Shown here: in pieces, positions 1 through 61,917 of the stretch | Position numbering within the stretch: the first letter of the stretch is position 1 | Layout of the letters: each line of letters begins with the position of its first letter | Assembly: GCA_011390885.1 (NCBI GenBank) | Contig: JAABRO010000017.1 | Location: 1-61,917, forward strand | Source of the DNA: Gemmatimonas sp. | GTDB lineage: Bacteria > Gemmatimonadota > Gemmatimonadetes > Gemmatimonadales > Gemmatimonadaceae | Length of the DNA stretch: 61,917 bases | Direction: 5' to 3' | Made by a program: the position numbers and the translations under genes | Notes under the pieces: model-generated | The model's database searches: none | What the model was told of the DNA's origin: nothing | What the model saw: only the letters and a program-made list of their open reading frames with translations

Positions 1-729
1 GCGGACCTGGTCCTTGGCCAGCTCCTTCATGAGCTTCTCGCGCTTGCCGGCCCGCTCGTTCTCGAGGATCACGCGGCGCGACACCACGATGTTGCGGCGC
101 CGCTTGTTGAGCTTGATGATCTTGAACTCGTACGTGTGGCCGAGCAGCTCGTCGATGTTGGGCACGCGACGCAGGGCGATCTGCGAGCCCGGGAGGAAGG
201 CGTCGACACCCATGAGGTCGACGACCACGCCACCCTTGATCTTCTTGACGAGCGTGCCGGTGACCGGCTCGTCGCTCTCGTAGGCCACGCGGATCTTTTC
301 CCAGACCCGCATGAAGTCGGCCTTCTTCTTGGACAGGACGACCGAGCCCTCGGCGTCCTCCAGGTGCTCGAGCAGGACCTCGACCTCATCGCCTTCGGCG
401 AGGTCGGGCATGTCCTTGAACTCTTCGAGCGGGATCGTGCCCTCGGACTTGAAGCCGATGTCGAGCACGACGAGGTTCTCGCGGATCTCGAGCACGCGGG
501 CCTTGACGATCTCGCCTTCCTCGATGGAGGCGAGGGTGCCGTTGTACATCTCGAGCATGGCCTCGAACTCGTCGGACGTCAGTTCGTCCTCGTCGTACAG
601 TTCGGGGCGCCGGTTCGCGAGCGGCCGCAGCTGGCTCTTCTGGAGGTCACGCTTCTCGCGCGCCGTGAGCCGTTCCGGCTCGCCGTCGATGGCAGCGTCG
701 AGGGTTGGGGTTTCGATGTCGGTCGTCAT
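1..729 (-). CDS. rpsA: 30S ribosomal protein S1, N-terminal part (runs off the left edge)
   Basis: Ribosomal protein S1 binds mRNA and helps the 30S subunit initiate translation. The 243 codons visible start at an ATG at 729 and remain open at the window edge, so the later S1 repeats are missing. An acidic N-terminal segment is followed by one S1/OB repeat around residues 72-135 (GEIVKARVLEI, then SEGTIP) and a second around 150-225 (GTLVKKIKGG, VDAFLPGSQ, NIVVSRR). AGGA lies only 2 nt before the ATG, next to a small GGAGA/TCTCC hairpin that may mask the site; this is seen in sequence, its role is inferred. It follows the aroA-cmk fusion after 133 bp, matching the widespread cmk-rpsA adjacency. 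Identity is secure; only the length is unknown. Confidence 0.95.
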   Translation of the reverse strand, partial: MTTDIETPTLDAAIDGEPERLTAREKRDLQKSQLRPLANRRPELYDEDELTSDEFEAMLEMYNGTLASIEEGEIVKARVLEIRENLVVLDIGFKSEGTIPLEEFKDMPDLAEGDEVEVLLEHLEDAEGSVVLSKKKADFMRVWEKIRVAYESDEPVTGTLVKKIKGGVVVDLMGVDAFLPGSQIALRRVPNIDELLGHTYEFKIIKLNKRRRNIVVSRRVILENERAGKREKLMKELAKDQVR

Positions 730-862
730 AATCCTGGAGAAGTCTCCGAATCGCGGGGGATCGCTCGCCGCGCCGAGGTTGGGGATGAGTACAACGGAAC
801 GACGGCACGATGGCCGGGCATTCCGGGGGAACTGCGAAAGCTAGCCGACGCCGAAGCGGGGG
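730..862. other. aroA-cmk / rpsA intergenic region
   Basis: This 133-bp spacer separates the stop of aroA-cmk from the start of rpsA. I see no gene and no convincing sigma-70 promoter in it. A small hairpin (GGAGA, 2-nt loop, TCTCC) lies beside the rpsA start. rpsA may be read through from the upstream operon or from a promoter I cannot recognise. Confidence 0.4.
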
Positions 863-2839
863 TCAACGAGCGCGCACGGCCTCCGCCAACGCCACGATCC
901 GCTCCACCTGCTCCTCCTGCGTGAGCGAGGTCGTATCGATCGTGATGGCGGCGGGATCCGGGCGGCTCTGGGTGGCGTCCCGCGCGTCGCGGGCCACCAA
1001 CTCCTCCGTCTCCACGGCGATCTCGCCGTCGGTGGGCTTGCGGCCAAGGCGCTGCACGAGGCGGCGGCGGGCCCGCTCCCACTGGTCGGCCACCATGAAG
1101 ATCTTGAGCGGCGCGTCCGGAAAGACGGCGGTGCCGATGTCGCGGCCGTCGACCACCACCTCCGTGCTGGCCCCCGCCTCGCGCACCCGCTCGTTCACCC
1201 AGGCGCGCACCGACGGCAGGGCCGCCACCCGCGAGACCTGCGCGGTGACCGCGGCGCCGCGCAGCTCCTCCTCGTGGCGCTCGCCGTCCACGAGGGGCAC
1301 GACCGAGCGCTCGGTGAGCCCCAGCGTGACGCGGCCGGCGGCCGCCAGCAGGTGTTCGGCCGTCCACGCCTCGGGCTCGACCCCGCTCCGGAGTCCGAGC
1401 GCCGTGAGGGCGCGGTAGAAGGCGCCCGAGTCCACGTGGCGGATGCCGAGCCGCTTGGCCACCCACTGCGCGGTGCTCGACTTGCCGGAGGCGGCGGGGC
1501 CGTCGATGGCCACGACCAGGCGGCGGCCCGATGCGCCGGGCGACGACGCGACCGGCTCGGTGGCGACGGACGGCGCCGCTCCGGTGGCCCGCGCCAGCGT
1601 CTCCCAGAAGCCCGGAAACGAGACATCCACGCAGTCGGGATCATCGATGGTGATCGCGTTGCCCGGAACCGCGCCCAGGACGCCGAACGCCATGGCCAGG
1701 CGATGATCGCCGTGCGTGATCACGCGGCCCGCGAGCGGGCGGTCGCTCCCCCGCACCACGAGGCCGTCCGGGAGCTCCTCCGCGTCCACGCCGATCGCGC
1801 GCAGGTTGGCCACCACGGCGGCGATGCGGTCACTCTCCTTCACACGCAGCTCCGACGCCTCGGTGATGCGCGTCTCACCATGGGCACGCGCGGCCACGCA
1901 GGCCACGAGCGGCAGTTCGTCGATGGCGCGCGCGACCTCGTCGCCACGCACCTGGGTGGCCACCAGTGACGCGGGCGACACGACGAGCGTGCCGATGGTC
2001 TCGCCGCCCACCACCCGCTCGTCATCGACACGCAGCGACACACCCATGCGCTGCAGGATGTCGAACCCGCCCGTGCGCGTGGGGTTGAGGCACACATCAG
2101 GCAGCACGAGCTCGCCGCCGTGCGCGAGCGCGGCCAGCGCCACGAAGAACGCAGCCGACGACGGATCCGCGGGCACCTGCACATCGACCGCGCGCAGTGT
2201 CGCGCCGGCGCGAACGCGGGCCCCATCGGGGAGCACCTCGACGGTTGCCCCGCACGCCGACAGCATGCGCTCGGTGTGATCGCGCGAGCGCGTGGGTTCG
2301 TGCACCTTGGCCTCCACGCCGCTGCTGACCGCCGCGAGCAGGATGGCGCTCTTGACCTGCGCGCTCGCATGCTCGCTTCGCCAGTCGATGCCCTGCAGCG
2401 CCGCACCGGTCACCTGCATGGGCAGGCCGTCGCCGCGCTCGAACGCAAACGTCGCACCCATCTGCGTGAGCGGCCGGGCGATGCGCTGCATGGGACGACG
2501 GCTCAGGCTCGCATCGCCCGCGAAGGTGGCGGTGACACCGGCTCGGCCAGCCACCACGCCCGCCATGAGCCGCGTGGTGGTGCCGCTGTTGCCGCAGTCG
2601 AGCGGCTCCGAGGGCGTGCGCAGCGCGGTCAGCCCGTCGCTGCGCAGCACGAGGTCATCCGAGAGCGACGGCACCGGGATGCCGAGTGCCCGCAGCACAC
2701 GCGCCGTGGCATGCACATCGGCGCTGGGGAGGATGCCGCGCACGCGCGCCTCCCCGCCGGCGATGGCCGTGATGAGCAGCGCCCGGTGACTGATCGACTT
2801 GTCCCCCGGCACGCGCACCACGCCGGACACGCGCAGCAT
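863..2839 (-). CDS. aroA-cmk: Fused 3-phosphoshikimate 1-carboxyvinyltransferase (EPSP synthase) - cytidylate kinase
   Basis: One 658-aa protein carries two enzymes. Residues 1 to about 425 are EPSP synthase, the shikimate-pathway enzyme joining shikimate-3-phosphate and phosphoenolpyruvate: VPGDKSISHR (10-19) is the substrate-binding lysine motif, LDCGNSGTT (80-88) the phosphate-binding motif, and a later KESDR segment fits. After an Ala/Pro/Ser linker, about residue 440 onward is cytidylate kinase, which phosphorylates CMP and dCMP: P-loop GPAASGKS near 446-453, then DSGAFYR and VVDGRDIGT. There is no stop or frameshift between domains, so this looks like a true fusion. The ATG at 2839 was chosen because EPSP synthase homology begins immediately after it. 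It lies 5 bp after dapD and precedes rpsA. A processed or separately translated Cmk cannot be excluded. Confidence 0.95.
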   Translation of the reverse strand: MLRVSGVVRVPGDKSISHRALLITAIAGGEARVRGILPSADVHATARVLRALGIPVPSLSDDLVLRSDGLTALRTPSEPLDCGNSGTTTRLMAGVVAGRAGVTATFAGDASLSRRPMQRIARPLTQMGATFAFERGDGLPMQVTGAALQGIDWRSEHASAQVKSAILLAAVSSGVEAKVHEPTRSRDHTERMLSACGATVEVLPDGARVRAGATLRAVDVQVPADPSSAAFFVALAALAHGGELVLPDVCLNPTRTGGFDILQRMGVSLRVDDERVVGGETIGTLVVSPASLVATQVRGDEVARAIDELPLVACVAARAHGETRITEASELRVKESDRIAAVVANLRAIGVDAEELPDGLVVRGSDRPLAGRVITHGDHRLAMAFGVLGAVPGNAITIDDPDCVDVSFPGFWETLARATGAAPSVATEPVASSPGASGRRLVVAIDGPAASGKSSTAQWVAKRLGIRHVDSGAFYRALTALGLRSGVEPEAWTAEHLLAAAGRVTLGLTERSVVPLVDGERHEEELRGAAVTAQVSRVAALPSVRAWVNERVREAGASTEVVVDGRDIGTAVFPDAPLKIFMVADQWERARRRLVQRLGRKPTDGEIAVETEELVARDARDATQSRPDPAAITIDTTSLTQEEQVERIVALAEAVRAR

Positions 2840-2844
2840 CGCGG

Positions 2845-3702
2845 TCACCGCAGCCAGGCTTCGAGCGCCGTGGCCGCGTCGGTCTTCTCGTCGCGGTACT
2901 TCACGATCACCGGCGTCTGCAGGGCGATCCCCTGCTCCGCCCCCCAACCGTGCGACACGCGCCGCGCGCCCGGCACCACCACCGCGCCGGCCGGAATCTC
3001 GAGCGGGGCATCGGCCGTGGCGCGATGCACCGTTTCCTGCACGAGGTCGTACACCGGCGTCCCGCGCGTGAGGATGACGCCAGCGCCAAGCACGGCGCGC
3101 TCACGCACCACCGTGCCCTCGTACACACCGCAGTTGCCGCCCACCACCACGTCGTCCTCGACGATCACGGGCGAGGCGTTGATCGGCTCGAGCACGCCGC
3201 CGATCTGCGCGGCCGCGCTGAGATGCACCCGCGCCCCGATCTGCGCGCAGGAGCCCACGAGCGCGTGCGAATCGATCATGGTGCCGGCGCCGACATACGC
3301 GCCCACGTTCACGTACATGGGGGGCATGCACACCACACCGGGCGCGAGGTACGCGCCACGACGCACCGCCGACCCGCCCGGCACGAGGCGAATGCCGTGC
3401 TCCAACCGGAATTCGCGCACCGGATACGTGTGCTTGTCGAGGAAGTGATTGAGCCCCGCGTTCTCGGCGCCCATTTCCACGATGCGGCCCAGCCGAAAGC
3501 CGAGCAGGATACCGCGCTTGACCCACGGCACGGCGCGCCACGTGCCATCGGCATCGCGCTGCGCCGCGCGCAGTTCGCCGGCTTCGAGCTTCACGAGGAA
3601 GTGCTCGAACAGCAACTGGGCGTCGTGCTGCAGGGCGACCCCACCGTCGAGCAGGTCGGGGTGCGAGAGGCGAGCTTCGAGTTCGGACAGTGTGAACGCC
3701 AT
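2845..3702 (-). CDS. dapD: 2,3,4,5-tetrahydropyridine-2,6-dicarboxylate N-succinyltransferase
   Basis: DapD transfers succinyl from succinyl-CoA to tetrahydrodipicolinate, committing the cell to the succinylase branch of diaminopimelate and lysine synthesis. The 285-aa protein shows the family layout: a helical N-terminal region, then a left-handed beta-helix of hexapeptide repeats from about residue 115 ([38 protein letters not shown]). The C-terminal end [11 protein letters not shown] fits the family. The substrate-binding segment [13 protein letters not shown] is intact. The start at 3702 gives the usual family length. It follows dapA by 17 bp within the lysine operon. A tetrahydrodipicolinate acetyltransferase is less likely because the whole layout is DapD-like. 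Confidence 0.94.
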
Positions 3703-3719
3703 GAGATCGGTCGTGAGGG

Positions 3720-4649
3720 TCAGTCGAGCGGATCGGGGTGCCGCGAGGCGATGTCGAGCGAGGCCAGCGCCGCGCGCGCCTCGGCGAGCGCAGCGCGCAC
3801 GGGCTCGTGCAGCGACGGGGACAGCGACACGAGCGGCAACCGCAGCACATCGTGCAGCAGGCCGTCCGCCGCAAGCGCCGCCTTGGTGGGGATGGGATTC
3901 GACTCGAGAAACGCGGCCTTGAAGACCGGGCGGAGCGCCGCGTGCAGTGTGCGTGCGTGCCGCACATCGCCGCGGGCGACGGCGCGCGTGAGCGCCACCA
4001 TGGCCGACGGCAACAGGTTGGACACCACCGAGATCACACCGTCCCCGCCAAGCGCCATGAGCGGCAGCGTAAGCGCATCGTCGCCGGACAGCACGAGGAA
4101 GCCGTCCGGCCGCCCCGCGAGGATCGCGTCCACCTGGTCGAGATTGCCGGACGCCTCCTTCACGGCCACGAACCGCGCGTCCTGCGCCAGTTCGAGCACC
4201 GTGGCCGCCTCGATGTTCCCGGCGGTGCGCCCCGGCACGTTGTACAACACGATCGGCACCGCGCACGCATCAGCCACCGCGCGGAAGTGCGCGAGCAGGC
4301 CACGCTGCGGCGGCTTGTTGTACATCGGCGACACCACCAGCAGGTGCGTCGCGCCGGCGCGCACGCTGGCCTGCCCAAGCGCGATGGCGCGCGCGGTGTC
4401 GCTCGCACCGGCGCCTGCCACGACCGGCACGCGACCATTCACGACCTCGGCCACGACCTGCACGACCCGCGCATGTTCCTCGAGCGACAGCGTGGCCGCC
4501 TCACCCGTGGACCCGCAGGGCACGATGTAGTCGATGCCACCCTCCAGCTGGCGTGACACGAGGTTGCGCAGGGCGGGCTCGTCGACGGCGCCATCGGGGG
4601 TGAACGGGGTGACGAGCGCGGTGCCGCACCCGGCAAGCGTTGGGGTCAT
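3720..4649 (-). CDS. dapA: 4-hydroxy-tetrahydrodipicolinate synthase
   Basis: DapA condenses pyruvate with aspartate semialdehyde, the first committed step of lysine/diaminopimelate synthesis. The 309-aa TIM-barrel protein has the GSTGE pyruvate-binding motif at 46-50, the tyrosine of YNVPGRT near 135 and the Schiff-base lysine in FVAVKEASG near 163. All catalytic residues expected for the N-acetylneuraminate lyase/DHDPS family are visible. The start ATG at 4649 overlaps the dapB stop by 4 nt. Its place among dapB, lysC and dapD supports DHDPS rather than another aldolase of the family. Confidence 0.96.
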
Positions 4650-5368
4650 GAGGTCGGGTCTCCCGAGGCGCCCAGTCCGAGCACGTCCCGCATGGTGTAC
4701 ACGCCCGCGCGCCGAGGCGACGCGAGCCAGCGCGCGGCACCGAGTGCGCCGTCCGCGAACACGCGGCGGTCGCGTGCGGTGTGGGTGATGGTGACGCTCT
4801 CGAACGGCGCGTCGAGGACCAGCTCATGTGTGCCGGGCACGGAGCCCACGCGCACGCTGGTGACGGGAACGGAACGACCGAGCGTGCGCTCCACGCGCGC
4901 CTGCAGCGCGATGGCGGTGCCTGACGGCGCATCGAGCTTGGCGGTGTGGTGCGTCTCCACGAGGTGCGCATCGAACCCGGGAGCATGCCGGAACAGGCGC
5001 CCCGCCGCTTCGGCGAGGGCCAGCAGCAACTGCACGCCCGGCGAGAAGTTGGGCGCCCAGAGCACGCGTCCTCCCAGCGACTCCGCTTCAGCCGTGAGCT
5101 CGTCGAGGCGGTCGGTCCAGCCCGTGGTGCCGATCACGACGGGCACCCCCGCGCGCAGGCAGGCGAGGGCGTTGCCGTACGCGGCATCCGGCACCGTGAA
5201 CTCGATGGCCACGTCGGCGTTCGCGAGCGACTCGCGCGTGATGCCGCTGCGCGCGACGGCATCGACGTCGAGCCGTGACACGATCTCGCAGTCATGCTCG
5301 GCGGCGAGTGCGTCGATGGCGCGTCCCATGCGCCCCATCCCGATGAGGGCAACGCGGGTGGTCGTCAT
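4646..5368 (-). CDS. dapB: 4-hydroxy-tetrahydrodipicolinate reductase
   Basis: DapB reduces the DapA product to tetrahydrodipicolinate using NAD(P)H. The 240-aa protein opens with a Rossmann nucleotide-binding motif (IGMGRMGRA, 9-17) and contains the family signature HHTAKLDAPSGTA, which holds the catalytic histidine and lysine. It is somewhat shorter than the 265-270 aa common in proteobacteria, which is normal for several other phyla. The start and stop overlap lysC and dapA by 4 nt each, so translation is probably coupled. The acidic residue that often selects NADH over NADPH was not assessed. Confidence 0.95.
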   Translation of the reverse strand: MTTTRVALIGMGRMGRAIDALAAEHDCEIVSRLDVDAVARSGITRESLANADVAIEFTVPDAAYGNALACLRAGVPVVIGTTGWTDRLDELTAEAESLGGRVLWAPNFSPGVQLLLALAEAAGRLFRHAPGFDAHLVETHHTAKLDAPSGTAIALQARVERTLGRSVPVTSVRVGSVPGTHELVLDAPFESVTITHTARDRRVFADGALGAARWLASPRRAGVYTMRDVLGLGASGDPTS

Positions 5369-6720
5369 GCGGCCTCCGGGAAGAACGTCTCGTGCAGGCG
5401 CTGCATGGCGGGCACCACCTGCGCGTCATCCACCACGAGCGTGAAGTTGATGCCCGTGGCGCTGAGCGACGCCATGTGCACGCTGATCGGATCGATGGCG
5501 GCGAGCGCCTGCGCCATGGTCTTCGCGCCATCGGCGAGTCCCGCACCCACGATGGCCACGAGACCGCGCTGCTGCTCGATGGACACGTCGCCGAATGCGG
5601 ACAGGTCGGCGACGATCGCCTCGAGGTGCGTGGCGTCGTCGAGCGTGACCGACACCGACACTTCCGAGGTGGTCACGACATCGATGGAGGTGCGATGCCG
5701 ATCGAACACCTCGAAGACCGAGCGCAGGAAGCCGTGCGCCAGCAGCATGCGGGCCGAGCGCAGCTTCACGAGCGTGGTGTTGCGCTTGCCCGCGATCGCG
5801 CGCACCGGATGGCGCGGCGCATCGAAGGTGATCATGGTGCCCGTACCCGCCGGGCGCCGCGAGTTGAACACGTACACCGGAATGCCGCGCTGCACCGCCG
5901 GCGCGATCGTGCTCGGATGCAGCACCTTGGCGCCGAAGGCGGCCAACTCGGCCGCTTCATCGAAGCGAATGCGATCGATGAGGCGCGCCGACGGAATGAT
6001 GCGCGGATCGGCCGTGAGCATGCCGTCCACGTCGGTCCAGATCTCGATCGCGTCGGCCTCGAGCGCCGCGCCGAGCAGTGAGGCCGAGAAATCGGAGCCG
6101 CCCCGGCCCAGCGTGGTCGTCACGCCCGACGGCGTGGCTCCCACGAAGCCGCCCACCACGGGCACCACGCCGCGCATGGCCAGCGGACGCAGGTGGTCAC
6201 GCGCGGCGGCGGCGATGCGAGGAACGTCGGGCACCGCGCGCGTGAAGTGCTCGTCGGTGATCGTGACGTCGCGCGCATCGACCCACGCCGCGTCGATGCC
6301 GCGGTGCCGGAACGCCGCAGCCACGATGCGCGAGCTCAGCAGCTCACCGATGGCGGCTACGGCGTCGAGCGAACGCGGCGTGACGAAGCCGAGCGTGTTG
6401 AACGCCTCGGCGAGATGCGCGAGTTCGTCGAGACCGGCGCTCACCTCGGCTTCGATCTCGTCGCGTTCGGAGGACCCATCGAGCAGCGAGGCCACCGTCT
6501 CGAGGTGCCGCGCACGCAACGACTCCACGATGGTCACGGCGAGGAGCAGGTTGCCGCTGGCCGCGCGCTGCGCGACGTCGAGCAGGTCGTTGGTGACCCC
6601 GCCCAGCGCCGAGACCACGACCACGGGCCGGCGATCGCGCCGCGCGGTGACGATGTCGACGGCGCGCGCGATCGCCTCGGCGTTCGCGACCGAGGTGCCG
6701 CCGAACTTGCAGACGATCAT
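5365..6720 (-). CDS. lysC: Aspartate kinase
   Basis: Aspartokinase phosphorylates aspartate, entering the lysine/threonine/methionine pathway. The 451-aa protein begins with the kinase signature KFGGTS (5-10) and has the downstream GRGGSDFSASLLGAAL segment of the amino-acid-kinase fold, followed by a C-terminal pair of ACT domains from about residue 300 (TTLVKLRSARMLL, then LVAIVGAGLADG). ACT domains normally allow feedback inhibition; which amino acid acts here cannot be read from the sequence. No homoserine dehydrogenase domain is fused. It sits between asd and dapB with 4-nt overlaps on both sides, so a lysine-regulated isozyme is a reasonable inference. Confidence 0.95.
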   Translation of the reverse strand: MIVCKFGGTSVANAEAIARAVDIVTARRDRRPVVVVSALGGVTNDLLDVAQRAASGNLLLAVTIVESLRARHLETVASLLDGSSERDEIEAEVSAGLDELAHLAEAFNTLGFVTPRSLDAVAAIGELLSSRIVAAAFRHRGIDAAWVDARDVTITDEHFTRAVPDVPRIAAAARDHLRPLAMRGVVPVVGGFVGATPSGVTTTLGRGGSDFSASLLGAALEADAIEIWTDVDGMLTADPRIIPSARLIDRIRFDEAAELAAFGAKVLHPSTIAPAVQRGIPVYVFNSRRPAGTGTMITFDAPRHPVRAIAGKRNTTLVKLRSARMLLAHGFLRSVFEVFDRHRTSIDVVTTSEVSVSVTLDDATHLEAIVADLSAFGDVSIEQQRGLVAIVGAGLADGAKTMAQALAAIDPISVHMASLSATGINFTLVVDDAQVVPAMQRLHETFFPEAA

Positions 6721-7820
6721 GGCGTGCCCGGGAGCGCGCCCAGCTGCAGCGCGCCCGTCTCCCGGTGCACCACGCCACTGGCGACAAGCAGCTCGGCGTT
6801 GAGCACGGAACCGCCGGCCGCGCCGCGCACGACGTTGTGGGCCATGGCCACCAGCCGCAGGTCGAGCAGCGTATCCGCGCGCACGCGTCCCACGGTCACG
6901 CCCATGCCCCGTCCCTCCTGCACGTCGCGCCGCGGCTGGGGGCGATCCGGCTCATCGCGCACGGTGAGGGCCGACGCGGGTGCGGACGGCAGCCCTGCCA
7001 CGCCGGCGTGTCCGCGCCACGCGCGCAGCACATCGAGGGCCTCGGCCACGGAGGGCGCGCGCTCGAATCCCACGGTGAGGCACACCGTGTGCCCGTGCTC
7101 GACCGGCACGCGATTCGCGTGCGCGCTGACCGTGATGGCGGCCGGCGTGATGGTGCCGTTCGCGTAGCGCCCGAGCAACTTCCCGAGTTCGGTCTCGATC
7201 TTGGGCTCCTCGTCCCCGATGTACGGGATCACGTTGCCCAGGATGTCGAGCGAAGGCACGCCCGGGTAGCCGGCACCGGAGACGGCCTGCATGGTGACCG
7301 CCACGACCTTCGTGACCGTGAAGGCCTCGTGCAGCGGCGCGAGTGCGGCCGCGATGACGGTCGCGGCGCAGTTCGCGTTGGTGACGATGGCGCCGGCCCA
7401 GCCGCGCAGCTCCTGCTGGCGCGCGAGCAGCGCCAGGTGATCGCCGTTGACCTCCGGGATCACGAGCGGCACATCGTCGTGCATGCGGAAGTTCTTCGCG
7501 TTCGACAGCACGAGGCGCCCCGCCTGCGCGAACGCCGCCTCGACCTCGCCGGCGACACCGGAATCGAGCGCCGAGAACACGATCGGCGCGCGCACGCTGT
7601 CCGGCGTGCACGGCTGCACGACGAGCCCCGCCACGTCGGCCGGGAGCGTGCCCTCGAGCCAGCGCGCGGCGTCGCGGTACACCTTGCCCACCGAGCGCTC
7701 GGAGGCGGCGACTTCCGCGAGCACGAACCAGGGGTGATCGGCGAGCTGACGGACGAAGGCCTGACCGACGGCGCCGGTGGCGCCGAGCACCGCCACGGGA
7801 ATGCGGGAGACAGACGTCAT
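6717..7820 (-). CDS. asd: Aspartate-semialdehyde dehydrogenase, fungal/archaeal-type
   Basis: Asd reduces aspartyl phosphate to aspartate semialdehyde. The 367-aa protein has the NADP-binding GATGAVG (13-19) and the catalytic cysteine C151 in NANCAAT. The segment VTMQAVSGAGYPG followed by VIPYIGDEEPKIETE is characteristic of the fungal/archaeal subfamily rather than the classical E. coli-type enzyme; this is recognition from memory, not a search. The ATG at 7820 overlaps the upstream deacylase stop by 4 nt. The family assignment is strong, the subfamily call somewhat less so. Confidence 0.93.
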   Translation of the reverse strand: MTSVSRIPVAVLGATGAVGQAFVRQLADHPWFVLAEVAASERSVGKVYRDAARWLEGTLPADVAGLVVQPCTPDSVRAPIVFSALDSGVAGEVEAAFAQAGRLVLSNAKNFRMHDDVPLVIPEVNGDHLALLARQQELRGWAGAIVTNANCAATVIAAALAPLHEAFTVTKVVAVTMQAVSGAGYPGVPSLDILGNVIPYIGDEEPKIETELGKLLGRYANGTITPAAITVSAHANRVPVEHGHTVCLTVGFERAPSVAEALDVLRAWRGHAGVAGLPSAPASALTVRDEPDRPQPRRDVQEGRGMGVTVGRVRADTLLDLRLVAMAHNVVRGAAGGSVLNAELLVASGVVHRETGALQLGALPGTP

Positions 7821-8812
7821 GAGTCGAGCAGGGATCGGATGATGCGCGCGTACGCGGTGACGGCACCGCGCAGCTCGTCGAGGGACACGTGCTCGTCGGG
7901 GGTATGTGCGACGTGAATGGACCCCGGGCCGTACAGGAGCGGAGTCCCCCAGCGGTCGAGCAAGGGGATGTCGGAGGTGTACGCCACCGGCGCCACCTCG
8001 AAGCCGTCGATCACGTGAAAGTGCTGGGCCGGAATGAACGAACCCCACTCGAGCTCCGCGCGACCCGCGGCCCATGCCTCGAACGCGTCCTTCACCGGCT
8101 GCACATCGCCCACGAGGCGGATCATGAGCTCCGCTTCGGCGAGTCCGGGCACGATGTTGGCCTCGGTGCCGGCGCGGAGCACGCCGATGTTGCAGGTGGT
8201 CGCGCCGAGCACGGGGTCGACCGGGAGCGCGAGCGAGCGGACCTGAGGCAGCAGCTCGAGCAGCGGGTCGAGCGCGCTGCTGCCCAGCTCGGGATACGCC
8301 GAGTGCGCCTCGCGACCCCGCACGCGCACGATCACCCGCTGCGCGCCCTTGGCGCCGCTGGCGAGACGGCTCTCCGTCGGCTCACCGTTCACCAGCCAGC
8401 GGCTCGTCGCCGGGAGGCGGTTGGCCGCGCGCGCGCCGGGCGATCCCTTCTCCTCGCCCACCACGAACAGCAGGTCGACGCGCTCCTCCCCCGCCTCGGC
8501 GAGCTGCTGGGCGGCGACGAGCATGGCCGCGGCGATCCCCTTGGCGTCGCAGGCACCGCGGCCGTAGAGTCGGCCGTCGTGCAGGCGCGGCGCGATGTAC
8601 GGCGGCACCGTGTCGAGGTGGGTGGAGAGCGTGACGCCCCCGCCGGCGCGCGTCGCCCAGACGTTGCTGCGCCCGGGCTCGACTTCCTGGAGGGTGACGT
8701 TCCATCCGCGAGCGACCAGCCAGCGGGCCACCACATCGACCGCCTCGCGTTCGCGGCCGGTGGTGGAATCGATCGAGAGAAGCTCGGTAGCGAGCGCAAC
8801 GACGTCAGTCAT
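7817..8812 (-). CDS. dapE: M20-family deacylase, probable succinyl-diaminopimelate desuccinylase
   Basis: M20 dinuclear zinc amidohydrolases remove acyl groups from amino-acid intermediates. In this 331-aa protein the metal ligands are visible in THLDTVPP (H65, D67) and GRGACDAKG (D89), and E120-E121 gives the general base and a ligand. A dimerisation domain follows (REAHSAYPELGSSA), and a late HTPDEHV supplies the last histidine. It is the first gene of the lysine operon, which uses the DapD succinyl branch, so desuccinylation of N-succinyl-diaminopimelate is the likely reaction. By sequence alone an acetylornithine or N-acetyl-lysine deacetylase (ArgE/LysK-like) is possible. The start at 8812 was preferred over an upstream ATG at 8878 because homology starts there and the longer reading would enter the preceding hairpin. 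Confidence 0.8.
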   Translation of the reverse strand: MTDVVALATELLSIDSTTGREREAVDVVARWLVARGWNVTLQEVEPGRSNVWATRAGGGVTLSTHLDTVPPYIAPRLHDGRLYGRGACDAKGIAAAMLVAAQQLAEAGEERVDLLFVVGEEKGSPGARAANRLPATSRWLVNGEPTESRLASGAKGAQRVIVRVRGREAHSAYPELGSSALDPLLELLPQVRSLALPVDPVLGATTCNIGVLRAGTEANIVPGLAEAELMIRLVGDVQPVKDAFEAWAAGRAELEWGSFIPAQHFHVIDGFEVAPVAYTSDIPLLDRWGTPLLYGPGSIHVAHTPDEHVSLDELRGAVTAYARIIRSLLDS

Positions 8813-8830
8813 GACGCCAAAACTAATGCG

Positions 8831-8867
8831 AACGGGGCGCCGCGCGCTCCCGCGCGGACGCCCCGTT
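8831..8867 (-). terminator. Strong hairpin after mcr, upstream of the lysine operon
   Basis: The minus strand can form a 9-bp plus 7-bp GC stem separated by a single bulged T, with a GGAG loop (AACGGGGCG outer arm, CCGCGCG inner arm). It lies 18 bp past the mcr stop, where termination of the pcs-mcr transcript would be expected. There is no proper U-tract, only ATTAGTTTT some 7 nt beyond the stem, so it may work with Rho or mainly as a 3'-end stabiliser. The promoter of the lysine operon must lie in the same 72-bp gap. Confidence 0.6.
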
Positions 8868-8884
8868 TCCCCCGCCAACGGGCC

Positions 8885-11800
8885 TCAGACGGTGATGGCC
8901 AACCCGCGGTAGATGCGGGCCCGGTAGCGACTGTCTTCCTGCGACACGATGGGCGCGCTGGCGAGCAGCACGGCGTGCGCGAAGCGTTCCTGCTCCTCCG
9001 ACTGCTCCCGTGTGTCACGCGGCTCTTCCGACCGCACGCGCCGCGTGAGGTTGATCTGGTTGACCGGGACGTTGTGGACCAGCCGCTCGTTCTCCACGCC
9101 GAGGGTGGCCGTGAGGGCGTGCAGCGTGGTCTTCACGAAGTTGGCGAGCGCGAACTCCGCGTGCGTGGGATGCACGGGCACGTCCGGGGAGACGAGTACG
9201 AGGCGCACGTCGTCGAAGAGCGACACCTTGCGCGCCACCCGGAAGTGATGCGTGAGGTGCGCCTCCACGAGCTCCGCGAAACCGGCCGCGTCCAGCGCCG
9301 GCGTGCCGTCTTCGCGGAAGATGTCGTGCGGCAGGGGCGTGAAGGGCGTGGACACCACCGCTGCCGGCGGCCCGCCGATGCGCAACGCCTCGTCCATCGC
9401 ACCTTCGAGGTCGTCGCCCACCGCGATGCTGTGAATGCGCTCGTTGCCGAGCACGATGCGCAGCAGGTCCTTGATCTGCTCCGCCGCGCCCTCCGTGCGG
9501 GTGAGCAGCATCACGCGCCCCACGTGGCTCTGTTCGAGCGCGAGGCGAGCCGCACGCGCCAGGTGCGACACGAGGTTTTCGCCGACGAGCCAGATGGTCT
9601 GCTCGCGCATGCGCGCGACACGCTCCGGCCTTGCGCGCCCGAACAGCTCGCGCTCGGTGATCGTGCGTTCCTGGTGCAGACCGCCCGACGGCTGGAAGGT
9701 CTCGCCGGACACGGCGCGGTCGGCCAGGAAGTACACGGTGGCGAGCGCCACCTCGAGCTCGCTCGGCATGTTGCGCAGGTGGAGCATGCCGAGCACGCCC
9801 TTCCGGATCTTGGCCGCCTCGCGCAGGATCTCCTCCCGTGCGTGGAAGGGCTCGGGCGGTTCGGGGAGCGCCAGCACCCACGCCTCGTCGAACTGCGCGC
9901 CAGCATCCGCGAGGGGGAGGAAGCGACCGCCAAGCCGCAGCCGCGCCACGAGGCGCTGGGCGATCGCGCGCGTCATGACGAACTGCCCACTGGTGGCTTC
10001 CGAGTCGGCGGCCAGCGACTCGGCGCGCACGGACTCGGCGAACTTCCGGATCGCGGCCGGCGTGTGTTCGCCCGTGGCGATCGCGTCGAGGTCGTTGGAG
10101 GCGAGCAGCTGGAGCAGGCCCTCCACCTCGGCGCCCTGGCGCAGCGCCTCGACCACGGCACGATAGATGGCGTTGAGCCGACGGTTCTCGAGAATGAGCC
10201 GGCCGCGCCGCTCGAAGAGGCCGGGCTTGCCGCCCACGCCACGCAGGCGGTCGCCATCCACGGGGCCGGGCGCGATGGCGTTGACCTGGATCTCGGGACC
10301 GACGAAGCGCGCGAGGTTTTCGGTGAGCGCGCGCTGGCCGGCCTTGGACACCGCATAGTCGGCGCGGTTGGGGTACGGCACCGCGATGTACTTCTCGCCG
10401 CCGAAGTACGAGGAGACGTTGAGGATGTAGCCGCTCCCCTGCCGCTTCATGATCGGCACGACCTTCTCGATGAGCGAGTAGTTCGAGACGAGGTTGGCGT
10501 TGAGCGTGTTCCGCCAGTCGTCGACGGACATGTCGACGACCATCTGCTCCGCTCCGGCCACACCGGCGTTGTTCACGAGGTAGTCGATGCGGCCGAACGC
10601 CTGCAGCGTCTCGTCCACGGCCCGACGCAGGCCGGCCTCGTCGGCGACGTCCACGCCGGCGACGACCTGCACGCGATCGGCCGCGTCGTGGTAGCCGATG
10701 TCCTCCAACTCCCGCGCGATCTCCGCGCGCATCTCCTCGAGCTGGTCCGCACGACGTGCCACCAGCATCACGCGGGCGCCGCCGATCGCGAGCAGGCGGG
10801 CGAGCTGGCCCCCGATGCCCGCCGAGCCGCCGGTGATGAGCACCGCCTTGCCGAGATGCAGCCCCATCACGCTCTCCTGCCAGCCGAAGATGGCGCGACG
10901 CGATCCCGTCGCGCGCATGATCGAGAGCGGCAAGTACAGGTTGACCTGGCGAATGCGACGCTTGGTGTACAGCAGGCGCGCAGCCTGCCCCGCGGCGAAC
11001 GGCACCTCTTCCGGCTCGCGGTTGCCCCAGCGGATGATCTGGTTCGACCACTCCTCGAATCGGCGCTCGCCCGCCCCCTGCTGCACCTCGGTCTCGTCGC
11101 GCCAGACGCGGCAGAGTTCCTCCACCGCCGCGCGCAACACGTCGGCGTAGGTGTTGCCCTGCTCGTCGGAACCGTTCGAGATGAACACCACGCTGGGCGC
11201 CGCGCGGAGCGACTCCTCGACCTCCTTCCAGAACACCGTCAGCGCACGCGCCAGCAGCATCGCGCCCGCCAGCTCGCCGTCAAGGAAGGTGGCCACGTCG
11301 GCGTCTGATGCCTCGGTGAATCGCCCGCGAAACCGCCACGCGCCGAACGCCGGCATGATGATCGCGCCATGGACCACGTCGCCCTTCTGCCGAAGGTCGG
11401 CGAACACGGCATCGACCGTCTCGGGACGCATGCGGTCGAGCAGCACGGGCGTGATGCGCGCGTCGGACGGATCGACACCGAGTGCTTCGATCGCCGCGCT
11501 GACGCCCTCCTCCGAGCCCAGTCCGAGCACGACCTCGGCACCACACCCCGCCTGCACGCGCGCCACGGTGAGCGCATCGCGCACCTGGTCGCCGGCGGCC
11601 AGCAGCAGCCGCACGCCCGTGCCGTCCACGGTGCGCAGTTCCGGCCGCGACACGAACGTGCTGCGCGACTCCTGCCGCACCTGCATGCCATGCGTGACTT
11701 CGAAGTGATGCCCGTTGTACGCGCCGGACTCGTCACTGGCGAGGAACACGATCGTGCCGGCGACGTCCTGCACGGTGGGAAACGTGCGCGCCGGCGCCTC

Positions 11801-12589
11801 GCCCTCGAACGAGCGGGCCAGCGTCATGAGATCGAACATCTCGCCCGCGGTCGTGCCATCGTCGGCCTTGCGCAGCTTGTCCATGGCGGAGAAGACGGTC
11901 CGGATGCGCTCCGAGCGGATCGGCCCCGGGAACACCGTGTTCACGCGAATGCCGGCGCTGCCGAGCTCGGCGGCGAGCTGCCGGGAGAAGGCGTTGAGGG
12001 CAGCCTTGGGGACCACGTACGCGGCGCGCCCGTAGTACTGGGTGCGGGAGAAGATCGTGGACACGTTGATGATGCTGCTGCCCGGCGCGAGGTGCGGCGC
12101 GACCGCACGCGCGAAGTTCCACGCAATGCCGAACAGGCTGCGCGCGGCGGCCCCCACGGTCTCCCGCTCGTGAATTCCGACCTCGGCGAGCGCCTCGAGT
12201 TCGGCGGCCGTGAACGGCACATCGCGCAGTCGGCACTTGGGACCCGCCGAGCCCGCGTTGTTCACCAGCACGTCGATGCGTCCGCACTTCGCCAGCACCT
12301 GCTCCACGGCGAGCCGCACCTGCCCCGGCTCTGCGCCGTCGGCCGCCACCGTCACGATGCGGTTGGCGGGAACGCGCAGCTCCTCCCGCAGCGCGGCACG
12401 CGCGGCGTCAAGTCGCGAAAGGTCGCGACCCGTCATGACGAGCGTGGCCCCCTCACGCAGCACGGAACGCGAGATCTCGGTGCCGATGTTGCCAGCGGCC
12501 CCAGTGAGCAGTACCACCTTGCCGGCGAGCCGGCCACGCGCGGTACGGCGACGATCGGCAGTCGTTCCTTCCAGCTCTTCGCTCATCAT
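8885..12589 (-). CDS. mcr: Bifunctional malonyl-CoA reductase (malonyl-CoA to 3-hydroxypropionate)
   Basis: This 1234-aa protein matches, over its full length and in my memory of the family, the bifunctional malonyl-CoA reductase of the 3-hydroxypropionate bi-cycle. It contains two extended short-chain-dehydrogenase halves. The N-half has TGAAGNIG (29-36) and the YVVPK catalytic pair (about Y190/K194) and would reduce malonate semialdehyde to 3-hydroxypropionate. The C-half, from about residue 575, has ITGGSAGIGG (about 583-592) and YAVSK (about 744-748) and would reduce malonyl-CoA to malonate semialdehyde with CoA release. The C-terminal end ARIYRGLAITV is nearly the same as in Chloroflexus. 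No catalytic residue is lost. It starts at ATGATGA, overlapping the pcs stop, so it is co-translated with pcs. The pathway role is inferred from that pairing. Confidence 0.93.
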   Translation of the reverse strand: MMSEELEGTTADRRRTARGRLAGKVVLLTGAAGNIGTEISRSVLREGATLVMTGRDLSRLDAARAALREELRVPANRIVTVAADGAEPGQVRLAVEQVLAKCGRIDVLVNNAGSAGPKCRLRDVPFTAAELEALAEVGIHERETVGAAARSLFGIAWNFARAVAPHLAPGSSIINVSTIFSRTQYYGRAAYVVPKAALNAFSRQLAAELGSAGIRVNTVFPGPIRSERIRTVFSAMDKLRKADDGTTAGEMFDLMTLARSFEGEAPARTFPTVQDVAGTIVFLASDESGAYNGHHFEVTHGMQVRQESRSTFVSRPELRTVDGTGVRLLLAAGDQVRDALTVARVQAGCGAEVVLGLGSEEGVSAAIEALGVDPSDARITPVLLDRMRPETVDAVFADLRQKGDVVHGAIIMPAFGAWRFRGRFTEASDADVATFLDGELAGAMLLARALTVFWKEVEESLRAAPSVVFISNGSDEQGNTYADVLRAAVEELCRVWRDETEVQQGAGERRFEEWSNQIIRWGNREPEEVPFAAGQAARLLYTKRRIRQVNLYLPLSIMRATGSRRAIFGWQESVMGLHLGKAVLITGGSAGIGGQLARLLAIGGARVMLVARRADQLEEMRAEIARELEDIGYHDAADRVQVVAGVDVADEAGLRRAVDETLQAFGRIDYLVNNAGVAGAEQMVVDMSVDDWRNTLNANLVSNYSLIEKVVPIMKRQGSGYILNVSSYFGGEKYIAVPYPNRADYAVSKAGQRALTENLARFVGPEIQVNAIAPGPVDGDRLRGVGGKPGLFERRGRLILENRRLNAIYRAVVEALRQGAEVEGLLQLLASNDLDAIATGEHTPAAIRKFAESVRAESLAADSEATSGQFVMTRAIAQRLVARLRLGGRFLPLADAGAQFDEAWVLALPEPPEPFHAREEILREAAKIRKGVLGMLHLRNMPSELEVALATVYFLADRAVSGETFQPSGGLHQERTITERELFGRARPERVARMREQTIWLVGENLVSHLARAARLALEQSHVGRVMLLTRTEGAAEQIKDLLRIVLGNERIHSIAVGDDLEGAMDEALRIGGPPAAVVSTPFTPLPHDIFREDGTPALDAAGFAELVEAHLTHHFRVARKVSLFDDVRLVLVSPDVPVHPTHAEFALANFVKTTLHALTATLGVENERLVHNVPVNQINLTRRVRSEEPRDTREQSEEQERFAHAVLLASAPIVSQEDSRYRARIYRGLAITV

Positions 12590-15500
12590 GCGGTCCCGGC
12601 CGACCAGGCCTCATAGAGTTCGTCACGGGAGCGCAGCCCCGTGCGTGGCAGCGCGTGGTTCACGACGTACGTCGCGCCAGCGTGCCGGTTCTCCCACATG
12701 GCCTGGTGCGCCTCGGGGAGTTGATCCCACGCCACGACTGTCGGCGTCGTGACGTCGAGTTGCCCGGCTGCCAGCATCTGGTTCATGCGCACGACTTCGT
12801 ACGCGTTGCAGAGGTGGGTGCCGAGAATGCTGCAGGTGGGCAGCAGGATGCGACGCTGCCGCATCCACACCTGCGGCGCGTAGAAGCTGTAGCGGCGCCC
12901 GCGCATGTCTTCGGCGTACACGACGCGGCCCGAGAACGGCTGCACGAGCGCGGTGGATGCAGCCAGCGCATCGTGTGCGGCGCGTTCGATGATCAGGTCC
13001 GGCGCGCCGCGCGGATTGTCGGACGAGCGGAGCAGCTTGCCTACTGCCTGTCCGAGCGGCTTGATCGTGCGCTCCTGGAAGGCGCGCACCGCCTCCTTGA
13101 ATGCCGGCCCGTCGCGGCGCACGTCCGGAAGCGGTGGCATGGAGTCGGGCCATTCGAAGTCGACCGAAGCGCGGCGCTGCAGTTCACTCAGCGCGACCAC
13201 GCCGGCAAGCTGGTCGCCGAAGCCGAGCGAGCGCACGAACTCGCGCTGGGCGTCGCTGTAGCAGACCACGGCGATACGCGCCCCACGCGCCGCGGCGGCC
13301 TCGATCGCCTCGATGCCCACCGGGTCGACCAGCGCGTCGGCGTCGAGCCCCGGGCCGTAGTACACGAGCACCGATTCACCGGCGCGCAGCTGCGCCCGCT
13401 CCAGCATCGTGGCGACCGGCACGGCACCCGGCTTGCCCGCGAAGGTGAAGTGATAGCCCGAGGAGGCGCCGTAGAAGGCGAGCGCGCCGCCGTCGGCCAG
13501 CAGCTGCATGCTCCGCGGGAACGACCGTTCACCCGCGTGCGACACCACGTAATCGGCGAGTCGGCCATCGTGCTGCGCCCGGAACGCCTCGAGCAACGGC
13601 TCGCCTGCGCGCTCCCACGCGGCGATTGCCTCCGGCGTGTCGGGCACCATGGTGAAGCAGTCGGCGAGGGCGGGCGCCTTGCGGTTGATCGCACCCGTCG
13701 CGCCGTACGCCGCGATGGCGCGGGCGCGCTCCTCGCTGGACACGAGGCCGGTGACGCGCACGCCGTTGGCGACCGCCGTCTTGAGCGCTTCGAGCCCGGT
13801 GCCAGTCGCCGCGCCCTCCACGAACATGGTGCGACCGCCCTCGATCTGCAGCGTGGTGAACAGGGCGCGCACCACGGTGCCGAGGTTGAGGATGTACGAG
13901 CCGGCCGCCTCGAGCGACACGTCGGGCGGCAGTGCATGACACTGCGGCGCCTGCACGAGGAGAAACTGCTGGTGGCTCCCCTCGAATGTCTCGTAGCCCT
14001 GAATGCGAAAGTCGGCCGCCATCGGATCGCGCCCCGCGAGCGGCGAGAGCAGCGCGCTCTGCCCGGAGTAGATCGTGACGAGGTCGCCCACGCGCAGGCG
14101 CCCCTCCTGCTTGGCGGCGGCGCCCAGCGCGGCCACCAGCCCGACACCTCCGGAGCCCGTCACCTGCACGTCGCGATCGTGCGAATCGAACGGAGAGACC
14201 GGAATGCCCGTGATGGCCCAGATGTCGTTGAAGTTGACCTCCGAGGCGAGCACGTAGAGCAGCACATCGTTGGCGCCCGGCGTCTCGACCGGCACGACGA
14301 CCTGCTGCTCCACGTCCTTCGGCTCGCCGTGGCGCGGCGCGCCCGTGTCGGGATCCTTGATGACACCCTGACCGTACTGCCACGCGGGGATCGGCGTGAG
14401 CCCCGGGAAGAAGGGCGCGCCGATCGGCAACAGGTCGCCGCGCCGTTCGTACTCCGCGGCCTGCTCGCCGTCCACGATCGCGCCGCGACGCACCGGCAGC
14501 GGCGCGCTACGCCGATCGAAGAACGCGCGGATGCCCGCCTTGCCGCCCTCGGGATCGACGATGGCCTCGGCGAAGAGCCGCGCCTCGCGGGACAGCCCCG
14601 CAGGCAGCCCCTGCTCCCACCCCGTGCGCACCGCCTCGACCACACGCGCGGCCGGCACGACGCGGCCCACGCGTTCGGCCTGCGCGATGACCCGCGCGAC
14701 GGGCTCGAGCGCGAGCGCCTGATCGATGGCGAGGGCGCCCGGACGCTCCCACGCCGCGCGACGCGCGCGCACCTGCGCGAAGGACCGTCCGAGCCGACTG
14801 TCGGCACCCTGCGCCACGAACTCGCGCACGAGTCGTGCCGCATGCGCGACCACATCCTCCGCGTCGTCGACGAGTTCGTCCACGAGGCCGATCGCGTGCG
14901 CTTCGTCGGCCTCGACGGTGCGCCCGCCGACGAGCAGTTCGATGGCCTGCACCATCCCTTCCATGCCGTCGCGGTCGGCGAGCAGACGCGTGAGCCGCTG
15001 CGTGCCGCCATATCCCGGGAGCAGGTTGAGCCGGATCTCCGGCTGGCCGAAGGCGGCCGTGCGCTCCGCGAGGCGGACGTGGCAGGCGAGGGCGAACTCC
15101 ATGCCACCGCCAAGGGCCACGCCGTTGATGGCCGCGAGGCACGGCTTGTCCATGCGCTCGATCGTGCGGAACGCGAGGTGCGCCACGTTCGGGAGCGTGA
15201 TCGCTTCCTCGATGGTGTGCACATCCTCGAGCAACTGGCGGATGTCCGCACCCGCCACGAACGACGACGTGCCATCGCCGGTGAAGATCACCGCGACCAC
15301 ATCGTCGCGGCGCGCGAGATGCTCCACCACGGTGACGAGCTCGTCGAGCGAGCGCTCGTTGAGCGCGTTCACCGGCGGGTTCGTGATGGTGACCAGCGCG
15401 AGGCGCACCGCGCGATCGCCATCGTGCCCCACCGGGTGGTACTGCACGCGGAAGTAGCGCCCATGTTCGAGGATGCGCTGCTCCTCGCGCACGCGCTGTC

Positions 15501-18063
15501 GCGCCTTCCAGTCACCGATCACGCGCGCAAGCTCGGGCACGCACTCGGGATTGCGCAGCGTGCTGATGTCCCCGATGTCCTGTTCCTCGACGAGCGCGCG
15601 CACCAGGCGCCGCACGTACTTGCCGCTGCGCGTCTCCGGAAACGCGGGCACCTCGAGGAAGTCTTCGGGCACGGCCACCGCGCCCTTCTCCTGGCGCACC
15701 AGCTCGAGCAGGCGGCGGCGATCATCGGCGGTGAGGCGCTGCCCGGCGGCCGGCGTGATGAACGCGAGCGGCGTGAGCCCCTTCTCGCGATGGGGCGCCC
15801 CGACCACGATCACGTTGCCCACGGGCGAGTCGGCGTTGAGCTGCTTGTCGCGCAGGATGGCGCCCTCGATCTCCTCCGTGCCCATGCGATGGCCGGACAC
15901 GTTGATCACGTCGTCGCTGCGCCCGTGCAGCGAGAAGCCGCCGTCGGGGTAGCGCACGGCGAAGTCGCCCTGCGTGTAGGCCCACGTGCCCTGCCATCGG
16001 CTCCAGTAGGTGCTGCGGTAGCGCGCGAAGTCGCCACGCCATTGGGGCACGACGGCGCCGTCCTGCACGGCGAAGTGCTCCACGTCACCCCAGATCGTGC
16101 GCGCGAGATACGGATACGGCGCGCGGATCACGATCTCGCCCTTCTCGTCGCCCTCGGCCTGCCGTGCGGGCACGCGCCCGTCGGCATCCGGTGCGCCATC
16201 GGGCACCCACACGTCGCCCATGACCCAGGGCAACGGGTACGTGTGCGCATCGGCCCGCAGCGGAAACTCGCCGTTGCCGTAGAAGTGCGTCCACACGATG
16301 CCGCCGTGTTCGGTGGCCCAGTACGAGTTGATGTACCAGGGACACATGAGATCCATGCCGAACTGCTGCACGGACGGCGAGACGGGCTCCGCGCAGAAGG
16401 TCGCCACGCGCAGCGACGAGAGGTCGTACCGGCGCACGTCCTCCGCGTTCTGCGGGTCCTGCATCACCGTCTTGAGGAAGGTGACGCCCGCCTTGAAGAT
16501 CTTCACGCCGTAGCGCTCGATGATCGACGCGAACCGGCCCGCCGACGGGAACACCGGCGCACCCTCGGCGAGCACGCTCGTCACGCGCGTGGTGAGCGCG
16601 GCGGAGAGCATGTAGCTCTGCCCGGTGATCCACCCCGGATCGGCCACCACGTACATCACATCGCCCGGCTCGGCGTCGAAGCTGACGCGCATCGTGTGCG
16701 CCACGCCGGCGCACCAGCCACCGTGCACGTGCACCACGCCCTTGGGCTTGCCGGTGGAGCCGGAGGTGTAGATGAAGAACAGCGGGAACTCCGCATCGAC
16801 GGGCACCGGCGGCACCACCGACCAGATCACGCGCACGAGCTCGAGGTCGGGCAACGCGCGAAGCGCGGCCTCGTCGTGCACGGCGAACCCGGCTGTGCGT
16901 GCGGCGTCGAGGAGCTGCTCGAGCGCCGGCGTGAGGAGATCGTCCGCCCACACGTCGCGCCCGGTGCGCCATGGCACATCGGCCTGCGCGGTGTGGCGCA
17001 CGACCACGACGCGCTCCACCGCACTGCCGGCATCGACGAGCGCGCGCGCGACGGCGGTGCGCACGCGGCCCGCGTCGGCGGCGTCGAGCGCGCCCGCTTC
17101 GGTCAGGGCGCCAAGGGCGCGCCCCACGCCGCGCATGGCGTCGCGCCGCTCCACCGTGATCTCGCCCGCGACAGCGGCGGCGGCCGCGTCGGCGATCTGC
17201 GCGGCGTGCGCCGCATCGATGCCAAGGCGGCCGAGCGTGTCCCGCACGACGGCGACGGCACGATCGGCGGGGAGGTACAGATCGAGCGCCGGATCGGTGT
17301 ACGCCGCCTTGAACGGCACGATCTGCGCGTTGCGCCAGCCACCGTCGGCCGTGATGACGACGCGCGCGCCGGCGTCGTGAATGCGATCGGCGAGCGTCTT
17401 GTCGGAGAAGCCACCGAAGACGGGGGTGTAGATGATGCCCAACCGCTTGGCGGCTTCGGTCCACGCCACCTGCGCCGGGATGTTGGGCAGGTTGAGTGCG
17501 ATGCGGTCCCCAATGCCAAGCCCCAGCGCGCGCAGGGCGAGCGCGGCCTTGGCCACGTCCACGAGCAGTGCCTTGCGCGAGATCGGATACGCCACGACCG
17601 GCGCCCCACGTCCCTCGCCGCGTGACTGGTCCCAGCGATCGCCCTCGACGAGAAACGCCGGTTCCTCGCCGTGCCCCGCGAGCACGTGACGATCCACTTC
17701 GTTGAACGCGGCGTTGGTGCGCGCGCCCGCGAACCAGCGGTAGAACGGCGCGTCGGTCGGATCGAAGGCGCGATCCCACGGCATCCACGACGGCGACGGC
17801 GCGTGCTCGACCGGCGCGAGCGAGCCGGCGTCCCAGCCGCGCCACGCCCCGTCGTCGTGCCGAGTGACCCACGCGCCCGCGCCGCCGAGGCCGGGAACGA
17901 ACCAGTGGAGGGTGCGGGCGGCGATGTCGCCGTGGTACGCGCCGGGGTCGGCGTCGCAGGCGGTTCGCGCCGCCTCCCAGTCCGCGCGTGTGCGCAGAGG
18001 GTTGATCCGTGCCGGCGGCGGCGTGACCGCCACCGAATGTGCCGTGCCGTCAGTCGCTGCCAC
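12586..18063 (-). CDS. pcs: Trifunctional propionyl-CoA synthase (3-hydroxypropionate to propionyl-CoA)
   Basis: At 1825 aa this is close to the 1822 aa of Chloroflexus propionyl-CoA synthase. Three domains are read in order. (1) An AMP-forming acyl-CoA synthetase, about 40-860, with the P-loop YTSGSTGKPKG near 432, YWATEHGG, GRSDDVINVSGHR near 709 and the adenylation lysine of SGKYVRR near 816. (2) A crotonase dehydratase, about 890-1160, with oxyanion segment FVAGADIRQ near 926 and both usual acid/base glutamates, in GGGMEFALA and FGQPEI. (3) A medium-chain enoyl reductase, about 1230-1810, with VNFNDIWAITG and the nucleotide site EGAATGTGLEAL near 1412. The enzyme activates 3-hydroxypropionate, dehydrates it to acrylyl-CoA and reduces that with NADPH inside one reaction chamber. 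Translation starts at GTG with AAGGAG 5 nt upstream. It is first in the operon with mcr. Confidence 0.95.
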   Translation of the reverse strand: MAATDGTAHSVAVTPPPARINPLRTRADWEAARTACDADPGAYHGDIAARTLHWFVPGLGGAGAWVTRHDDGAWRGWDAGSLAPVEHAPSPSWMPWDRAFDPTDAPFYRWFAGARTNAAFNEVDRHVLAGHGEEPAFLVEGDRWDQSRGEGRGAPVVAYPISRKALLVDVAKAALALRALGLGIGDRIALNLPNIPAQVAWTEAAKRLGIIYTPVFGGFSDKTLADRIHDAGARVVITADGGWRNAQIVPFKAAYTDPALDLYLPADRAVAVVRDTLGRLGIDAAHAAQIADAAAAAVAGEITVERRDAMRGVGRALGALTEAGALDAADAGRVRTAVARALVDAGSAVERVVVVRHTAQADVPWRTGRDVWADDLLTPALEQLLDAARTAGFAVHDEAALRALPDLELVRVIWSVVPPVPVDAEFPLFFIYTSGSTGKPKGVVHVHGGWCAGVAHTMRVSFDAEPGDVMYVVADPGWITGQSYMLSAALTTRVTSVLAEGAPVFPSAGRFASIIERYGVKIFKAGVTFLKTVMQDPQNAEDVRRYDLSSLRVATFCAEPVSPSVQQFGMDLMCPWYINSYWATEHGGIVWTHFYGNGEFPLRADAHTYPLPWVMGDVWVPDGAPDADGRVPARQAEGDEKGEIVIRAPYPYLARTIWGDVEHFAVQDGAVVPQWRGDFARYRSTYWSRWQGTWAYTQGDFAVRYPDGGFSLHGRSDDVINVSGHRMGTEEIEGAILRDKQLNADSPVGNVIVVGAPHREKGLTPLAFITPAAGQRLTADDRRRLLELVRQEKGAVAVPEDFLEVPAFPETRSGKYVRRLVRALVEEQDIGDISTLRNPECVPELARVIGDWKARQRVREEQRILEHGRYFRVQYHPVGHDGDRAVRLALVTITNPPVNALNERSLDELVTVVEHLARRDDVVAVIFTGDGTSSFVAGADIRQLLEDVHTIEEAITLPNVAHLAFRTIERMDKPCLAAINGVALGGGMEFALACHVRLAERTAAFGQPEIRLNLLPGYGGTQRLTRLLADRDGMEGMVQAIELLVGGRTVEADEAHAIGLVDELVDDAEDVVAHAARLVREFVAQGADSRLGRSFAQVRARRAAWERPGALAIDQALALEPVARVIAQAERVGRVVPAARVVEAVRTGWEQGLPAGLSREARLFAEAIVDPEGGKAGIRAFFDRRSAPLPVRRGAIVDGEQAAEYERRGDLLPIGAPFFPGLTPIPAWQYGQGVIKDPDTGAPRHGEPKDVEQQVVVPVETPGANDVLLYVLASEVNFNDIWAITGIPVSPFDSHDRDVQVTGSGGVGLVAALGAAAKQEGRLRVGDLVTIYSGQSALLSPLAGRDPMAADFRIQGYETFEGSHQQFLLVQAPQCHALPPDVSLEAAGSYILNLGTVVRALFTTLQIEGGRTMFVEGAATGTGLEALKTAVANGVRVTGLVSSEERARAIAAYGATGAINRKAPALADCFTMVPDTPEAIAAWERAGEPLLEAFRAQHDGRLADYVVSHAGERSFPRSMQLLADGGALAFYGASSGYHFTFAGKPGAVPVATMLERAQLRAGESVLVYYGPGLDADALVDPVGIEAIEAAAARGARIAVVCYSDAQREFVRSLGFGDQLAGVVALSELQRRASVDFEWPDSMPPLPDVRRDGPAFKEAVRAFQERTIKPLGQAVGKLLRSSDNPRGAPDLIIERAAHDALAASTALVQPFSGRVVYAEDMRGRRYSFYAPQVWMRQRRILLPTCSILGTHLCNAYEVVRMNQMLAAGQLDVTTPTVVAWDQLPEAHQAMWENRHAGATYVVNHALPRTGLRSRDELYEAWSAGTA

Positions 18064-18169
18064 CCCGGCTCCTTCGGAGACTGGTGATCGATCTGCGTGC
18101 GGCCCCGCGCCTGCGCGAGGCCCGCACGATCAGCACCCGCAGGACGCGCCCGCAGTGTCCGGGAGGCAC

Positions 18170-18193
18170 ATACATGACGCCAGCGTCACGTAT
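18170..18193. promoter_or_regulatory. 24-bp palindrome upstream of pcs-mcr, candidate operator
   Basis: The sequence reads ATACATGACGC, a 2-bp CA centre, then GCGTCACGTAT: two 11-bp arms with a single mismatch. It lies 107-130 bp upstream of the pcs GTG, in the only non-coding gap from which the pcs-mcr operon can be transcribed. Size and symmetry fit a dimeric helix-turn-helix regulator. No regulator gene of that kind is adjacent, and I find no clear -35/-10 pair beside it. Alternatively it could form a hairpin in a leader RNA. Confidence 0.4.
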
Positions 18194-18227
18194 CGCCCCC
18201 GCCCGCCACGTTGCCGAATCCTGCCGG

Positions 18228-18449
18228 TTAACGCAAGGCGCGCTGGATGGTTTCGACGAGCGCGTCGTCGGCAAGCGCGTCCGCCCAGTCGTCGGCGACG
18301 AGGATGATCGCGCGATCGGCGCCGGAGTTGCACTCCACGGCGACCGGTGGTGGCTGGATGGTAGCTGCGGCGGCCACGTACTCGACGGGCACCTCCGGCA
18401 GCTCGAGACAGATCCAGTTCGTGCCCCGCGCGTCCCGTACCGTCCGCAC
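18228..18449 (-). CDS. Small protein of unknown function (73 aa)
   Basis: I do not recognise this family. The reading frame runs from a GTG at 18449 with a good AGGAG Shine-Dalgarno 6 nt upstream and ends at 18228. The product is acidic towards its C-terminus and soluble by eye, with a plausible alpha/beta pattern (RTVRDARGTNWICLELPE, then RAIILVADDWADALADDAL). There is one cysteine near the start and one mid-protein; I see no signal peptide, membrane helix or known motif. The frame stays open further upstream, but that extension would cross tRNA-Leu, so the GTG is the sensible start. It lies between tRNA-Leu and the pcs-mcr operon in the same orientation, 164 bp ahead of pcs, and might be unrelated to it. 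Confidence 0.6.
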   Translation of the reverse strand: MRTVRDARGTNWICLELPEVPVEYVAAAATIQPPPVAVECNSGADRAIILVADDWADALADDALVETIQRALR

Positions 18450-18472
18450 ACCGAACTCCTGCTGGTGGTGAG

Positions 18473-18556
18473 TGCCCGGAGCGGGACTCGAACCCGCACC
18501 CCCTTGCGGGAAGGGGCTTTTAAGGCCCCCGCGTCTACCGGTTTCGCCATCCGGGC
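18473..18556 (-). tRNA. tRNA-Leu (anticodon UAA)
   Basis: An 84-nt class II tRNA is read on the minus strand. The acceptor stem GCCCGGA pairs with TCCGGGC, discriminator A. A GGGGC/GCCCC anticodon stem encloses the loop CTTAAAA, giving anticodon UAA. A long variable arm (CTTCCC-GCAA-GGGG) and the T-arm GCGGGTTCGAGTCCCGC are present. The CCA end is not encoded and must be added enzymatically. Confidence 0.96.
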
Positions 18557-18649
18557 CACCGAAAACGCGAAGGGAGCGGCACCTGCCCGCTCCCCCGTCC
18601 TGCTCCGACCTGAACTTGTGTGCCGACGGCGTCGGCGACCCCATAACAG

Positions 18650-18722
18650 AGCGGGAAACGGGACTCGAACCCGCGACCCCAACCTTGGCAAGGTTGTGCT
18701 CTACCAACTGAGCTATTCCCGC
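18650..18722 (-). tRNA. tRNA-Gly (anticodon GCC)
   Basis: A 73-nt class I tRNA on the minus strand. GCGGGAA pairs with TTCCCGC, discriminator T(U). The D-arm has AGCTCAGTTGGTAGAGC; the anticodon stem CAACC/GGTTG encloses TTGCCAA, anticodon GCC; the T-arm carries GGTTCGAGTCC. CCA is not encoded. It lies 93 bp upstream of tRNA-Leu in the same direction, so the two may be co-transcribed. Confidence 0.97.
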
Positions 18723-18743
18723 GTGCTCCCAACATAACCCCGC

Positions 18744-18778
18744 CGACGGCGGCGCGACAAGCCGTCGCGCCGCCGTCG
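18744..18778. terminator. Perfect 15-bp inverted repeat after the glycosidase-like gene
   Basis: CGACGGCGGCGCGAC is followed by the 5-nt loop AAGCC and its exact complement. It begins 7 bp beyond the stop of the minus-strand gene at 18785 and ends 22 bp before tRNA-Gly. It is very stable and placed like a terminator, but no U-run follows on either strand. Confidence 0.6.
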
Positions 18779-18784
18779 CTGCGC

Positions 18785-20569
18785 TCACCCGCGCAGCCCG
18801 TGCGCGTGCACCACGTACCACACCGTGGACGCCAGCAAGCCGGCGAGCGCCGCATCGCCGCCGTCCGCGATGGCGCGCCCGTCGGCATCGACCACCGCCG
18901 CCGCGATCCCCTGGTCGAGCGGCGCGCGGCGCAGCCACTGCAGCACCTCGGCTCCGTCGGGTCCGAGCAGCCGCGCGATCTCGCGCAGCAGTCCGCCATC
19001 CATCGGCGGCACGCTGCGCACCGTGCGCCGGAAGAGCGAATCGTCGCGGTCGAGCGTCTCGTACAGCGGGAGCCAGAGCACCGAGGCCGCCGGATCGTCG
19101 GTCTGGTCGCTCGCGCCCGCCAGATCGACCGACGAGGCGAGTTGCGCCTTGCCGCCCCGGTCGAGCGCGAAGTGGCGACGGATCGCTGCGCGCACGGCCT
19201 CCGGGTCCTCGACGTCACGCGCGGCCTCTTCATCGAGCGTGCGGCGGAGCACGTCGAGCGCGGCCGCCACGACGGCATTGCCGTGCAGCGTGAAGGCATG
19301 ACGCACCGGCTCGCCCGACGGACTCACCTCCGTGGCATACAGCGGCAGACGCTCGTCGCGCCGCGCCGTGAGGTCGTCGTTGGCCACGTAGAGCGTGTCC
19401 GCCACGACCGGTTCCTCGACGATCTGGTCATCATTCGCGGTGCGGATGTAGCGGTCGACCGCGATGGGATAGGCGGCCGCGCCCTCGATGGCGAAGCCCG
19501 GCTCGAAGAGCGTGCCATCGAGGTAGTGCACCCCCTGCCCTGGCGCGTAGCCGTGCAGCTCGCAGGTGCGCACGAGCAGCTCGCGCGCCAGCCCGGCATC
19601 GGCGAGCTGCACCGCGGCCAGCGTCCACATGAGCGCCTCCCAGTCGCGCACCGTCGCGCCGACGCTGTGCCACGGCGCGCGCGTCCGCACGAGGTAGTAG
19701 TGCGCGTCGTCGAGGCCACGTCCCACCCCGTAGAAGTAGGCGAACATGAGGTTGCGATTGACGAGCCGATCCACCGCCTCACTGCCCGTGGCCTGCTCGA
19801 GCTGCTGCAGCGCCTCGCGCGTGGCCGCGAGCAGTGTGCGCCACCCGCGGCGGCGCAGCACGTTCACCGTGGCGCAGGCGCCGTCGCGCTCCGGCCCTAC
19901 GGCGAGGTAGAAAGCGCACGGCGCCGACTGCCCCGCCTCGATCGTGACCGTGCGTCGCAGCGCGAACATCGGCGTCTCGCCGTCGATGAGTTCCCGCACG
20001 GCCGGGCCATCCGCACCGATCGCGATGGCGGCCACCCCCGGAATGGCCGCGCCCTCGAGCACGATCATGTCGTCGTCCGCCAGCAGCACGCGGTGCGCGT
20101 CGTCGAACGCGCGCGCCGTGCGAACTCGTTGCTGCCGATGCCCCAGTCGGCCCACGAGCGCCACTTCCACCTCGTGGCGCTGCGTGCCGCGGTTCTCCAC
20201 GGTGACCGCGTAGACGGCGCCCGCCATGTCCGCGTCGCGGCCGTACGGCGCGAAGACGGTCCCCCGCAGCAGCAGCGACCCGACGGCGCAGGTGAAGGTG
20301 GGGAGCCAGCCGATCGCGCGCTCCCACGCAATGCCCTCGGCCGCGAGTTCCCGCACCTCGCCGTCCACGCGCACGACCGGGCGGAAGAGCGGCTCGCCCG
20401 TGCCCTGCTCGAAGCCCGCCGCGCCCGCGAACTCGATCGCCGCGCGCGCACCGCGATGCAGCACACCAATCGCGTGCACGGCGCCGTCGGCGGGGTGAAT
20501 GCAGGGCAGCGACAACCAGTGGTTGCCGGTGGTCTGCCAGGGGACGGACGGAATGGGGCGTGGTGGCAT
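18785..20569 (-). CDS. Putative glycosidase-like (six-hairpin fold) protein
   Basis: The 594-aa product starts at an ATG at 20569 (an in-frame GTG two codons earlier is the alternative; GGGAG lies 4 nt before that GTG). The N-terminal about 250 residues look beta-rich (GVLHRGARAAIEF, YAVTVENRGTQRHEVEVAL). From about residue 290 the chain is helical with segments typical of alpha/alpha-barrel glycoside hydrolases (AYFYGVGRGLDDAHYYLVRT, WHSVGATVRDWEALMWTL, ELHGYAPGQGVHYLDGTLFE). That resembles amylolytic or glycogen-debranching families, but I cannot name catalytic acids or a GH family with confidence. There is no signal peptide, so a cytoplasmic enzyme is expected. It is divergently arranged with the secreted protein at 20690. 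Treat the function as provisional. Confidence 0.5.
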   Translation of the reverse strand: MPPRPIPSVPWQTTGNHWLSLPCIHPADGAVHAIGVLHRGARAAIEFAGAAGFEQGTGEPLFRPVVRVDGEVRELAAEGIAWERAIGWLPTFTCAVGSLLLRGTVFAPYGRDADMAGAVYAVTVENRGTQRHEVEVALVGRLGHRQQRVRTARAFDDAHRVLLADDDMIVLEGAAIPGVAAIAIGADGPAVRELIDGETPMFALRRTVTIEAGQSAPCAFYLAVGPERDGACATVNVLRRRGWRTLLAATREALQQLEQATGSEAVDRLVNRNLMFAYFYGVGRGLDDAHYYLVRTRAPWHSVGATVRDWEALMWTLAAVQLADAGLARELLVRTCELHGYAPGQGVHYLDGTLFEPGFAIEGAAAYPIAVDRYIRTANDDQIVEEPVVADTLYVANDDLTARRDERLPLYATEVSPSGEPVRHAFTLHGNAVVAAALDVLRRTLDEEAARDVEDPEAVRAAIRRHFALDRGGKAQLASSVDLAGASDQTDDPAASVLWLPLYETLDRDDSLFRRTVRSVPPMDGGLLREIARLLGPDGAEVLQWLRRAPLDQGIAAAVVDADGRAIADGGDAALAGLLASTVWYVVHAHGLRG

Positions 20570-20620
20570 GGACACGGAACTCCCGAGGGCGCGACCCGCT
20601 ATCAGACGAGATCGCGCGCG

Positions 20621-20649
20621 TTGACGCTGGAAGAGGGACGGGCTAAGCT
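20621..20649 (+). promoter_or_regulatory. Predicted sigma-70 promoter for the gene at 20690
   Basis: TTGACG (20621-20626) and TAAGCT (20644-20649) are separated by 17 bp. Predicted transcription start is near 20656, leaving a leader of about 34 nt before the GTG. The spacing is ideal; the -10 hexamer is only a moderate match. Confidence 0.5.
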
Positions 20650-20689
20650 CGATCGAATCTAGCCGTCCCGCGCCACCCCTGCGGCCCGC

Positions 20690-22396
20690 GTGGCGCGCAC
20701 GCCCCGTCACCCTCCAGCCGGCTTCCTCCTGACTCGTCGCACGCCCGTCGTCCGGACGTCGTTCACCGCGCCCGCCGCGCGGCGCACCCTGCTCGCGTCC
20801 GCCACGGCGCTCGCGCTCGCAGCGGCGGGAGGTCCCGCGACCGCCCAACCGGTTGCCGGCCTCGGAGACGACGCCATTCCCATCCCCGCCCGCAGCTGGC
20901 GCCTGTCCATTGGCGCCACCTGGGACCAGTGGGATCGGCGCCTGCTTGGCACCGGTGATCAAGCGCCGCTGCTCGACGGCCTGAGCACGCCCTCGTTCGG
21001 TGCGGCACAGCTGCCCGTGCTGGCCACGACCGAATCGAACCTTCGCGAACTGCTCGGCCGCAGCGACTTCGACCTGACGCTCGGGGCGCTCGAAGCGCGC
21101 GGCGCCGTGCGACGCGCCACGTCGATCCTGCGCGCGGACGTGGGCATCACCCGGCGCGTCAGCCTGGGCGTGCGCGTGCCCTATGTGGAAGTGGTGCACG
21201 ACGCGCAGCTCGTGCTCAACCGGGACGGCACGGGCGCCAACGTGGGCGCCAACCCCGCGCGCACGAACGCCGGCGCCTACTCGGCCAACGGCAACGTCTA
21301 CACCGCGGTCGACAATGCGCGCTCGACGCTGGCGAGTGCGGTGGCGAGTTGTGCCACCGATGACAGTGGCCCGCTGTGTGCGGCCGTGCTCGCCGACCCC
21401 GCGGGCGCGACGTCGCTGCTGGAGCGCGCCGGCCGGTTTCTGAATGCGTGGCGAGGCACCTACGGAGACGGCCGCACGACCGTCGGCGCACCCGTGGTGC
21501 CCGTCACGGGGAGCGCCGCACACGACGCCATCGGCGCGTCGCTGGCCGGACTCAACGACGGGTTCGAGCGCTTCGGCGCACCGGCCGTGCCGCAGAGCGT
21601 GCCGTTCGGCGCGACGCTCGTGTACGGATCGAACGGACTGCAGACCATTGCCCAGGACTCGGCGTTCGGCGTGGGCGCCGACACGCTCGACCGCGCCTTC
21701 CGAGCCGGCATGGGCGACATCGACCTCGAAGCCCGCGTGCTGCTGTTCGACTCGTGGAACGCCGACCAGACGGCCCGGCTCACGTCGGGGCGCAGCGGCG
21801 TGCGCGTGCTCGCATCCGCCGGCTGGCGCTTCGGCACCGCGAGCAGCGCACAGGCGAACCAGCCCTTCGCGCTGGCCACCGGCGAGGGCGTGAACGCGCT
21901 GCTGCTCCGCGCCACCGCCGATGCCGTGTGGCGCCGACGCGCGTGGATCTCCGTGACGGCGCGCAGCACCATGCATCAGGGCGACAACGCCGTGGTGCGC
22001 CTGCCGGGTGCCGGCCTCCCCGATGCGTTCTTCCTCGGCGTCCCCCAGGCGGCGCAGCGCTCACTCGGGCAGCGGTTCGAACTCGAGGTCGCACCGCGCG
22101 TGAGCCTCGGTGAGAACTTCGGCGTATCGGCCACGTGGGCGCATCGCACCATCGGCTCGGACACGTACCGCACGGGCGACGGCACGGAGTTCAGCACGCC
22201 CTCGGGCTCGGCGCAGTTCGGCGCGATCGGCGTGACCTACTCCACGCTCGCGCCCTTCGTGCGCGGCAAGTCGAAGCACGCCGTGGAGATTCTCTTCGCG
22301 CATGAGGTGGCCCTCTCGTCGTCCGGCGTGATCGTGCCCTCGCTGGTGCGCGACCGCCTCGAACTGCGGATCTATCCGGGCTTTCCGCGGCGCTGA
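20690..22396 (+). CDS. Secreted protein of unknown function, probably an outer-membrane beta-barrel
   Basis: One of only two plus-strand genes here; 568 aa from a GTG at 20690. After a basic N-region there is a hydrophobic stretch (LLASATALALAAAGG, about 34-48) ending in ATA-QP near residue 52, a plausible Sec signal peptide and signal-peptidase I site. The mature part alternates polar and hydrophobic residues with many Gly, Arg and aromatic-ended strands (SIGATWDQWDRR, VSLGVRVPYVEVV, ISVTARSTMHQGDN, FELEVAPRVSL) and ends LELRIYPGFPRR, consistent with a barrel. I do not recognise a named family. No clear Shine-Dalgarno precedes the GTG and the N-region is long, so the start is uncertain. Its last 25 bp overlap the 3' end of convergent recN. 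Confidence 0.72.
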   Translation: MARTPRHPPAGFLLTRRTPVVRTSFTAPAARRTLLASATALALAAAGGPATAQPVAGLGDDAIPIPARSWRLSIGATWDQWDRRLLGTGDQAPLLDGLSTPSFGAAQLPVLATTESNLRELLGRSDFDLTLGALEARGAVRRATSILRADVGITRRVSLGVRVPYVEVVHDAQLVLNRDGTGANVGANPARTNAGAYSANGNVYTAVDNARSTLASAVASCATDDSGPLCAAVLADPAGATSLLERAGRFLNAWRGTYGDGRTTVGAPVVPVTGSAAHDAIGASLAGLNDGFERFGAPAVPQSVPFGATLVYGSNGLQTIAQDSAFGVGADTLDRAFRAGMGDIDLEARVLLFDSWNADQTARLTSGRSGVRVLASAGWRFGTASSAQANQPFALATGEGVNALLLRATADAVWRRRAWISVTARSTMHQGDNAVVRLPGAGLPDAFFLGVPQAAQRSLGQRFELEVAPRVSLGENFGVSATWAHRTIGSDTYRTGDGTEFSTPSGSAQFGAIGVTYSTLAPFVRGKSKHAVEILFAHEVALSSSGVIVPSLVRDRLELRIYPGFPRR

Positions 22397-24105
22397 GTGC
22401 GCCGCGTGGTGCCCTCGGGCATCGCCGGCGTCTCGCTCACCGCCGCTCCGCGATGGAGCAGCTCGCGCGCGTGCGCCCGACTCACTTCCCGATCGGCATC
22501 ACCGCCGAGCATGCGTGCGAGCTCGAGCACGCGCGCGTCCCCACTGAGCGCTTCCGTGTCGGAGGTGGTGAAGCCCGCCGCCTGCGCCTTGCGCACGACC
22601 ACGTGATGATGCGCGCAGGCCGCGATCTGCGCGAGATGCGAGATGGCGAGCACCTGATGGTGCCCCGCCACGCGCCGCATGAGCGCACCCACGTGCCAGG
22701 CCACGGCGCCCCCCACGCCGGCGTCCACCTCGTCGAACACGAGCGTGGGCACGGCCTGCAGCCGAGCGAGTACGGTGCTGAGCGCGAGCATGACACGCGC
22801 GAGTTCACCGCCGGAGGCCACTCGCTCGAGCGCTCCTGGGGACGCCCCCGCATTCAGCGCAACCTCGAAGCGCACCTGCTCCGCGCCGTGCGCCCCGGGC
22901 TCGGCGAGCGCCGGGAGCTGCACGAGGAATCGACCCTCGGCCATGCCAAGTTCGGGGAGCAGCGTGGTCACGGCCTCGGCCAAACGTGTCGCCGCCTGCG
23001 ACCGCTTCTGCGTGAGCGCACGCGCGGCCGCCTCACGCTCGTGCTCCGCCTCGCGCAGCGCGCGCTCGGCCGCCTCGCGCGCGACGGCGATGTCGTCCAC
23101 CAGCGCGAGTTCCTCGCGCGCGCGATCGGCGGTGGCGATCACGTCGACGAGCGAGGGCCCGTGCTTGCGCATGAGCCCGCTCAACAGGGCGCGCCGCTCG
23201 TCGACGCGCCGAAGGCGCACAGGATCGGATTCGATGTCCGCACCGTACGATTCGAGCTCCCGCGCCAGCTCCTCGAGCCCGTAGAACGCACTGTCGAACG
23301 CGGGCTGCACCCGTTCGAGCTCCGGATCGATGCGCTGCAACTGCACGAGCGCGCGCCGCACGCCGCCCAGACGCCCCAGCACCGAGCCATGCTCGCCTTG
23401 CAGCGCGGCCACGATTCCGTCGGCGGTGGAGCGCAGTTCCTCGGCGTGCGCCAGCCGGCGATGCTCCGTCTCGAGCGCCTCCTCCTCGTCGGGCTGCACC
23501 TTGGCCGCGTCGATCTCGTCGACCAGGAAGCGCAGATAGTCGGCGCGCTGTTCGGCCTGCTGCCGACGCGCTTCGAGCGCCGCACGCGCCTCGCGCCGCG
23601 CGAGCACCCGAGCGTGCGCCTCGGCCACGCGCCGCGCGTCGTCGAGCGCGCCCGCGAACGCGTCGAGGGTGTCGCGCTGCGCGGCGGCATCGAGAAGATC
23701 CTGGGCCTCGTGCTGCCCATGCACGGCGATGAGCTGGCTGCCCAGCGCGCGCAGCGTGCCCACGGTGACGGGCGATCCGTTCACCCACGCGCGCGACCGG
23801 CCGGCGGCCGAGACCTCACGCTTGAGGATGAGCAGCTCATCGTCGGCGTCGATGCCACGTTCATCGAGCCACGCGCGCACCGCGGTGCGCTCGCGCACGT
23901 CGAACGAGGCTTCCACCACCGCGCGATCGGCGCCCGTGCGGATGCGGTCGGCCGCGGCACGTTCGCCCAGCAGCAGGCCGAGCGCGCCGACGATGAGTGA
24001 CTTGCCGGCGCCCGTCTCACCTGTGAGCACATTCAACCCGGCGGCCAGCGGCAGGGTGACCGACTCGATGACGGCGACGTTCCGGAGGCGAAGCTCGACG
24101 AGCAC
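22372..24105 (-). CDS. recN: DNA repair protein RecN (SMC-like ATPase)
   Basis: RecN is an SMC-family ATPase acting in double-strand-break repair with RecA. The 577-aa protein has Walker A GETGAGKS (29-36), a long coiled-coil middle (about 150-370) rich in Ala, Arg and Glu, and a C-terminal ATPase half with ERVASGGELARVMLAL and Walker B LVFDEVDAGVGG, followed by AISHLAQIAA. The GTG start at 24105 has AAGGAG 9 nt upstream and homology begins at once. It follows nadK by 13 bp, a common nadK-recN pairing, and closes the long infC-to-recN run. The stop is TAG at 22372, inside the end of the convergent gene. Confidence 0.95.
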   Translation of the reverse strand: MLVELRLRNVAVIESVTLPLAAGLNVLTGETGAGKSLIVGALGLLLGERAAADRIRTGADRAVVEASFDVRERTAVRAWLDERGIDADDELLILKREVSAAGRSRAWVNGSPVTVGTLRALGSQLIAVHGQHEAQDLLDAAAQRDTLDAFAGALDDARRVAEAHARVLARREARAALEARRQQAEQRADYLRFLVDEIDAAKVQPDEEEALETEHRRLAHAEELRSTADGIVAALQGEHGSVLGRLGGVRRALVQLQRIDPELERVQPAFDSAFYGLEELARELESYGADIESDPVRLRRVDERRALLSGLMRKHGPSLVDVIATADRAREELALVDDIAVAREAAERALREAEHEREAAARALTQKRSQAATRLAEAVTTLLPELGMAEGRFLVQLPALAEPGAHGAEQVRFEVALNAGASPGALERVASGGELARVMLALSTVLARLQAVPTLVFDEVDAGVGGAVAWHVGALMRRVAGHHQVLAISHLAQIAACAHHHVVVRKAQAAGFTTSDTEALSGDARVLELARMLGGDADREVSRAHARELLHRGAAVSETPAMPEGTTRRTQRRGKPG

Positions 24106-24118
24106 GCCAGCGCTCTCC

Positions 24119-24994
24119 TTACGCCGGCGTGATGACGCCGTCGCGCTCGCTGAGCCCGCCCCAGCCGAGCTTGTGGCGGAGGCGTTCGAAGAAGGACGTG
24201 CCCGGGAAGCGGACGATGCGGACGGGAGTATCGGCACGGCGGACGATGAGGGTTTCACCAGCCTTGAAGGTGGTGCCCACCTGCCCGTCGACCGTCACCA
24301 AAAGTCCCTCCGGCCCATCTTCCGCACGCACCGACACCTCGGCGTCCGGCGGCACCACGAGCGGCCGCATGGCCAGCGTGTGCGGCGAGACGGGCGTGAC
24401 CATGATCGACTCCACCGTGGGCACGACCACCGGCCCACCCGCGGACAGGCTGTAGCCCGTGGAGCCGGTCGGCGTGCAGATGACCACGCCGTCGGCGCCG
24501 TAGGCCCCGAGCGGCTCGCCGTTCACGTGTACGCCGAAGCGCACCACGCGCGCGAAGCCGCCCTTGTGCAGTACCACGTCGTTCAGGCAGCGCCAGCGCC
24601 CCCGTGGCTCGCCATCCACGCTCCACGCGCGCGCATCCAGCGTCATGCGCTGCTCGGCGGTGAACTCGCCCTCGGACCACAGGCGCAGCGCCTCCTCGAA
24701 CTCATCTCCACCGCACGAGGTGAGGAAACCGAGACGCCCCAGATTGACGCCCAGGATCGGGATGTCACGCGCCCCGAGGAAGCGCGCGCCGCGCAGCAGC
24801 GTGCCGTCGCCGCCGAGCGTGAGCAGCAGATCGAGTTCGGCCGGGCTCTGCAGCGCCTCGCCGTCTTCGGCGATTTCGTAGAGCTCATCCTCGAAGGCGA
24901 GCGTCACACCGATGCGCGGCGCCAACTCGAGCAGCGACCCGAGCACGCCGGGAAGCCCGGCGTACCCGCGATGTCCGATGACACCGACGCGCAT
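24119..24994 (-). CDS. nadK: NAD kinase
   Basis: NadK phosphorylates NAD to NADP, the only route to NADP in bacteria. The 291-aa protein has the diagnostic GGDGT (61-65), LGVNLGRLGFLT downstream and the NAD-binding segment TPTGSTGYSLSAGGP. The ATG at 24994 gives the usual length; GTG codons a few residues upstream are possible starts. It lies 40 bp after dxs and 13 bp before recN. NADPH from this reaction would also serve Pcs and Mcr, though that link is only metabolic logic. Confidence 0.96.
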   Translation of the reverse strand: MRVGVIGHRGYAGLPGVLGSLLELAPRIGVTLAFEDELYEIAEDGEALQSPAELDLLLTLGGDGTLLRGARFLGARDIPILGVNLGRLGFLTSCGGDEFEEALRLWSEGEFTAEQRMTLDARAWSVDGEPRGRWRCLNDVVLHKGGFARVVRFGVHVNGEPLGAYGADGVVICTPTGSTGYSLSAGGPVVVPTVESIMVTPVSPHTLAMRPLVVPPDAEVSVRAEDGPEGLLVTVDGQVGTTFKAGETLIVRRADTPVRIVRFPGTSFFERLRHKLGWGGLSERDGVITPA

Positions 24995-25044
24995 CAGCCG
25001 GCGCGCCACGACACGCACGACACGAAGGCAGGCATCAGCCGGCG
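24992..25044. repeat. 12-bp direct repeat at the dxs-nadK junction
   Basis: CATCAGCCGGCG occurs at 24992-25003 and again at 25033-25044. On the minus strand one copy covers the dxs stop and the other the nadK start (both contain CCGGCTGATG). It looks like a small local duplication of a stop-start junction, which would have left nadK 40 bp further downstream. Confidence 0.5.
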
Positions 25045-26927
25045 ATCGCTTCGGATTCGTGCAACGCGCGCACGCGATCGACGACGCCCGCCACGTCGAG
25101 CCCGCACTGCGCGAGCTGGCGCGCACGCGACGCTGCATACACGATGCGGTCGGGCACGCCGTGCACCGACACGCGCACCGCCGGCGCGAGACGACGGATC
25201 GTGGCGCTCATGAACGCGCCGAAGCCGTTGACCACCGTGCCCTCCTCGAGCGTGAGCACCTGCGAGTGGCTGGCGAGGATGGCGTTGAGCGTGACCTCGT
25301 CGTACGGCTTGAGATAGCGGCAGTTGACCACCGTGATGTCGAGGCCGTCGGCAGCGAGCCGCTCGGCCGCCTCGAGCGCCGTGTTCACCATGGTGCCCAC
25401 GGCGAGGATCGCGAACTCGCGTCCCTGACGCGGCACGTCCCAGGTGCCGTACGGCACCGCCTCGATCTCCGACATCGCCGGCGGCACGTCGGGCGACGTG
25501 TCACGCGGCAGGCGGAAGCAGAACGGCCCGTCGTGCTGCACACCGGCGCGCAGCAGGCCGAGCATTTCGCGTCCATCGCGCGGCGCGGTGACGGTCATGC
25601 CGGGCACGGCGAGCATGTAGGCAATGTCGTACAGCCCGGCGTGCGTCTCGCCGTCCTCACCCACGAGTCCCGCGCGATCCATCGCGAAGACGACCGGCAG
25701 GTGCTGGATGGCCACGTCGTGCACGATGTTGTCGTAGCCACGCTGCAGGAACGTGGAATAGATCGCGACCACGGGCTTGACGTCCTGCGTGGCGAGGCCC
25801 GCCGCGAACGTGACGGCGTGTCCCTCGGCAATGCCTACGTCGAAGAATCGCTTCGGGAACGCCTTGCCGAACGCGCCCGTGCCGGTGCCGCTCGGCATGG
25901 CCGCAGTGATCACGGCCAGGTTGTCGACCTCGGCGCCCAGCTCCGCGAGCCCCTTGCCGAAGACCGCGGTCCAGTTCGGGTTGCCGGCGGACGCCGTGCT
26001 GCGCTGCTTGCCCGTGGCCGGATCGTGGCCCGGCGGCAGCGCGTGCCACTTCTCGCCGTGCTCGCCGGCCGGGAATCCCTTGCCCTTCTGCGTGAGCACA
26101 TGCACGAGCCGCGGCCCCTTGAAGTCGCGCACGGCGCTGAACGTCTCGATGAGCGCGTCCATGTCGTGCCCGTCCACCGGCCCGAAGTAGCGGAAGCCGA
26201 GTTCCTCGAAGAGCACGCCCGGGGTGAGGAACGACTTCACGCTCTCCTCCCACTTGCGCACGATCGTGCTCACGCCCGTGAACGGCGACGGTGCCGAGTC
26301 GACGAGATCACCGATCTTGGACCGCAGGCGGTTGTAGAGCGGGTTGCGCTGCACGGAGAGCAGGTACTTGTGCATCGCGCCCACGTTGGGGGCGATGGAC
26401 ATCTCGTTGTCGTTGAGCACGACGATGATGTCGCGCTCCGAGTGGCCCGCGTTGTTGAGCCCCTCGTACGCGAGGCCGCAGGAGAGCGCGCCGTCGCCGA
26501 GGATCGCGGCCACCTTGAAGTCCTCGCCGCGCAGGTCGCGACCGGCGGCCATGCCCACGGCCGCCGAGATCGCGGTGGCAGCGTGGCCGGCGCCGAATGT
26601 GTCGTACTCGCTCTCGGTGCGCTTGAGGAAGCCGCTCAGGCCGTTCTCCTGGCGCAGCGTCTCGAGGCGATCGTTGCGCCCCGTGAGCAGCTTGTGCGGG
26701 TAGCCCTGATGGCCGACATCCCACACGAGCAGGTCGCGTGGCGTGTCGAGCACCGTATGCAGGGCGATCGTCAGCTCCACCACCCCGAGGCCGGCGCCGA
26801 TGTGCCCGCCGGTGTTGGAGCACACGTCGATGAGGCGCGCCCGCATTTCGCTGGCGACGGTGCGCAGCTCATCGCGGGTGAGGCCACGCAGGTCGGCCGG
26901 GGACTGGATGCGATCGAGAAGGGACAT
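25035..26927 (-). CDS. dxs: 1-deoxy-D-xylulose-5-phosphate synthase
   Basis: Dxs condenses pyruvate and glyceraldehyde-3-phosphate, the entry and main control step of the non-mevalonate isoprenoid pathway. The 630-aa protein shows the thiamine-diphosphate motif GDGALSCGLAYEGLNNAG ending in the metal-binding NDNEMS, the invariant glutamate region DIPV-like EGHAVTFAAGLA, and DRAGLVGEDGETHAG with the glycine-rich C-terminal transketolase domain. Length is typical. It follows the prenyl synthase gene by 51 bp, the usual ispA-dxs neighbourhood, so supply of C5 units and their chain elongation are co-transcribed. The ATG at 26927 fits the N-terminal SLLDRIQSPADL of the family. Confidence 0.96.
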   Translation of the reverse strand: MSLLDRIQSPADLRGLTRDELRTVASEMRARLIDVCSNTGGHIGAGLGVVELTIALHTVLDTPRDLLVWDVGHQGYPHKLLTGRNDRLETLRQENGLSGFLKRTESEYDTFGAGHAATAISAAVGMAAGRDLRGEDFKVAAILGDGALSCGLAYEGLNNAGHSERDIIVVLNDNEMSIAPNVGAMHKYLLSVQRNPLYNRLRSKIGDLVDSAPSPFTGVSTIVRKWEESVKSFLTPGVLFEELGFRYFGPVDGHDMDALIETFSAVRDFKGPRLVHVLTQKGKGFPAGEHGEKWHALPPGHDPATGKQRSTASAGNPNWTAVFGKGLAELGAEVDNLAVITAAMPSGTGTGAFGKAFPKRFFDVGIAEGHAVTFAAGLATQDVKPVVAIYSTFLQRGYDNIVHDVAIQHLPVVFAMDRAGLVGEDGETHAGLYDIAYMLAVPGMTVTAPRDGREMLGLLRAGVQHDGPFCFRLPRDTSPDVPPAMSEIEAVPYGTWDVPRQGREFAILAVGTMVNTALEAAERLAADGLDITVVNCRYLKPYDEVTLNAILASHSQVLTLEEGTVVNGFGAFMSATIRRLAPAVRVSVHGVPDRIVYAASRARQLAQCGLDVAGVVDRVRALHESEAIAG

Positions 26928-26978
26928 GGCGATCGATGAAGAAAGAGAAACCGAGGGGAACGACGGCCCGACAGGGCG

Positions 26979-27869
26979 TCAGTTGCGCCGCTCGACGATG
27001 TACCGCGCCAGCTGCTCGAGCGTGGGGGTGAGCAACCCTTCGGCCTGAAGCACCGCGCACGCCTCCTCGACCAACGCCGTGGCGCGCTCGATCGCTCCCT
27101 CGACGCCGAGCAGCGCCGGGTAGGTGCTCTTGGCGAGCGCGAGGTCGCGGCCGGCCGTCTTGCCGAGTTCATCAGTGGTGGCTGTCACGTCGAGCACGTC
27201 GTCGGCGATCTGGAACGCGAGCCCGATGGCAGCCCCGTAATGCGCGAGCGCCTGCCGACGCTCCTCGCTGGCGCGCGCCGCCTGGGCACCGAGCATCACC
27301 GAGGCCGCAATGAGCGCACCGGTCTTGAGCCGGTGCACCCGCTCCATCGCGTCGAGGGTGAGGTGCACGCCTTCGGCCTCGAGGTCGAGGAGCTGCCCGC
27401 CGATCATGCCGCCGCCACCGGAGGCCTGCATGAGGGTGCGCACCACACCGCCCGCCTCCTCGGCGTTCAGGCCGAGTTCGATGGCTGCGTGATAGGCGCT
27501 GCGCGCGGCGAGCGGCACCATGGCGAGGCCGGCCGCGGTGGCCACGTCCACGCCGTACGCGCGGTGCACCGTGGGCCGACCGCGGCGCACGTCGTCGTCG
27601 TCCATGCACGGCAGGTCGTCGTGCACCAGCGAGTACGCATGCACGACCTCGACCGCCGCCGCGAGTGCGTAGGCGTGCGTCGGACCGCCGCAGGCGCGGC
27701 TCGCTTCGAGCAGCAGGATGGCGCGCAGACGCTTCCCCTCGCCGAGCAGCGCGTAGCGCACCGCCTCGGCGGTGAGCGGCGCCATGTGGTTGAGCCAGCG
27801 CGCGCAGAACAGGTCGAGCGCGCGCTGCACCGCCACCCGGTCGGCCGCGAACTGGCTGACGGCAGGCAT
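26979..27869 (-). CDS. ispA: Short-chain polyprenyl (farnesyl/geranylgeranyl) diphosphate synthase
   Basis: This enzyme joins isopentenyl diphosphate to allylic diphosphates. The first aspartate-rich motif is in LVHDDLPCMDDDDVRRG and the second in FQIADDVLDVT, with GGQLLDLEAEG and KTGALI between; all match the FPP/GGPP synthase family. From the ATG at 27869 the product is 296 aa. A GTG at 27923 that overlaps the xseB stop would add 18 residues and be translationally coupled; I cannot decide between them. Product chain length (C15 or C20) cannot be fixed, so the symbol follows the xseB-ispA-dxs context. Confidence 0.9.
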   Translation of the reverse strand: MPAVSQFAADRVAVQRALDLFCARWLNHMAPLTAEAVRYALLGEGKRLRAILLLEASRACGGPTHAYALAAAVEVVHAYSLVHDDLPCMDDDDVRRGRPTVHRAYGVDVATAAGLAMVPLAARSAYHAAIELGLNAEEAGGVVRTLMQASGGGGMIGGQLLDLEAEGVHLTLDAMERVHRLKTGALIAASVMLGAQAARASEERRQALAHYGAAIGLAFQIADDVLDVTATTDELGKTAGRDLALAKSTYPALLGVEGAIERATALVEEACAVLQAEGLLTPTLEQLARYIVERRN

Positions 27870-27912
27870 GGGCGTGGGAACGCTCGGACGGGGAGGCGCC
27901 GCGACGAGCTGG

Positions 27913-28125
27913 TCAGTCGTCACGGGCTGCCAGGTCGAAGGTGCCACTGGCCGTTTCCACGAGCTCCTGCACACGCCCCTGCGCGTCGGCGAGCGCCGAC
28001 GAGGCGGAGCGCAGGCGCACGATGCCCTCCTCGAACAGGCGCAGCGCGCCCTCGAGATCGAGCTCGTCGCGCTCGAGGTCGCGCACGATCGCCTCCAACC
28101 GCCCCACATCCTCCTCGAACGTCAT
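27913..28125 (-). CDS. xseB: Exodeoxyribonuclease VII small subunit
   Basis: XseB is the small helical partner of XseA; several copies bind each large subunit. The 70-aa protein has the family's opening [17 protein letters not shown] and the two-helix pattern with LEGALRLFEEGI. It overlaps xseA by 4 nt, as partners often do. The C-terminal LAARDD is acidic. No other family of this size and context is plausible. Confidence 0.93.
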   Translation of the reverse strand: MTFEEDVGRLEAIVRDLERDELDLEGALRLFEEGIVRLRSASSALADAQGRVQELVETASGTFDLAARDD

Positions 28126-29363
28126 GCACGCTCCGCATCAGGGTCGTCGCCGCCGGCGGCCGGTCCCGTCGAAAGATCCGGACGGGGACGGCTCGCGCCA
28201 GCCACTGCCGCGACCACGCCGTCGCGGACCCACAGGTCGAATGCCTCTCCAGGCACGAAATCCCGCACCCCGGACAAAGTAGCGCCCCCGGGCGTCCGCG
28301 CCACTGCGTAGCCGCGCGCGAGCGTGGCCAGCGGACTGAGCGCCTCCAGGCGTCCGACCAGGCGCCCCAACCGCGATTCGCGGCGCTCCGTCACCCGCTG
28401 GGCCGCCGCCACGAGGCGCCGCTGGATCGTCTCCAGCCGCACCGTGGTGCGCTGCTGCCGCCGCACCGCGCTCGTGGCGAGGTGGCGACCGAGGCGCACG
28501 AGACGCGCGCGCTGCTCCACGATGGACGGCACCGCCGCCTCCGCCGCCGCACTGGGCGTCGCCGCCCGGTGGTCGGCCACGAGGTCACAGATCGAGATGT
28601 CGGTTTCGTGCCCCACCGCCGAGATGATCGGCACGGGGCACGCCGCGACCGCGCGGGCGACGCGCTCGTCGTTGAACGCCCACAGGTCTTCGCGCGAGCC
28701 GCCACCTCGGCCGATGATCACCACATCGCACCCGCCCCAGCGCGCCACCCGCCCGAGCGCCTCCACCAGCGATTCCGGGGCCCCCTCGCCCTGCACCTTG
28801 GCGGGCACGACAACGAGATGCACCCCGGGCGACCGGCGGTGCGCCACCGTGATGATGTCGTGCAGCGCCGCGCCATCCGGACTCGTGATCACCGCGACGG
28901 TGCGCGGTGCCACGGGCAGCGGCCGCTTGCGTCCGGGTTCGAGCAGGCCGTCCGCCTCGAGGCGCTGGCGCGTCTGCTCGAGTGCCTTGCGCCACAGCCC
29001 CTCGCCATCCGCCTCGAGGGCGCGCACGGAGAACTGCAGGTCACCACGCACGGGCCACACGGTCATCTGCCCGAGAGCGACGACCTGCATGCCATCGTCC
29101 GGCGGCGCGGGCAGGCGTCGAGCCTGCGTGGACCACACGACGCAGCGCACCTGCGCCTGTGCATCGCGCAGCGCGAAGTACCAGTGCCCGTTGCGGTGGG
29201 CCTTGAAGTCGCTCACCTCGCCGCGCACCCAGAGCGGCGGGAAGGCGCCCTCGACGAGGTCCTTGGCCGCCGACGTCAGGTCATGCACCGCCAGCGGCAC
29301 CTCGGGGGAGGCACCGGGCGTCGCGTCGATGAATCCAGCGTCGCGCGACGACGCGCGGCTCAC
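28122..29363 (-). CDS. xseA: Exodeoxyribonuclease VII large subunit
   Basis: XseA is the catalytic subunit of a nuclease that degrades single-stranded DNA to short oligonucleotides. The 413-aa protein starts with an OB-fold ([24 protein letters not shown]), then the catalytic domain with [30 protein letters not shown] and [25 protein letters not shown] basic helical region follows. It overlaps folD and xseB by 4 nt each. Length is slightly short of the E. coli enzyme, with the reduction in the C-terminal helical part. Confidence 0.95.
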
Positions 29364-30244
29364 GTGATGGACCGCTCGGCCGCGCGCACGGCGTTCTGGA
29401 GCAACATGGCGATCGTCATCGGCCCCACGCCGCCGGGCACGGGCGTGATGCGCCCCGCCACCTCGGCGGCGCTGTCGAAGTGCACATCACCGCACAGACG
29501 CGAGCCGGACGCGCGCGACGGGTCAGCGACCCGGTTCATGCCCACATCGATCACGGTGGCGCCGGGCTTGATGTGCTCACCGCGGATCATCTCCGCGCGC
29601 CCGATGGCGGCGATCAGGATGTCCGCGCGACGCGTGTGTTCGTACAGGTCGCGTGAACGGCTGTGACAGACGGTGACCGTGGCGTCGCCACCCGCACGCG
29701 GCTGCATGAGCAGCGCGGCCATCGGCTTGCCCACGATGTTGCTGCGCCCGACGATCACCGCTTCGGCACCCCGCGTCTCCACGCCGGAGCGCAGCAGCAG
29801 CTCGATCACACCCGCCGGTGTGCAGGGGAGGAAGCCGTCGGTGTGGCCGATGAGCAGCTTGCCCACGTTCACCGGATGGAAGCCGTCCACGTCCTTGCGC
29901 GGATCGATGTGCCGAATGACGACGTCCGGATCGATGTGCGACGGCAACGGCATCTGCACCAGAATGCCGTGCACGGCCGGATCGGCGTTGAGCCGTTCGA
30001 CCAGCGCCAGCAGCTCGGCCTGCGACGTGCTCGCCGCCAGCCGGATCGTGTCGCCACGCATGCCGGCCTGTTTCGCGAACTTCTCCTTGTTGGCGACGTA
30101 CACCGCGCTCGCCGGGTCCTCGCCCACGAGCACCACGGTCAGTCCCGGCACCACGCCGCGCGCGGCGAGCGCCCCGACGTCGCGCGCGATTTCGGACCGA
30201 ATCTGCGCGGCGATCGCCGCGCCATCGATGAGTTCAGCGCGCAA
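29360..30244 (-). CDS. folD: Methylenetetrahydrofolate dehydrogenase / methenyltetrahydrofolate cyclohydrolase
   Basis: FolD interconverts methylene-, methenyl- and formyl-tetrahydrofolate. The 294-aa protein has [13 protein letters not shown] with the catalytic lysine, [20 protein letters not shown] and the NADP site [12 protein letters not shown], then [10 protein letters not shown] near the end. I place the start at a TTG at 30244, inside the last codons of rny, because it puts the invariant IDG at the usual position; no ATG or GTG exists between there and the homology start. Overlap with rny is 11 nt, so coupling is likely. Confidence 0.92.
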
Positions 30245-31820
30245 AGTCCACCGCCCTCGTCTCGCGGATGACCACGACCTTGATCTGCCCCGGGTACTGC
30301 AGCTCCGACTCGATGCGTCGCGCGATCTCCTCGGAGAGCGCCGTCGCGCGCACATCATCGACCTGATCGGGCGTCACGACCACGCGCACCTCTCGGCCGG
30401 CCTGAATGGCGAAGACACGATCCACACCGCGGTAGCTCGACGCGATCTTCTCGAGCCCCTCGAGTCGCTTCACGTACGTTTCGAATGCCTCACGACGGGC
30501 GCCAGGGCGCGAGCCGCTGATGGCATCGGCCGCCTGCACGAGCACCGAGACTTCGCTCTCGTGCGGCACATCGTCGTGGTGCGCGGCGATGCAGTTCACC
30601 ACGATCGGGCTCTCGCCGTACTTCGTGGCCACCTCGACGCCGAGCTGCACATGCGTGCCCTCGTGCTCGTGGGTGAGCACCTTGCCCACATCATGCAGCA
30701 GCGCGCCACGCTTGGCGATGGCCACGTCGAGCCCGAGCTCCGCCGCCATCATGCCCGCCAGCCACGCCACTTCCTTGCTGTGCGCGAGGATGTTCTGGCC
30801 GTAGCTGGTGCGCCAGCGCATGCGGCCGATCAGACGGATCAGCTCCGGGTGGAGGCCGGCGACGCCCACCTCGTAGGCCGCCTGCTCGCCCGTCTCGATG
30901 ATCGCGGCGTCCACCTCGAGGCGGGCCTTCGCCACGACTTCCTCGATGCGCCCGGGGTGAATGCGTCCGTCGCCGACCAGCTTCTCGAGCGCGAGGCGCG
31001 CGGTCTCGCGCCGCACCGGGTCGAAGCACGACACGACGACCGTGTCGGGGGTGTCGTCGATGATCACGTCCACGCCGGTCGCCAGCTCGAACGCGCGAAT
31101 GTTGCGCCCCTCGCGCCCGATGATGCGTCCCTTCATCTCGTCGTTCGGCAGCGCCACCGCGCTCACCGTGGTCTCGGCTGTCGTCTCGGCCGCCACGCGC
31201 TGCACGGCGAGCGCCACGATCTTGCGCGCTTCACGATCGGCGTTCCGCTTGGCGGAATCCCGAATCTCACGAAGTCGGCTCGCCGCGTCGGCGTGCGCCT
31301 GGTCTTCCAGACGACGGATGATCTCCGCCTTGGCGTCGGCCGCGGTCAGTCCGGCCAGCTGCTCGAGCCGACGCTGCTGCTCGCCGACCAGCCGTTCCGC
31401 TTCCGCCTCGCGCTCACCGATCAGGCTGTCGCGCGAGTCGAGCGTGGCCGCGCGACGCACCAACTCGCGATCACGGCCATCGAGCCCGTCGGCGCGTCGC
31501 GTGAGCTGGTCCTCGCGATCCTGCAGCCGACGCTCCTCACGCTCGAGCTCGCCGCGCCGACGTCGCACCTCGGCCTCGAACTCCTCCCGCACCTGGATCA
31601 GCTCTTCCTTGCCGGCGACGACCGCGCCCTTGCGCAGTGTCTCCGCCTCGCGCTTCGCGTCGTCGAGCAGTCGGGCGGCGGTCTCCTCCGCCGTCGTGCG
31701 GGATCGCACCTGCTGCTCACGCTCACCCGCGGCGCCACTTCGGCGACCGAAGATGAAGGCGAGCACGGCAAGCACGACAGCGATCGCGCTGATCAGCGCG
31801 GGCACTGGAAGGCTGCTCAT
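30234..31820 (-). CDS. rny: Ribonuclease Y
   Basis: RNase Y is a membrane-anchored endonuclease that starts mRNA decay. The 528-aa protein has one N-terminal membrane helix (about 6-24, [19 protein letters not shown]), a long charged coiled coil (about 30-180), a KH RNA-binding domain ([17 protein letters not shown]) and an HD domain with the metal-binding HD pair in [10 protein letters not shown] and AAHHDD. The C-terminal end carries [12 protein letters not shown]. The ATG at 31820 keeps the membrane helix at the very N-terminus. It follows zapA after a 188-bp structured gap. Confidence 0.96.
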
Positions 31821-31898
31821 GGATCTATACCCCACCGCGATCGCTCGCGGATTGGAAGTCACGGACTGGCTGCTGCGGCGCGCCGCGCAACCTATTTA

Positions 31899-31997
31899 GG
31901 CACCTTGCAACGTACGGGCCCATTTCGGCTGCCGCAACGGCGCTGTCCGCATCCGGACGGTGCCGAGGAGCGGGACACCCCGAGCCACGGAGGTGCC
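31899..31997 (-). ncRNA. Candidate structured RNA between zapA and rny
   Basis: The 188-bp zapA-rny gap contains a 99-nt block whose ends pair exactly (GGCACCT with AGGTGCC). Inside are two more hairpins: GTCCG-GATG-CGGAC (31945-31958) and GCCG-TTG-CGGC (31931-31941). In many proteobacteria the 6S RNA gene (ssrS) lies directly after zapA, so 6S is one candidate; the block is shorter than 6S and I could not match its conserved loops. It lacks the signal-recognition-particle RNA GGAAGCAGCC loop. It may equally be a 5' leader of rny controlling that mRNA. Confidence 0.3.
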
Positions 31998-32008
31998 GAC
32001 GGACGCCG

Positions 32009-32320
32009 TCAGCCGGTGCCGCCGTCCTCGGCCCGCTTGGCCGGCGGGAGCAGCGGCCTCAGCTCGGCCGCCAGCCCGCGCAGGTCTTCCGCCAGGGCGT
32101 CCGCCCCCTGCTGCGCCGTGAAGAGCTCGTCGGTGATCTGGAGGGCCGCCAGGATCGCCGCCTTGTGCGTCTCCACCACCGCCCCGCCATCGAGAATGGC
32201 CCGCACGATGCGGTCGACATGCTCCGCCACGGCCCGGGTCCGGCTCTCGCTCGCCTCGGTGCGCAGCGTGTACTCCTCGCCCACGATGCGCACCTTGACC
32301 ACGTTGCGCCGATCCATCAC
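32009..32320 (-). CDS. zapA: Cell division protein ZapA
   Basis: ZapA bundles FtsZ filaments at mid-cell. The 103-aa protein has the expected small N-terminal domain (VVKVRIVGEEYTLRTEA, AEHVDRIVRAIL) followed by the helix that forms the tetrameric coiled coil (THKAAILAALQITDELF). The start overlaps the upstream coiled-coil gene by 4 nt. It lies after pheT, a position seen in several phyla. The C-terminus is Pro/Arg rich with no recognised motif. Confidence 0.9.
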   Translation of the reverse strand: MMDRRNVVKVRIVGEEYTLRTEASESRTRAVAEHVDRIVRAILDGGAVVETHKAAILAALQITDELFTAQQGADALAEDLRGLAAELRPLLPPAKRAEDGGTG

Positions 32321-32862
32321 TTCCCCTCCCCGTTGGCGAGCTGCTGGCGCAGGAACCGAACCCGCTCCGCGATGAGCCGGGTGCGCTCCACGGCCTCGCT
32401 CAAGCGCTCCCGCAGCGCGGCGTTCTCCGCGGCGAGCGCGTCGTCACCGCCCCGATCAGCCGATACGCGCGCCTCGACGTCCGGCACACTCGTCCCGGCC
32501 TCTACCGCCGCCTGCGCGGCCGCATCGACCGACGCGTGCGCTTCCGCCAGGGCACGCTCGAGTTCCTCGGCGCGCGCGGCCTCACGCCTGGCCGCCGCGA
32601 GCTCCCCCTCGAGCACCGATGCGCGCACGGCTTCCTTGCGCACCTCGGCAAGGGCGGCCTCGAGCGCGCTCACGCGCGCGCGCTGCGAATCGGCCGCCGA
32701 CAACGCCGTCGCGGCCGAGACTTCGGCATCGCGCAGCCGAGCCTCCGCCGCCAGCGCACGCCGACGGAAGCCGGCCAGCTGTTCGGTGACGTTGCGGATG
32801 ACCGACTGCAGTTCGCCGAAGGCCGCGCGGCCTTCGCTCTCAGGACGTGCGGGGTCGGACAC
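32317..32862 (-). CDS. Coiled-coil protein of unknown function next to ZapA
   Basis: I do not recognise a named family. The 181-aa product from a GTG at 32862 is almost entirely predicted helix with heptad-like Ala/Arg/Glu/Leu patterning (LAEVRKEAVRASVLEGELAAARREAARAEELERAL), broken around residue 125 by a Gly/Asp-rich linker (SADRGGDD), and ends in a leucine-rich helix (LIAERVRFLRQQLANG). No signal peptide or membrane helix is present. The first 23 bp overlap the end of pheT and the stop overlaps zapA by 4 nt. Coupling to zapA suggests a divisome role such as a ZapB-like partner, but this is inference from position and coiled coil only. Confidence 0.65.
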   Translation of the reverse strand: MSDPARPESEGRAAFGELQSVIRNVTEQLAGFRRRALAAEARLRDAEVSAATALSAADSQRARVSALEAALAEVRKEAVRASVLEGELAAARREAARAEELERALAEAHASVDAAAQAAVEAGTSVPDVEARVSADRGGDDALAAENAALRERLSEAVERTRLIAERVRFLRQQLANGEGK

Positions 32863-35290
32863 CGAGCTCCCGGTCGAGGGCCTTGAGCAGGCCGGCGCGC
32901 CGACCTTCGATTTCCTTGTCCCGGAGCGTGCGCTCCGGATGACGGAACGTCAAGCGCCAGGCCAGCGAGCGGAACCCGGCGGGCACCCCGTCGCCGCGGA
33001 ACTCATCGAACAACGACAGCGACTCCAGCAGTTCACCGGCGCTCGCGCGCAGCACGCGGTCGACGCGCTCCGCCGGCATGTCCGTCGGCACCAGCAGGGC
33101 GACGTCGAACGAGGCCGCCGGGAACGCGGGAAGCGGCGCGAAGCGCACCGCGGCCCACGGGGAGTTCGGGCGCGCGACGCCAGCCTCGTGCACGTGGGCA
33201 CCGGCAGGCGCGACGTCGGCCGACGGCATGACACCCAGCACGAGCTCCACACCGAACGCCACACTCGCCCAGACCGGTCGGTCGAGCGCCACCTCGCGCA
33301 CCGTGCCGACGGGACGCGGCGACGCGTCGAGCAGCACGTGCCAGAGCGCCTCTCCCTCGGCGGGGACGCAGTGCACGACCGCGCCCGGGAACGCCGCGCC
33401 CGCGAGCGACTCCGCCAACGCCTTGGCATCCCAGGCATCGAAGGCGGGCGGCTCGGGTTCGGTGAAATGCGGCGGACGGCACGCGCCCATGATGAGCGCC
33501 GCCACCCGCACCTCTTCGCGCGGCAACCGGTCACCCGTGGGCACGAACGCCGAGCCGATCTCGAAGAGCCGCACGTTCCCCTGCATGCGCGACAGGTTGT
33601 ACTCCGCACGCGACGCGAGCGTGGTGAGCAGCGATTCGCGCAGGTACGGCTCATCGTCGGCGAGCGGATTGCGCACGCGCAGCGACTCGTCGCTCGCCGT
33701 GGCGACAAACGGCATGGGTCGCGTTTCGGCGAGCCCGAAGGCGAGACACTCCTCGCGCACCCGACGGCTTGCCACATGCAGCGGATGGTCCGGCACGGTG
33801 CCCGGGCGGAACGGCTGCACGTCGTTGGGGAGCGCGTCGAAACCGATGAGTCGCGCCACTTCCTCGATGAGATCCACTTCGAGGCCGAGGTCGCGACGCC
33901 ACGTGGGTGCCGTGACGTGCCACGCCTCGTCGCCATCGGGCACCAGCGTGCAACCGATGGACGAGAGCGTGCGCACGATCTCCGCGTTCGACACCGGCGC
34001 ACCGAGCAAACGCGCCACGCGCGACGCGCGCAAGCGGACTGGCACGGCGTTCGTCGGCGTCGTCCCCACATCGATCACGGCCGTGATACGTCCGCCGGCC
34101 ACGGCGGCGATGAGCGCCGCCGCATGGCCGGCCGCCTTGCCCGTGAAGCCGGCGTCGACACCGCGTTCGAAGCGATAGCTCGCGTCGGTGTTGAGCTGGA
34201 CGGCACGCCGCACGCCGCGCACGAACTTCGGGTCGAACCACGCGACCTCGAGCAGCAGGTTGGTCGTGGCGTCATGCACCTCGCTCGCTTCCCCACCCAT
34301 GACACCGGCCAGCGCCGTGGGACGCTCACCGTCGCAGATCACGGTGGTGCCGGCCGCGATCGTGCGCTCCACGCCGTCGAGCGTGACGAGCGACTCGCCC
34401 TCGACCGTGGGGCGCACGACGATGCGTCGTCCCGCCAGCATGTCGAGGTCGAACGCGTGCACCGGCTGGCCAAGTCCGTGCAGCACGTAGTTGGTGGCGT
34501 CGACCACATTGTTGATGCTGCGCGCCCCCACGGCGCGCAGGCGCTCGACGAGCCACTCGGGGCTCGGTCCCACCTGCACGCCGCGAATCACGACGCCGAT
34601 GTAGCGCGGACACGCGGCCGTGTCCACGAGCTGCACGGTGACACCGTCCGCCGTGGCCTCGGTCGCACCGGAGACCGACGCGGCGACATCATCGGCACTC
34701 GGCAGCGCCGGCAGTTCCGGCGGCATGCGCAGCGGCACATCGAGCAGCGCGCTCACCTCGCGCGCCACGCCAAGGTGCGACAGCAGGTCGGGGCGATTGG
34801 GCAGCACGTCGAGATCGAGGCGCACGTCGCCGACCGGGAGCACGTCGAGCAGCGGTGTGCCCGGCGGCGCGTCGGTGTCGAGCGTGTAGATGCCGTCGTG
34901 CTCCTGGCCAAGCCCGAGCTCACGCGCCGAGCAGAGCATGCCGTTGGAGGTCGCGCCGCGGATCTTGCGCTTGGCGATGAGCAGGCCGTCGGGCATGGTC
35001 GTGCCCGTGCGCGCGAACGGATACTTGCGGCCCGCCGTCACGTTGGGCGCGCCGCACACCACGTCGAGCAGCTCCCCCGAGCCGTCGTCCACCTTGGTGA
35101 CCGAGAGGCGATCGGAATCGGGGTGCCGCGCGGCCTCCACGACGAGTCCGACCACGAACGGCGCGAGGTCGTCACGCAACGCCTCGACGCCGTCGAGCGT
35201 GACGCAGTGGCGACTGAGCGCCTCCCCAACCTCGGCGGCCGTGCGCTCATGCGGCACGAACCCGCGCAACCACTCGTGCGAGACGATCAT
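32840..35290 (-). CDS. pheT: Phenylalanyl-tRNA synthetase beta subunit
   Basis: PheT is the large subunit of the alpha2-beta2 enzyme that charges tRNA-Phe. The 816-aa protein begins SHEWLRGFV, carries the EMAP-like tRNA-binding domain at about 40-150 (VCGAPNV, RGATSNGMLCSARELGLG), then the B3/B4 editing domain (TPLLDVLPVGD, NRPDLLSHLGVAREV), B5, a catalytic-like core (FRPGTVPDHPLH) and a C-terminal anticodon-binding ferredoxin-fold domain (SFDVALLVPTDMPAERV, LTFRHPERTLRDKEI). Length and order are typical. It overlaps pheS by 4 nt. Confidence 0.96.
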   Translation of the reverse strand: MIVSHEWLRGFVPHERTAAEVGEALSRHCVTLDGVEALRDDLAPFVVGLVVEAARHPDSDRLSVTKVDDGSGELLDVVCGAPNVTAGRKYPFARTGTTMPDGLLIAKRKIRGATSNGMLCSARELGLGQEHDGIYTLDTDAPPGTPLLDVLPVGDVRLDLDVLPNRPDLLSHLGVAREVSALLDVPLRMPPELPALPSADDVAASVSGATEATADGVTVQLVDTAACPRYIGVVIRGVQVGPSPEWLVERLRAVGARSINNVVDATNYVLHGLGQPVHAFDLDMLAGRRIVVRPTVEGESLVTLDGVERTIAAGTTVICDGERPTALAGVMGGEASEVHDATTNLLLEVAWFDPKFVRGVRRAVQLNTDASYRFERGVDAGFTGKAAGHAAALIAAVAGGRITAVIDVGTTPTNAVPVRLRASRVARLLGAPVSNAEIVRTLSSIGCTLVPDGDEAWHVTAPTWRRDLGLEVDLIEEVARLIGFDALPNDVQPFRPGTVPDHPLHVASRRVREECLAFGLAETRPMPFVATASDESLRVRNPLADDEPYLRESLLTTLASRAEYNLSRMQGNVRLFEIGSAFVPTGDRLPREEVRVAALIMGACRPPHFTEPEPPAFDAWDAKALAESLAGAAFPGAVVHCVPAEGEALWHVLLDASPRPVGTVREVALDRPVWASVAFGVELVLGVMPSADVAPAGAHVHEAGVARPNSPWAAVRFAPLPAFPAASFDVALLVPTDMPAERVDRVLRASAGELLESLSLFDEFRGDGVPAGFRSLAWRLTFRHPERTLRDKEIEGRRAGLLKALDRELGVRPRTS

Positions 35291-36300
35291 CGGGCGAACT
35301 GCTCCAGGAAGCGAACGTCTGAATCGTACAGGATGCGAATGTCGGGAATGCCGTGGCGCGACATGGCGATGCGCGCCGGCCCCATGCCGAAGGCCCAGCC
35401 GGTGTAGCGCTCGCTGTCGAGCCCCGCGGCCTCGAGCACGTTCGGATGCACCATGCCGCACCCGAGGATCTCCACCCAGCGCGTGCCCTTGCCGTCGCCG
35501 AGGTCCACCTCGACGTCCATCTGGGCACCGGGCTCCACGAACGGGAAGTACGACGGCCCGAAGCGCACGCGGCGCGTGCCGCCGTAGAAGCGGCGCGCGA
35601 ACTCGGAGAGGGTGGCCTTGAGGTCGACGAAGGAAATGCCTTCGTCCACGGCGAGTCCCTCGAGCTGCATGAAGCTCGGCGCGTGCGTGGCATCGAAGAA
35701 GTCGCGACGATACACGTTGCCGGGCGCGAGGATGCGCACCGGGGGCGCGTACTGCTGGAGCGTGCGCACCTGCACCGGCGAGGTGTGCGTGCGCAGCAGG
35801 GTGTCGTCGCCGAGGTAGAGCGTGTCGTGCAACTCCATGGCCGGGTGATCGGCGGGAAAGTTGAGCGACGTGAAGTTGTAGAACTCCGTCTCCGCTTCGG
35901 GGCCGAGCGCGATGGTGAAGCCGAGTTCGCGGAAGATCTCGGCGATCTCGTCGATGACGAGCGTGACCGGGTGGAGCGAGCCGCGCCAGCGCCGGCGCGC
36001 GGGCATGGTGAGGTCCTGGGCGGCGGCACCACGCGCGGCTGCGGCCACGAGGGCTTCGCGCTCGTCGAGCAGCGCCTCGATGCGGCTCTTGACCTCGTTC
36101 ACGGCGCGGCCCGCATCGCGGCGGGCCTCGGGGGGCAGCGCGGCGAGCTGGGCCATGAGATCGGCGAGCCGGCCCTGCTTCCGGCCGACCAGCTGCGTGC
36201 GCACCTCGGCGAACTCGGACGGCGAGGCGGCGACGGCGATGCGCGCGGGGGCGTCGTCGGCGAGCCGCTGACAGGCCAGGAGAAACTCGTCCAGCGTCAC
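35287..36300 (-). CDS. pheS: Phenylalanyl-tRNA synthetase alpha subunit
   Basis: PheS is the catalytic subunit that activates phenylalanine. The 337-aa protein has an N-terminal coiled coil that contacts tRNA (about 1-90) and a class II catalytic domain: FYNFTSLNFPADHPA with motif 1 near residues 150-165, motif 2 PGNVYRRDFFDATHAP, SYFPFVEPGAQ, and motif 3 GMGPARIAMSRHGIPDIR. The GTG at 36300 is chosen because the family begins just there; the Shine-Dalgarno is weak. It overlaps pheT by 4 nt and lies 109 bp after rplT, with a hairpin in between. Confidence 0.95.
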   Translation of the reverse strand: MTLDEFLLACQRLADDAPARIAVAASPSEFAEVRTQLVGRKQGRLADLMAQLAALPPEARRDAGRAVNEVKSRIEALLDEREALVAAAARGAAAQDLTMPARRRWRGSLHPVTLVIDEIAEIFRELGFTIALGPEAETEFYNFTSLNFPADHPAMELHDTLYLGDDTLLRTHTSPVQVRTLQQYAPPVRILAPGNVYRRDFFDATHAPSFMQLEGLAVDEGISFVDLKATLSEFARRFYGGTRRVRFGPSYFPFVEPGAQMDVEVDLGDGKGTRWVEILGCGMVHPNVLEAAGLDSERYTGWAFGMGPARIAMSRHGIPDIRILYDSDVRFLEQFAR

Positions 36301-36356
36301 GACGGATCCGGGAGGTTGGAGGAAAGTCGGGTCGGGCACATGGGCACCGACGCAAA

Positions 36357-36393
36357 CGGGCGGCCCCACGCGAGATCGCGCAGGAGCCGCCCG
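36357..36393 (-). terminator. Hairpin between rplT and pheS, candidate attenuator
   Basis: On the minus strand CGGGCGGC pairs perfectly with GCCGCCCG, with additional inner pairs (GCGCGA with TCGCG), and is followed by only a short T-run (TTTGCG). It lies 57 bp before the pheS start. It may partly terminate the infC-rpmI-rplT transcript or attenuate pheST; no Phe-rich leader peptide is evident. Confidence 0.45.
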
Positions 36394-36409
36394 TACGGTC
36401 GCGATGAAC

Positions 36410-36778
36410 TCAGGCGGCCTGCTGCTGCAGGGCGGCGCGGGCCTGGTCGGCCAGCGCGGCAAACGCCTGCGGATCCCGCACGGCGATGTCGGCCAGGTTC
36501 TTGCGATCGATCTCGATGCCAGCCTTCTGCAGCCCGTTGATGAAATGGCTGTAGTTCAGGCCGTTGAGGTGCGCGGCGGCGTTGATGCGCACGATCCACA
36601 GGCGACGGAACTCACGCTTGCGGTTCTTGCGGTCGCGGTAGGCATAGCGCCAGCCGCGCTCGACGGTTTCCTTGGCAGCCTTCCAGAGCTTACTGCGGCC
36701 ACCGAAGGCGCCGCGGGCGGCCTTCATGACCTGCTTCTTTCGCTTGAGGCGAACGACGTTGGACTTGACGCGTGGCAT
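36410..36778 (-). CDS. rplT: 50S ribosomal protein L20
   Basis: L20 binds 23S rRNA early in 50S assembly and in several bacteria represses its own operon. The 122-aa protein is strongly basic, begins [16 protein letters not shown] and contains [22 protein letters not shown] and [11 protein letters not shown], the L20 signature. Length is typical. It follows rpmI by 12 bp in the universal infC-rpmI-rplT order. Confidence 0.98.
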
Positions 36779-36790
36779 GGTAGGGAATCC

Positions 36791-36988
36791 TCAGGCGAGA
36801 ATGAGACGCTTGATTCGCTTGACCTCGCCGTTCGTCTCCACGATGGTGGGACGACGGAGGCCGCGCTTCCGCTTCGCATCCTTCTTGGTGAGGATGTGGC
36901 TCTTGTAGGCCTTCAGGCGCCGCACCTTCCCCGTGCCAGTGACGGAGAAGCGCTTCTTGGCGCCGCTGTGGGACTTCATCTTCGGCAT
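36791..36988 (-). CDS. rpmI: 50S ribosomal protein L35
   Basis: L35 is a small late-assembly protein of the large subunit. The 65-aa product begins [13 protein letters not shown] and contains [17 protein letters not shown], the family signature. The ATG at 36988 is clear. It sits between infC and rplT; a stable hairpin in the 68-bp gap after infC could be the site of L20-type translational control. Confidence 0.97.
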
Positions 36989-37016
36989 CGCTGCTCGCTC
37001 GGTTGCTGCGGGTGGC

Positions 37017-37034
37017 CACCCGGAACGCCGGGTG
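37017..37034 (-). promoter_or_regulatory. Hairpin between infC and rpmI
   Basis: CACCCGG and CCGGGTG form a perfect 7-bp stem with a CGTT loop in the mRNA, 28 bp before the rpmI ATG. An overlapping alternative pairing (GGGTGGCCACCC) is possible. Position suggests control of rpmI-rplT translation, as L20 does elsewhere; there is no direct evidence here. Confidence 0.35.
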
Positions 37035-37056
37035 ACGAACGTCGACGACAAGCGCC

Positions 37057-37575
37057 TTACTTCGGCGCGAGAATCATCGTGAGTGAACGTCCTTCCATCA
37101 GGGGCATGCTCTCGACCTTGGCGATCTCCGCCAGTTCCGACGCCACCCGGTCCACCACCGCCCGTCCCAGCTCGGGGTGGGTAATCTGTCGCCCGCGGAA
37201 CATCAGGGTGACCTTGACCTTGTTGCCTTCCTCGATGAACCGCTTGGCATTGCGCGTCTTGGTGGCGAAGTCGTGCTCGTCGATCCCCGGACGGTACTTG
37301 ACCTCCTTCAGGTGGATCACGTGCTGCTTCTTCTTCGCCAACCGGGCCTGCTTCGCCGTCTCGAACTTGAACTTGCCATAATCCATGATGCGAACGACGG
37401 GCGGACGGGCCGTAGCCGCAACCTCGACGAGGTCGAGCCCCTGCTCCATCGCGCTCGAGAGCGCCGCATCGACTTCCATGATGCCCAACTGACTGCCGTC
37501 GGCCGCGATGACGCGGACGGGGCTGATCCGGATCTGTCGATTGACCCGTGGCGGACGCTTCGTGGAATCCTGGAT
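37057..37575 (-). CDS. infC: Translation initiation factor IF-3 (probable AUC start)
   Basis: IF-3 keeps ribosomal subunits apart and checks the start codon. Homology to the N-domain ([20 protein letters not shown]) extends upstream of the first possible TTG at 37488, to an ATC at 37575 with GAGGAG 8 nt before it. This gives 172 aa, the normal length; no ATG, GTG or TTG fits. AUU/AUC-type starts are well known for infC and let IF-3 repress its own synthesis. The C-domain motifs [20 protein letters not shown] and [14 protein letters not shown] are intact. It is first in the infC-rpmI-rplT-pheST transcript behind a long leader. Confidence 0.95.
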
Positions 37576-37599
37576 ACGCCGAGCTCCTCAAGTGGGAAA

Positions 37600-37631
37600 C
37601 AAAAAACGCGGACCCCTGAACGGAGCCCGCG
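37600..37631 (-). terminator. Attenuator-like hairpin plus U-run in the infC leader
   Basis: CGCGGGCTCC, loop GTTCA, GGGGTCCGCG gives a 10-bp stem with two G-U pairs, immediately followed by TTTTTTG on the minus strand. This is the best intrinsic terminator in the window, yet it sits only 25 bp before the infC start and in the direction of infC, so it should stop transcripts before the operon unless overridden. Confidence 0.75.
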
Positions 37632-37643
37632 CTGCGACACAAG

Positions 37644-37682
37644 GCACGGCCTCCTCCCGACCAAGCGGGAGAGGCGCCGTGC
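37644..37682 (-). promoter_or_regulatory. Long leader hairpin upstream of the infC attenuator
   Basis: GCACGG outer pairs and a GCCTC-TCCCG arm with a CTTGGT loop fold into a long, slightly bulged stem of about 16 bp. It directly precedes the attenuator (12 nt away), as expected for a regulated leader RNA. I could not identify a partner sequence that would disrupt the terminator stem. Confidence 0.4.
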
Positions 37683-37794
37683 GCGCAATGGGGACTCCGC
37701 CAGCACGTCGTCTCGCAGGGCGAGTACGCGGCCGAAGGGTGAGGGGGCCGGCTGGCCCGCCTGCTTGCCAAGTTGTTCCTGCACCAACAGATCA

Positions 37795-37822
37795 AACCTA
37801 GACGGACGGCCCGTCAGGTCAA
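37795..37822 (-). promoter_or_regulatory. Predicted sigma-70 promoter for the infC operon
   Basis: On the minus strand TTGACC (37817-37822) and TAGGTT (37795-37800) are separated by 16 bp. Predicted start is near 37788, giving a leader of about 210 nt before infC. The stretch 37576-37866 contains no protein gene, only this promoter and the leader hairpins. Confidence 0.55.
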
Positions 37823-37866
37823 CCCCCCGCACATGACGCGGACCACGAAACCGCCCGGTCCGCGCC

Positions 37867-38748
37867 TCAATCCGCGCCCGTCAGCGCGTAGCTCTTCCCG
37901 TCGTGCGCCACCCGCCCCCAGGCCGTCGTCGCGTCGTGCTCGAAGATCAGGAGCCACCCCTCCGCTTCGGCCCGCGCCAGCAGCGTGCGCTTCGACTCCA
38001 GCGTCACCAGGGGCTCCACGTCGTACCCCATGATCCACGGCAGCGGCAGGTGCGAGGCCGTCGGCGTCACGTCGCCGAGGAACACGGCCGACTCCCCCCC
38101 CGACGTGAGCAGCACGCTCTGGTGGTGCGGGGTGTGCCCCGGGGTACGCAGCAACTGCACACCCGAACGGATCTCCGGCTCGCCGTCCACCAGGTCGAAG
38201 CGGCCCGCGGCCACGATCGCGTCCCAGTTCGGGCCGAAGTAGCTCGCCGCCGTGCGCTCGTTCGTATGCGTCGCCCACGCCATCTCGCCGCGCTGCACCA
38301 CGTAGCGGGCGTTCGGAAAGGCCGCCTCGACGCCACCGCTCGGCGTGCGCCAGGTGTTCCCGCCCGCGTGGTCGAAGTGGAGGTGCGTGTTGATCACGAG
38401 CGTCACGTCGTCGGGCGTGAAGCCGAGCGCGTGGATGCCGTCCTCGAGCATCGTGCGCCCCTCGGCGCCGGCGTTCTCGATGGCATAGATGTCGTGGAAC
38501 TTGCTCGTCTCCTTGTTGCCCGACCCCGTGTCGATGAGCAGCAGCCCGTCGTCGTGCTCCACGAGCAGGCAGCGCATGCCGAGCGGAATCCGGTTGCGCG
38601 CGTCGGCCGCGATGCGACGCTCCCAGAGCACCTTCGGGACGACGCCGAACATCGCGCCCCCGTCGAGCTGCTGGCCACCGGCCTGGATGGCGTGAATGCG
38701 CCAGCGGCCGAGCTGACGGGTCTGCACGAGCGGAGTGGGAGCGGTCAC
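37867..38748 (-). CDS. MBL-fold metallo-hydrolase
   Basis: The metallo-beta-lactamase fold signature NTHLHFDHAGG is present near residue 120, with further metal ligands likely in TPGHTPHHQS and FLGDVTPTA and a late FEHDATTAWG. The 293-aa protein starts at a GTG at 38748 that overlaps the exonuclease stop by 4 nt. The substrate cannot be named; relatives include lactonases, glyoxalase II-like enzymes and nucleases, and the MFGVVPKVLWERRI opening is typical of lactonase-like (AttM/AiiA-related) proteins. A quorum-quenching role would be speculation. No signal peptide is seen. Confidence 0.85.
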   Translation of the reverse strand: MTAPTPLVQTRQLGRWRIHAIQAGGQQLDGGAMFGVVPKVLWERRIAADARNRIPLGMRCLLVEHDDGLLLIDTGSGNKETSKFHDIYAIENAGAEGRTMLEDGIHALGFTPDDVTLVINTHLHFDHAGGNTWRTPSGGVEAAFPNARYVVQRGEMAWATHTNERTAASYFGPNWDAIVAAGRFDLVDGEPEIRSGVQLLRTPGHTPHHQSVLLTSGGESAVFLGDVTPTASHLPLPWIMGYDVEPLVTLESKRTLLARAEAEGWLLIFEHDATTAWGRVAHDGKSYALTGAD

Positions 38749-39770
38749 GCGCTGGAATCCTCGGAAGCGGAAGTGGGAAGTGCGCTGCGGCCTCGGGGGC
38801 TGCGTCGCGCCGACGCGGACAACGTGCGCACCAGTGCGGGCCACGTCAGCACGCCGCGCTCCTCGGCGATGCCGAGCAGCCGGACGAGCACCTGCGCCGT
38901 GGCCAGGGCGTCGCCGCCGGCCCGGTGCCGCCCGTCGATGCGCACACCGAAGTAGGCGCACACCCGATCGAGCGAACGGCGACTGAGTGCGGGCACGAGG
39001 CGACGGGTGAGCCGCACCGTGCACAGCGCGCCGCCGTCGAGGCGCAACCCCTGCGAGCGCGCCAGTTCGGCTTCGACGAAGCGATGATCGAAGGGCGCGT
39101 TGTGCGCCGTGAAGATGCGGCCGTCGAGCCGCCCGCGCACGTCGTCGGCAATCTCGCCGAACGTCGGCGCGTGCGCGACCATGGCGTCGCTGATGCCCGT
39201 AAGGGCCGTGATCATGGGCGGAATGGCGCGCCCCGGCTGCACCAGTTGGGACCACGGCTCGCCCACCGTGCCGTGGTCCACCGGCACGATTGCGATCTCG
39301 GTGACGCGATCGTGCAGCCCCGGCTGCGAGCCGGTGGTCTCGACGTCCACCACCGCGAACGCCGAGGCGCGGAGCAGCGGCTCCTCCGGTGCCGGGGCCG
39401 GTGCGAGCGAGGGCGCCTCGCCGGGCGCCGCCGCGTGGCCGGTCGCGCCCGGCGCGTCGCCGTGGAGCACGGCGCGCCCCTCGCGCACCAGCGCCCAGCG
39501 GTCGTCGTCCAGCTGCACGAACTCGGCGCGACTGCCGAGCAGCACGTCCGCCATGCGGGCGGCCGCCTCGGGCTGGAGCCGCTCGGTGCGGCAGACTGCG
39601 CGCATGAGGGTGACCGGATCGGCCGGTCCGCCGGCGAGCAGTTCGGCGGCCATGGCGGACAGCGACGAGGCGCGCGGTGCGACGCGCGTGGCGCCGAGCA
39701 TCCGATCACCAAGGGCGGCGTCGAGCGGCCGGAGGCGGGCCGGTGAGTTGGGCCGAGAGGGGCGGGCCAT
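38745..39770 (-). CDS. DnaQ-like 3'-5' exonuclease (DEDDh family)
   Basis: The 341-aa protein has an N-terminal region of unknown role (about 1-135, ending in an Ala/Pro linker) and a C-terminal exonuclease domain: VVDVETTGS (Exo I, Asp and Glu), TAHNAPFDHRFVEAEL (Exo II) and HRAGGDALATAQVL (Exo III with the DEDDh histidine). This is the fold of DNA polymerase III epsilon and related proofreaders. The N-terminal extension distinguishes it from a plain DnaQ, so whether it works with the replicase is unknown. It is read divergently from rex and lies next to the Rex operator, which might also affect it. Confidence 0.85.
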   Translation of the reverse strand: MARPSRPNSPARLRPLDAALGDRMLGATRVAPRASSLSAMAAELLAGGPADPVTLMRAVCRTERLQPEAAARMADVLLGSRAEFVQLDDDRWALVREGRAVLHGDAPGATGHAAAPGEAPSLAPAPAPEEPLLRASAFAVVDVETTGSQPGLHDRVTEIAIVPVDHGTVGEPWSQLVQPGRAIPPMITALTGISDAMVAHAPTFGEIADDVRGRLDGRIFTAHNAPFDHRFVEAELARSQGLRLDGGALCTVRLTRRLVPALSRRSLDRVCAYFGVRIDGRHRAGGDALATAQVLVRLLGIAEERGVLTWPALVRTLSASARRSPRGRSALPTSASEDSSA

Positions 39771-39819
39771 GTCTCGAAACTAGCGCCCTGCTGGAAGTCG
39801 CGGCGACAGACGCCTAGGT

Positions 39820-39837
39820 TTGTGAAGAATTTCACAA
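39820..39837. promoter_or_regulatory. Rex operator (perfect palindrome)
   Basis: TTGTGAA, 4 bp (GAAT), TTCACAA: an exact match to the known Rex-binding consensus TTGTGAA-N4-TTCACAA. It lies 11 bp upstream of the rex ATG in the divergent exonuclease/rex gap, and TAGGTT just left of it (39815-39820) could be the rex -10 element, so bound Rex would block transcription. This predicts autoregulation. Confidence 0.92.
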
Positions 39838-39848
39838 GCGCCCTTTCC

Positions 39849-40487
39849 ATGACCGCTCCCGCCAAACGGATCGCCGATTCCACCGTCCGACGCCTGTCCA
39901 TGTACCTCCGCTATCTGGAGGAACTGGACGGCAGCGGACAGCACACCGCGTCGTCCGACGCGCTGGCCACCCTGTGCGGCACCACGCCGGCGCAGGTGCG
40001 CAAGGATCTGTCCTTCTTCGGCTCCTTCGGGAAGCGCGGACTCGGCTATCCCGTGCACGAACTCACCGTGCGTCTTCGGGAGATCCTCGGGCTCGGACAG
40101 GCGTGGCAGGTGGTGATCGTCGGTGCGGGCAAGATCGGATCCGCGCTCGCCGAGTACCGCGGTTTCCGGCAGCGTGGGTTCCAGGTGGTCGGGGTGTATG
40201 ACAAGAATCCCGACAAGATCGGCCGCCCGTGGGGCGATGCCGCGGTGCGCGACATCACCGAGCTCGATCACGACATCGCGACGCAGCGGGTGGACATCGC
40301 CGTGCTCGCCATTCCGGCGGACGACGCGCAGGAGATCGTGGATCGCGTCGTCCAGGCCGGCGTCCGGGCCATCCTCAACTTCGCGCCCACGCAGGTGCAT
40401 GTGCCCGCGCATGTGGCCGTGAAGACAGTGAACATGGCGATGGAGCTCGAAGGGCTGTCGTTCGCGCTCACCAACCGGGCCGACTGA
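39849..40487 (+). CDS. rex: Redox-sensing transcriptional repressor Rex
   Basis: Rex senses the NADH/NAD+ ratio and represses respiration and fermentation genes when NADH is low. The 212-aa protein has the N-terminal winged-helix domain (STVRRLSMYLRYLEEL, CGTTPAQVRKDLSFFGSFGKRGLGY) and a Rossmann domain (VIVGAGKIGSAL near residue 93), ending with FALTNRAD. The ATG at 39849 is preferred over a GTG at 39822, which falls inside the operator. It is one of two plus-strand genes and is convergent with rsmA, 4 bp away. Confidence 0.96.
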   Translation: MTAPAKRIADSTVRRLSMYLRYLEELDGSGQHTASSDALATLCGTTPAQVRKDLSFFGSFGKRGLGYPVHELTVRLREILGLGQAWQVVIVGAGKIGSALAEYRGFRQRGFQVVGVYDKNPDKIGRPWGDAAVRDITELDHDIATQRVDIAVLAIPADDAQEIVDRVVQAGVRAILNFAPTQVHVPAHVAVKTVNMAMELEGLSFALTNRAD

Positions 40488-40491
40488 GGCG

Positions 40492-41316
40492 CTACGCGAC
40501 TCCCTCGGCGAGCGCGCGCACGAGCCGTGCGAACGCCTCGGCGTCGAGGGTCTCCGGGCGCGCCATCGGGTCGATGTCGCAGCGCCGAAGCACCGCGTCG
40601 GCCGCCTCGGGCGGAAGTCCGCGCAAGGTGCGCACCACCCGCACCATCTGCTTGCGACGCAACCCGAAGGCGCCGATCACGAAGGTGCGGAATGCCGCCT
40701 CGTGCGCTGCGTCGATCGCCGGTACGGCGCGCGGCCTGACCTTCACGATCGCCGAGTCCACGGCAGGGGGCGGCGTGAAGCTGCGCGGTCCCACGTCGCG
40801 CACGAACGTCACATCGAGGAACGCCTGCAGGTTCACGCTGAGCGCGCCATACACCTTGCTGCCCGGCGGCGCGGCCATGCGCTCGGCCACCTCGCGCTGC
40901 ACGAGGTACACGGCGATCTCCGGCCGCGGATGCGCGAGCGCGTGGAAGAGGATCGGCGTGGTGATGTAGTACGGGACGTTGCCGGCGAGCAGGTACGGAC
41001 CGTTGGCGAGTTCGCCGAGGGAGACATCGAGCACGTCGGCCTCGACGATGGTCACGTGCGGTCGGTCGGCGTACTGTGCGCGCAGCCGCGCGGCGAGGTC
41101 GCGGTCGAGTTCGATGGCCACCACCCGGCCCGCGCGCGCCGCGAGGCGCTCCGTGAGCGCACCACGCCCCGGTCCGATCTCCACCACGGTGCGCCCGTCG
41201 AGCGGACCGAGCGCGTCCACGATGGCGTCGAGCGCGCGCGTATCGTGCAGGAAATGCTGCCCCAGTCGCTTGCGCGGCGGAGGCGGTCGCATGCTGAAGC
41301 CGCTGCGCTCGCTCAC
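40492..41316 (-). CDS. rsmA: 16S rRNA adenine N6-dimethyltransferase
   Basis: RsmA (KsgA) dimethylates two adenines near the 3' end of 16S rRNA, a late small-subunit checkpoint. Motifs: KRLGQHFLHD, the SAM site VEIGPGRGALTERL, VVAIELD, and the NVPYYITTP catalytic motif IV (N-x-P-Y). From the GTG at 41316, which overlaps the phosphatase stop by 4 nt, the protein is 274 aa; an ATG at 41292 would give 266 aa. Both starts leave the normal length before RLGQ. The symbol ksgA is a synonym. Confidence 0.94.
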   Translation of the reverse strand: MSERSGFSMRPPPPRKRLGQHFLHDTRALDAIVDALGPLDGRTVVEIGPGRGALTERLAARAGRVVAIELDRDLAARLRAQYADRPHVTIVEADVLDVSLGELANGPYLLAGNVPYYITTPILFHALAHPRPEIAVYLVQREVAERMAAPPGSKVYGALSVNLQAFLDVTFVRDVGPRSFTPPPAVDSAIVKVRPRAVPAIDAAHEAAFRTFVIGAFGLRRKQMVRVVRTLRGLPPEAADAVLRRCDIDPMARPETLDAEAFARLVRALAEGVA

Positions 41317-43031
41317 GTCGCGCCCGTCACCGCCATGGTCCGCGCCCCGGGCGCGTCGTCGCGCAGGCCACCACGATCGACCACCACCACCGCGAGGTCG
41401 TCGAGAAAAGGCGTTTCCCCGGCGAAGAGGCGCACCGCGTCGTAGATCGCGTCCATCGTGCAGGCCGGCGCCGTCCGCTCGCGCGCACCGCCGCCGAGGC
41501 GGCACGGCAGCGCCGACATGGCGGCCTCGAGCACGGCGCGTTCGCCCAGCCGCTCACCGCGCGCGTTGCGCGCATCGGGCACGCCGTCGGTGAACAGCAG
41601 CAGCCGATCGTGGTCTCGCCACGGTACCGTCGCGCCGTGCAGCGGCACCTGCGCGAAGCCCAACGGTGGCGCGTGCGCCTCGAGGCGCTCGACCGTGCCC
41701 TCACCGCGCAGCACGAACGCGTGCGGATGCCCTGCGTTCGCGAAGCGAAGCGTGCCCGACGCGCTGTCGATCACCCCGTAGAACAGCGTGATCGACATCT
41801 CCGTGCTCTCGAGTTCATCGTCGAGCGAGCGACGGACGGCCTCGAGCGCCACGCCGGGATCGATGACCGCCTGCACGTGAATCGCCGTGGCACTCATCGC
41901 GAGTGCCATGACGAGCGCTGCCTGGTAGCCGTGCCCGGACACATCGCCAATGACCACGCCGGTGCGCTCGGCATCGAGCCGGGCCAGCAGGTAGAAGTCA
42001 CCACCCACGCTTTCCGCCGGCACGACGCGCGCCGCGGCGCGCGCTTCGGGACCGACCACGCGCGGCGGTGGCAGCAGCTTGAGCTGCATCTCGTGCGCGA
42101 GGCGCATCTCGCGGGCGAGCTGCTCCTGTTCGAGCGCCGCACGCACGAGCCGCGCGTTGTGCAGCGCGGTGCCCACCTGCGACGCGATCGCCGTCACGAG
42201 CTTGCGATCGCCTGCGGTGAACGGGGCATCCCCCTGCCGTCCGGCGAGCAGCACGGCACCGAGCGATGTGCCGCCCGAGACGGTGGAGCGACGGATGGGC
42301 ACGGCGAGCACGGGGCCGCCGTCACTGGCCAGCAGCGGGGCGCCGAGCCGCGCGGCCTCACCGCCGATCTCGGTGTACGCCTCGCCCGATTGGAACGCCC
42401 GTGAGGCCAGCAGCGTCGTGTCGCGCGCTGAGACGATCGTGGACGCGGAGGCATCGATGCCGAGCAATGCGGCCGGATACAGTTCGTCCTGCGCCGGATC
42501 GTGCAGCATGAGCGCACCGCGCGGCGCGCCGATTGTCTGCGCCAGCTCGCGCAGCACCGTGTACGCCACCGATTCGACCGACGCGCCGCTGCCCAGCAGC
42601 TCACCGATGGCGTACAGCAGACTGATTTCCTCGTAACGCTCGGCCAGCTCCCGCGTGGCGCCGTCGCGCTCTCGAATGAGGCGGCGCACCAGTGCGACGA
42701 CGGCAGCGGCGAGTGCATCGAGCGCCGACGCGTCGCCGGCGGCATGGCCGTGGCCCGGTGCGGGAGCACTGCCGGCGTCCGTGCGCGGGCCGAGGATCAG
42801 CCACGCGGGGAGGTGCGGCGAGCCGGCGTCGAGAGCGCGCCACCCGCGCCCCGACGCCCAGCCAGCCACCGCGTCGCTGCACGCAGGCGGCACTTCGCGG
42901 CACACGGCGCCGTCGCCATCGGAACAGGCGAGCAGTTGCGGCGGCCGGTCGGGGGCACGCCACTCCCACAGTGCGGCGTCACGTCCCGACGCCGCACCGT
43001 AGGCGGCCAGGACGGCGCCAAGGGTCTTCAT
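41313..43031 (-). CDS. GAF-domain PP2C-type (RsbU/SpoIIE-like) serine phosphatase
   Basis: The 572-aa protein has an N-terminal region with low similarity (about 1-110), a GAF sensor domain (about 125-290, SLLYAIGELLGSG through AIASQVGTALHNARL), a short helical linker (REMRLAHEMQLKLLPPP, typical just before these phosphatases) and a SpoIIE-type PP2C domain (about 330-560) with VGGDFYLL, GDVSGHG, FANAGHPHAFVL and LLLFTDGVPDARN; the metal-binding aspartates are present. Such enzymes dephosphorylate a STAS anti-anti-sigma factor. It is coupled by 4 nt to the kinase gene, and the STAS gene follows, so the target is probably that protein. Confidence 0.9.
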   Translation of the reverse strand: MKTLGAVLAAYGAASGRDAALWEWRAPDRPPQLLACSDGDGAVCREVPPACSDAVAGWASGRGWRALDAGSPHLPAWLILGPRTDAGSAPAPGHGHAAGDASALDALAAAVVALVRRLIRERDGATRELAERYEEISLLYAIGELLGSGASVESVAYTVLRELAQTIGAPRGALMLHDPAQDELYPAALLGIDASASTIVSARDTTLLASRAFQSGEAYTEIGGEAARLGAPLLASDGGPVLAVPIRRSTVSGGTSLGAVLLAGRQGDAPFTAGDRKLVTAIASQVGTALHNARLVRAALEQEQLAREMRLAHEMQLKLLPPPRVVGPEARAAARVVPAESVGGDFYLLARLDAERTGVVIGDVSGHGYQAALVMALAMSATAIHVQAVIDPGVALEAVRRSLDDELESTEMSITLFYGVIDSASGTLRFANAGHPHAFVLRGEGTVERLEAHAPPLGFAQVPLHGATVPWRDHDRLLLFTDGVPDARNARGERLGERAVLEAAMSALPCRLGGGARERTAPACTMDAIYDAVRLFAGETPFLDDLAVVVVDRGGLRDDAPGARTMAVTGAT

Positions 43032-43495
43032 TTCCGACGCAGCACCAGTCGCACGGTGTGCCCCGCGTCGCACCACATCTCCACCTTGTCCATGAGCGCG
43101 TACATGAGGAAGACACCGCGGCCATCCTCGCGCTCGAGCCACTCCGGGTCCTGGCACATGGCACGCGCGGCCTCGGCATCGAACCCGGCTCCTTCGTCCG
43201 TCACTTCCACGCAGAGCATGGCGTCGTCGATGCGCGCGCACACCCGCATGGAGCGCGAGACGTCGCCCTCGTTGCCGCGCATGATGGCATTGGCCATCGC
43301 CTCGGTGAGGGCGACCGGCACGTTCAACCGGCAGGCCTGATCCGGAAACCCGGCATCGACGCAGGCGCGCGTGATCGTGGACACGATCGGGTCGATCTCG
43401 CGCACGTCGGATGCCACGCTCCACTCGAAGCGCGACGCCGCGTCCGCGAAGGGCGACGGATCAGAATCCGGCGAGCGCATCGGCGCGGGACCCAT
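43028..43495 (-). CDS. Anti-sigma/serine kinase of the RsbW/SpoIIAB (HATPase) type
   Basis: The 155-aa protein has the GHKL ATP-binding fold: VALTEAMANAIMRGN holds the N-box, VTDEGAGFD the G1 box and EDGRGVFLMYALMDKVEM the G2 region. Homologues phosphorylate a STAS partner and sequester a sigma factor. The ATG at 43495 overlaps the end of the STAS gene by 35 bp; an ATG at 43480 is the alternative start. No sigma-factor gene is in the window, so which sigma it controls, if any, is unknown; it might instead regulate another output. Confidence 0.87.
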   Translation of the reverse strand: MGPAPMRSPDSDPSPFADAASRFEWSVASDVREIDPIVSTITRACVDAGFPDQACRLNVPVALTEAMANAIMRGNEGDVSRSMRVCARIDDAMLCVEVTDEGAGFDAEAARAMCQDPEWLEREDGRGVFLMYALMDKVEMWCDAGHTVRLVLRRK

Positions 43496-43796
43496 GCAGC
43501 TGGAACAGCGTGTCCAGGCGGGTGAGTTCGAAGAGGGTGCGCAGGTCGTCGTTCAGGCCGGCCAGGCGCAGTGCCCCGCCCTGCTCGCGCACGCGCTTGC
43601 CCAGGGACACCAGCGCACCCAACCCGGAGCTGTCGATGTAGCCGGTGTTCGAGAAGTCGATGAGCACGCGCCGCGCGCCCGCCTCGATCTCGTCGAACAC
43701 GAGTTGCTTGAACTCCGCGCGATTGCCCACCACGAGCTGACCGTCGACCACCACCGTGAGCAGGTCTCCGTCGCGCTCGATCGTGAATGTCCCCAT
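43461..43796 (-). CDS. STAS-domain anti-anti-sigma factor (RsbV/SpoIIAA-like)
   Basis: The 111-aa single-domain protein shows FTIERDGDLLTVVVDGQLV and the phosphorylation-loop segment NTGYIDSSGLGALVSLGKR, in which one of the adjacent serines is the expected kinase target. In the partner-switch scheme the unphosphorylated form binds the kinase and frees the sigma factor, and the phosphatase reactivates it. It is transcribed first of the three signalling genes, after pta by 33 bp. Confidence 0.9.
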   Translation of the reverse strand: MGTFTIERDGDLLTVVVDGQLVVGNRAEFKQLVFDEIEAGARRVLIDFSNTGYIDSSGLGALVSLGKRVREQGGALRLAGLNDDLRTLFELTRLDTLFQLHGSRADALAGF

Positions 43797-43829
43797 CCGC
43801 CTGCTCCGCTGAATCGGTTCCCGCCGGGG

Positions 43830-44792
43830 TCAGGCACCCGCGACGCGGGAGGCCTGGAGGGCGGTGATGACCGCCACCTGTACAATGTCACTGGCCGTGG
43901 CCCCACGCGAAAGGTCGTTCGCGGGGCGCGCGAGCCCCTGCAGGATCGGGCCGATCGCCTGGGCGCCGGCCAGCCGCTCGACGAGCTTGTACCCGATGTT
44001 GCCGGCATCGAGGCTCGGGAAGACGAGCACGTTCGCCCGTCCCGCCACGGCCGACCCGGGGGCCTTGCGATCGGCCACGGCGCGGATGAGCGCCGCATCC
44101 GCCTGCAACTCGCCGTCCACGACCAGCTCCGGGCGGCGCTGACGCACCAGCGCGGTGGCGGCGCGCACCCGTTCGACGCTCTCCGACTCGGCGCTGCCGC
44201 GCGTGCTGAAGGAGAGCATGGCCACGCGCGCTTCGTCCCCCACGATCCGGGTGCGGTCGTCGGCCGCGGCGATCGCGATGTCCGCCAGCTGCTCGGCGGT
44301 GGGTTCCGGCAGCACCGCACAGTCGGTGAACGTGAGCACCTCCGGCTCACCATCACGAAAGGCCGGCACCGCCATGTAGAACGCGCTCGACAGGGTGCGC
44401 ACGCCCGCCGCCGTCCCGATGCTCCAGAGGGCGGCCCGGATCACGGCCCCGGTGGTGTGCACGGCGCCCGCCACGCAGCCATCCGCCTCGCCAAGCGCCA
44501 CGAGCGCGTCGGCGAAGTACAGCGGGTCGTGCGCGAGGCGCACGGCGTCGGCGTGTGTCAGTCCCTTGGCGGCGCGCCGCGCCAGCAGATGGGCCACGAC
44601 GCGGTCGTGTCGCTCGTCATCGGGCGGGGCGTCCACGAGTCGCGCGTCCACCAGCCCGCGCGCGTTGAGCTCGGCGACCGCTTCGCGCGTGCGCTCGTCC
44701 TGGGCCTCGGGAAAGAGCACGATGCGCCGCGAGCCCGCCGCGCGCCTCGCGAGGGACTCGCGGAACGCCACACCCGCACCCGCGACGGTCAT
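43830..44792 (-). CDS. pta: Phosphate acetyltransferase
   Basis: Pta interconverts acetyl-CoA and acetyl phosphate. The 320-aa protein is the short catalytic form without the regulatory N-domain of E. coli Pta: [53 protein letters not shown] and [16 protein letters not shown] with [16 protein letters not shown], a classic Pta end. A phosphate butyryltransferase is unlikely with these motifs. It overlaps coaD by 4 nt. No acetate kinase gene is adjacent; acetyl phosphate might be made or used elsewhere. Confidence 0.94.
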
Positions 44793-45304
44793 GCGTGCGA
44801 CGGCGCGAATCGGGCCGTGAGCGCGCGGGCCACGGCCGGGTGCACGAGAGCACTGATGTCGCCGCCGAACCGCGCCACCTCGCGCACCATGCTCGAGCTG
44901 ATGTAGGTGGTCTCGTTGGACGGCACCATGAACACCGTTTCGAGGCCGGGGTGCAGGTGACGGTTCATGAGCGCCATCTGGTACTCGTACTCGAAGTCGC
45001 TCACGGCGCGCAGGCCGCGCACGAGCATGGTGGCATTCATCTCGCGGGCGAGATCGACCAGCAGCCCGTCGAAGGCGCGCACGAGGATGCGCGGTTCGGC
45101 GCCCGCCGTCTCCCGGATGAACCCGACGCGCTCCTCCGCGGAGAAGAGCGGCTTCTTGTTGATGTTCTGCGCCACGGCCACCACGAGCGAGTCCACGAAA
45201 CCGAGCGCGCGGCGCATGATGTCCGCGTGGCCGTGCGTGAACGGATCGAACGAGCCGGCGTAGAGGGCAATGCGCGGCGCGCCACTGCGAGAGGTGTGGG
45301 TCAT
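44789..45304 (-). CDS. coaD: Phosphopantetheine adenylyltransferase
   Basis: CoaD makes dephospho-CoA from phosphopantetheine and ATP, the penultimate step of CoA synthesis. The 171-aa protein has the nucleotidyltransferase motif [31 protein letters not shown] and [14 protein letters not shown]. Length is typical. It overlaps rsmD and pta by 4 nt each; the rsmD-coaD pairing is one of the most common in bacteria. Confidence 0.97.
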
Positions 45305-45813
45305 CGGAAGAAGGTGAGGGCAATGTCGCCGTAGCGACGCGTGTCCCCGGTGCCGGGCAGCGTGCGCGCGGCCGGATGTTCGACCGCGAGCAGGTGCGCG
45401 AAGGGCACACGAAGCCACTGTTCGACGATCTCCGCGGCCGTGTCGTCGGCGTAGGGGGGATCGGCGAACGCCACATCGTACGCTCCGGGCGCGAGTCCCG
45501 CCACATGGCGCACCGCGTCGGCCCGCACGATGCGCGCGCGCTCACCCGCCCCGAGCGCCTCGATGTTCCGTTCGAGCAGCCGCAGCGAGGCGGGCGCGCG
45601 CTCCACGAAGTCACACTGCGCCGCGCCACGCGACAGCGCCTCCAGGCCGAGCGCGCCGGAGCCGGCGCACAGGTCGAGCACCAGCGCGTCGGGGAGTTCG
45701 TTGCGCAGGATGCTCATCCACGCCTCACGCACGCGATCGGCGGTGGGGCGCACCAGCATCCCCTTGGGAGCCTCGATACGCCGACCGCGCCACTCCCCGG
45801 CAATGATGCGCAT
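45301..45813 (-). CDS. rsmD: 16S rRNA (guanine-N2) methyltransferase
   Basis: RsmD methylates G966 of 16S rRNA. The 170-aa protein starts with [11 protein letters not shown] and carries [15 protein letters not shown], the SAM site [17 protein letters not shown] and the catalytic DPPY in [10 protein letters not shown]. All family hallmarks are present. It lies 7 bp after recJ and overlaps coaD by 4 nt. Confidence 0.96.
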
Positions 45814-45820
45814 GTGACGC

Positions 45821-47578
45821 TCAGTCGCCGAGCCGATCGGCGGACGGCCGTCGCACGTCCTGCACGCGCAGCTGCAGCCGATCGGCGCCGCGGTAATCGT
45901 CGCGTTCGAGGCGGAAGGCGAGGTCCACCGGCTGGCCGATGTCGAGGGTGCTCCCGGAGGCGGCGAGCCCCCACGCGATGCCGTCGACCGCCCCGGACGG
46001 CAGGTCCACGCTCAGGCGCAGTCCGTCCTTCCCCACGCGGCGCGGTGCGCTCGCCAGGCGCGCGCCGTCGAGGGCGAGCGTGGGCGCCGGGTTGCCGATG
46101 CCGAACGGTTCGAAGTGCCGCAGCAGCCCCTCCAGTTCATCACCGATCTCTTCCGGCGCAACGCGCAGGTCGATGCGCAGCGAGGGCACGAGATCTGCGG
46201 CGGTGAGCGTGGCGCGCGCGTGCGCGTTGAACTGCTCCCGGAAGGCGGGCAGCCGCTCGGCAGGCATCGTGAGTCCGGCCGCAGCGCGATGGCCGCCGAA
46301 CCGGTCGAAGCATGACGCGCACGCACCCAATGCCGCGTGCAGGTCGAACCCGGGGATGGAGCGGCCGGAGCCCTTGCCCACACCATCCTCGAGGGCGACC
46401 AGCACGGCCGGCCGCGCCGTCTGCTCCACGACCCGCGAGGCCACGATGCCGATCACGCCCGCGTGCCAGCCGTGATTCGCCAGCACGAGGCCGTACGTCT
46501 CGTCGAGATCGTGCGCCTCGACCTGCCGCATGGCATCCTCGAGCACCGCCTGATCGAGCGCCTGGCGCGCGCGATTGAGCTCCTCGAGCTGGCGGGCGAT
46601 CGGGTTGGCCTCCGCCTCGCTGGTCGCGAGCAGCAGCGCGAGGCCGAGCTTGGCGTCGCCGATGCGGCCAGCGGCGTTGAGCCGCGGCGCGAGCACGAAC
46701 CCGACCCGCCCCGCCGTAAGCGCCTTGCCGTCGAGCGCCGCGGCGCGGATGAGCGCGCGCAGTCCGGGATGCGGCGTGTCGGCCAGCAGCTTGAGGCCGT
46801 AGCGCACGAGCACCCGGTTCTCGCCGCGCAGTGGTGCGACGTCGGCGATCGTGGCGAGCGCCACGAGGTCGAGCTGGTCGTGGGCCGGTCGCGGCGACAC
46901 GCCCATGGCCGCGCACAGCGCGAGCGCCAGCTTGTAGGCCACGCCCACTGCCGCCAGGTCCTTGTCGGGCGACGGACACCCCTCGCGGCGAGGATTCACC
47001 ACCGCAAACGCCGGCGGCAGGCCGTGCCCCGGCAGGTGATGATCGGTGACGATCACATCCACGCCGCCCGCCATGAGCTCCGCCACCGGCGCATGCGCCG
47101 ACGTGCCGCAATCGCACGTCACCACGAGCGACGCGCCGGCGGCGCGCGCCGCGGCGACGCCCGCCGCGCTCAGGTCATACCCATCGGTGAGGCGATGCGG
47201 TACCCACGGCACCACGGTGCCGCCCAGCGTGCGCAGCACCCGCGTGAGTAGCGCCGTGGACGCCATGCCGTCCACGTCATAGTCCCCGTGCACGAAGATC
47301 GTCTCGCCACGACGGATCGCCTGCACCAAGCGCTCGACGGCTCGATCGCAGTCGAGCAGCGTGGAGGGATCGGCGAGGTGTTCGAGGCGCGGACGCAGGA
47401 AGCGTCGCGCGTCGTCGGGGGCCGCGTAGCCGCGCGCCGCGAGCAGTTCACAGACGACGCCCGGCAGGTGCAGCGCCTCCTGCAGCAGCCGCACCGACTC
47501 CGGGGAAGGCGGTGCGGCGGCGATCCAGCGGGACGCCGGACGATGACGGGGTGACGACGCGACGGGCACGAGGGCCAA
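45821..47578 (-). CDS. recJ: Single-stranded-DNA-specific exonuclease RecJ
   Basis: RecJ is a 5'-3' ssDNA exonuclease of recombination and mismatch repair. The 585-aa protein has the DHH-family motifs: HGDYDVDGMAST, VTCDCGTSAH, VTDHHLPG, then the DHHA1 part with FDRFGGHRAAAGLTM, and a C-terminal OB-fold. The start is a TTG at 47578; a GTG three codons downstream (47569) is equally possible. It is preceded by an 84-bp gap after the zinc-ribbon gene. Confidence 0.94.
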   Translation of the reverse strand: MALVPVASSPRHRPASRWIAAAPPSPESVRLLQEALHLPGVVCELLAARGYAAPDDARRFLRPRLEHLADPSTLLDCDRAVERLVQAIRRGETIFVHGDYDVDGMASTALLTRVLRTLGGTVVPWVPHRLTDGYDLSAAGVAAARAAGASLVVTCDCGTSAHAPVAELMAGGVDVIVTDHHLPGHGLPPAFAVVNPRREGCPSPDKDLAAVGVAYKLALALCAAMGVSPRPAHDQLDLVALATIADVAPLRGENRVLVRYGLKLLADTPHPGLRALIRAAALDGKALTAGRVGFVLAPRLNAAGRIGDAKLGLALLLATSEAEANPIARQLEELNRARQALDQAVLEDAMRQVEAHDLDETYGLVLANHGWHAGVIGIVASRVVEQTARPAVLVALEDGVGKGSGRSIPGFDLHAALGACASCFDRFGGHRAAAGLTMPAERLPAFREQFNAHARATLTAADLVPSLRIDLRVAPEEIGDELEGLLRHFEPFGIGNPAPTLALDGARLASAPRRVGKDGLRLSVDLPSGAVDGIAWGLAASGSTLDIGQPVDLAFRLERDDYRGADRLQLRVQDVRRPSADRLGD

Positions 47579-47662
47579 TCTACGCGCGTGCGGCGCCGTC
47601 CTGCAGCATCACACGGCCGCGGGCGGCATCGTTGCGCCGCACCGGGCCGCGTGCGCGCATGC

Positions 47663-48457
47663 TCAGCCGTCGGCGTCGGCGGACGCCGCGGCGTCCGTCG
47701 CAGGCGTTTCGGCCGCAGGCGTATCGGTCGCAGGCGCGCCGGCAGCGGGCGCCTCGGGCGCCGCGTACAGCAGCACGCCACACGCTTCGCACACGTCGAT
47801 CAGGCCGGCCACGAGCAGCGCGTTGCGCCGCTGCAGCGGAATCGAGGTGTCGCACGCACCACAGGTGAGGCCGCGGATCGCGAACAGCGCCTGACTGCGG
47901 CGACGCGCCGCGATGCGATCGTAGCGCGAGAGCAGCGACGCGCCCACCCCGCTCGCCTTGTCCGCGCGTACCCGACGCGCTTCGCTGAGCATCGACTCGA
48001 GACGCGACGTCTCGGCGCGCAGCGACTCGCGCGCACCGACCTGCTCCTCGTCGATCGCCGCGGCGGCCGCGCGATGCGCCTCGAGCGCCGACGCCATCTC
48101 ACCGAGTCGGCGCGCCATGCCGGCGAGCTCACTCTCCTCCTCGGCGAGCACACGGCGCGCCATCTCCACCTGCGCCATCGCCGCCGTGGCCTCGCGCAGC
48201 TTCCGTGCCTGGTCGAGCGTGGCCACGTTCCGCTCGTGCTTCTCGCGGTGCTCCTTGATGCGTGCTTCGAGCGTCCGGTACTTGTCCGTCTCGCGTTCGA
48301 TCGCCAGCCGGGTGCGCTCCACCTCGTCGTGCGCGCGCTGTCGTGCCTTGTCGAGCGAAGCGAGCCGCGGCGCGAAGGCCGCCAGCTCCCCTTCGATCGC
48401 ACGAATCGCGTCATCGTCTTCCTGCACTGCCAGCAACGCCTCGAGTTCCGGCTGCAC
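47663..48457 (-). CDS. Coiled-coil protein with C-terminal C4 zinc ribbon (DUF164/CT398-like)
   Basis: The 264-aa product opens QPELEALLAVQEDDDAIRAIE, continues as a long charged coiled coil (about 25-165) and then a zinc ribbon with two CxxC pairs, LTCGACDT and VCEACG, at about residues 200-230. This layout is that of the widespread but poorly understood CT398/zf-RING_7 family, for which nucleic-acid or trafficking roles have been suggested. The last about 35 residues are low-complexity Ala/Thr/Pro/Asp repeats encoded by 15-bp tandem units and probably disordered. It starts at a GTG at 48457 and lies between dnaG and recJ. Confidence 0.82.
   Translation of the reverse strand: MQPELEALLAVQEDDDAIRAIEGELAAFAPRLASLDKARQRAHDEVERTRLAIERETDKYRTLEARIKEHREKHERNVATLDQARKLREATAAMAQVEMARRVLAEEESELAGMARRLGEMASALEAHRAAAAAIDEEQVGARESLRAETSRLESMLSEARRVRADKASGVGASLLSRYDRIAARRRSQALFAIRGLTCGACDTSIPLQRRNALLVAGLIDVCEACGVLLYAAPEAPAAGAPATDTPAAETPATDAAASADADG
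47697..47741. repeat. Three imperfect 15-bp tandem repeats inside the zinc-ribbon gene
   Basis: Units GTCGCAGGCGTTTCG, GCCGCAGGCGTATCG and GTCGCAGGCGCGCCG follow one another in frame and encode the Pro/Ala/Thr tail of the zinc-ribbon protein. The multiple of three preserves the frame, so copy number could vary without loss of function. Confidence 0.75.
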
Positions 48458-48522
48458 GCACCCCTCCCATCATGACGGAAAACTGCCCGCCGCGGCGCGA
48501 GCCTCCACCGCGGACCCTTCGT

Positions 48523-48545
48523 AACATACGCGGCGACGCGCCGCG
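48523..48545 (-). promoter_or_regulatory. Hairpin and -10-like element between dnaG and the zinc-ribbon gene
   Basis: CGCGGCG, CGT loop, CGCCGCG (48529-48545) forms a perfect 7-bp stem after the dnaG stop, followed immediately on the minus strand by TATGTT (48523-48528), which resembles a -10 hexamer. No good -35 is visible at 17 bp. The 127-bp gap has no gene and is the only large break in this run, so a terminator/promoter pair is plausible. Confidence 0.35.
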
Positions 48546-48584
48546 GTGACGCCCGCCCGACGGTGCGCCGCGCGGCCGTGTCAC

Positions 48585-50501
48585 CTACTTGGGATTACGC
48601 CCTTTTCCCCCCGGGTGCAAGAGGGCCTGGCGTTCCCGTGCAAGCCGGTCCTTCTCCTGCATGAGCGCGCGCTGCTCCTCCCCCTCCGTTTCCGCGATCC
48701 GACGCTGGAGCTCGGCCATGCGGAACTCCAGCTGACGCCGATCGAGCTTCATGAGGCTCCACTCCACGTCGCTCGGCGCTTCCGCCTGCGAGAGCAGCGA
48801 CTCCACGAGCGTCGTCAGCTCGGGGTGCGCCTCGCGCAGCACGTCGACCAGCTCCACCTCGACGCCGTGCGCCAGCAGCGCCGCAAAGAGCGCCGCATAG
48901 CGCGCATCGCGGAACGAGTCGGGGCCATGCCGCTCCGCCACGCGCTCCACCCAGCCGCGGTCGCGCAGCATGACGCGCACCAGTTCGCGCTCGATCGGCT
49001 CCTCGCTTGCTGCCGCGCGCGGCGGCGCCTCGGTGGCCAGCCACTCGGGACCCTGGCCCCGACCGCGCCCCTTCCACTGCGGCTTCCACTGCCCCTTCGG
49101 CACCCACTCGCGTCGCGGGGCGGCCGGTGCCTCGTCGTCCGGTGGCGGCGGGCCATCGGGGCCGTCCGCCATCGGTGGCGCACCGCCGCCCGTTGCCGCG
49201 CGCGGTCGACCGGGTGGAGGCGTCGGCTCGTCGGCCTCACGGACCACGAGCGCGCGGTCGATGGCCGCCGCCTCGGCAAGTCGGGCCACGTACAGATCGC
49301 GCGTGATCGGGTCCTTCGTCGCGCGAATCGTGGGCAGCAGCTTGTCCACCGCACGCCGACGGTGGTGGAGGTCGGCGAACCAGCCCTTGCGCGCCAACAG
49401 GTCCACCTGCAGGTCGAAGAGGTCCACCGCGTCGTGCAGCGCGGCCTCGAGCGCACCGGCACCGCGCGCGCGCACGAACGTGTCGGGGTCCTCGCCCCGC
49501 GGCAGCGACACCACGCGGACCGCTGCCCCGTGCCGCAGCAGCTCGAGCCCCGACCGGAAGGTGGCCTTGAGCCCCGCCTCGTCGCTGTCGTACAGCAGGA
49601 ACACCTCGGGGGCGTACCGCACGACGAGCGCGGCCTGCTCCTCGGTAAGCGCCGTGCCAAGCGGGGCCACGACCTCCTCGATGCCACCGAGCGCCACGCG
49701 GATCGCGTCGAGATAGCCCTCCACTACGAGCAGGCGACCCGCCCGCCGCGCGGCCTGCCGCGCCGTGTGCATGCCGTACAGCACGCGCCGCTTCTGGAAG
49801 ACGCCGCTCTCGGCCGAGTTGAGGTACTTGGGCGTATCGTCGCCGAGCGCGCGCCCGCCGAAGCCCACATGCCGCCCGAGTTCGTCGAGGATCGGAAACA
49901 TGACGCGCCCACGGAAGCGCGGGCGCACGCTGCCCTCCTCCTCGCGCACGACGAGGAGTCCAGCCTCGCGCAGTCGATCCTGGTCGAAGCCCAGCGTGGC
50001 GAGATGCTTGAGCAGCAGCTGGCCGTCGCGCGGCGCGAACCCGATGCCGAAGCGCGCGCAGGCCTCGTCGTCGAGCTCGCGGCCGGCCAGGTACTCGCGC
50101 GCCACGCGACCCATGTCCGGGTCGCGCAGCTGCGCCTGGAAGAACGCCGCCGCGTGCGACAGCACCTCCCAGTTCGGCTCGTTGGGGTCTGGGGCGTGGG
50201 CGCGCGTGGGCGTGTCGACCACCTCGATGCCCACCTTCTCGCCGAGCAACTTCACCGCCGACGTGAAGTCGAGCGACAGGCGCTTGCGCAGGAAGGAGAT
50301 GACGTCGCCGCTCTCGTGGCACACGAAGCAGTGGTACTGCCCGCGCTTGGACGAGACGGAGAAGTTGGGGTTCTTCCCGCCGTGAAACGGACACGCCCCG
50401 CGAAAGTCGGTGCCGACGCGTCGCAGCGGGACGTACTCGCCGATCACCTGTGCGATGTCGGCGGCGGTGCGCACGCGCTCGACGACGTCATCGGGGATCA
50501 T
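48585..50501 (-). CDS. dnaG: DNA primase
   Basis: DnaG makes RNA primers for replication. The 638-aa protein has the N-terminal CHC2 zinc-binding domain (CPFHGGKNPNFSV then YHCFVCHESGDVISF), the TOPRIM core (about 260-350) with LLVVEGYLDAI, APLGTALTEEQA and LLYDSDEAGLKA holding the metal-binding acidic residues, and a C-terminal helicase-interaction region. A Pro/Gly/Ala-rich low-complexity linker lies at about 425-485. The start ATG at 50501 fits IPDDVVERVR. It follows mutS2 after 9 bp. rpoD is not adjacent here, unlike the classic macromolecular-synthesis operon. Confidence 0.96.
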   Translation of the reverse strand: MIPDDVVERVRTAADIAQVIGEYVPLRRVGTDFRGACPFHGGKNPNFSVSSKRGQYHCFVCHESGDVISFLRKRLSLDFTSAVKLLGEKVGIEVVDTPTRAHAPDPNEPNWEVLSHAAAFFQAQLRDPDMGRVAREYLAGRELDDEACARFGIGFAPRDGQLLLKHLATLGFDQDRLREAGLLVVREEEGSVRPRFRGRVMFPILDELGRHVGFGGRALGDDTPKYLNSAESGVFQKRRVLYGMHTARQAARRAGRLLVVEGYLDAIRVALGGIEEVVAPLGTALTEEQAALVVRYAPEVFLLYDSDEAGLKATFRSGLELLRHGAAVRVVSLPRGEDPDTFVRARGAGALEAALHDAVDLFDLQVDLLARKGWFADLHHRRRAVDKLLPTIRATKDPITRDLYVARLAEAAAIDRALVVREADEPTPPPGRPRAATGGGAPPMADGPDGPPPPDDEAPAAPRREWVPKGQWKPQWKGRGRGQGPEWLATEAPPRAAASEEPIERELVRVMLRDRGWVERVAERHGPDSFRDARYAALFAALLAHGVEVELVDVLREAHPELTTLVESLLSQAEAPSDVEWSLMKLDRRQLEFRMAELQRRIAETEGEEQRALMQEKDRLARERQALLHPGGKGRNPK

Positions 50502-50510
50502 GGCCGAAAG

Positions 50511-52940
50511 CTACCGCAGTTCGGCCACGGTCACACCCGCCCCGCCCTCGTTCCACGCCCCCCAGCGATGACTGGCCACACGCCGGTCGCCGCGCAGCAT
50601 CTCGCCCACGCGCTCGCGCAACGCGCCCGTGCCCTTGCCGTGGATGATGCGCAGCTCGCGCAGGTCGTTGCGCACCGCGGCGTCGATGGCCTGCACGAGC
50701 GCGACCTCGACTTCATCCACGCGCATGCCACGCAGGTCCACTTCGCGGATCGGATCGACCTCCGGCACGTCCCCGAGGATCGGCACGCGCACCTGCGGCG
50801 GTGGCGGGGCGGCGGTGTGCGTGAGCGCGGACAGCGGCACGTTGAGCGACAGCGAGCCCACGAGCACGCGGGCCTGGTCGCCGCGCACTTCCACGATGGA
50901 TCCGGCCTTGTCACCGAGCGTGGCGACGAGCACCGCGTCGCCCGCGGCAAACGGCCGCGCCGGCCTGGCCTTGCCGGCCGGCGCGCCGGCGCGCGCTCCG
51001 CCGGTGCGTGCGCGCGCCTCGCGCTCGTCCATCTTCGCCACGGCCGCCTGCTGGCCGGCCGCCGCGTCCTCGACCGACCGGCGCGCCTCACGCGCCGCCG
51101 ACTCGATCGCCTCGGCCGAAATCGACGCCGACTGCGCCGCGCTCTTCACCGCCGCGATCGCGCGCTCCACCTCGGCCCGCGCCTCGAGCAGGTACTTGCG
51201 GGCCTCCTGACGCGAGGAGCGCTCGAGCTCCTTCTCCTTCTCGCGCGCCTTCTTCTCGCGATCCGCCACGGCCGCCATGCGACTGCGCGCGCGCTGGTTC
51301 TCGCGTTCCGCCTCGGCCTCGCGCTCGGCAAGCAACGCCTCACGGGCTTCGACATCGGCCAGCAGGATGGCGAGATCGCGCTCCCCCTTGGGCAGGCGCG
51401 ACTCGGCCACGTCGAGCACCTCGTCGGGCAGGCGCAGGCGACGCGCAATGGACAAGCCGTACGACCGGCCGGGCACACCCTTGATGAGGCGATAGGTCGG
51501 CGCGAGCTCCACGGCGTCGAACTGCAGCGATGCATTCACCACGCCCTCCACCTCCGTGGCCAGCAGTTTGAGCTGGCCAAGGTGCGTGGTAGCGATCGTG
51601 AGCACGCCGCGCCGCGTGAGCGTCTCGAGAATCGCGCCGCCGAGGGCTGCGCCTTCGGCGGGATCGGTGCCGGAGCCCACCTCGTCCATGAGCACGAGCG
51701 AACGCGACGTGGCCGAGGCGAGGATCTCGCCCTGATGCTTGAGGTGCGCGCTGAAGGTGGAGAGGCTCGCCTCGATGGACTGTTCATCGCCCACATCGGC
51801 GAACACGTCGTCGAAGACGGGGAGCCGGCTGCCCGCCGCCACGGGCACCGGCACGCCGCACTGCGCCATCATGGCGATCAGGCCGATGGCCTTGAGCAGT
51901 ACGGTCTTGCCGCCGGTGTTCGGTCCCGACACGAGCAGCGTGCGCTCACCGGCCTCGAGGCGCAGCGTGAACGGCACCACGTTGATGCCCTGCGCGAGCA
52001 GCAGCGGATGCCGTGCGTGCACATACTCGCAGCCGGCCGCCGGCTCCACGAACTCCACCTCGCCAGCGTGCACGTCCTGCGCGTAGCGCGCGCGCGCGAG
52101 CAGCGCGTCGAGCGCGACGAGCGCCGCGAACGCGTCCCGCATCTCCTCGTAGCGCGGATGCAGCAGCGCCGTGAGCTCACTCAGGATACGTTCGATCTCG
52201 CGCTGCTCCTCGATCTCGAGTTCGCGCAGCCGATTGCCGAACTCGACGGCCGCGGGCGGCTCCACGAAGATCGTGGCCCCGGTGCCCGACGTGTCGTGCA
52301 CGATGCCCCCAACGATCACGCGCGCCTCGCGCCGCACGGGCATCACCCAGCGGCCATTGCGCATGGTGACCGACAGGTCGCTCACCTGGTGATGCGTGTC
52401 GAGGCGTGCCATCTCGCGCTCGAGCAGGCGCACGAGTTCGCCCTCGGCGCGTCGCAGCTCCGCACGCACGCGGCGCAGTGCGGGACTCGCGTCATCGCGC
52501 ACGGTGCCATCGTCGTTGATGGCCCGACCGATCGCCTCTTCTTCGGTGCGTGCGTCGATCAGCGCGTCGGCGAGCGGCGCGAGGATGGCGCGGGCGATGG
52601 CGGGCCGACGCGGATCGCGCAGCGCATCGCGCGTGCGGCGTGACGACCGCAGGAAGGTGGCGCCGTGCAGCAGCTCTTCGGCGCTCCACGTGGCACCGGC
52701 GACGCGCAGCCTGACGAGCGCGGCCCCGAGGTCGGGGATCTTCTCGGGCGTGTACGGACCGTCGCCGCTGATGAGCGTGCGCATCGCGCCGACCCGACGA
52801 TGCTCCGCCTCGAGCGCCTCGCGCTCGGCGATGGGGCGAAGGGCACGCACGGCAGTCGCACCCGGCGTGGAATGCGCGCGCTGGCTCACGTGCAGGAGCA
52901 CACGCGAGAGTTCGAGAATGCCGAGGGCGTGCGTGTTCAT
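50511..52940 (-). CDS. mutS2: MutS2 ATPase/endonuclease
   Basis: MutS2 proteins act on recombination intermediates and, as shown more recently, on collided ribosomes; they are not mismatch-repair MutS. The 809-aa protein lacks the mismatch-recognition domain, has the core and clamp region, Walker A SGPNTGGKT with following VLMDEVGSGTDPAEG and TTHLGQLK, a long charged coiled coil (about 500-650) and a C-terminal Smr nuclease domain (VDLRGMRVDEVEVAL, IIHGKGTGALRERV). All landmarks are intact. It is separated from the YqeY-like gene by 27 bp. Confidence 0.95.
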   Translation of the reverse strand: MNTHALGILELSRVLLHVSQRAHSTPGATAVRALRPIAEREALEAEHRRVGAMRTLISGDGPYTPEKIPDLGAALVRLRVAGATWSAEELLHGATFLRSSRRTRDALRDPRRPAIARAILAPLADALIDARTEEEAIGRAINDDGTVRDDASPALRRVRAELRRAEGELVRLLEREMARLDTHHQVSDLSVTMRNGRWVMPVRREARVIVGGIVHDTSGTGATIFVEPPAAVEFGNRLRELEIEEQREIERILSELTALLHPRYEEMRDAFAALVALDALLARARYAQDVHAGEVEFVEPAAGCEYVHARHPLLLAQGINVVPFTLRLEAGERTLLVSGPNTGGKTVLLKAIGLIAMMAQCGVPVPVAAGSRLPVFDDVFADVGDEQSIEASLSTFSAHLKHQGEILASATSRSLVLMDEVGSGTDPAEGAALGGAILETLTRRGVLTIATTHLGQLKLLATEVEGVVNASLQFDAVELAPTYRLIKGVPGRSYGLSIARRLRLPDEVLDVAESRLPKGERDLAILLADVEAREALLAEREAEAERENQRARSRMAAVADREKKAREKEKELERSSRQEARKYLLEARAEVERAIAAVKSAAQSASISAEAIESAAREARRSVEDAAAGQQAAVAKMDEREARARTGGARAGAPAGKARPARPFAAGDAVLVATLGDKAGSIVEVRGDQARVLVGSLSLNVPLSALTHTAAPPPPQVRVPILGDVPEVDPIREVDLRGMRVDEVEVALVQAIDAAVRNDLRELRIIHGKGTGALRERVGEMLRGDRRVASHRWGAWNEGGAGVTVAELR

Positions 52941-52967
52941 GAGGCCTCGTTCCGCTTGGGGCGGAGG

Positions 52968-53417
52968 CTACTGCTGCGCCAGCTCTTCCTTGGCGATGGC
53001 GCTGATGCGGCTGCCGTCGGCGCGGCCCTTGAACTGCGGCATGACACGCCCCATGACGGCCCCGATGTTCGCGGCGCCCGCTGCGACCGCGGCGCGCACG
53101 GCGACCCGCAGTTCGTCGTCCCCGACGGCGGGTGGGAGGTACTGCTCGAGGGCGTGCGCCTCGGCGGCTTCACGCGCGGCGAGTTCGGCGCGCCCGCCCG
53201 TCTCGTACATCTGCTGCGACTCGCGCCGCCGCTTGATGCCGCGACGCACCACGTCGATGACGTCATCGTCGGTGAGTGGACCGCTCGAATCGAGTTCGCG
53301 ATTGCGCAAGTCGGCCAGCACCGTACCGAGCAGCAGCAGCGCGTCCTTGTCCTGCGCGCGCCGAGCAGCGGTGAGGTCGTCCTGGATGCGCGCGAACAGC
53401 GGCGCGAGGTCGGCCAT
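52968..53417 (-). CDS. GatB/YqeY-domain protein
   Basis: The 149-aa protein is a stand-alone YqeY/GatB C-terminal-like domain: TAARRAQDKDALLLLGTVLADLRNRELD, then IKRRRESQQMYETGGR, YLPPAVGDDEL and the C-terminal GAVMGRVMPQFKGRADG. This domain in GatB binds tRNA; the free protein's function is not established. Its position directly after rpsU is the usual one in many bacteria. The ATG at 53417 gives the typical length. Confidence 0.9.
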   Translation of the reverse strand: MADLAPLFARIQDDLTAARRAQDKDALLLLGTVLADLRNRELDSSGPLTDDDVIDVVRRGIKRRRESQQMYETGGRAELAAREAAEAHALEQYLPPAVGDDELRVAVRAAVAAGAANIGAVMGRVMPQFKGRADGSRISAIAKEELAQQ

Positions 53418-53428
53418 GCGGGCCGGCC

Positions 53429-53614
53429 TCAGGCGCGCGTGCGACGGTTCTTGCGAATCGCGGCGTTCAGCTTGCGCTTGCGGCGCTCGCTCGGCTTCTC
53501 GTAGTGCCGATGCTTGCGCAGGTCGGACAGGATTCCGGCCTTCTCGACCTTCTTCTTGAAGCGCTTGAGGGCGCGCTCGAAGTTCTCGTCCTCGTGGATG
53601 ATGATCTCCGACAA
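53429..53614 (-). CDS. rpsU: 30S ribosomal protein S21
   Basis: S21 is a small, basic, late-binding protein near the anti-Shine-Dalgarno region. The 61-aa product begins SEIIIHEDENFERALKRFKK and ends in the basic KLNAAIRKNRR tail. I assign a TTG start at 53614 because no ATG or GTG exists upstream at the right place; GGGAG lies about 10 nt before it. Weak start use could help limit S21. It has its own predicted promoter and a structured leader. Confidence 0.94.
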   Translation of the reverse strand: MSEIIIHEDENFERALKRFKKKVEKAGILSDLRKHRHYEKPSERRKRKLNAAIRKNRRTRA

Positions 53615-53640
53615 ACCGAACTCTCCCGTGGGGCCGTTGT

Positions 53641-53657
53641 GCGACGCGAAGCGTCGC
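53641..53657 (-). promoter_or_regulatory. Hairpin in the rpsU leader
   Basis: GCGACGC, TTC loop, GCGTCGC forms a perfect 7-bp stem in the 5' leader, 26 nt before the TTG start of rpsU. It could control rpsU translation or mRNA stability. Confidence 0.4.
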
Positions 53658-53712
53658 GAGTGCGCCGAGCAGACTGAACCGCGTGGCGTAAGTGATGTAC
53701 TGGCAGCCGTGT

Positions 53713-53741
53713 AGCATACCACGGGCTGCCTCGTGGGTCAA
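53713..53741 (-). promoter_or_regulatory. Predicted sigma-70 promoter for rpsU
   Basis: TTGACC (53736-53741) and TATGCT (53713-53718) on the minus strand, spacer 17 bp. This is the best-matching promoter in the window. The start is predicted near 53706, giving a leader of about 90 nt. It lies between the HIT gene and rpsU, so rpsU and the genes after it can be transcribed apart from the dnaJ block. Confidence 0.65.
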
Positions 53742-53763
53742 GCGGCGTCGTTTCCGGGGGGCG

Positions 53764-54108
53764 TCAGCCTGGCGGCCAGCCCAAGGCACGCCCGCCCAGC
53801 ACGTGCCAGTGGAGGTGCCCCACCGACTGCCCGCCGTCCTCGCCGACGTTCGTGACCACCCGATAGCCCGACTCGGCGATCCCCTCCTGGCGCGCCACGT
53901 CCGCCGCCAGCATCGCCAGCTCCCCGAGCTCCGCTGCATCGGTCGCCTCCGACAGCGACCCGATGTGCCGGCGAGGAATCACCAGCACGTGCACCGGCGC
54001 CTTCGGCGCAATGTCGCGGAAGGCGATCGCGAAGGCCGTCTCGGCGACGATCGTGGCCGGGATCTCTCCGTCGACAATTCGGCAGAACAGGCAGGAGGTG
54101 TCGGACAT
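53764..54108 (-). CDS. HIT-family nucleotide hydrolase/transferase
   Basis: The 114-aa protein is a histidine-triad (HIT) protein close to the HINT branch: CLFCRIVDGEIPATIV at the N-terminus (CxxC zinc-like pair), FRDIAPKAPVHVLVIPRRHI in the middle and the catalytic triad SVGHLHWHVLGG. Substrates are adenosine phosphoramidates or similar; the physiological substrate in bacteria is unsettled. It lies 62 bp after rsmE. Confidence 0.93.
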   Translation of the reverse strand: MSDTSCLFCRIVDGEIPATIVAETAFAIAFRDIAPKAPVHVLVIPRRHIGSLSEATDAAELGELAMLAADVARQEGIAESGYRVVTNVGEDGGQSVGHLHWHVLGGRALGWPPG

Positions 54109-54170
54109 GCGCGTGAGGTCAGGGGTGGAATCGAAGCGAAGCTACCCGATCGGCCGGGGGCCGGGAAGCG

Positions 54171-54899
54171 TCAGGAGGCGCGCACCACGCCCAGTGCGAC
54201 CACCGCCGCCGTCTCGAAGCGCAGGATCGTGCCGCCGAGCGACACGGGGGCGAAGCCGGCCGCCACCAGCGCCTCGAGCTCCTCCGGTTCCAGTCCACCC
54301 TCGGGCCCCACCGCGATCGTGATCGCACCGCCCAGCCGCATCGACGGATCGGCGCCCATGGGCGCTCCCCCCGCCTCGAGCACCAGGCGCGTGCCCTCCG
54401 GCGCCGCCTGCACCGCCCGCTCCGGGGTGGCCTCGGGGAACAGCTGCGGCAGCCACGCTCCCTGCGACTGCGCCAGCGCCGAGCGCATGCGCGCCTGCAC
54501 CTTCGCCAGGAAGGTCACCCCTTCCCCACGTGGCGAGACGCTGCGCGACCGACGCCAGAGTACCGGGCGCCAGCTCGTGCAGCCGAGTTCCGCGGCCTTC
54601 TCGGCCAACCACAGCATGCGGTCCCGGTCCGCGACGGGCACGAGCAGATGCACGGGTCGTGGTGGTGCCACGACCGACACCGTGCCCACCTCGACGTGGG
54701 CGGCGTGCTTCGAGAGCCGCACGAGCGTGCCGGTGGCCATGTGCCCCGCGCCATCGCGCAACCCGACGGTGGCGCCCACGTCGAGGCGCCGCACGCGCAT
54801 GTGATGCGCCGCATCCTCGCCCAGCACCGACGTGGCCCCCGCGATCGGCGCCTCGTCGGTGACGAACACGGCTAGCGGCGCGTGATCGCCACGCTCCAC
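54171..54899 (-). CDS. rsmE: 16S rRNA (uracil-N3) methyltransferase
   Basis: RsmE methylates U1498 of 16S rRNA. The 242-aa SPOUT-class protein has an N-terminal PUA-like part (HHMRVRRLDVGATVGLRDG), LWLAEKAAELGC and the knot region AVGPEGGLEPEELEAL with SLGGTILRFETA. The GTG at 54899 overlaps prmA by 28 bp; an internal GTG around residue 11 could be the real start. The prmA-rsmE order is widespread. Confidence 0.94.
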   Translation of the reverse strand: MERGDHAPLAVFVTDEAPIAGATSVLGEDAAHHMRVRRLDVGATVGLRDGAGHMATGTLVRLSKHAAHVEVGTVSVVAPPRPVHLLVPVADRDRMLWLAEKAAELGCTSWRPVLWRRSRSVSPRGEGVTFLAKVQARMRSALAQSQGAWLPQLFPEATPERAVQAAPEGTRLVLEAGGAPMGADPSMRLGGAITIAVGPEGGLEPEELEALVAAGFAPVSLGGTILRFETAAVVALGVVRAS

Positions 54900-55714
54900 C
54901 AGATGTCCTCCTCGTCCTCGGCGGTGACCTGCCAGCCATCGCGCTCGAGCACCGCCAGCATGTGCGGACGCTCCTCACGCAGAATACCGCTCAGGATGGC
55001 CGCCCCGTCGGGGGTGAGCGCCGCCGCGATCCCGGGCAGCAGGGTCTCGAGCACGCTCGAAATGATGTTGGCCACCACCACGCGAACCGGCGCCACGAGC
55101 GGCAGCAGCACGCCGGCATCCCCCTGAAACACATGGACCACCGAGGTGACGCCATTGCGCTCCACGTTCTCGAGCGCGTTCGGGATCGCCTCCTCGTCGA
55201 GTTCGATGGCGAACACGCGCGCGGCGCCAAGCTTGGCCGCCGCGATCGCAAGCACGGCGCTGCCGGCGCCGAGGTCGGCCACCGTGTCGCCGGCGCGCAG
55301 CACGCCATCGAGCAGGCGCATAACGCCGCGCGTCGTGCCGTGCTCACCGGTGCCGAAGGCCATGCCGGGGTCGATCACGATGGTGCGGGCCGCGTCGTAC
55401 CGATCGGCAAGCCACGGTGGCGTGACGACCAGCGACCCCACCTGGTGGGCGTCAAGGCTCCCCTTCCACGCCTCCGTCCAGTCCACGGGCGGCACGTCGG
55501 CGGTCTCGACGCTCACCTGCGCGTCGGCGGCGCGCAGCACCTGTTTCACCACGTCCAGGTCAGTGCCGGGTGGGAAGTGCGTGACCAGCCGGTCCCCATC
55601 CTCATGCACGCCCTGGGCACCCGCGTCGAAGAAAGCCTGCATGAGCGCGGCGCGCGTCGCGTCATCGGGCGCGCTGGCGCGTGCGGCCACGGAAGTCCAC
55701 GGTGCCTCAGGCAC
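54872..55714 (-). CDS. prmA: Ribosomal protein L11 methyltransferase
   Basis: PrmA trimethylates L11. The 280-aa protein has an N-terminal substrate domain and a C-terminal SAM domain: [56 protein letters not shown] and [16 protein letters not shown] (the NxxxxxL signature). The start GTG at 55714 falls inside the last codons of dnaJ; the end of dnaJ forms GGTGCC-TGA-GGCACC, so its stop lies in a small hairpin beside this start. A GTG at 55690 is an alternative. Confidence 0.94.
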
Positions 55715-56837
55715 CGAGCGCTTCCTTCATCTTCGACCAGATGCTCTTCTCGCGCCGCTCCGGCGCCGTGCCCTGCAACCCGCCGAGCTGCTTGATGAGG
55801 GCGGCCTCCTCGCCGGTGGGATCCTGCGGCGTCCACAGCTGCACGCGCACGTGCAGGTCACCGACGCCGCTCGCGTTCACGCGCGGCAGCCCGCGGCCTC
55901 GCAGATGGAACACGGTGCCGCTCTGCGTGCCCTCGGGCACCCGCAGCGACAGGTCGCCCGTGACGCCGGGCACCGTGATGTCCGCGCCGAACACGAGCTG
56001 CGGGTAGGTGACGAGCGCCTCGCAGAAGAGGTCCTCGCCGTCGCGCTCGAAGCGTTCGTCCTCCTGCACGTCGAACACCACGAGCACGTCGCCACGCGGT
56101 CCGCTGCGTGGGCCCACGTTGCCCGCGCCGCGCAGCGTCATGTACTGCCCCGTGGCCACGCCCGCCGGCACCTGGATCTTCACGGTCTTCTCGCCGCGCA
56201 CGCGCCCTTCGCCGCGGCAGGCCTTGCACGGGCTCGCCACCACCACGCCTTCGCCCGCGCAGGTCGGGCACGGGGCCACGCTCACGAACTGGCCGAAGAA
56301 CGAGCGCTGCGCGCGACGCACCTCGCCGGCCCCCGCGCACGTGCCGCACGTGGTGGGCGACGAGCCGGGTTCGGCGCCGCTGCCGGTGCACTTGTCGCAT
56401 GGATCGAGGACCTTCATGAGCACGGCCTTCTCGACGCCGGTGGCCACCTCCTGCAGCGTGAGCGGCAGCGGCAGCTTGATGTCGCTGCCCGCGCGCGGCC
56501 CACCGCCGCGGCGTCCGCCGCCACCACCGAAGAGGTCGCCGAAGCCGCCGAAGTCGCGCATGAAGATGTTGAGCGCGTCGGACAGGTCGACGTGCTCGAA
56601 CCCGCCGCCGCCGCCACCGCGCAGCCCGGCCTCACCGTACCGATCGTACGCGGCGCGCTTCTGCGGGTCGCGCAGCACGTCGTACGCTTCGGTGATCGTC
56701 TTGAACTTCTCCTCGGCATCCTTGGAGCCGCCGTTGCGGTCGGGATGCCACTGCATCGCGAGCTTGCGGTATGCCTTCTTGATGTCGTCGTCCGACGCAT
56801 CGCGCGGCACGCCCAACGTCGCGTAGAAATCAGCCAT
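55707..56837 (-). CDS. dnaJ: Chaperone protein DnaJ
   Basis: DnaJ delivers substrates to DnaK and stimulates its ATPase. The 376-aa protein has the J-domain (1-70) with the HPD motif in [10 protein letters not shown], a Gly-rich region (about 75-125), four CxxCxGxG-type zinc motifs (starting [42 protein letters not shown]) and a C-terminal substrate domain. All zinc cysteines are present, so it is a type I DnaJ. It follows hrcA by 16 bp; grpE and dnaK are not in the window. Confidence 0.97.
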
Positions 56838-56853
56838 ATCGGGTCCTGGTGTC

Positions 56854-57894
56854 CTAGCAGAGCAGCTCGGAGACGAGCTGCGAAGTATGCGAAACGAGCG
56901 CGACGACCTTGTGGTACGGCATGCGCGTAGGGCCGATCACGCCGATGACGCCCGAGAGCGCACCGGCCTGGTACTCGGCCGTGACCACCGTGAAGGCGTC
57001 GAGCCCGGGATCCCCGTGCTCGTTGCCGATCGTGATGCTCAGTCCGGATGCCCCGGACCGCGCCTGCAGCAGCGTGGCGAGCTGCTGGCGCCGCTCGGTG
57101 AGCTCGATGAGCTGGCGCATGCGCTCCCCGGTGGCGAACTCGGGCTGGTCGGCGAGCACCGACGCCTGTCCGAGCACGATCGCCTCCGACGGTTCGACCG
57201 CGCGGGCGAACACCTGCTCGCCCTCCTGCACGAAGATGTTCAACAGCGCCGACGCGTTGACCGAGCCGGGCACGTCGCGCAGGCGCGCACTCAGCGACGT
57301 GCGCACCTCGTCGAGGGTGAGCCCAGCCAGTCGCTCGTTGAGCACGATGGTGACCTCCACGAGCGCTTCGTCGGCGATGCTCCCCGGCACCTCCACGAAG
57401 ATCGTGCGCACGGAGCCGCCGCTGAGCGTGAGCACCATGAGCAGTCGCTCCGCCGAGACGCGCACGAGCTCGAGCCGCTGCAGCACCGCGCGGTCGAACC
57501 GAGGCCCGAGCGCGATGCCGAGCTCCTGCGTGAGCACGCCGAGCGACTGCGCCGCGCAGCGGAGGATGGCCTCGATGGCCGAGCCGCCGGCGGCGATCTG
57601 CGCCGCCAACTGCGACCGCTGCTGATCGGTGACCGACTCGAGGCGCATGAGGGAGTCCACGTACACCCGATACGCCTTGTCGGTCGGGATGCGACCGGCC
57701 GAGGTGTGCGGATGATAGAGGAAGCCCTTCTCCTCCAGGTCGCTCATGGTGTTGCGGATCGTGGCCGGCGACACCCCGAGGTCGAATCGACGTGACAGCA
57801 CACGAGACCCGGCGGGCTCAGCCGTGGCCACGTAGGCCTGAATGACGGCTTCAAGAACCTGCCGCTCGCGCTCAGTGAGCTCGGAAAATGCCAT
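56854..57894 (-). CDS. hrcA: Heat-inducible transcription repressor HrcA
   Basis: HrcA represses chaperone genes through CIRCE operators and is inactivated by heat-denatured protein load. The 346-aa protein has an N-terminal winged helix ([61 protein letters not shown]) and a C-terminal sensor part ([24 protein letters not shown]). The start codon at 57894 is only a few nt from the predicted transcription start, so its mRNA may be leaderless. No CIRCE element (TTAGCACTC-N9-GAGTGCTAA) was found at this start. Confidence 0.96.
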
Positions 57895-57901
57895 AACCTT
57901 A

Positions 57902-57931
57902 AGTGTACTAACGACTTCGATGTGCTGTCAA
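57902..57931 (-). promoter_or_regulatory. Predicted sigma-70 promoter for hrcA-dnaJ, inside the end of hemW
   Basis: TTGACA (57926-57931, perfect) and TACACT (57902-57907), spacer 18 bp, minus strand. The predicted start is at about 57895, directly at the hrcA ATG (57894), implying a leaderless transcript. The elements overlap the last codons of hemW. Confidence 0.55.
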
Positions 57932-59020
57932 CGACGCGGCGAGGGCGTCGAGGCGCAGCCAGCCGCTCGCCGTGCATCGCAGACGATCCGCTGCGTCGAT
58001 GGAGACCCACCCGGCCGCGACCCACGGGGCCGTGAGGGCGTGCTCGCCGCGGCCGAGCGGAAGCCCGTCCGTCGTGCGCAATCCGAGATACACGGCTTCG
58101 GCGATCCGGTTGTCGACCGACAACTGCTCGCTGCCACCGACCGGATCCGTGCCGTCGCGCACCGCCGCGTCCCACGCCGCGTACGCGAGCACGTTCCAGC
58201 GCCGCGCGATCCCGTCGAAGCCGTGTGCGCTCGGACCGAGCCCGAGGTAGGGCGCAGCGGACCAGTACGCGGAGTTGTGGCGCGCGCGATGCCCGGGGCG
58301 CGCGTAGTTGGACACTTCGTAATGCTCGAAGCCCGCCGCGGTGAACGCGTCATGCGCCGCGAGGAACTCGGCCTCATAGGCCTCCTCGGGCGCCTCGCGC
58401 GCCTCACCCCGCGCGGTCCATCGGCCGAGGGGCGTGCCCTGCTCCACCGTGAGTCCGTAGAGCGACACGTGCGTGGGATCGAGTGCCAACGCCTGGTCGA
58501 GGTCACGCGCCCAGTCGCGCTCGAGCGCGGCCGGCACCGCGAAGATGAGGTCCACCGACACGTCGGTGAGTCCGGCGTCGCGCAACTGCCCGATCGCGCG
58601 CGGCACCGCCGCCGCATCGTGCACGCGATGCATCCACCGCAGCACTGGATCGTGGAACGACTGCACCCCGAGTGAGACACGGTTCACGCCCGCACGCGCC
58701 CACGCGAGCGCCGAATCGGCGGTCACGTCTTCGGGGTTCACCTCGATGGTGAGTTCGGCACCGGGCGCCGGCGCGCACACGGTGCGCACGGCATCGAGCA
58801 CCGCCGCCACACCCGCGCCGCCGAGGCGCGAGGGGGTGCCGCCCCCGAGGTAGATGGAGTCCACCTCGCGATGGGCTTCCTCGCGCAGCGCGAGCTCCTG
58901 CGCGATGCGCGCCGCAAACTCCCGGGCCGGCACCTCGCGGCGCACGGCAATGGAGAAGTCGCAGTAGCTGCAGCGCCGCGCACAGAAGGGCACGTGCACG
59001 TACACGAAGCGTGCGGTCAC
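57908..59020 (-). CDS. hemW: Radical-SAM heme chaperone HemW
   Basis: HemW-type proteins bind heme and a 4Fe-4S cluster; earlier names confuse them with the oxygen-independent coproporphyrinogen dehydrogenase HemN. The 370-aa protein has the radical-SAM triad CARRCSYCDF (CxxxCxxC), SIYLGGGTPSRL, EVNPEDVT, and a HemN C-terminal domain (NYARPGHRARHNSAYW). The HemN-specific CxC extension is absent, favouring HemW. The start is GTG at 59020. hemW-hrcA-dnaJ is a frequent neighbourhood. Confidence 0.93.
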   Translation of the reverse strand: MTARFVYVHVPFCARRCSYCDFSIAVRREVPAREFAARIAQELALREEAHREVDSIYLGGGTPSRLGGAGVAAVLDAVRTVCAPAPGAELTIEVNPEDVTADSALAWARAGVNRVSLGVQSFHDPVLRWMHRVHDAAAVPRAIGQLRDAGLTDVSVDLIFAVPAALERDWARDLDQALALDPTHVSLYGLTVEQGTPLGRWTARGEAREAPEEAYEAEFLAAHDAFTAAGFEHYEVSNYARPGHRARHNSAYWSAAPYLGLGPSAHGFDGIARRWNVLAYAAWDAAVRDGTDPVGGSEQLSVDNRIAEAVYLGLRTTDGLPLGRGEHALTAPWVAAGWVSIDAADRLRCTASGWLRLDALAASLTAHRSR

Positions 59021-59021
59021 G

Positions 59022-60065
59022 TCATCCTGCCGTCACGAGCGGCCGCACGATGCCGAGCGCATCGACCTCGATGAGCCCGTGCAGCTCGAGGGCGGCGAGC
59101 GCGACGTTGGCGCGGCGCACGTCGAGTCCGCTGCGCGCGGCGAGGAGCGTGACGTCGGCCGTGCCCGACTGCAGCGCATCCCAGCAGGCGGCGGCGTCCC
59201 CCTCCAGCGGTGGCGCGGCCGAGGCACGACGTGCGATGCGTAGCTCCGCGAGCAGGTCGTCGGGAGAGCAGATCACCTGGACACCGTCCTGAATCAGCGC
59301 GTTGGACCCGGCGCACTCGGGCGCCAATACCGACCCCGGCACGGCGCACACCGTGCGATCCAGATCGTGGGCCACGCGCGCCGTAATCAGCGCGCCGCTC
59401 TCGCGTCCGGCCTCGACCACGACCGTCACCTCCGCCAGCGCAGCAATGATGCGGTTGCGCTGCGGAAAGGTGCCGGCATGTCCACGCTCGCCAGGCGGCA
59501 CCTCGCTGAGCAGCAATCCGTCCGCGGCGATGCGCTCCTGGAGCGCGCGATGTCGGGGCGGATAGGCGACGTCGACGCCTGTGCCGAGCACGGCCACCGT
59601 CGCCCCCTGCCGCTCGAGTGCACCCTCGTGCGCCGCCCCGTCGATGCCGAGCGCCAGCCCGCTCACCACACAGATGCCCGACTCCGCGCAGGCCGCGGCC
59701 AGCGAACGCGCCACGCGCAGACCGACCGACGACGCGCGGCGCGTTCCCACGATCGCGACGCTACGCATGCCCGCGAGGGCCGGCGTGCCGCGCATCCAGA
59801 GCACGGGTGGCGCGGCCCGCAGATCGACGAGCGCCGCAGGATACGCCGGGTCGCCGAGTACGACGCAGGTCGCGCCTCCTCGTGCACCACGCTCGAGCAG
59901 GTCGTCCGCCCGGGCACGCACGCCTACAACCTGTGCGGAGGGCACGCGATCGAGTGCCGCGGCGGCGTGCCCGGCCGCCTTGACACGCGTGCGGAACTCC
60001 GTGGGGCCGACGCCCGGCAGCAGCGAGAGCGCAAGCGCGTCACGCGCCGCCGGGACGCTGGTCAC
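59022..60065 (-). CDS. dprA: DNA-processing protein DprA
   Basis: DprA loads RecA on incoming single-stranded DNA in transformation. The 347-aa protein has the Rossmann-like core with SVAIVGTRRASSVG, VVSGLALGIDGAAHEGAL, AVLGTGVDVAYPP, FPQRNRIIAAL and VVVEAGRESGAL (AxxxSG loop), and a C-terminal winged helix (about 285-345). The GTG at 60065 overlaps the obg stop by 4 nt. No other competence gene is here, so whether the cell is naturally transformable cannot be said. Confidence 0.95.
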   Translation of the reverse strand: MTSVPAARDALALSLLPGVGPTEFRTRVKAAGHAAAALDRVPSAQVVGVRARADDLLERGARGGATCVVLGDPAYPAALVDLRAAPPVLWMRGTPALAGMRSVAIVGTRRASSVGLRVARSLAAACAESGICVVSGLALGIDGAAHEGALERQGATVAVLGTGVDVAYPPRHRALQERIAADGLLLSEVPPGERGHAGTFPQRNRIIAALAEVTVVVEAGRESGALITARVAHDLDRTVCAVPGSVLAPECAGSNALIQDGVQVICSPDDLLAELRIARRASAAPPLEGDAAACWDALQSGTADVTLLAARSGLDVRRANVALAALELHGLIEVDALGIVRPLVTAG

Positions 60066-61093
60066 GGCAGGAACGACTCGGGACGCGCCGGCTCCGAGGC
60101 GAGTTCCGCCGCCTTGCGCATGGCGAGCAGCTGCCGCCACCACGCGTCGAGCAGGGCGTCGAGTCCGAGGCGGCCGGGCGCGCTGATCGCGAAGCAGCCG
60201 AAGGCATCGGGGGCCTCGATATCGGGCACGTACAGTTCGCCCAGCAGGTCGCACTTGGTGAACACCACGCAGTGCGGCTTGTCGGCCAGCTCCGGCGAGT
60301 ACTCGCGCACTTCGTGCCGCAGCTTGTCGTACTCGACCTGCCAGTCCTCGACATCGATGGCGATGAGGAAGGCGAGCAGTCGGGTACGCTCGATGTGCCG
60401 CAGGAACTGCAGCCCGAGACCACGCCCCTCATGCGCGCCCTCGATGATGCCGGGAATGTCGGCCACCACGAAGGTGCGATGGTCGCTGAGCGCGACCACG
60501 CCAAGGTTCGGCTGCAGCGTGGTGAAGGGATAGTCGGCGATCTTGGGCCGCGCGGCGGAGATCACCGACAGCAGCGTGCTCTTGCCCGCGTTCGGCTGCC
60601 CCACGAGGCCCACGTCGGCGATGAGCTTGAGCTCGAGCTCGAGTACGCGCGCCTCCCCCTCCTCGCCCGGCTGCCACTTGCGCGGCGCCTGCTGCGTGGC
60701 CGTGACGAAGAAGGCGTTGCCCTTGCCGCCGCGCCCGCCGCGCGCGATCACGTGCGTCTCGCCGTCGGCCATGACTTCGCAGATGAACTCGCCCGTCTCC
60801 TTGTCGCGCACGATCGTGCCCGGCGGCACGGGCAGGATCACGTCCTTGCCCGAGCGCCCGGTCATGTTGGACCCCATGCCGTGCTCGCCGCGCTCCGCCA
60901 CCCAGGCGTCGCGGTAGGTGAAGTCGAGCAGGGTGGCGAGGTTGGAGTCGCCGCGCACGATGACATCGCCGCCCCGCCCGCCGTCGCCGCCATCAGGGCC
61001 ACCCATGGGATAGTACTTCTCGCGGCGGAACGAGCTCGCGCCCGACCCTCCGGTTCCCGCTTCCACCTTCACGACCACACGATCGATGAACAT
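60062..61093 (-). CDS. obg: GTPase Obg/CgtA
   Basis: Obg is a ribosome-assembly and stress GTPase. The 343-aa protein has the glycine-rich Obg fold (1-158, GGPDGGDGGRGGDVI), and the G domain with G1 GQPNAGKST, G3 ADIPGIIEGA, then FTKCDLL (NKxD variant, TKCD) and SAPG. The extra OCT domain seen in some phyla is absent. It precedes dprA and follows the AhpD-like gene by 2 bp. Confidence 0.96.
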   Translation of the reverse strand: MFIDRVVVKVEAGTGGSGASSFRREKYYPMGGPDGGDGGRGGDVIVRGDSNLATLLDFTYRDAWVAERGEHGMGSNMTGRSGKDVILPVPPGTIVRDKETGEFICEVMADGETHVIARGGRGGKGNAFFVTATQQAPRKWQPGEEGEARVLELELKLIADVGLVGQPNAGKSTLLSVISAARPKIADYPFTTLQPNLGVVALSDHRTFVVADIPGIIEGAHEGRGLGLQFLRHIERTRLLAFLIAIDVEDWQVEYDKLRHEVREYSPELADKPHCVVFTKCDLLGELYVPDIEAPDAFGCFAISAPGRLGLDALLDAWWRQLLAMRKAAELASEPARPESFLP

Positions 61094-61095
61094 CG

Positions 61096-61761
61096 CTATT
61101 TCCCTTGCACGCGAGCCCAGAGCCCGACGTACCGTTTGACATCATCCGGCTCGAGCAGGTCGGCGATCGCGAGCAGCGCGGCATCGACCTGAGCCGGCGA
61201 CGCGCCGGCATGAACTGCGCCGTGCAGATGCGAATGCAACTGACGGTCCTGCCGCGCAATGGCACACGCGGCCACCACGCACAACTCGCGACGCGCCAGG
61301 TCGAGCTGCGGGCGCCCCAGCACCTTGCCGTACCCTTCCACCACCATCCAGCTGTCGAGCGCCGGGTGCAGCGCCCGGATGTTGTGCCGCAGCCGCTCGT
61401 AGAAGCGACCGTACACCGTGGCACAGGTGGCCTCGCCGCGCGCCGTGAGGTGCGCGGTGTCGAACGACGTACCCTCGTCTTCCGCGGGGGCTTCGCGTCC
61501 GGAAATGCGTCGCCATTCACGCGCCGCGTTCAGCGACCGCGGAAAGCCGGCGAAGAGGTAGGTCTGCAGGATCACCTCTTCCACCCACACCGGGTCCACG
61601 TCGTGCACGACCTCCGATAGCGCGTCGCGCACCTCCGTCTCGCTACCACCCGCCAGGATCGCCGCGAGTCGCACGAGGCGGATCGTGGGGACGTCGAGCC
61701 GCTCCGGGTGCGCGCCGAGCGTGGAGGGAACAGTATGGGATGACGGGCTCGTCTCCATCAT
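61096..61761 (-). CDS. AhpD/carboxymuconolactone decarboxylase-like protein
   Basis: The 221-aa all-helical protein resembles the AhpD/CMD fold: VWVEEVILQTYLFAGFPRSLNAAREWR and ELCVVAACAIARQDRQLHSHLHGAVHAGASPAQVDAALL. The usual CxxC of AhpD peroxidase partners is not present; instead two cysteines sit as CxxxxC with a distal HSHLH. This could be a CMD-like enzyme or a redox-inactive relative. It starts at tandem ATGs (61761/61758) and lies 2 bp ahead of obg. Confidence 0.8.
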   Translation of the reverse strand: MMETSPSSHTVPSTLGAHPERLDVPTIRLVRLAAILAGGSETEVRDALSEVVHDVDPVWVEEVILQTYLFAGFPRSLNAAREWRRISGREAPAEDEGTSFDTAHLTARGEATCATVYGRFYERLRHNIRALHPALDSWMVVEGYGKVLGRPQLDLARRELCVVAACAIARQDRQLHSHLHGAVHAGASPAQVDAALLAIADLLEPDDVKRYVGLWARVQGK

Positions 61762-61801
61762 CGAATCCTCGCAGGCGTGATGACCATGCTGCGCGCCGAC
61801 G

Positions 61802-61917
61802 TCACGCGTCGAGCGCCAGCTCGTGACCGGGCACGAACACGGCGCCCACCGCGTCGCCGCGCGTGTTCTGGATGACGTGGTACGCGATAGGTGCGAGCGG
61901 CGCCGGCAGGCGCGGCG
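61802..61917 (-). CDS. C-terminal fragment of an unidentified protein (cut by the right edge)
   Basis: A minus-strand frame open from the window end terminates at TGA 61802-61804 and gives 37 residues ending APIAYHVIQNTRGDAVGAVF then VPGHELALDA. It shares the coding style of neighbouring genes and lies 40 bp ahead of the AhpD-like gene in the same direction. I do not recognise the family from this short tail. Confidence 0.55.
   Translation of the reverse strand, partial: PRLPAPLAPIAYHVIQNTRGDAVGAVFVPGHELALDA

Follow-up and report, generated by a model that had tools for sequence, protein, structure and literature searches.

The Gemmatimonadaceae bacterium analyzed here carries a near-complete gene set for the 3-hydroxypropionate bi-cycle together with genes of a type II reaction centre. 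We propose, with a probability of about 0.72, that this organism may be a phototroph that assimilates or co-assimilates CO2 with the assistance of light through the bi-cycle, and without the Calvin cycle. The proposal is built on the genes themselves, their intactness, their co-occurrence with phototrophy and the purifying selection acting on them. The window, by which we mean the whole stretch of 61,917 nucleotides that was analyzed, belongs to a 4.07-Mb MAG (62 contigs, 95% complete) of the Gemmatimonadaceae, which confirms the phylum, Gemmatimonadota, suggested for the host in a preliminary description. The features relevant to this work, all encoded on the minus strand, are the following.

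863..8878, minus strand: lysine/DAP and aromatic genes, downstream of mcr and co-oriented with it (M20 peptidase of the DapE/ArgE-like type, asd, lysC, dapB, dapA, dapD, aroA-cmk)
8885..12589, minus strand: mcr, bifunctional malonyl-CoA reductase (1234 aa, ATG start; full-length matches to 8hi4 and 8hjw)
8888..10909, minus strand: Mcr C-terminal half, malonyl-CoA reductase, an SDR pair (6k8s match, residues 559-1234)
10910..12535, minus strand: Mcr N-terminal half, malonate semialdehyde reductase, an SDR pair (6k8v match, residues 17-567)
12586..12589, minus strand: ATGA overlap of the pcs stop and the mcr start, both ORFs open
12586..18063, minus strand: pcs, encoding an 1825-aa trifunctional propionyl-CoA synthase from a GTG start (aligns with PDB 6eqo over its full length)
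12634..14406, minus strand: Pcs enoyl-CoA reductase domain, acryloyl-CoA reductase step (PF00107; crotonyl-CoA carboxylase/reductase-like, 4gi2 match at 1220-1542)
14494..15417, minus strand: Pcs enoyl-CoA hydratase domain, 3-hydroxypropionyl-CoA dehydratase step (PF00378, residues about 883-1190)
15529..17781, minus strand: Pcs CoA-ligase domain of the acetyl/propionyl-CoA synthetase type (PF16177, PF00501, PF13193, residues about 95-845)
18472..18556, minus strand: tRNA-Leu(UAA), upstream of pcs, position conserved
18649..18722, minus strand: tRNA-Gly(GCC), upstream of pcs, position conserved

The naming of the two enzymes as Pcs and Mcr in the preliminary description was borne out by end-to-end matches to solved structures. 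Residues 26-1823 of Pcs align to 6eqo (2478 bits, E=0), the first 970 residues being about 62% identical; we take 6eqo to be the propionyl-CoA synthase of Erythrobacter NAP1. Pcs is a single chain in which CoA ligase, enoyl-CoA hydratase and enoyl-CoA reductase follow one another, as expected for a trifunctional Pcs (about 1800 aa). Mcr is covered over its full length by 8hi4 and 8hjw, and in its two halves by 6k8v and 6k8s (E=0 to 1e-170), entries that presumably represent enzymes from Chloroflexota and Porphyrobacter. Its C-terminal half is 56-59% identical to solved malonyl-CoA reductase structures, and the single chain carries its SDR-type units in two catalytic halves, as in the chloroflexal type (about 1220 aa). 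The catalytic motifs are intact, as had been claimed: the SDR sets are undamaged in both halves of Mcr (TGAAGNIG at 29 and YVVPK at 191; TGGSAGIG at 586 and YAVSK at 745), and so are the ligase and hydratase motifs of Pcs (YTSGSTGKPKG at 432, SGKYVRR at 813, GGGMEFAL at 985). Compared with the nearest relative, pcs and mcr evolve at a dN/dS of about 0.1, indicating purifying selection. Chance is excluded as the origin of these matches, and both enzymes fall squarely within known families. Fatty-acid or polyketide-type proteins were ruled out, since over the full length both chains match Pcs and Mcr best.

The two genes do lie back to back, overlapping at 12589-12586; the interval 12586-18063 previously given for the pair holds pcs, while mcr falls outside it. 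In most relatives the ATGA overlap is possible; L019 and L021 lack it. It suggests coupled synthesis of Pcs and Mcr and nothing more. The further idea that the Mcr product is handed to Pcs as a unit found no support, as the overlap is absent from those two relatives and 3-hydroxypropionate is a free intermediate. A scan for promoters and terminators gave nothing above shuffled sequences.

The remaining genes of the bi-cycle were found elsewhere in the genome. Contig C7 carries a cluster (L053:8125-14958) in which meh is divergent to smtA-smtB-mct-mcl-mch, encoding three family III CoA transferases, an HpcH/HpaI lyase and a MaoC/mesaconyl-CoA-hydratase-like protein. By homology these include a putative succinyl-CoA:malate CoA transferase, malyl-CoA lyase and mesaconyl-C1-CoA hydratase, with predicted substrates. 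The third CoA transferase, the mct candidate, reaches 472 bits in two pieces against TIGR04253 (cut-off 725) because a run of N, an assembly gap, interrupts the gene; the full-length versions in the congeners G184, G217 and G243 reach 658-688 bits, likewise under this strict cut-off. The meh candidate encodes 293 aa with a weak FAS1_DH match, and its divergent position next to smtA is conserved in relatives. The MAG also contains accA and accD for acetyl-CoA carboxylase, two copies of the methylmalonyl-CoA mutase gene (mcm), and a pccB-like gene, named by family resemblance only, adjoining a biotin carboxylase gene. In the stretches read around the mcm and pccB genes, no methylmalonyl-CoA epimerase was found. 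The genome search proposed in the preliminary description (acc, pcc, mcm, mcl/mch, mct and meh) returned homologues, with the mct call interrupted by the gap and the meh call made from position and a weak domain, and the bi-cycle was kept as the candidate role of pcs-mcr, given the second-cycle cluster and the carboxylase and mutase genes. In another genome, G319 (L096), meh<>smtA-smtB-mct-mcl-mch-pcs-mcr forms one contiguous run, whereas the genus of the window has two loci.

Phototrophy genes had been described as absent. This holds for the window and not for the genome, where contig C22 starts within pufL, continues with pufM, and also carries acsF, bchM, bchH, bchB, bchN, bchP and ppsR. 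From these genes, the host is predicted to be an anoxygenic phototroph with a type II reaction centre. No phosphoribulokinase was found in the MAG (95% complete), its sole PF00485 protein being a uridine kinase. Of RuBisCO there is one homologue; with 209 bits, where the form III cut-off is 497, it is best called a RuBisCO-like protein. This protein (L062:1000-2346) is nearest to the 3-oxo-isoapionate-4-phosphate decarboxylase OiaX, far under the OiaX cut-off. The Calvin cycle was ruled out as the carbon route of the MAG, which has neither phosphoribulokinase nor a true RuBisCO.

Our model, in which enzyme activities, direction of flux and any autotrophy are predicted from the genes, would run as follows. 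Mcr would reduce malonyl-CoA to 3-hydroxypropionate using four electrons from NADPH. Pcs would activate 3-hydroxypropionate with CoA and ATP, dehydrate it and reduce it with NADPH to propionyl-CoA. These two enzymes would form the characteristic middle of the bi-cycle, with acetyl-CoA and propionyl-CoA carboxylases and methylmalonyl-CoA mutase as their partners. The second cycle (meh, smtA, smtB, mct, mcl, mch) would convert glyoxylate and propionyl-CoA to pyruvate and acetyl-CoA. Light energy would support the fixation of bicarbonate or, more probably in nature, the co-assimilation of CO2 with small organic acids.

Next, Mcr, the type II reaction centre and mct were each searched in the same 395 Gemmatimonadota genomes. 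Mcr is present in 16 of them and the reaction centre in 44, with 13 carrying both. The reaction centre thus occurs in 13/16 Mcr genomes (Fisher p = 3e-11, a significance inflated by kinship among genomes), and, counted by genus, in 8/9 mcr genera against 6/129 others (p = 1e-8). As related genomes are not independent, such p-values overstate the association, and the count by genus is the safer one. All 12 genomes with mct lie within the mcr-positive set, and 11 of these 12 are puf-positive; mcr occurs with no detected mct in G150, G331, G336 and G352. The single contig of G074 (5.18 Mb) holds mcr, the mct cluster and puf. Among proteobacterial MAGs with a close Mcr (Rhodocyclaceae, Steroidobacteraceae and other Gammaproteobacteria), 7/7 tested are puf-positive. 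Three mcr-positive Gemmatimonadota have no detected reaction centre (G123, 94% complete; G331, 93%; G352, 85%); light is therefore no strict requirement. One of them, G123 of the Gemmatimonadaceae (L098, L099), has pcs, mcr, mct, mcl, mch and meh as well as the dap linkage, with no reaction-centre gene found; either phototrophy was lost there or this is a non-phototrophic bi-cycle. The link between mcr and phototrophy is therefore strong, not absolute.

Other occurrences of Mcr were also seen. In five Chlorobiota MAGs (L026, L027, L028, L032, L033), Mcr is also bifunctional and about 1220 aa long, with 46-47% identity to that of the window, and the flanks read contain no pcs. The Rhodocyclaceae MAG L020 carries mch-mcl-smtB-smtA, mct, mcr and biotin carboxylase side by side, a compact bi-cycle cluster whose flanks, as read, contain no pcs. 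No plasmid-borne Mcr was found at E<=1e-100.

The pcs-mcr pair has long been kept at one locus and has been exchanged with Proteobacteria. The order 1063-aa protein - tRNA-Gly - tRNA-Leu - pcs - mcr - M20 - asd - lysC - dapB - dapA also occurs in L013, L014, L015, L019 and G074, and the section from pcs-mcr to the dap genes occurs additionally in L024/L098 and L031. The M20 gene lies close behind mcr in g1 and g4; in the genera g17 and g24, about 2 kb separate the two. The divergence of mcr and pcs is similar to that of lysC and asd, which speaks for their vertical descent at this site among the Gemmatimonadaceae. The 1063-aa protein beside the tRNA genes (18785-21976 in the window) is conserved in Gemmatimonadaceae at 61-70% identity and has no Pfam or NCBIfam match.

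This conserved linkage bears on one alternative, in which Mcr and Pcs would serve the neighbouring lysine/DAP operon or some other biosynthetic pathway, perhaps one with 3-hydroxypropionate as its product, and the M20-asd-lysC-dap linkage would be functional. The co-orientation of pcs-mcr-M20-asd-lysC-dapB-dapA, conserved in at least four genera, and the divergence of mcr in step with lysC and asd would fit such a role. We nevertheless consider it very unlikely: pcs-mcr occurs without the dap genes in relatives with another arrangement (L016, L017, L034 and L102, and also all of the Proteobacteria), the dap genes have no need of propionyl-CoA, and the presence of pcs-mcr follows the reaction-centre and mct genes. 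No metabolic reason for the linkage is apparent, relatives with pcs-mcr elsewhere lacking it, and the lysine/DAP and aromatic block is a conserved genomic neighbour outside the pathway. Slightly less credible still is an artefact of binning, by which contigs for phototrophy, for 3-hydroxypropionate and from Gemmatimonadota would stem from different organisms. The MAG is indeed in 62 contigs, with pufL cut at a contig end and N within mct; however, pcs-mcr is joined to housekeeping genes within the window itself, the neighbours being the same as in other Gemmatimonadaceae, and all findings are repeated in three congeners. Moreover, the single-contig genome with Mcr, the mct cluster and the reaction centre makes a binning error unlikely.

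A much closer contender, to which we give even odds, is a module for assimilation and redox balance that consumes NADPH and takes up acetate, glycolate, propionate or 3-hydroxypropionate with some CO2, a role suggested for Erythrobacter/Porphyrobacter and for Actinobacteriota whose sets are incomplete. It overlaps the co-assimilation half of our preferred explanation and differs from it by denying net autotrophy. Porphyrobacter ULC335 and NAP1 have the key enzymes but lack the full cycle, and CO2 co-assimilation has been suggested for them (PMC10674011); the four Gemmatimonadota genomes with mcr and no detected mct agree with this, and the family III CoA transferases and mcl could act in glyoxylate salvage. 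Against it, the MAG and its genus carry the second-cycle cluster and both the carboxylase and mutase steps, beyond the sets described for those organisms. These genes are consistent with light-assisted CO2 (co-)assimilation through the bi-cycle as the leading reading.

The trees of both proteins indicate how the pathway may have moved. In the Mcr tree, soda-lake Gammaproteobacteria (L018, L022, L030) and a second proteobacterial group (L020, L021, L035) take two places among Gemmatimonadota; both groups recur in the Pcs tree. Holding the Gemmatimonadota together in the Mcr tree was rejected (AU p = 0.002), as was holding the Proteobacteria together (AU p = 0.001), although these groups were named after a first tree, which weakens the tests. 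Mcr of the Gemmatimonadaceae genus g19 is sister to that of Porphyrobacter, and the position of G288 Mcr and Pcs is unsure because of a long branch. Since the seven proteobacterial MAGs tested are all puf-positive and their Mcr nests among Gemmatimonadota, transfer between phototrophs is indicated. With two nested proteobacterial groups and a conserved Gemmatimonadaceae locus, the simplest reading would be transfer from Gemmatimonadota to Gammaproteobacteria, a direction that we infer from the trees and the locus. A bolder combination, with Gemmatimonadaceae of this lineage as photoautotrophs or obligate photomixotrophs with a complete bi-cycle and Gemmatimonadota as donors to phototrophic Gammaproteobacteria, is offered tentatively, as we rate it somewhat below an even chance. 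Transfer would then have tied light harvesting to the bi-cycle across phyla.

The system most resembles the bi-cycle of Chloroflexus aurantiacus and Roseiflexus, which share the bifunctional Mcr, the trifunctional Pcs, the smtA-smtB-mct-mcl-mch-meh set and a type II reaction centre. These belong to another phylum, however, and Mcr of the MAG clades with Proteobacteria, not Chloroflexota. In Chloroflexus, mcr and pcs lie apart, as the preliminary description stated (Caur_2614 and Caur_0613; PMC3150298), while Roseiflexus RS-1 has them in an apparent operon, there with acc (PMC5459899), so the operon is not new in itself. Erythrobacter NAP1 and Porphyrobacter have the same Pcs and Mcr architecture (57-62% identity) and are aerobic anoxygenic phototrophs, but Porphyrobacter ULC335 was described without a full fixation pathway, whereas the MAG also encodes the second cycle; the alphaproteobacterial homologues are thought to serve CO2 co-assimilation, not full autotrophy (PMC10674011). 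Nor is occurrence outside Chloroflexi a novelty, as a 2022 survey reported all bi-cycle genes in two Gemmatimonadales MAGs, of the same phylum and order as ours, and the bi-cycle in Burkholderiales MAGs (PMC9802188); inorganic electron donors were suggested there, and the link to phototrophy was not drawn. The soda-lake Gemmatimonadota Ge1 are candidate photoautotrophs of the same phylum that have RuBisCO form IC and phosphoribulokinase (PMC6748926), both missing from the MAG; the literature we found holds only such RuBisCO-using candidates. For phototrophic Gemmatimonadota from lakes, a photoheterotrophic life and no genes for carbon fixation were reported (PMC8547001). A survey of the whole phylum treats RuBisCO and leaves hydroxypropionate unmentioned (PMC10581226). 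Papers on cryoconite, the Challenger Deep and phototrophic Myxococcota report no bi-cycle in phototrophic Gemmatimonadota, and in the open-access literature we found no report joining the two in this phylum. Occurrence of the enzymes in the phylum and mcr-pcs adjacency in Roseiflexus were therefore already known. New are the pairing of a near-complete bi-cycle with a reaction centre in a lineage of Gemmatimonadaceae, which recurs across several genera and in a genome of one contig, its sharing with phototrophic Proteobacteria by transfer, and the history of the locus.

If our proposal is true, the host feeds partly on CO2 using light, by a route not known for its phylum. A bi-cycle tied to a reaction centre would give Gemmatimonadota a second route beside RuBisCO, one that surveys restricted to RuBisCO would overlook. 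The question of its origin would become testable, because the locus of tRNA-Gly, tRNA-Leu, pcs, mcr and dap genes is kept in several genera, and the bi-cycle in phototrophic Gemmatimonadota would show that the pathway spread by transfer among phototrophs.

Follow-up and report, generated by a model that had tools for sequence, protein, structure and literature searches.

A probable divergent L20 leader, acting by transcription attenuation, upstream of infC in Gemmatimonadota

Leaders through which ribosomal protein L20 attenuates transcription have been described as narrowly distributed and as belonging to Firmicutes (PMC6097659). In B. subtilis, as described in the same work, the L20 site is a junction of helices, mutations in it relieve the repression, and the terminator forms on binding (PMC6097659); a review summarises the infC leader of this species as having two alternative structures, the terminator being promoted by L20 (PMC10931766). 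In E. coli, according to that review, L20 controls the translation of rpmI-rplT and not that of infC (PMC10931766), and the title of a work in the reference list of PMC9845219 states that IF3 autocontrol of infC is lost when the start codon is changed to AUG. The known L20 leaders are said to share an AA dimer and two consecutive G-C pairs (PMC7247131). For Gemmatimonadota, no description of an L20 leader was found in the open-licence literature, and the main text of PMC7247131 does not contain "Gemmatimonad".

Herein the region upstream of infC is analysed in a stretch of 61,917 nucleotides from Gemmatimonas sp. (the window, Table 1) and in its relatives across the phylum. On the basis of sequence comparison, we hold with good confidence that the infC leader in Gemmatimonadota is a divergent L20 leader which works by transcription attenuation; the gene order, the core, the covariation of hairpin P1, the terminator, and one segment complementary to two partners all support this reading. 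As in the RF00558 leader of B. subtilis and other Bacillota, the genes follow the order infC-rpmI-rplT, and upstream of infC stand AAG-N-P1-CACC(C/T), a GG(G)U partner, a variable hairpin and a terminator; unlike it, the Gemmatimonadota leader scores below the Rfam cut-off and has a larger P2. Compared with the control by L20 and IF3 in E. coli, the genes are the same, L20 is again the (proposed) regulator and infC has a non-AUG start (AUU in E. coli), but in Gemmatimonadota the site precedes infC and has a terminator. With the candidate L20 leader of Deltaproteobacteria it shares the proposed L20 contact, made up of an AA dimer and two G-C pairs in succession, while the scaffold is another one, as judged by the description in that paper (PMC7247131). 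A divergent form of the L20 leader would thus now be seen in much of our Gemmatimonadota sample, beyond Firmicutes. With it one can examine directly how an RNA core that binds a protein persists as the terminator and the antiterminator change, and it suggests a way of balancing the output of IF3, L35 and L20 in these bacteria.

Table 1. Features of the infC leader and operon in the window
Feature	Position	Strand	Basis or remark
Promoter-like TTGACC-16-TAGGTT	37795..37822	-	read directly, 8 of 12
AAG (AA dimer of putative L20 site)	37764..37766	-	all 83 usable rows of A2; matches AAG of RF00558
Hairpin P1	37742..37762	-	double changes in 9/9 pairs of A1
CACCC, 5' strand of P0 (putative L20 site)	37737..37741	-	74 to 82 of the 83 rows retain the P0 pairs
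Hairpin P2	37709..37728	-	73% of cells paired; double changes in 3/5 pairs
GGAGUCC	37692..37698	-	pairs with CACCC (P0) or terminator 5' arm (antiterminator)
Variable hairpin P3	37644..37682	-	fold; length differs among relatives
Terminator stem-loop	37605..37633	-	12 pairs, 8 G-C, loop 5; fold and conservation
U6 tail of terminator	37601..37606	-	sequence
Shine-Dalgarno GAGGAG	37584..37589	-	sequence; 3' end 8 nt before AUC
infC start codon AUC	37573..37575	-	read from sequence
infC (IF3)	37057..37575	-	NCBIfam TIGR00168, E 1e-66
rpmI (L35)	36791..36988	-	TIGR00001, 1.6e-22
rplT (L20), proposed ligand	36410..36778	-	TIGR01032, 3.7e-43
ORF holding pheS (start not settled)	35287..36462	-	TIGR00468, 6.5e-86
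pheT	32840..35290	-	TIGR00472, 3.2e-180

The operon of the window runs on the minus strand in the order infC, rpmI, rplT, pheS, pheT, with rplT in the same operon as the infC leader; judged by this order, pheST are perhaps on the same transcript as infC. The product of infC is IF3, the Pfam domains IF3_N and IF3_C being matched besides the NCBIfam family. A stop closes the infC frame 15 nt upstream of the AUC, between them lie only GGA GCT CGG CGT, without ATG, GTG or TTG, and the first of these three codons in the frame is a TTG at 37488, within the IF3_N domain; the original prediction of an AUC start behind a Shine-Dalgarno is thereby confirmed. Moreover, AUG is never found at this position in the family leaders, where AUU occurs 67 times, AUC 15 times and AUA twice (n=84), or 53, 14 and 2 times when distinct leaders are counted (n=69). 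With such starts, IF3 autocontrol of infC is plausible here. Non-AUG starts of infC are nothing new, and several Bacillota loci, inspected by eye, likewise have AUU or AUC. In the order-level relatives L032-L043 and L045-L050, the start appears by eye to be CUG, not AUU or AUC.

A terminator with six U's 25 bp before infC was already part of the original prediction, and the hairpin in Table 1, followed by U6 and a spacing of 25 nt, agrees with it; the stem measures 12 pairs, and the long hairpin also noticed then corresponds by its fold to P3. Terminator and U6 together reach -22.2 kcal/mol, against -11.9 (sd 2.6) in shuffled sequences, none of 200 being as good. A simple terminator scan finds 1 against 1.2 expected in shuffles, which alone is not significant, and the stability of the whole 305-nt region is not unusual (z -1.27); we count the terminator as more than chance because it is conserved in relatives. 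In fact, 152 of the 154 regions examined with a permissive scan have a terminator between core and infC, the exceptions being L166 and L190.

Such a hairpin might be taken for the ordinary terminator of the upstream gene, which encodes a metallo-beta-lactamase-fold protein on the same strand as infC and ends at 37867, the infC promoter then lying past the terminator. We consider this extremely improbable, as the gene ends 234 nt before the terminator, the conserved core would be left unexplained, and promoter-like sites (at least 8 of 12, within 110 nt 5' of AAG) stand upstream of the core in 84 of 139 leaders, while shuffles give a mean of 2.4 and a maximum of 6. For the window, a promoter scan with a stricter limit lists none, TTGACC-16-TAGGTT being below its limit; the leader of 210 nt first proposed has its promoter-like site, but its length hangs on the prediction of that site. 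Two minor observations belong here. Directly behind the stop of the metallo-beta-lactamase-fold gene stands a strong hairpin (37835-37866) that lacks a U run, and a short ACAA(U/C) was seen by eye 6 nt 5' of AAG, near the presumed transcription start, in the window (37773-37776) and in L018, L024, L027, L037, L161 and L173.

The comparison drew on infC upstream regions of 50 named contigs (L001-L050), of family genomes, and of further orders and classes within the phylum. Among the named contigs, the 31 nearest IF3 relatives (L001-L031) show 74-90% identity and are, by their titles, Gemmatimonadota MAGs except L001 and L019. L001, a contig titled Candidatus Kuenenia, bears a Gemmatimonadaceae-like infC locus with 88% IF3 identity; since this contig has the same kind of leader as L097, a locus from a family genome which it matches, a binning error is likely.

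The alignment A1 comprises 30 of 55 non-redundant family leaders, in which AAG, CACCC, GG and several terminator positions are invariant. For P1, P0, P2 and the terminator together, 89.0% of cells pair against 76.1% when shuffled (0/500), the terminator alone reaching 93% in the 30 leaders, and covariation scores 0.370, compared with 0.158 in shuffles (0/500); when the partners are slid by one column, pairing falls to 43-45%. Less telling is the count of doubly changed pairs, 16 against 13.2 in shuffles (33/500). By helix, double changes occur in all 9 pairs of P1, in 3 of 5 in P2, and in 1 of 5 in P0, which is nearly invariant. Covariation across relatives, named in the original prediction as a check, is seen in P1.

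A covariance model built from A1, named R1, was then run on 121 genomes of the phylum (E<=0.01), and 49 of its 53 matches fall at infC. Within the family, 41 of 43 genomes are matched, always directly 5' of infC, and the two others (G055 and G142) have no infC match either; outside the family, matches occur in 10 of 78 genomes, at infC in 8 of the ten, and the remaining 68 have none at this threshold. The matches away from infC are G094:C7:2-94, G004:C1:1760362-1760490, G015:C12 and G009:C130, the first (51.7 bits, at a contig end) and the second (24.8 bits) being second R1 matches. The window leader scores 73.7 bits, but since R1 was trained on that family such scores are partly by construction, and it is the position and the copy number that matter.

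In the breadth scan over the 154 regions, where the permissive terminator scan was followed by an AAG-hairpin-CACC[CT] anchor, the core is anchored in 140 of the 152 terminator-bearing regions and the GG motif in 138, being missing from L030 and L137. The strict core is absent from 12 of the 152 (L004, L110, L157, L167, L183, L187, L198, L199 and L201-L204), among them the most distant branch, f8 (L202-L204). In the control with dinucleotide shuffles of non-redundant leaders, 0 to 6 of 106 were anchored over 10 rounds. A phylum-wide alignment, A2, was made from 93 chosen sources and has 85 rows, 83 of them usable, two rows (L130:1412-1438 minus and L048:329-461) having been dropped as spurious before the counts. 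In the 83 rows of A2, which was fitted to the structure of the model and leans towards it, AAG is present throughout, the P0 pairs are kept as A-U in 80, C-G in 79, C-G in 82 and C-G in 74 rows with a fifth pair in about half, and the first six pairs of P1 are 95-100% paired with several pair types.

The segment GG(A)GUYC merits particular attention, as it is the 3' strand of P0 and is also complementary to the 5' arm of the terminator. In A1, 94.7% of the antiterminator cells pair, and inside the family there is no covariation, 82 of 500 shuffles reaching its score. Over 106 non-redundant leaders, in a set that kept visibly mis-anchored GG motifs (for example L007, L014, L020, L141 and L181), the antiterminator duplex of each leader with its own terminator averages -9.67 kcal/mol, and an exchange of terminators among leaders gives -8.45 (sd 0.19; 0/1000); for 37 leaders outside the family the values are -9.68 and -8.72 (sd 0.27; 2/2000), kinship not being removed by swapping in these tests. 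Ranked against the other stretches of its own leader, the segment reaches the top 10% in 31 of 43 leaders of the family and in 21 of 37 outside it (3 of the 83 A2 rows were unusable). When the transcript is cut directly behind the 5' arm, folding predicts 4 or more expected antiterminator pairs for 42 of 43 leaders of the family and 20 of 38 others (2 of 83 rows unusable); the cut transcript of the window has 7.8 predicted antiterminator pairs, and its full leader shifts to the terminator with 9.7. P0 itself is hardly ever predicted without protein, with means of 0.28 and 0.97 expected pairs, and is too invariant for covariation, and it rests therefore on conservation and the Bacillota parallel, not on energy. 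Such a weak prediction is as expected if L20 must hold P0.

Since GG(A)GUYC can pair either with CACCC or with the terminator arm, L20 very probably stops transcription before infC-rpmI-rplT, and perhaps that of pheST too. When free L20 is scarce, GGAGUCC would pair with the terminator 5' arm as soon as this is made, forming an antiterminator, and RNA polymerase would continue into infC-rpmI-rplT, perhaps also pheST. Once there is more L20 than its sites on 23S rRNA can take up, the protein would, we infer, bind where AAG, P1 and CACC:GG(A)GU meet and hold GGAGUCC on CACCC, by which the terminator arm would be freed and transcription in the cell would stop behind the run of U's. Independently, IF3 may restrict its own synthesis at the level of translation from the AUC. 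The CC:GG pairs and AAG fit the description of the known L20 leaders, and they may be the bases that L20 touches here. The regulated read-through first proposed for this operon is thus well supported by the joint conservation of terminator, competing pairing and putative ligand site, though the likely ligand, L20, and the antiterminator had been missed.

It may be asked whether L20 acts through this leader on translation or RNA stability, the hairpin being a by-product, as L20 in E. coli acts at translation (PMC10931766). This seems quite improbable, considering that the same kind of leader works by termination in B. subtilis (PMC6097659), that the U-tailed terminator is conserved together with the core, and that the Shine-Dalgarno lies outside the conserved structure. 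Attenuation by L20 remains our preferred reading.

Attenuation as such could also serve another signal. The pheST operon of E. coli is attenuated by means of a Phe-rich leader peptide or uncharged tRNA, and with infC, rpmI and pheST all in the operon, a Phe-rich peptide, uncharged tRNA, IF3 or L35 might be the signal instead of L20; we regard this as very improbable. In 130 of 140 leaders the short ORFs contain no more than one Phe codon, and the candidate of a Phe-rich leader peptide, unsupported by these counts, was rejected. A T-box or other leader family stays below cut-off in the window and in 11 Gemmatimonadota loci, and the core matches L20 leaders. At the gathering score, Rfam identifies only two tRNAs in the whole window, and three T-boxes, all in Bacillota, among 16 loci (11 Gemmatimonadota, 4 Bacillota and 1 Acidimicrobiaceae).

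The link of the proposed L20 leader to the Rfam family RF00558 (L20_leader) was followed below its curated cut-off of 58.7 bits. Upstream of infC, the model is found in 8 of 8 Bacillota loci scanned, at 31.5-52.4 bits and thus each time below the cut-off; at or above the cut-off it matches 0 of 61 phylum genomes and 0 of 39 family genomes, and at E<=10 the window genome has no match. At the same limit, the 39 family genomes give 28 weak matches, 8 of which are in sense orientation immediately upstream of infC and end at most 45 nt from the infC match (G024, G175, G029, G016, G021, G023, G177 and G010). By our own estimate, which assumes an even spread, about 0.001 would be expected there by chance, and the weak matches at infC (8/28) are above it; five of the 28 outscore all those at infC and are located elsewhere. 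In the alignments of six leaders, AAG, first hairpin, CgCC and terminator of the model fall on the same elements of the leader. A search of nine short leaders with Rfam at E<=10 gives L20_leader in six, and not in L151, L152 and the window's L153; the window leader yields three implausible matches at E<=10, and L20_leader is absent among 7 matches in 16 family loci at E<=1. The phylum-scan loci L082-L091 have no infC by tblastn, and their RF00558 matches are therefore not this leader.

In a scan without the terminator requirement, all 19 Bacillota loci have AAG-hairpin-CACC[CT] 5' of infC, and none of the 10 loci from Proteobacteria or Cyanobacteria has it; with its GG partner, this Bacillota-type anatomy is the one found in Gemmatimonadota. 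R1, run on Bacillota, weakly matches the leaders of L061 (E 0.16) and L065 (E 0.22). In all 19 Bacillota leaders, the stretch most complementary to the terminator arm falls between -16 and +4 nt of the start of CACC, in a scan that had no shuffle control and included one doubtful terminator (L052). Unlike in Bacillota, for which this is exploratory, the likely antiterminator in Gemmatimonadota is the 3' strand of P0 and not P1/CACC. It is tentatively conceivable that Bacillota, Gemmatimonadota and perhaps Acidimicrobiia (locus L079) have one L20-binding core in common with a rewired switch, the antiterminator being the 3' strand GG(A)GUYC in Gemmatimonadota and the P1/CACC strand in Bacillota; if true, the binding core stayed while the switching strand changed sides. 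That the block might be a copy of part of the 23S rRNA was considered and dropped, the part in question not being where the L20 site lies; an E. coli 23S piece gave no match in the window's own genome. In L079 (Acidimicrobiaceae), where the scan found no terminator in the leader, AAG-hairpin-CACCC followed by GCCGGGUC is located within 420 nt upstream of infC (match at 4001); this may be a core of the L20 type in a third phylum.
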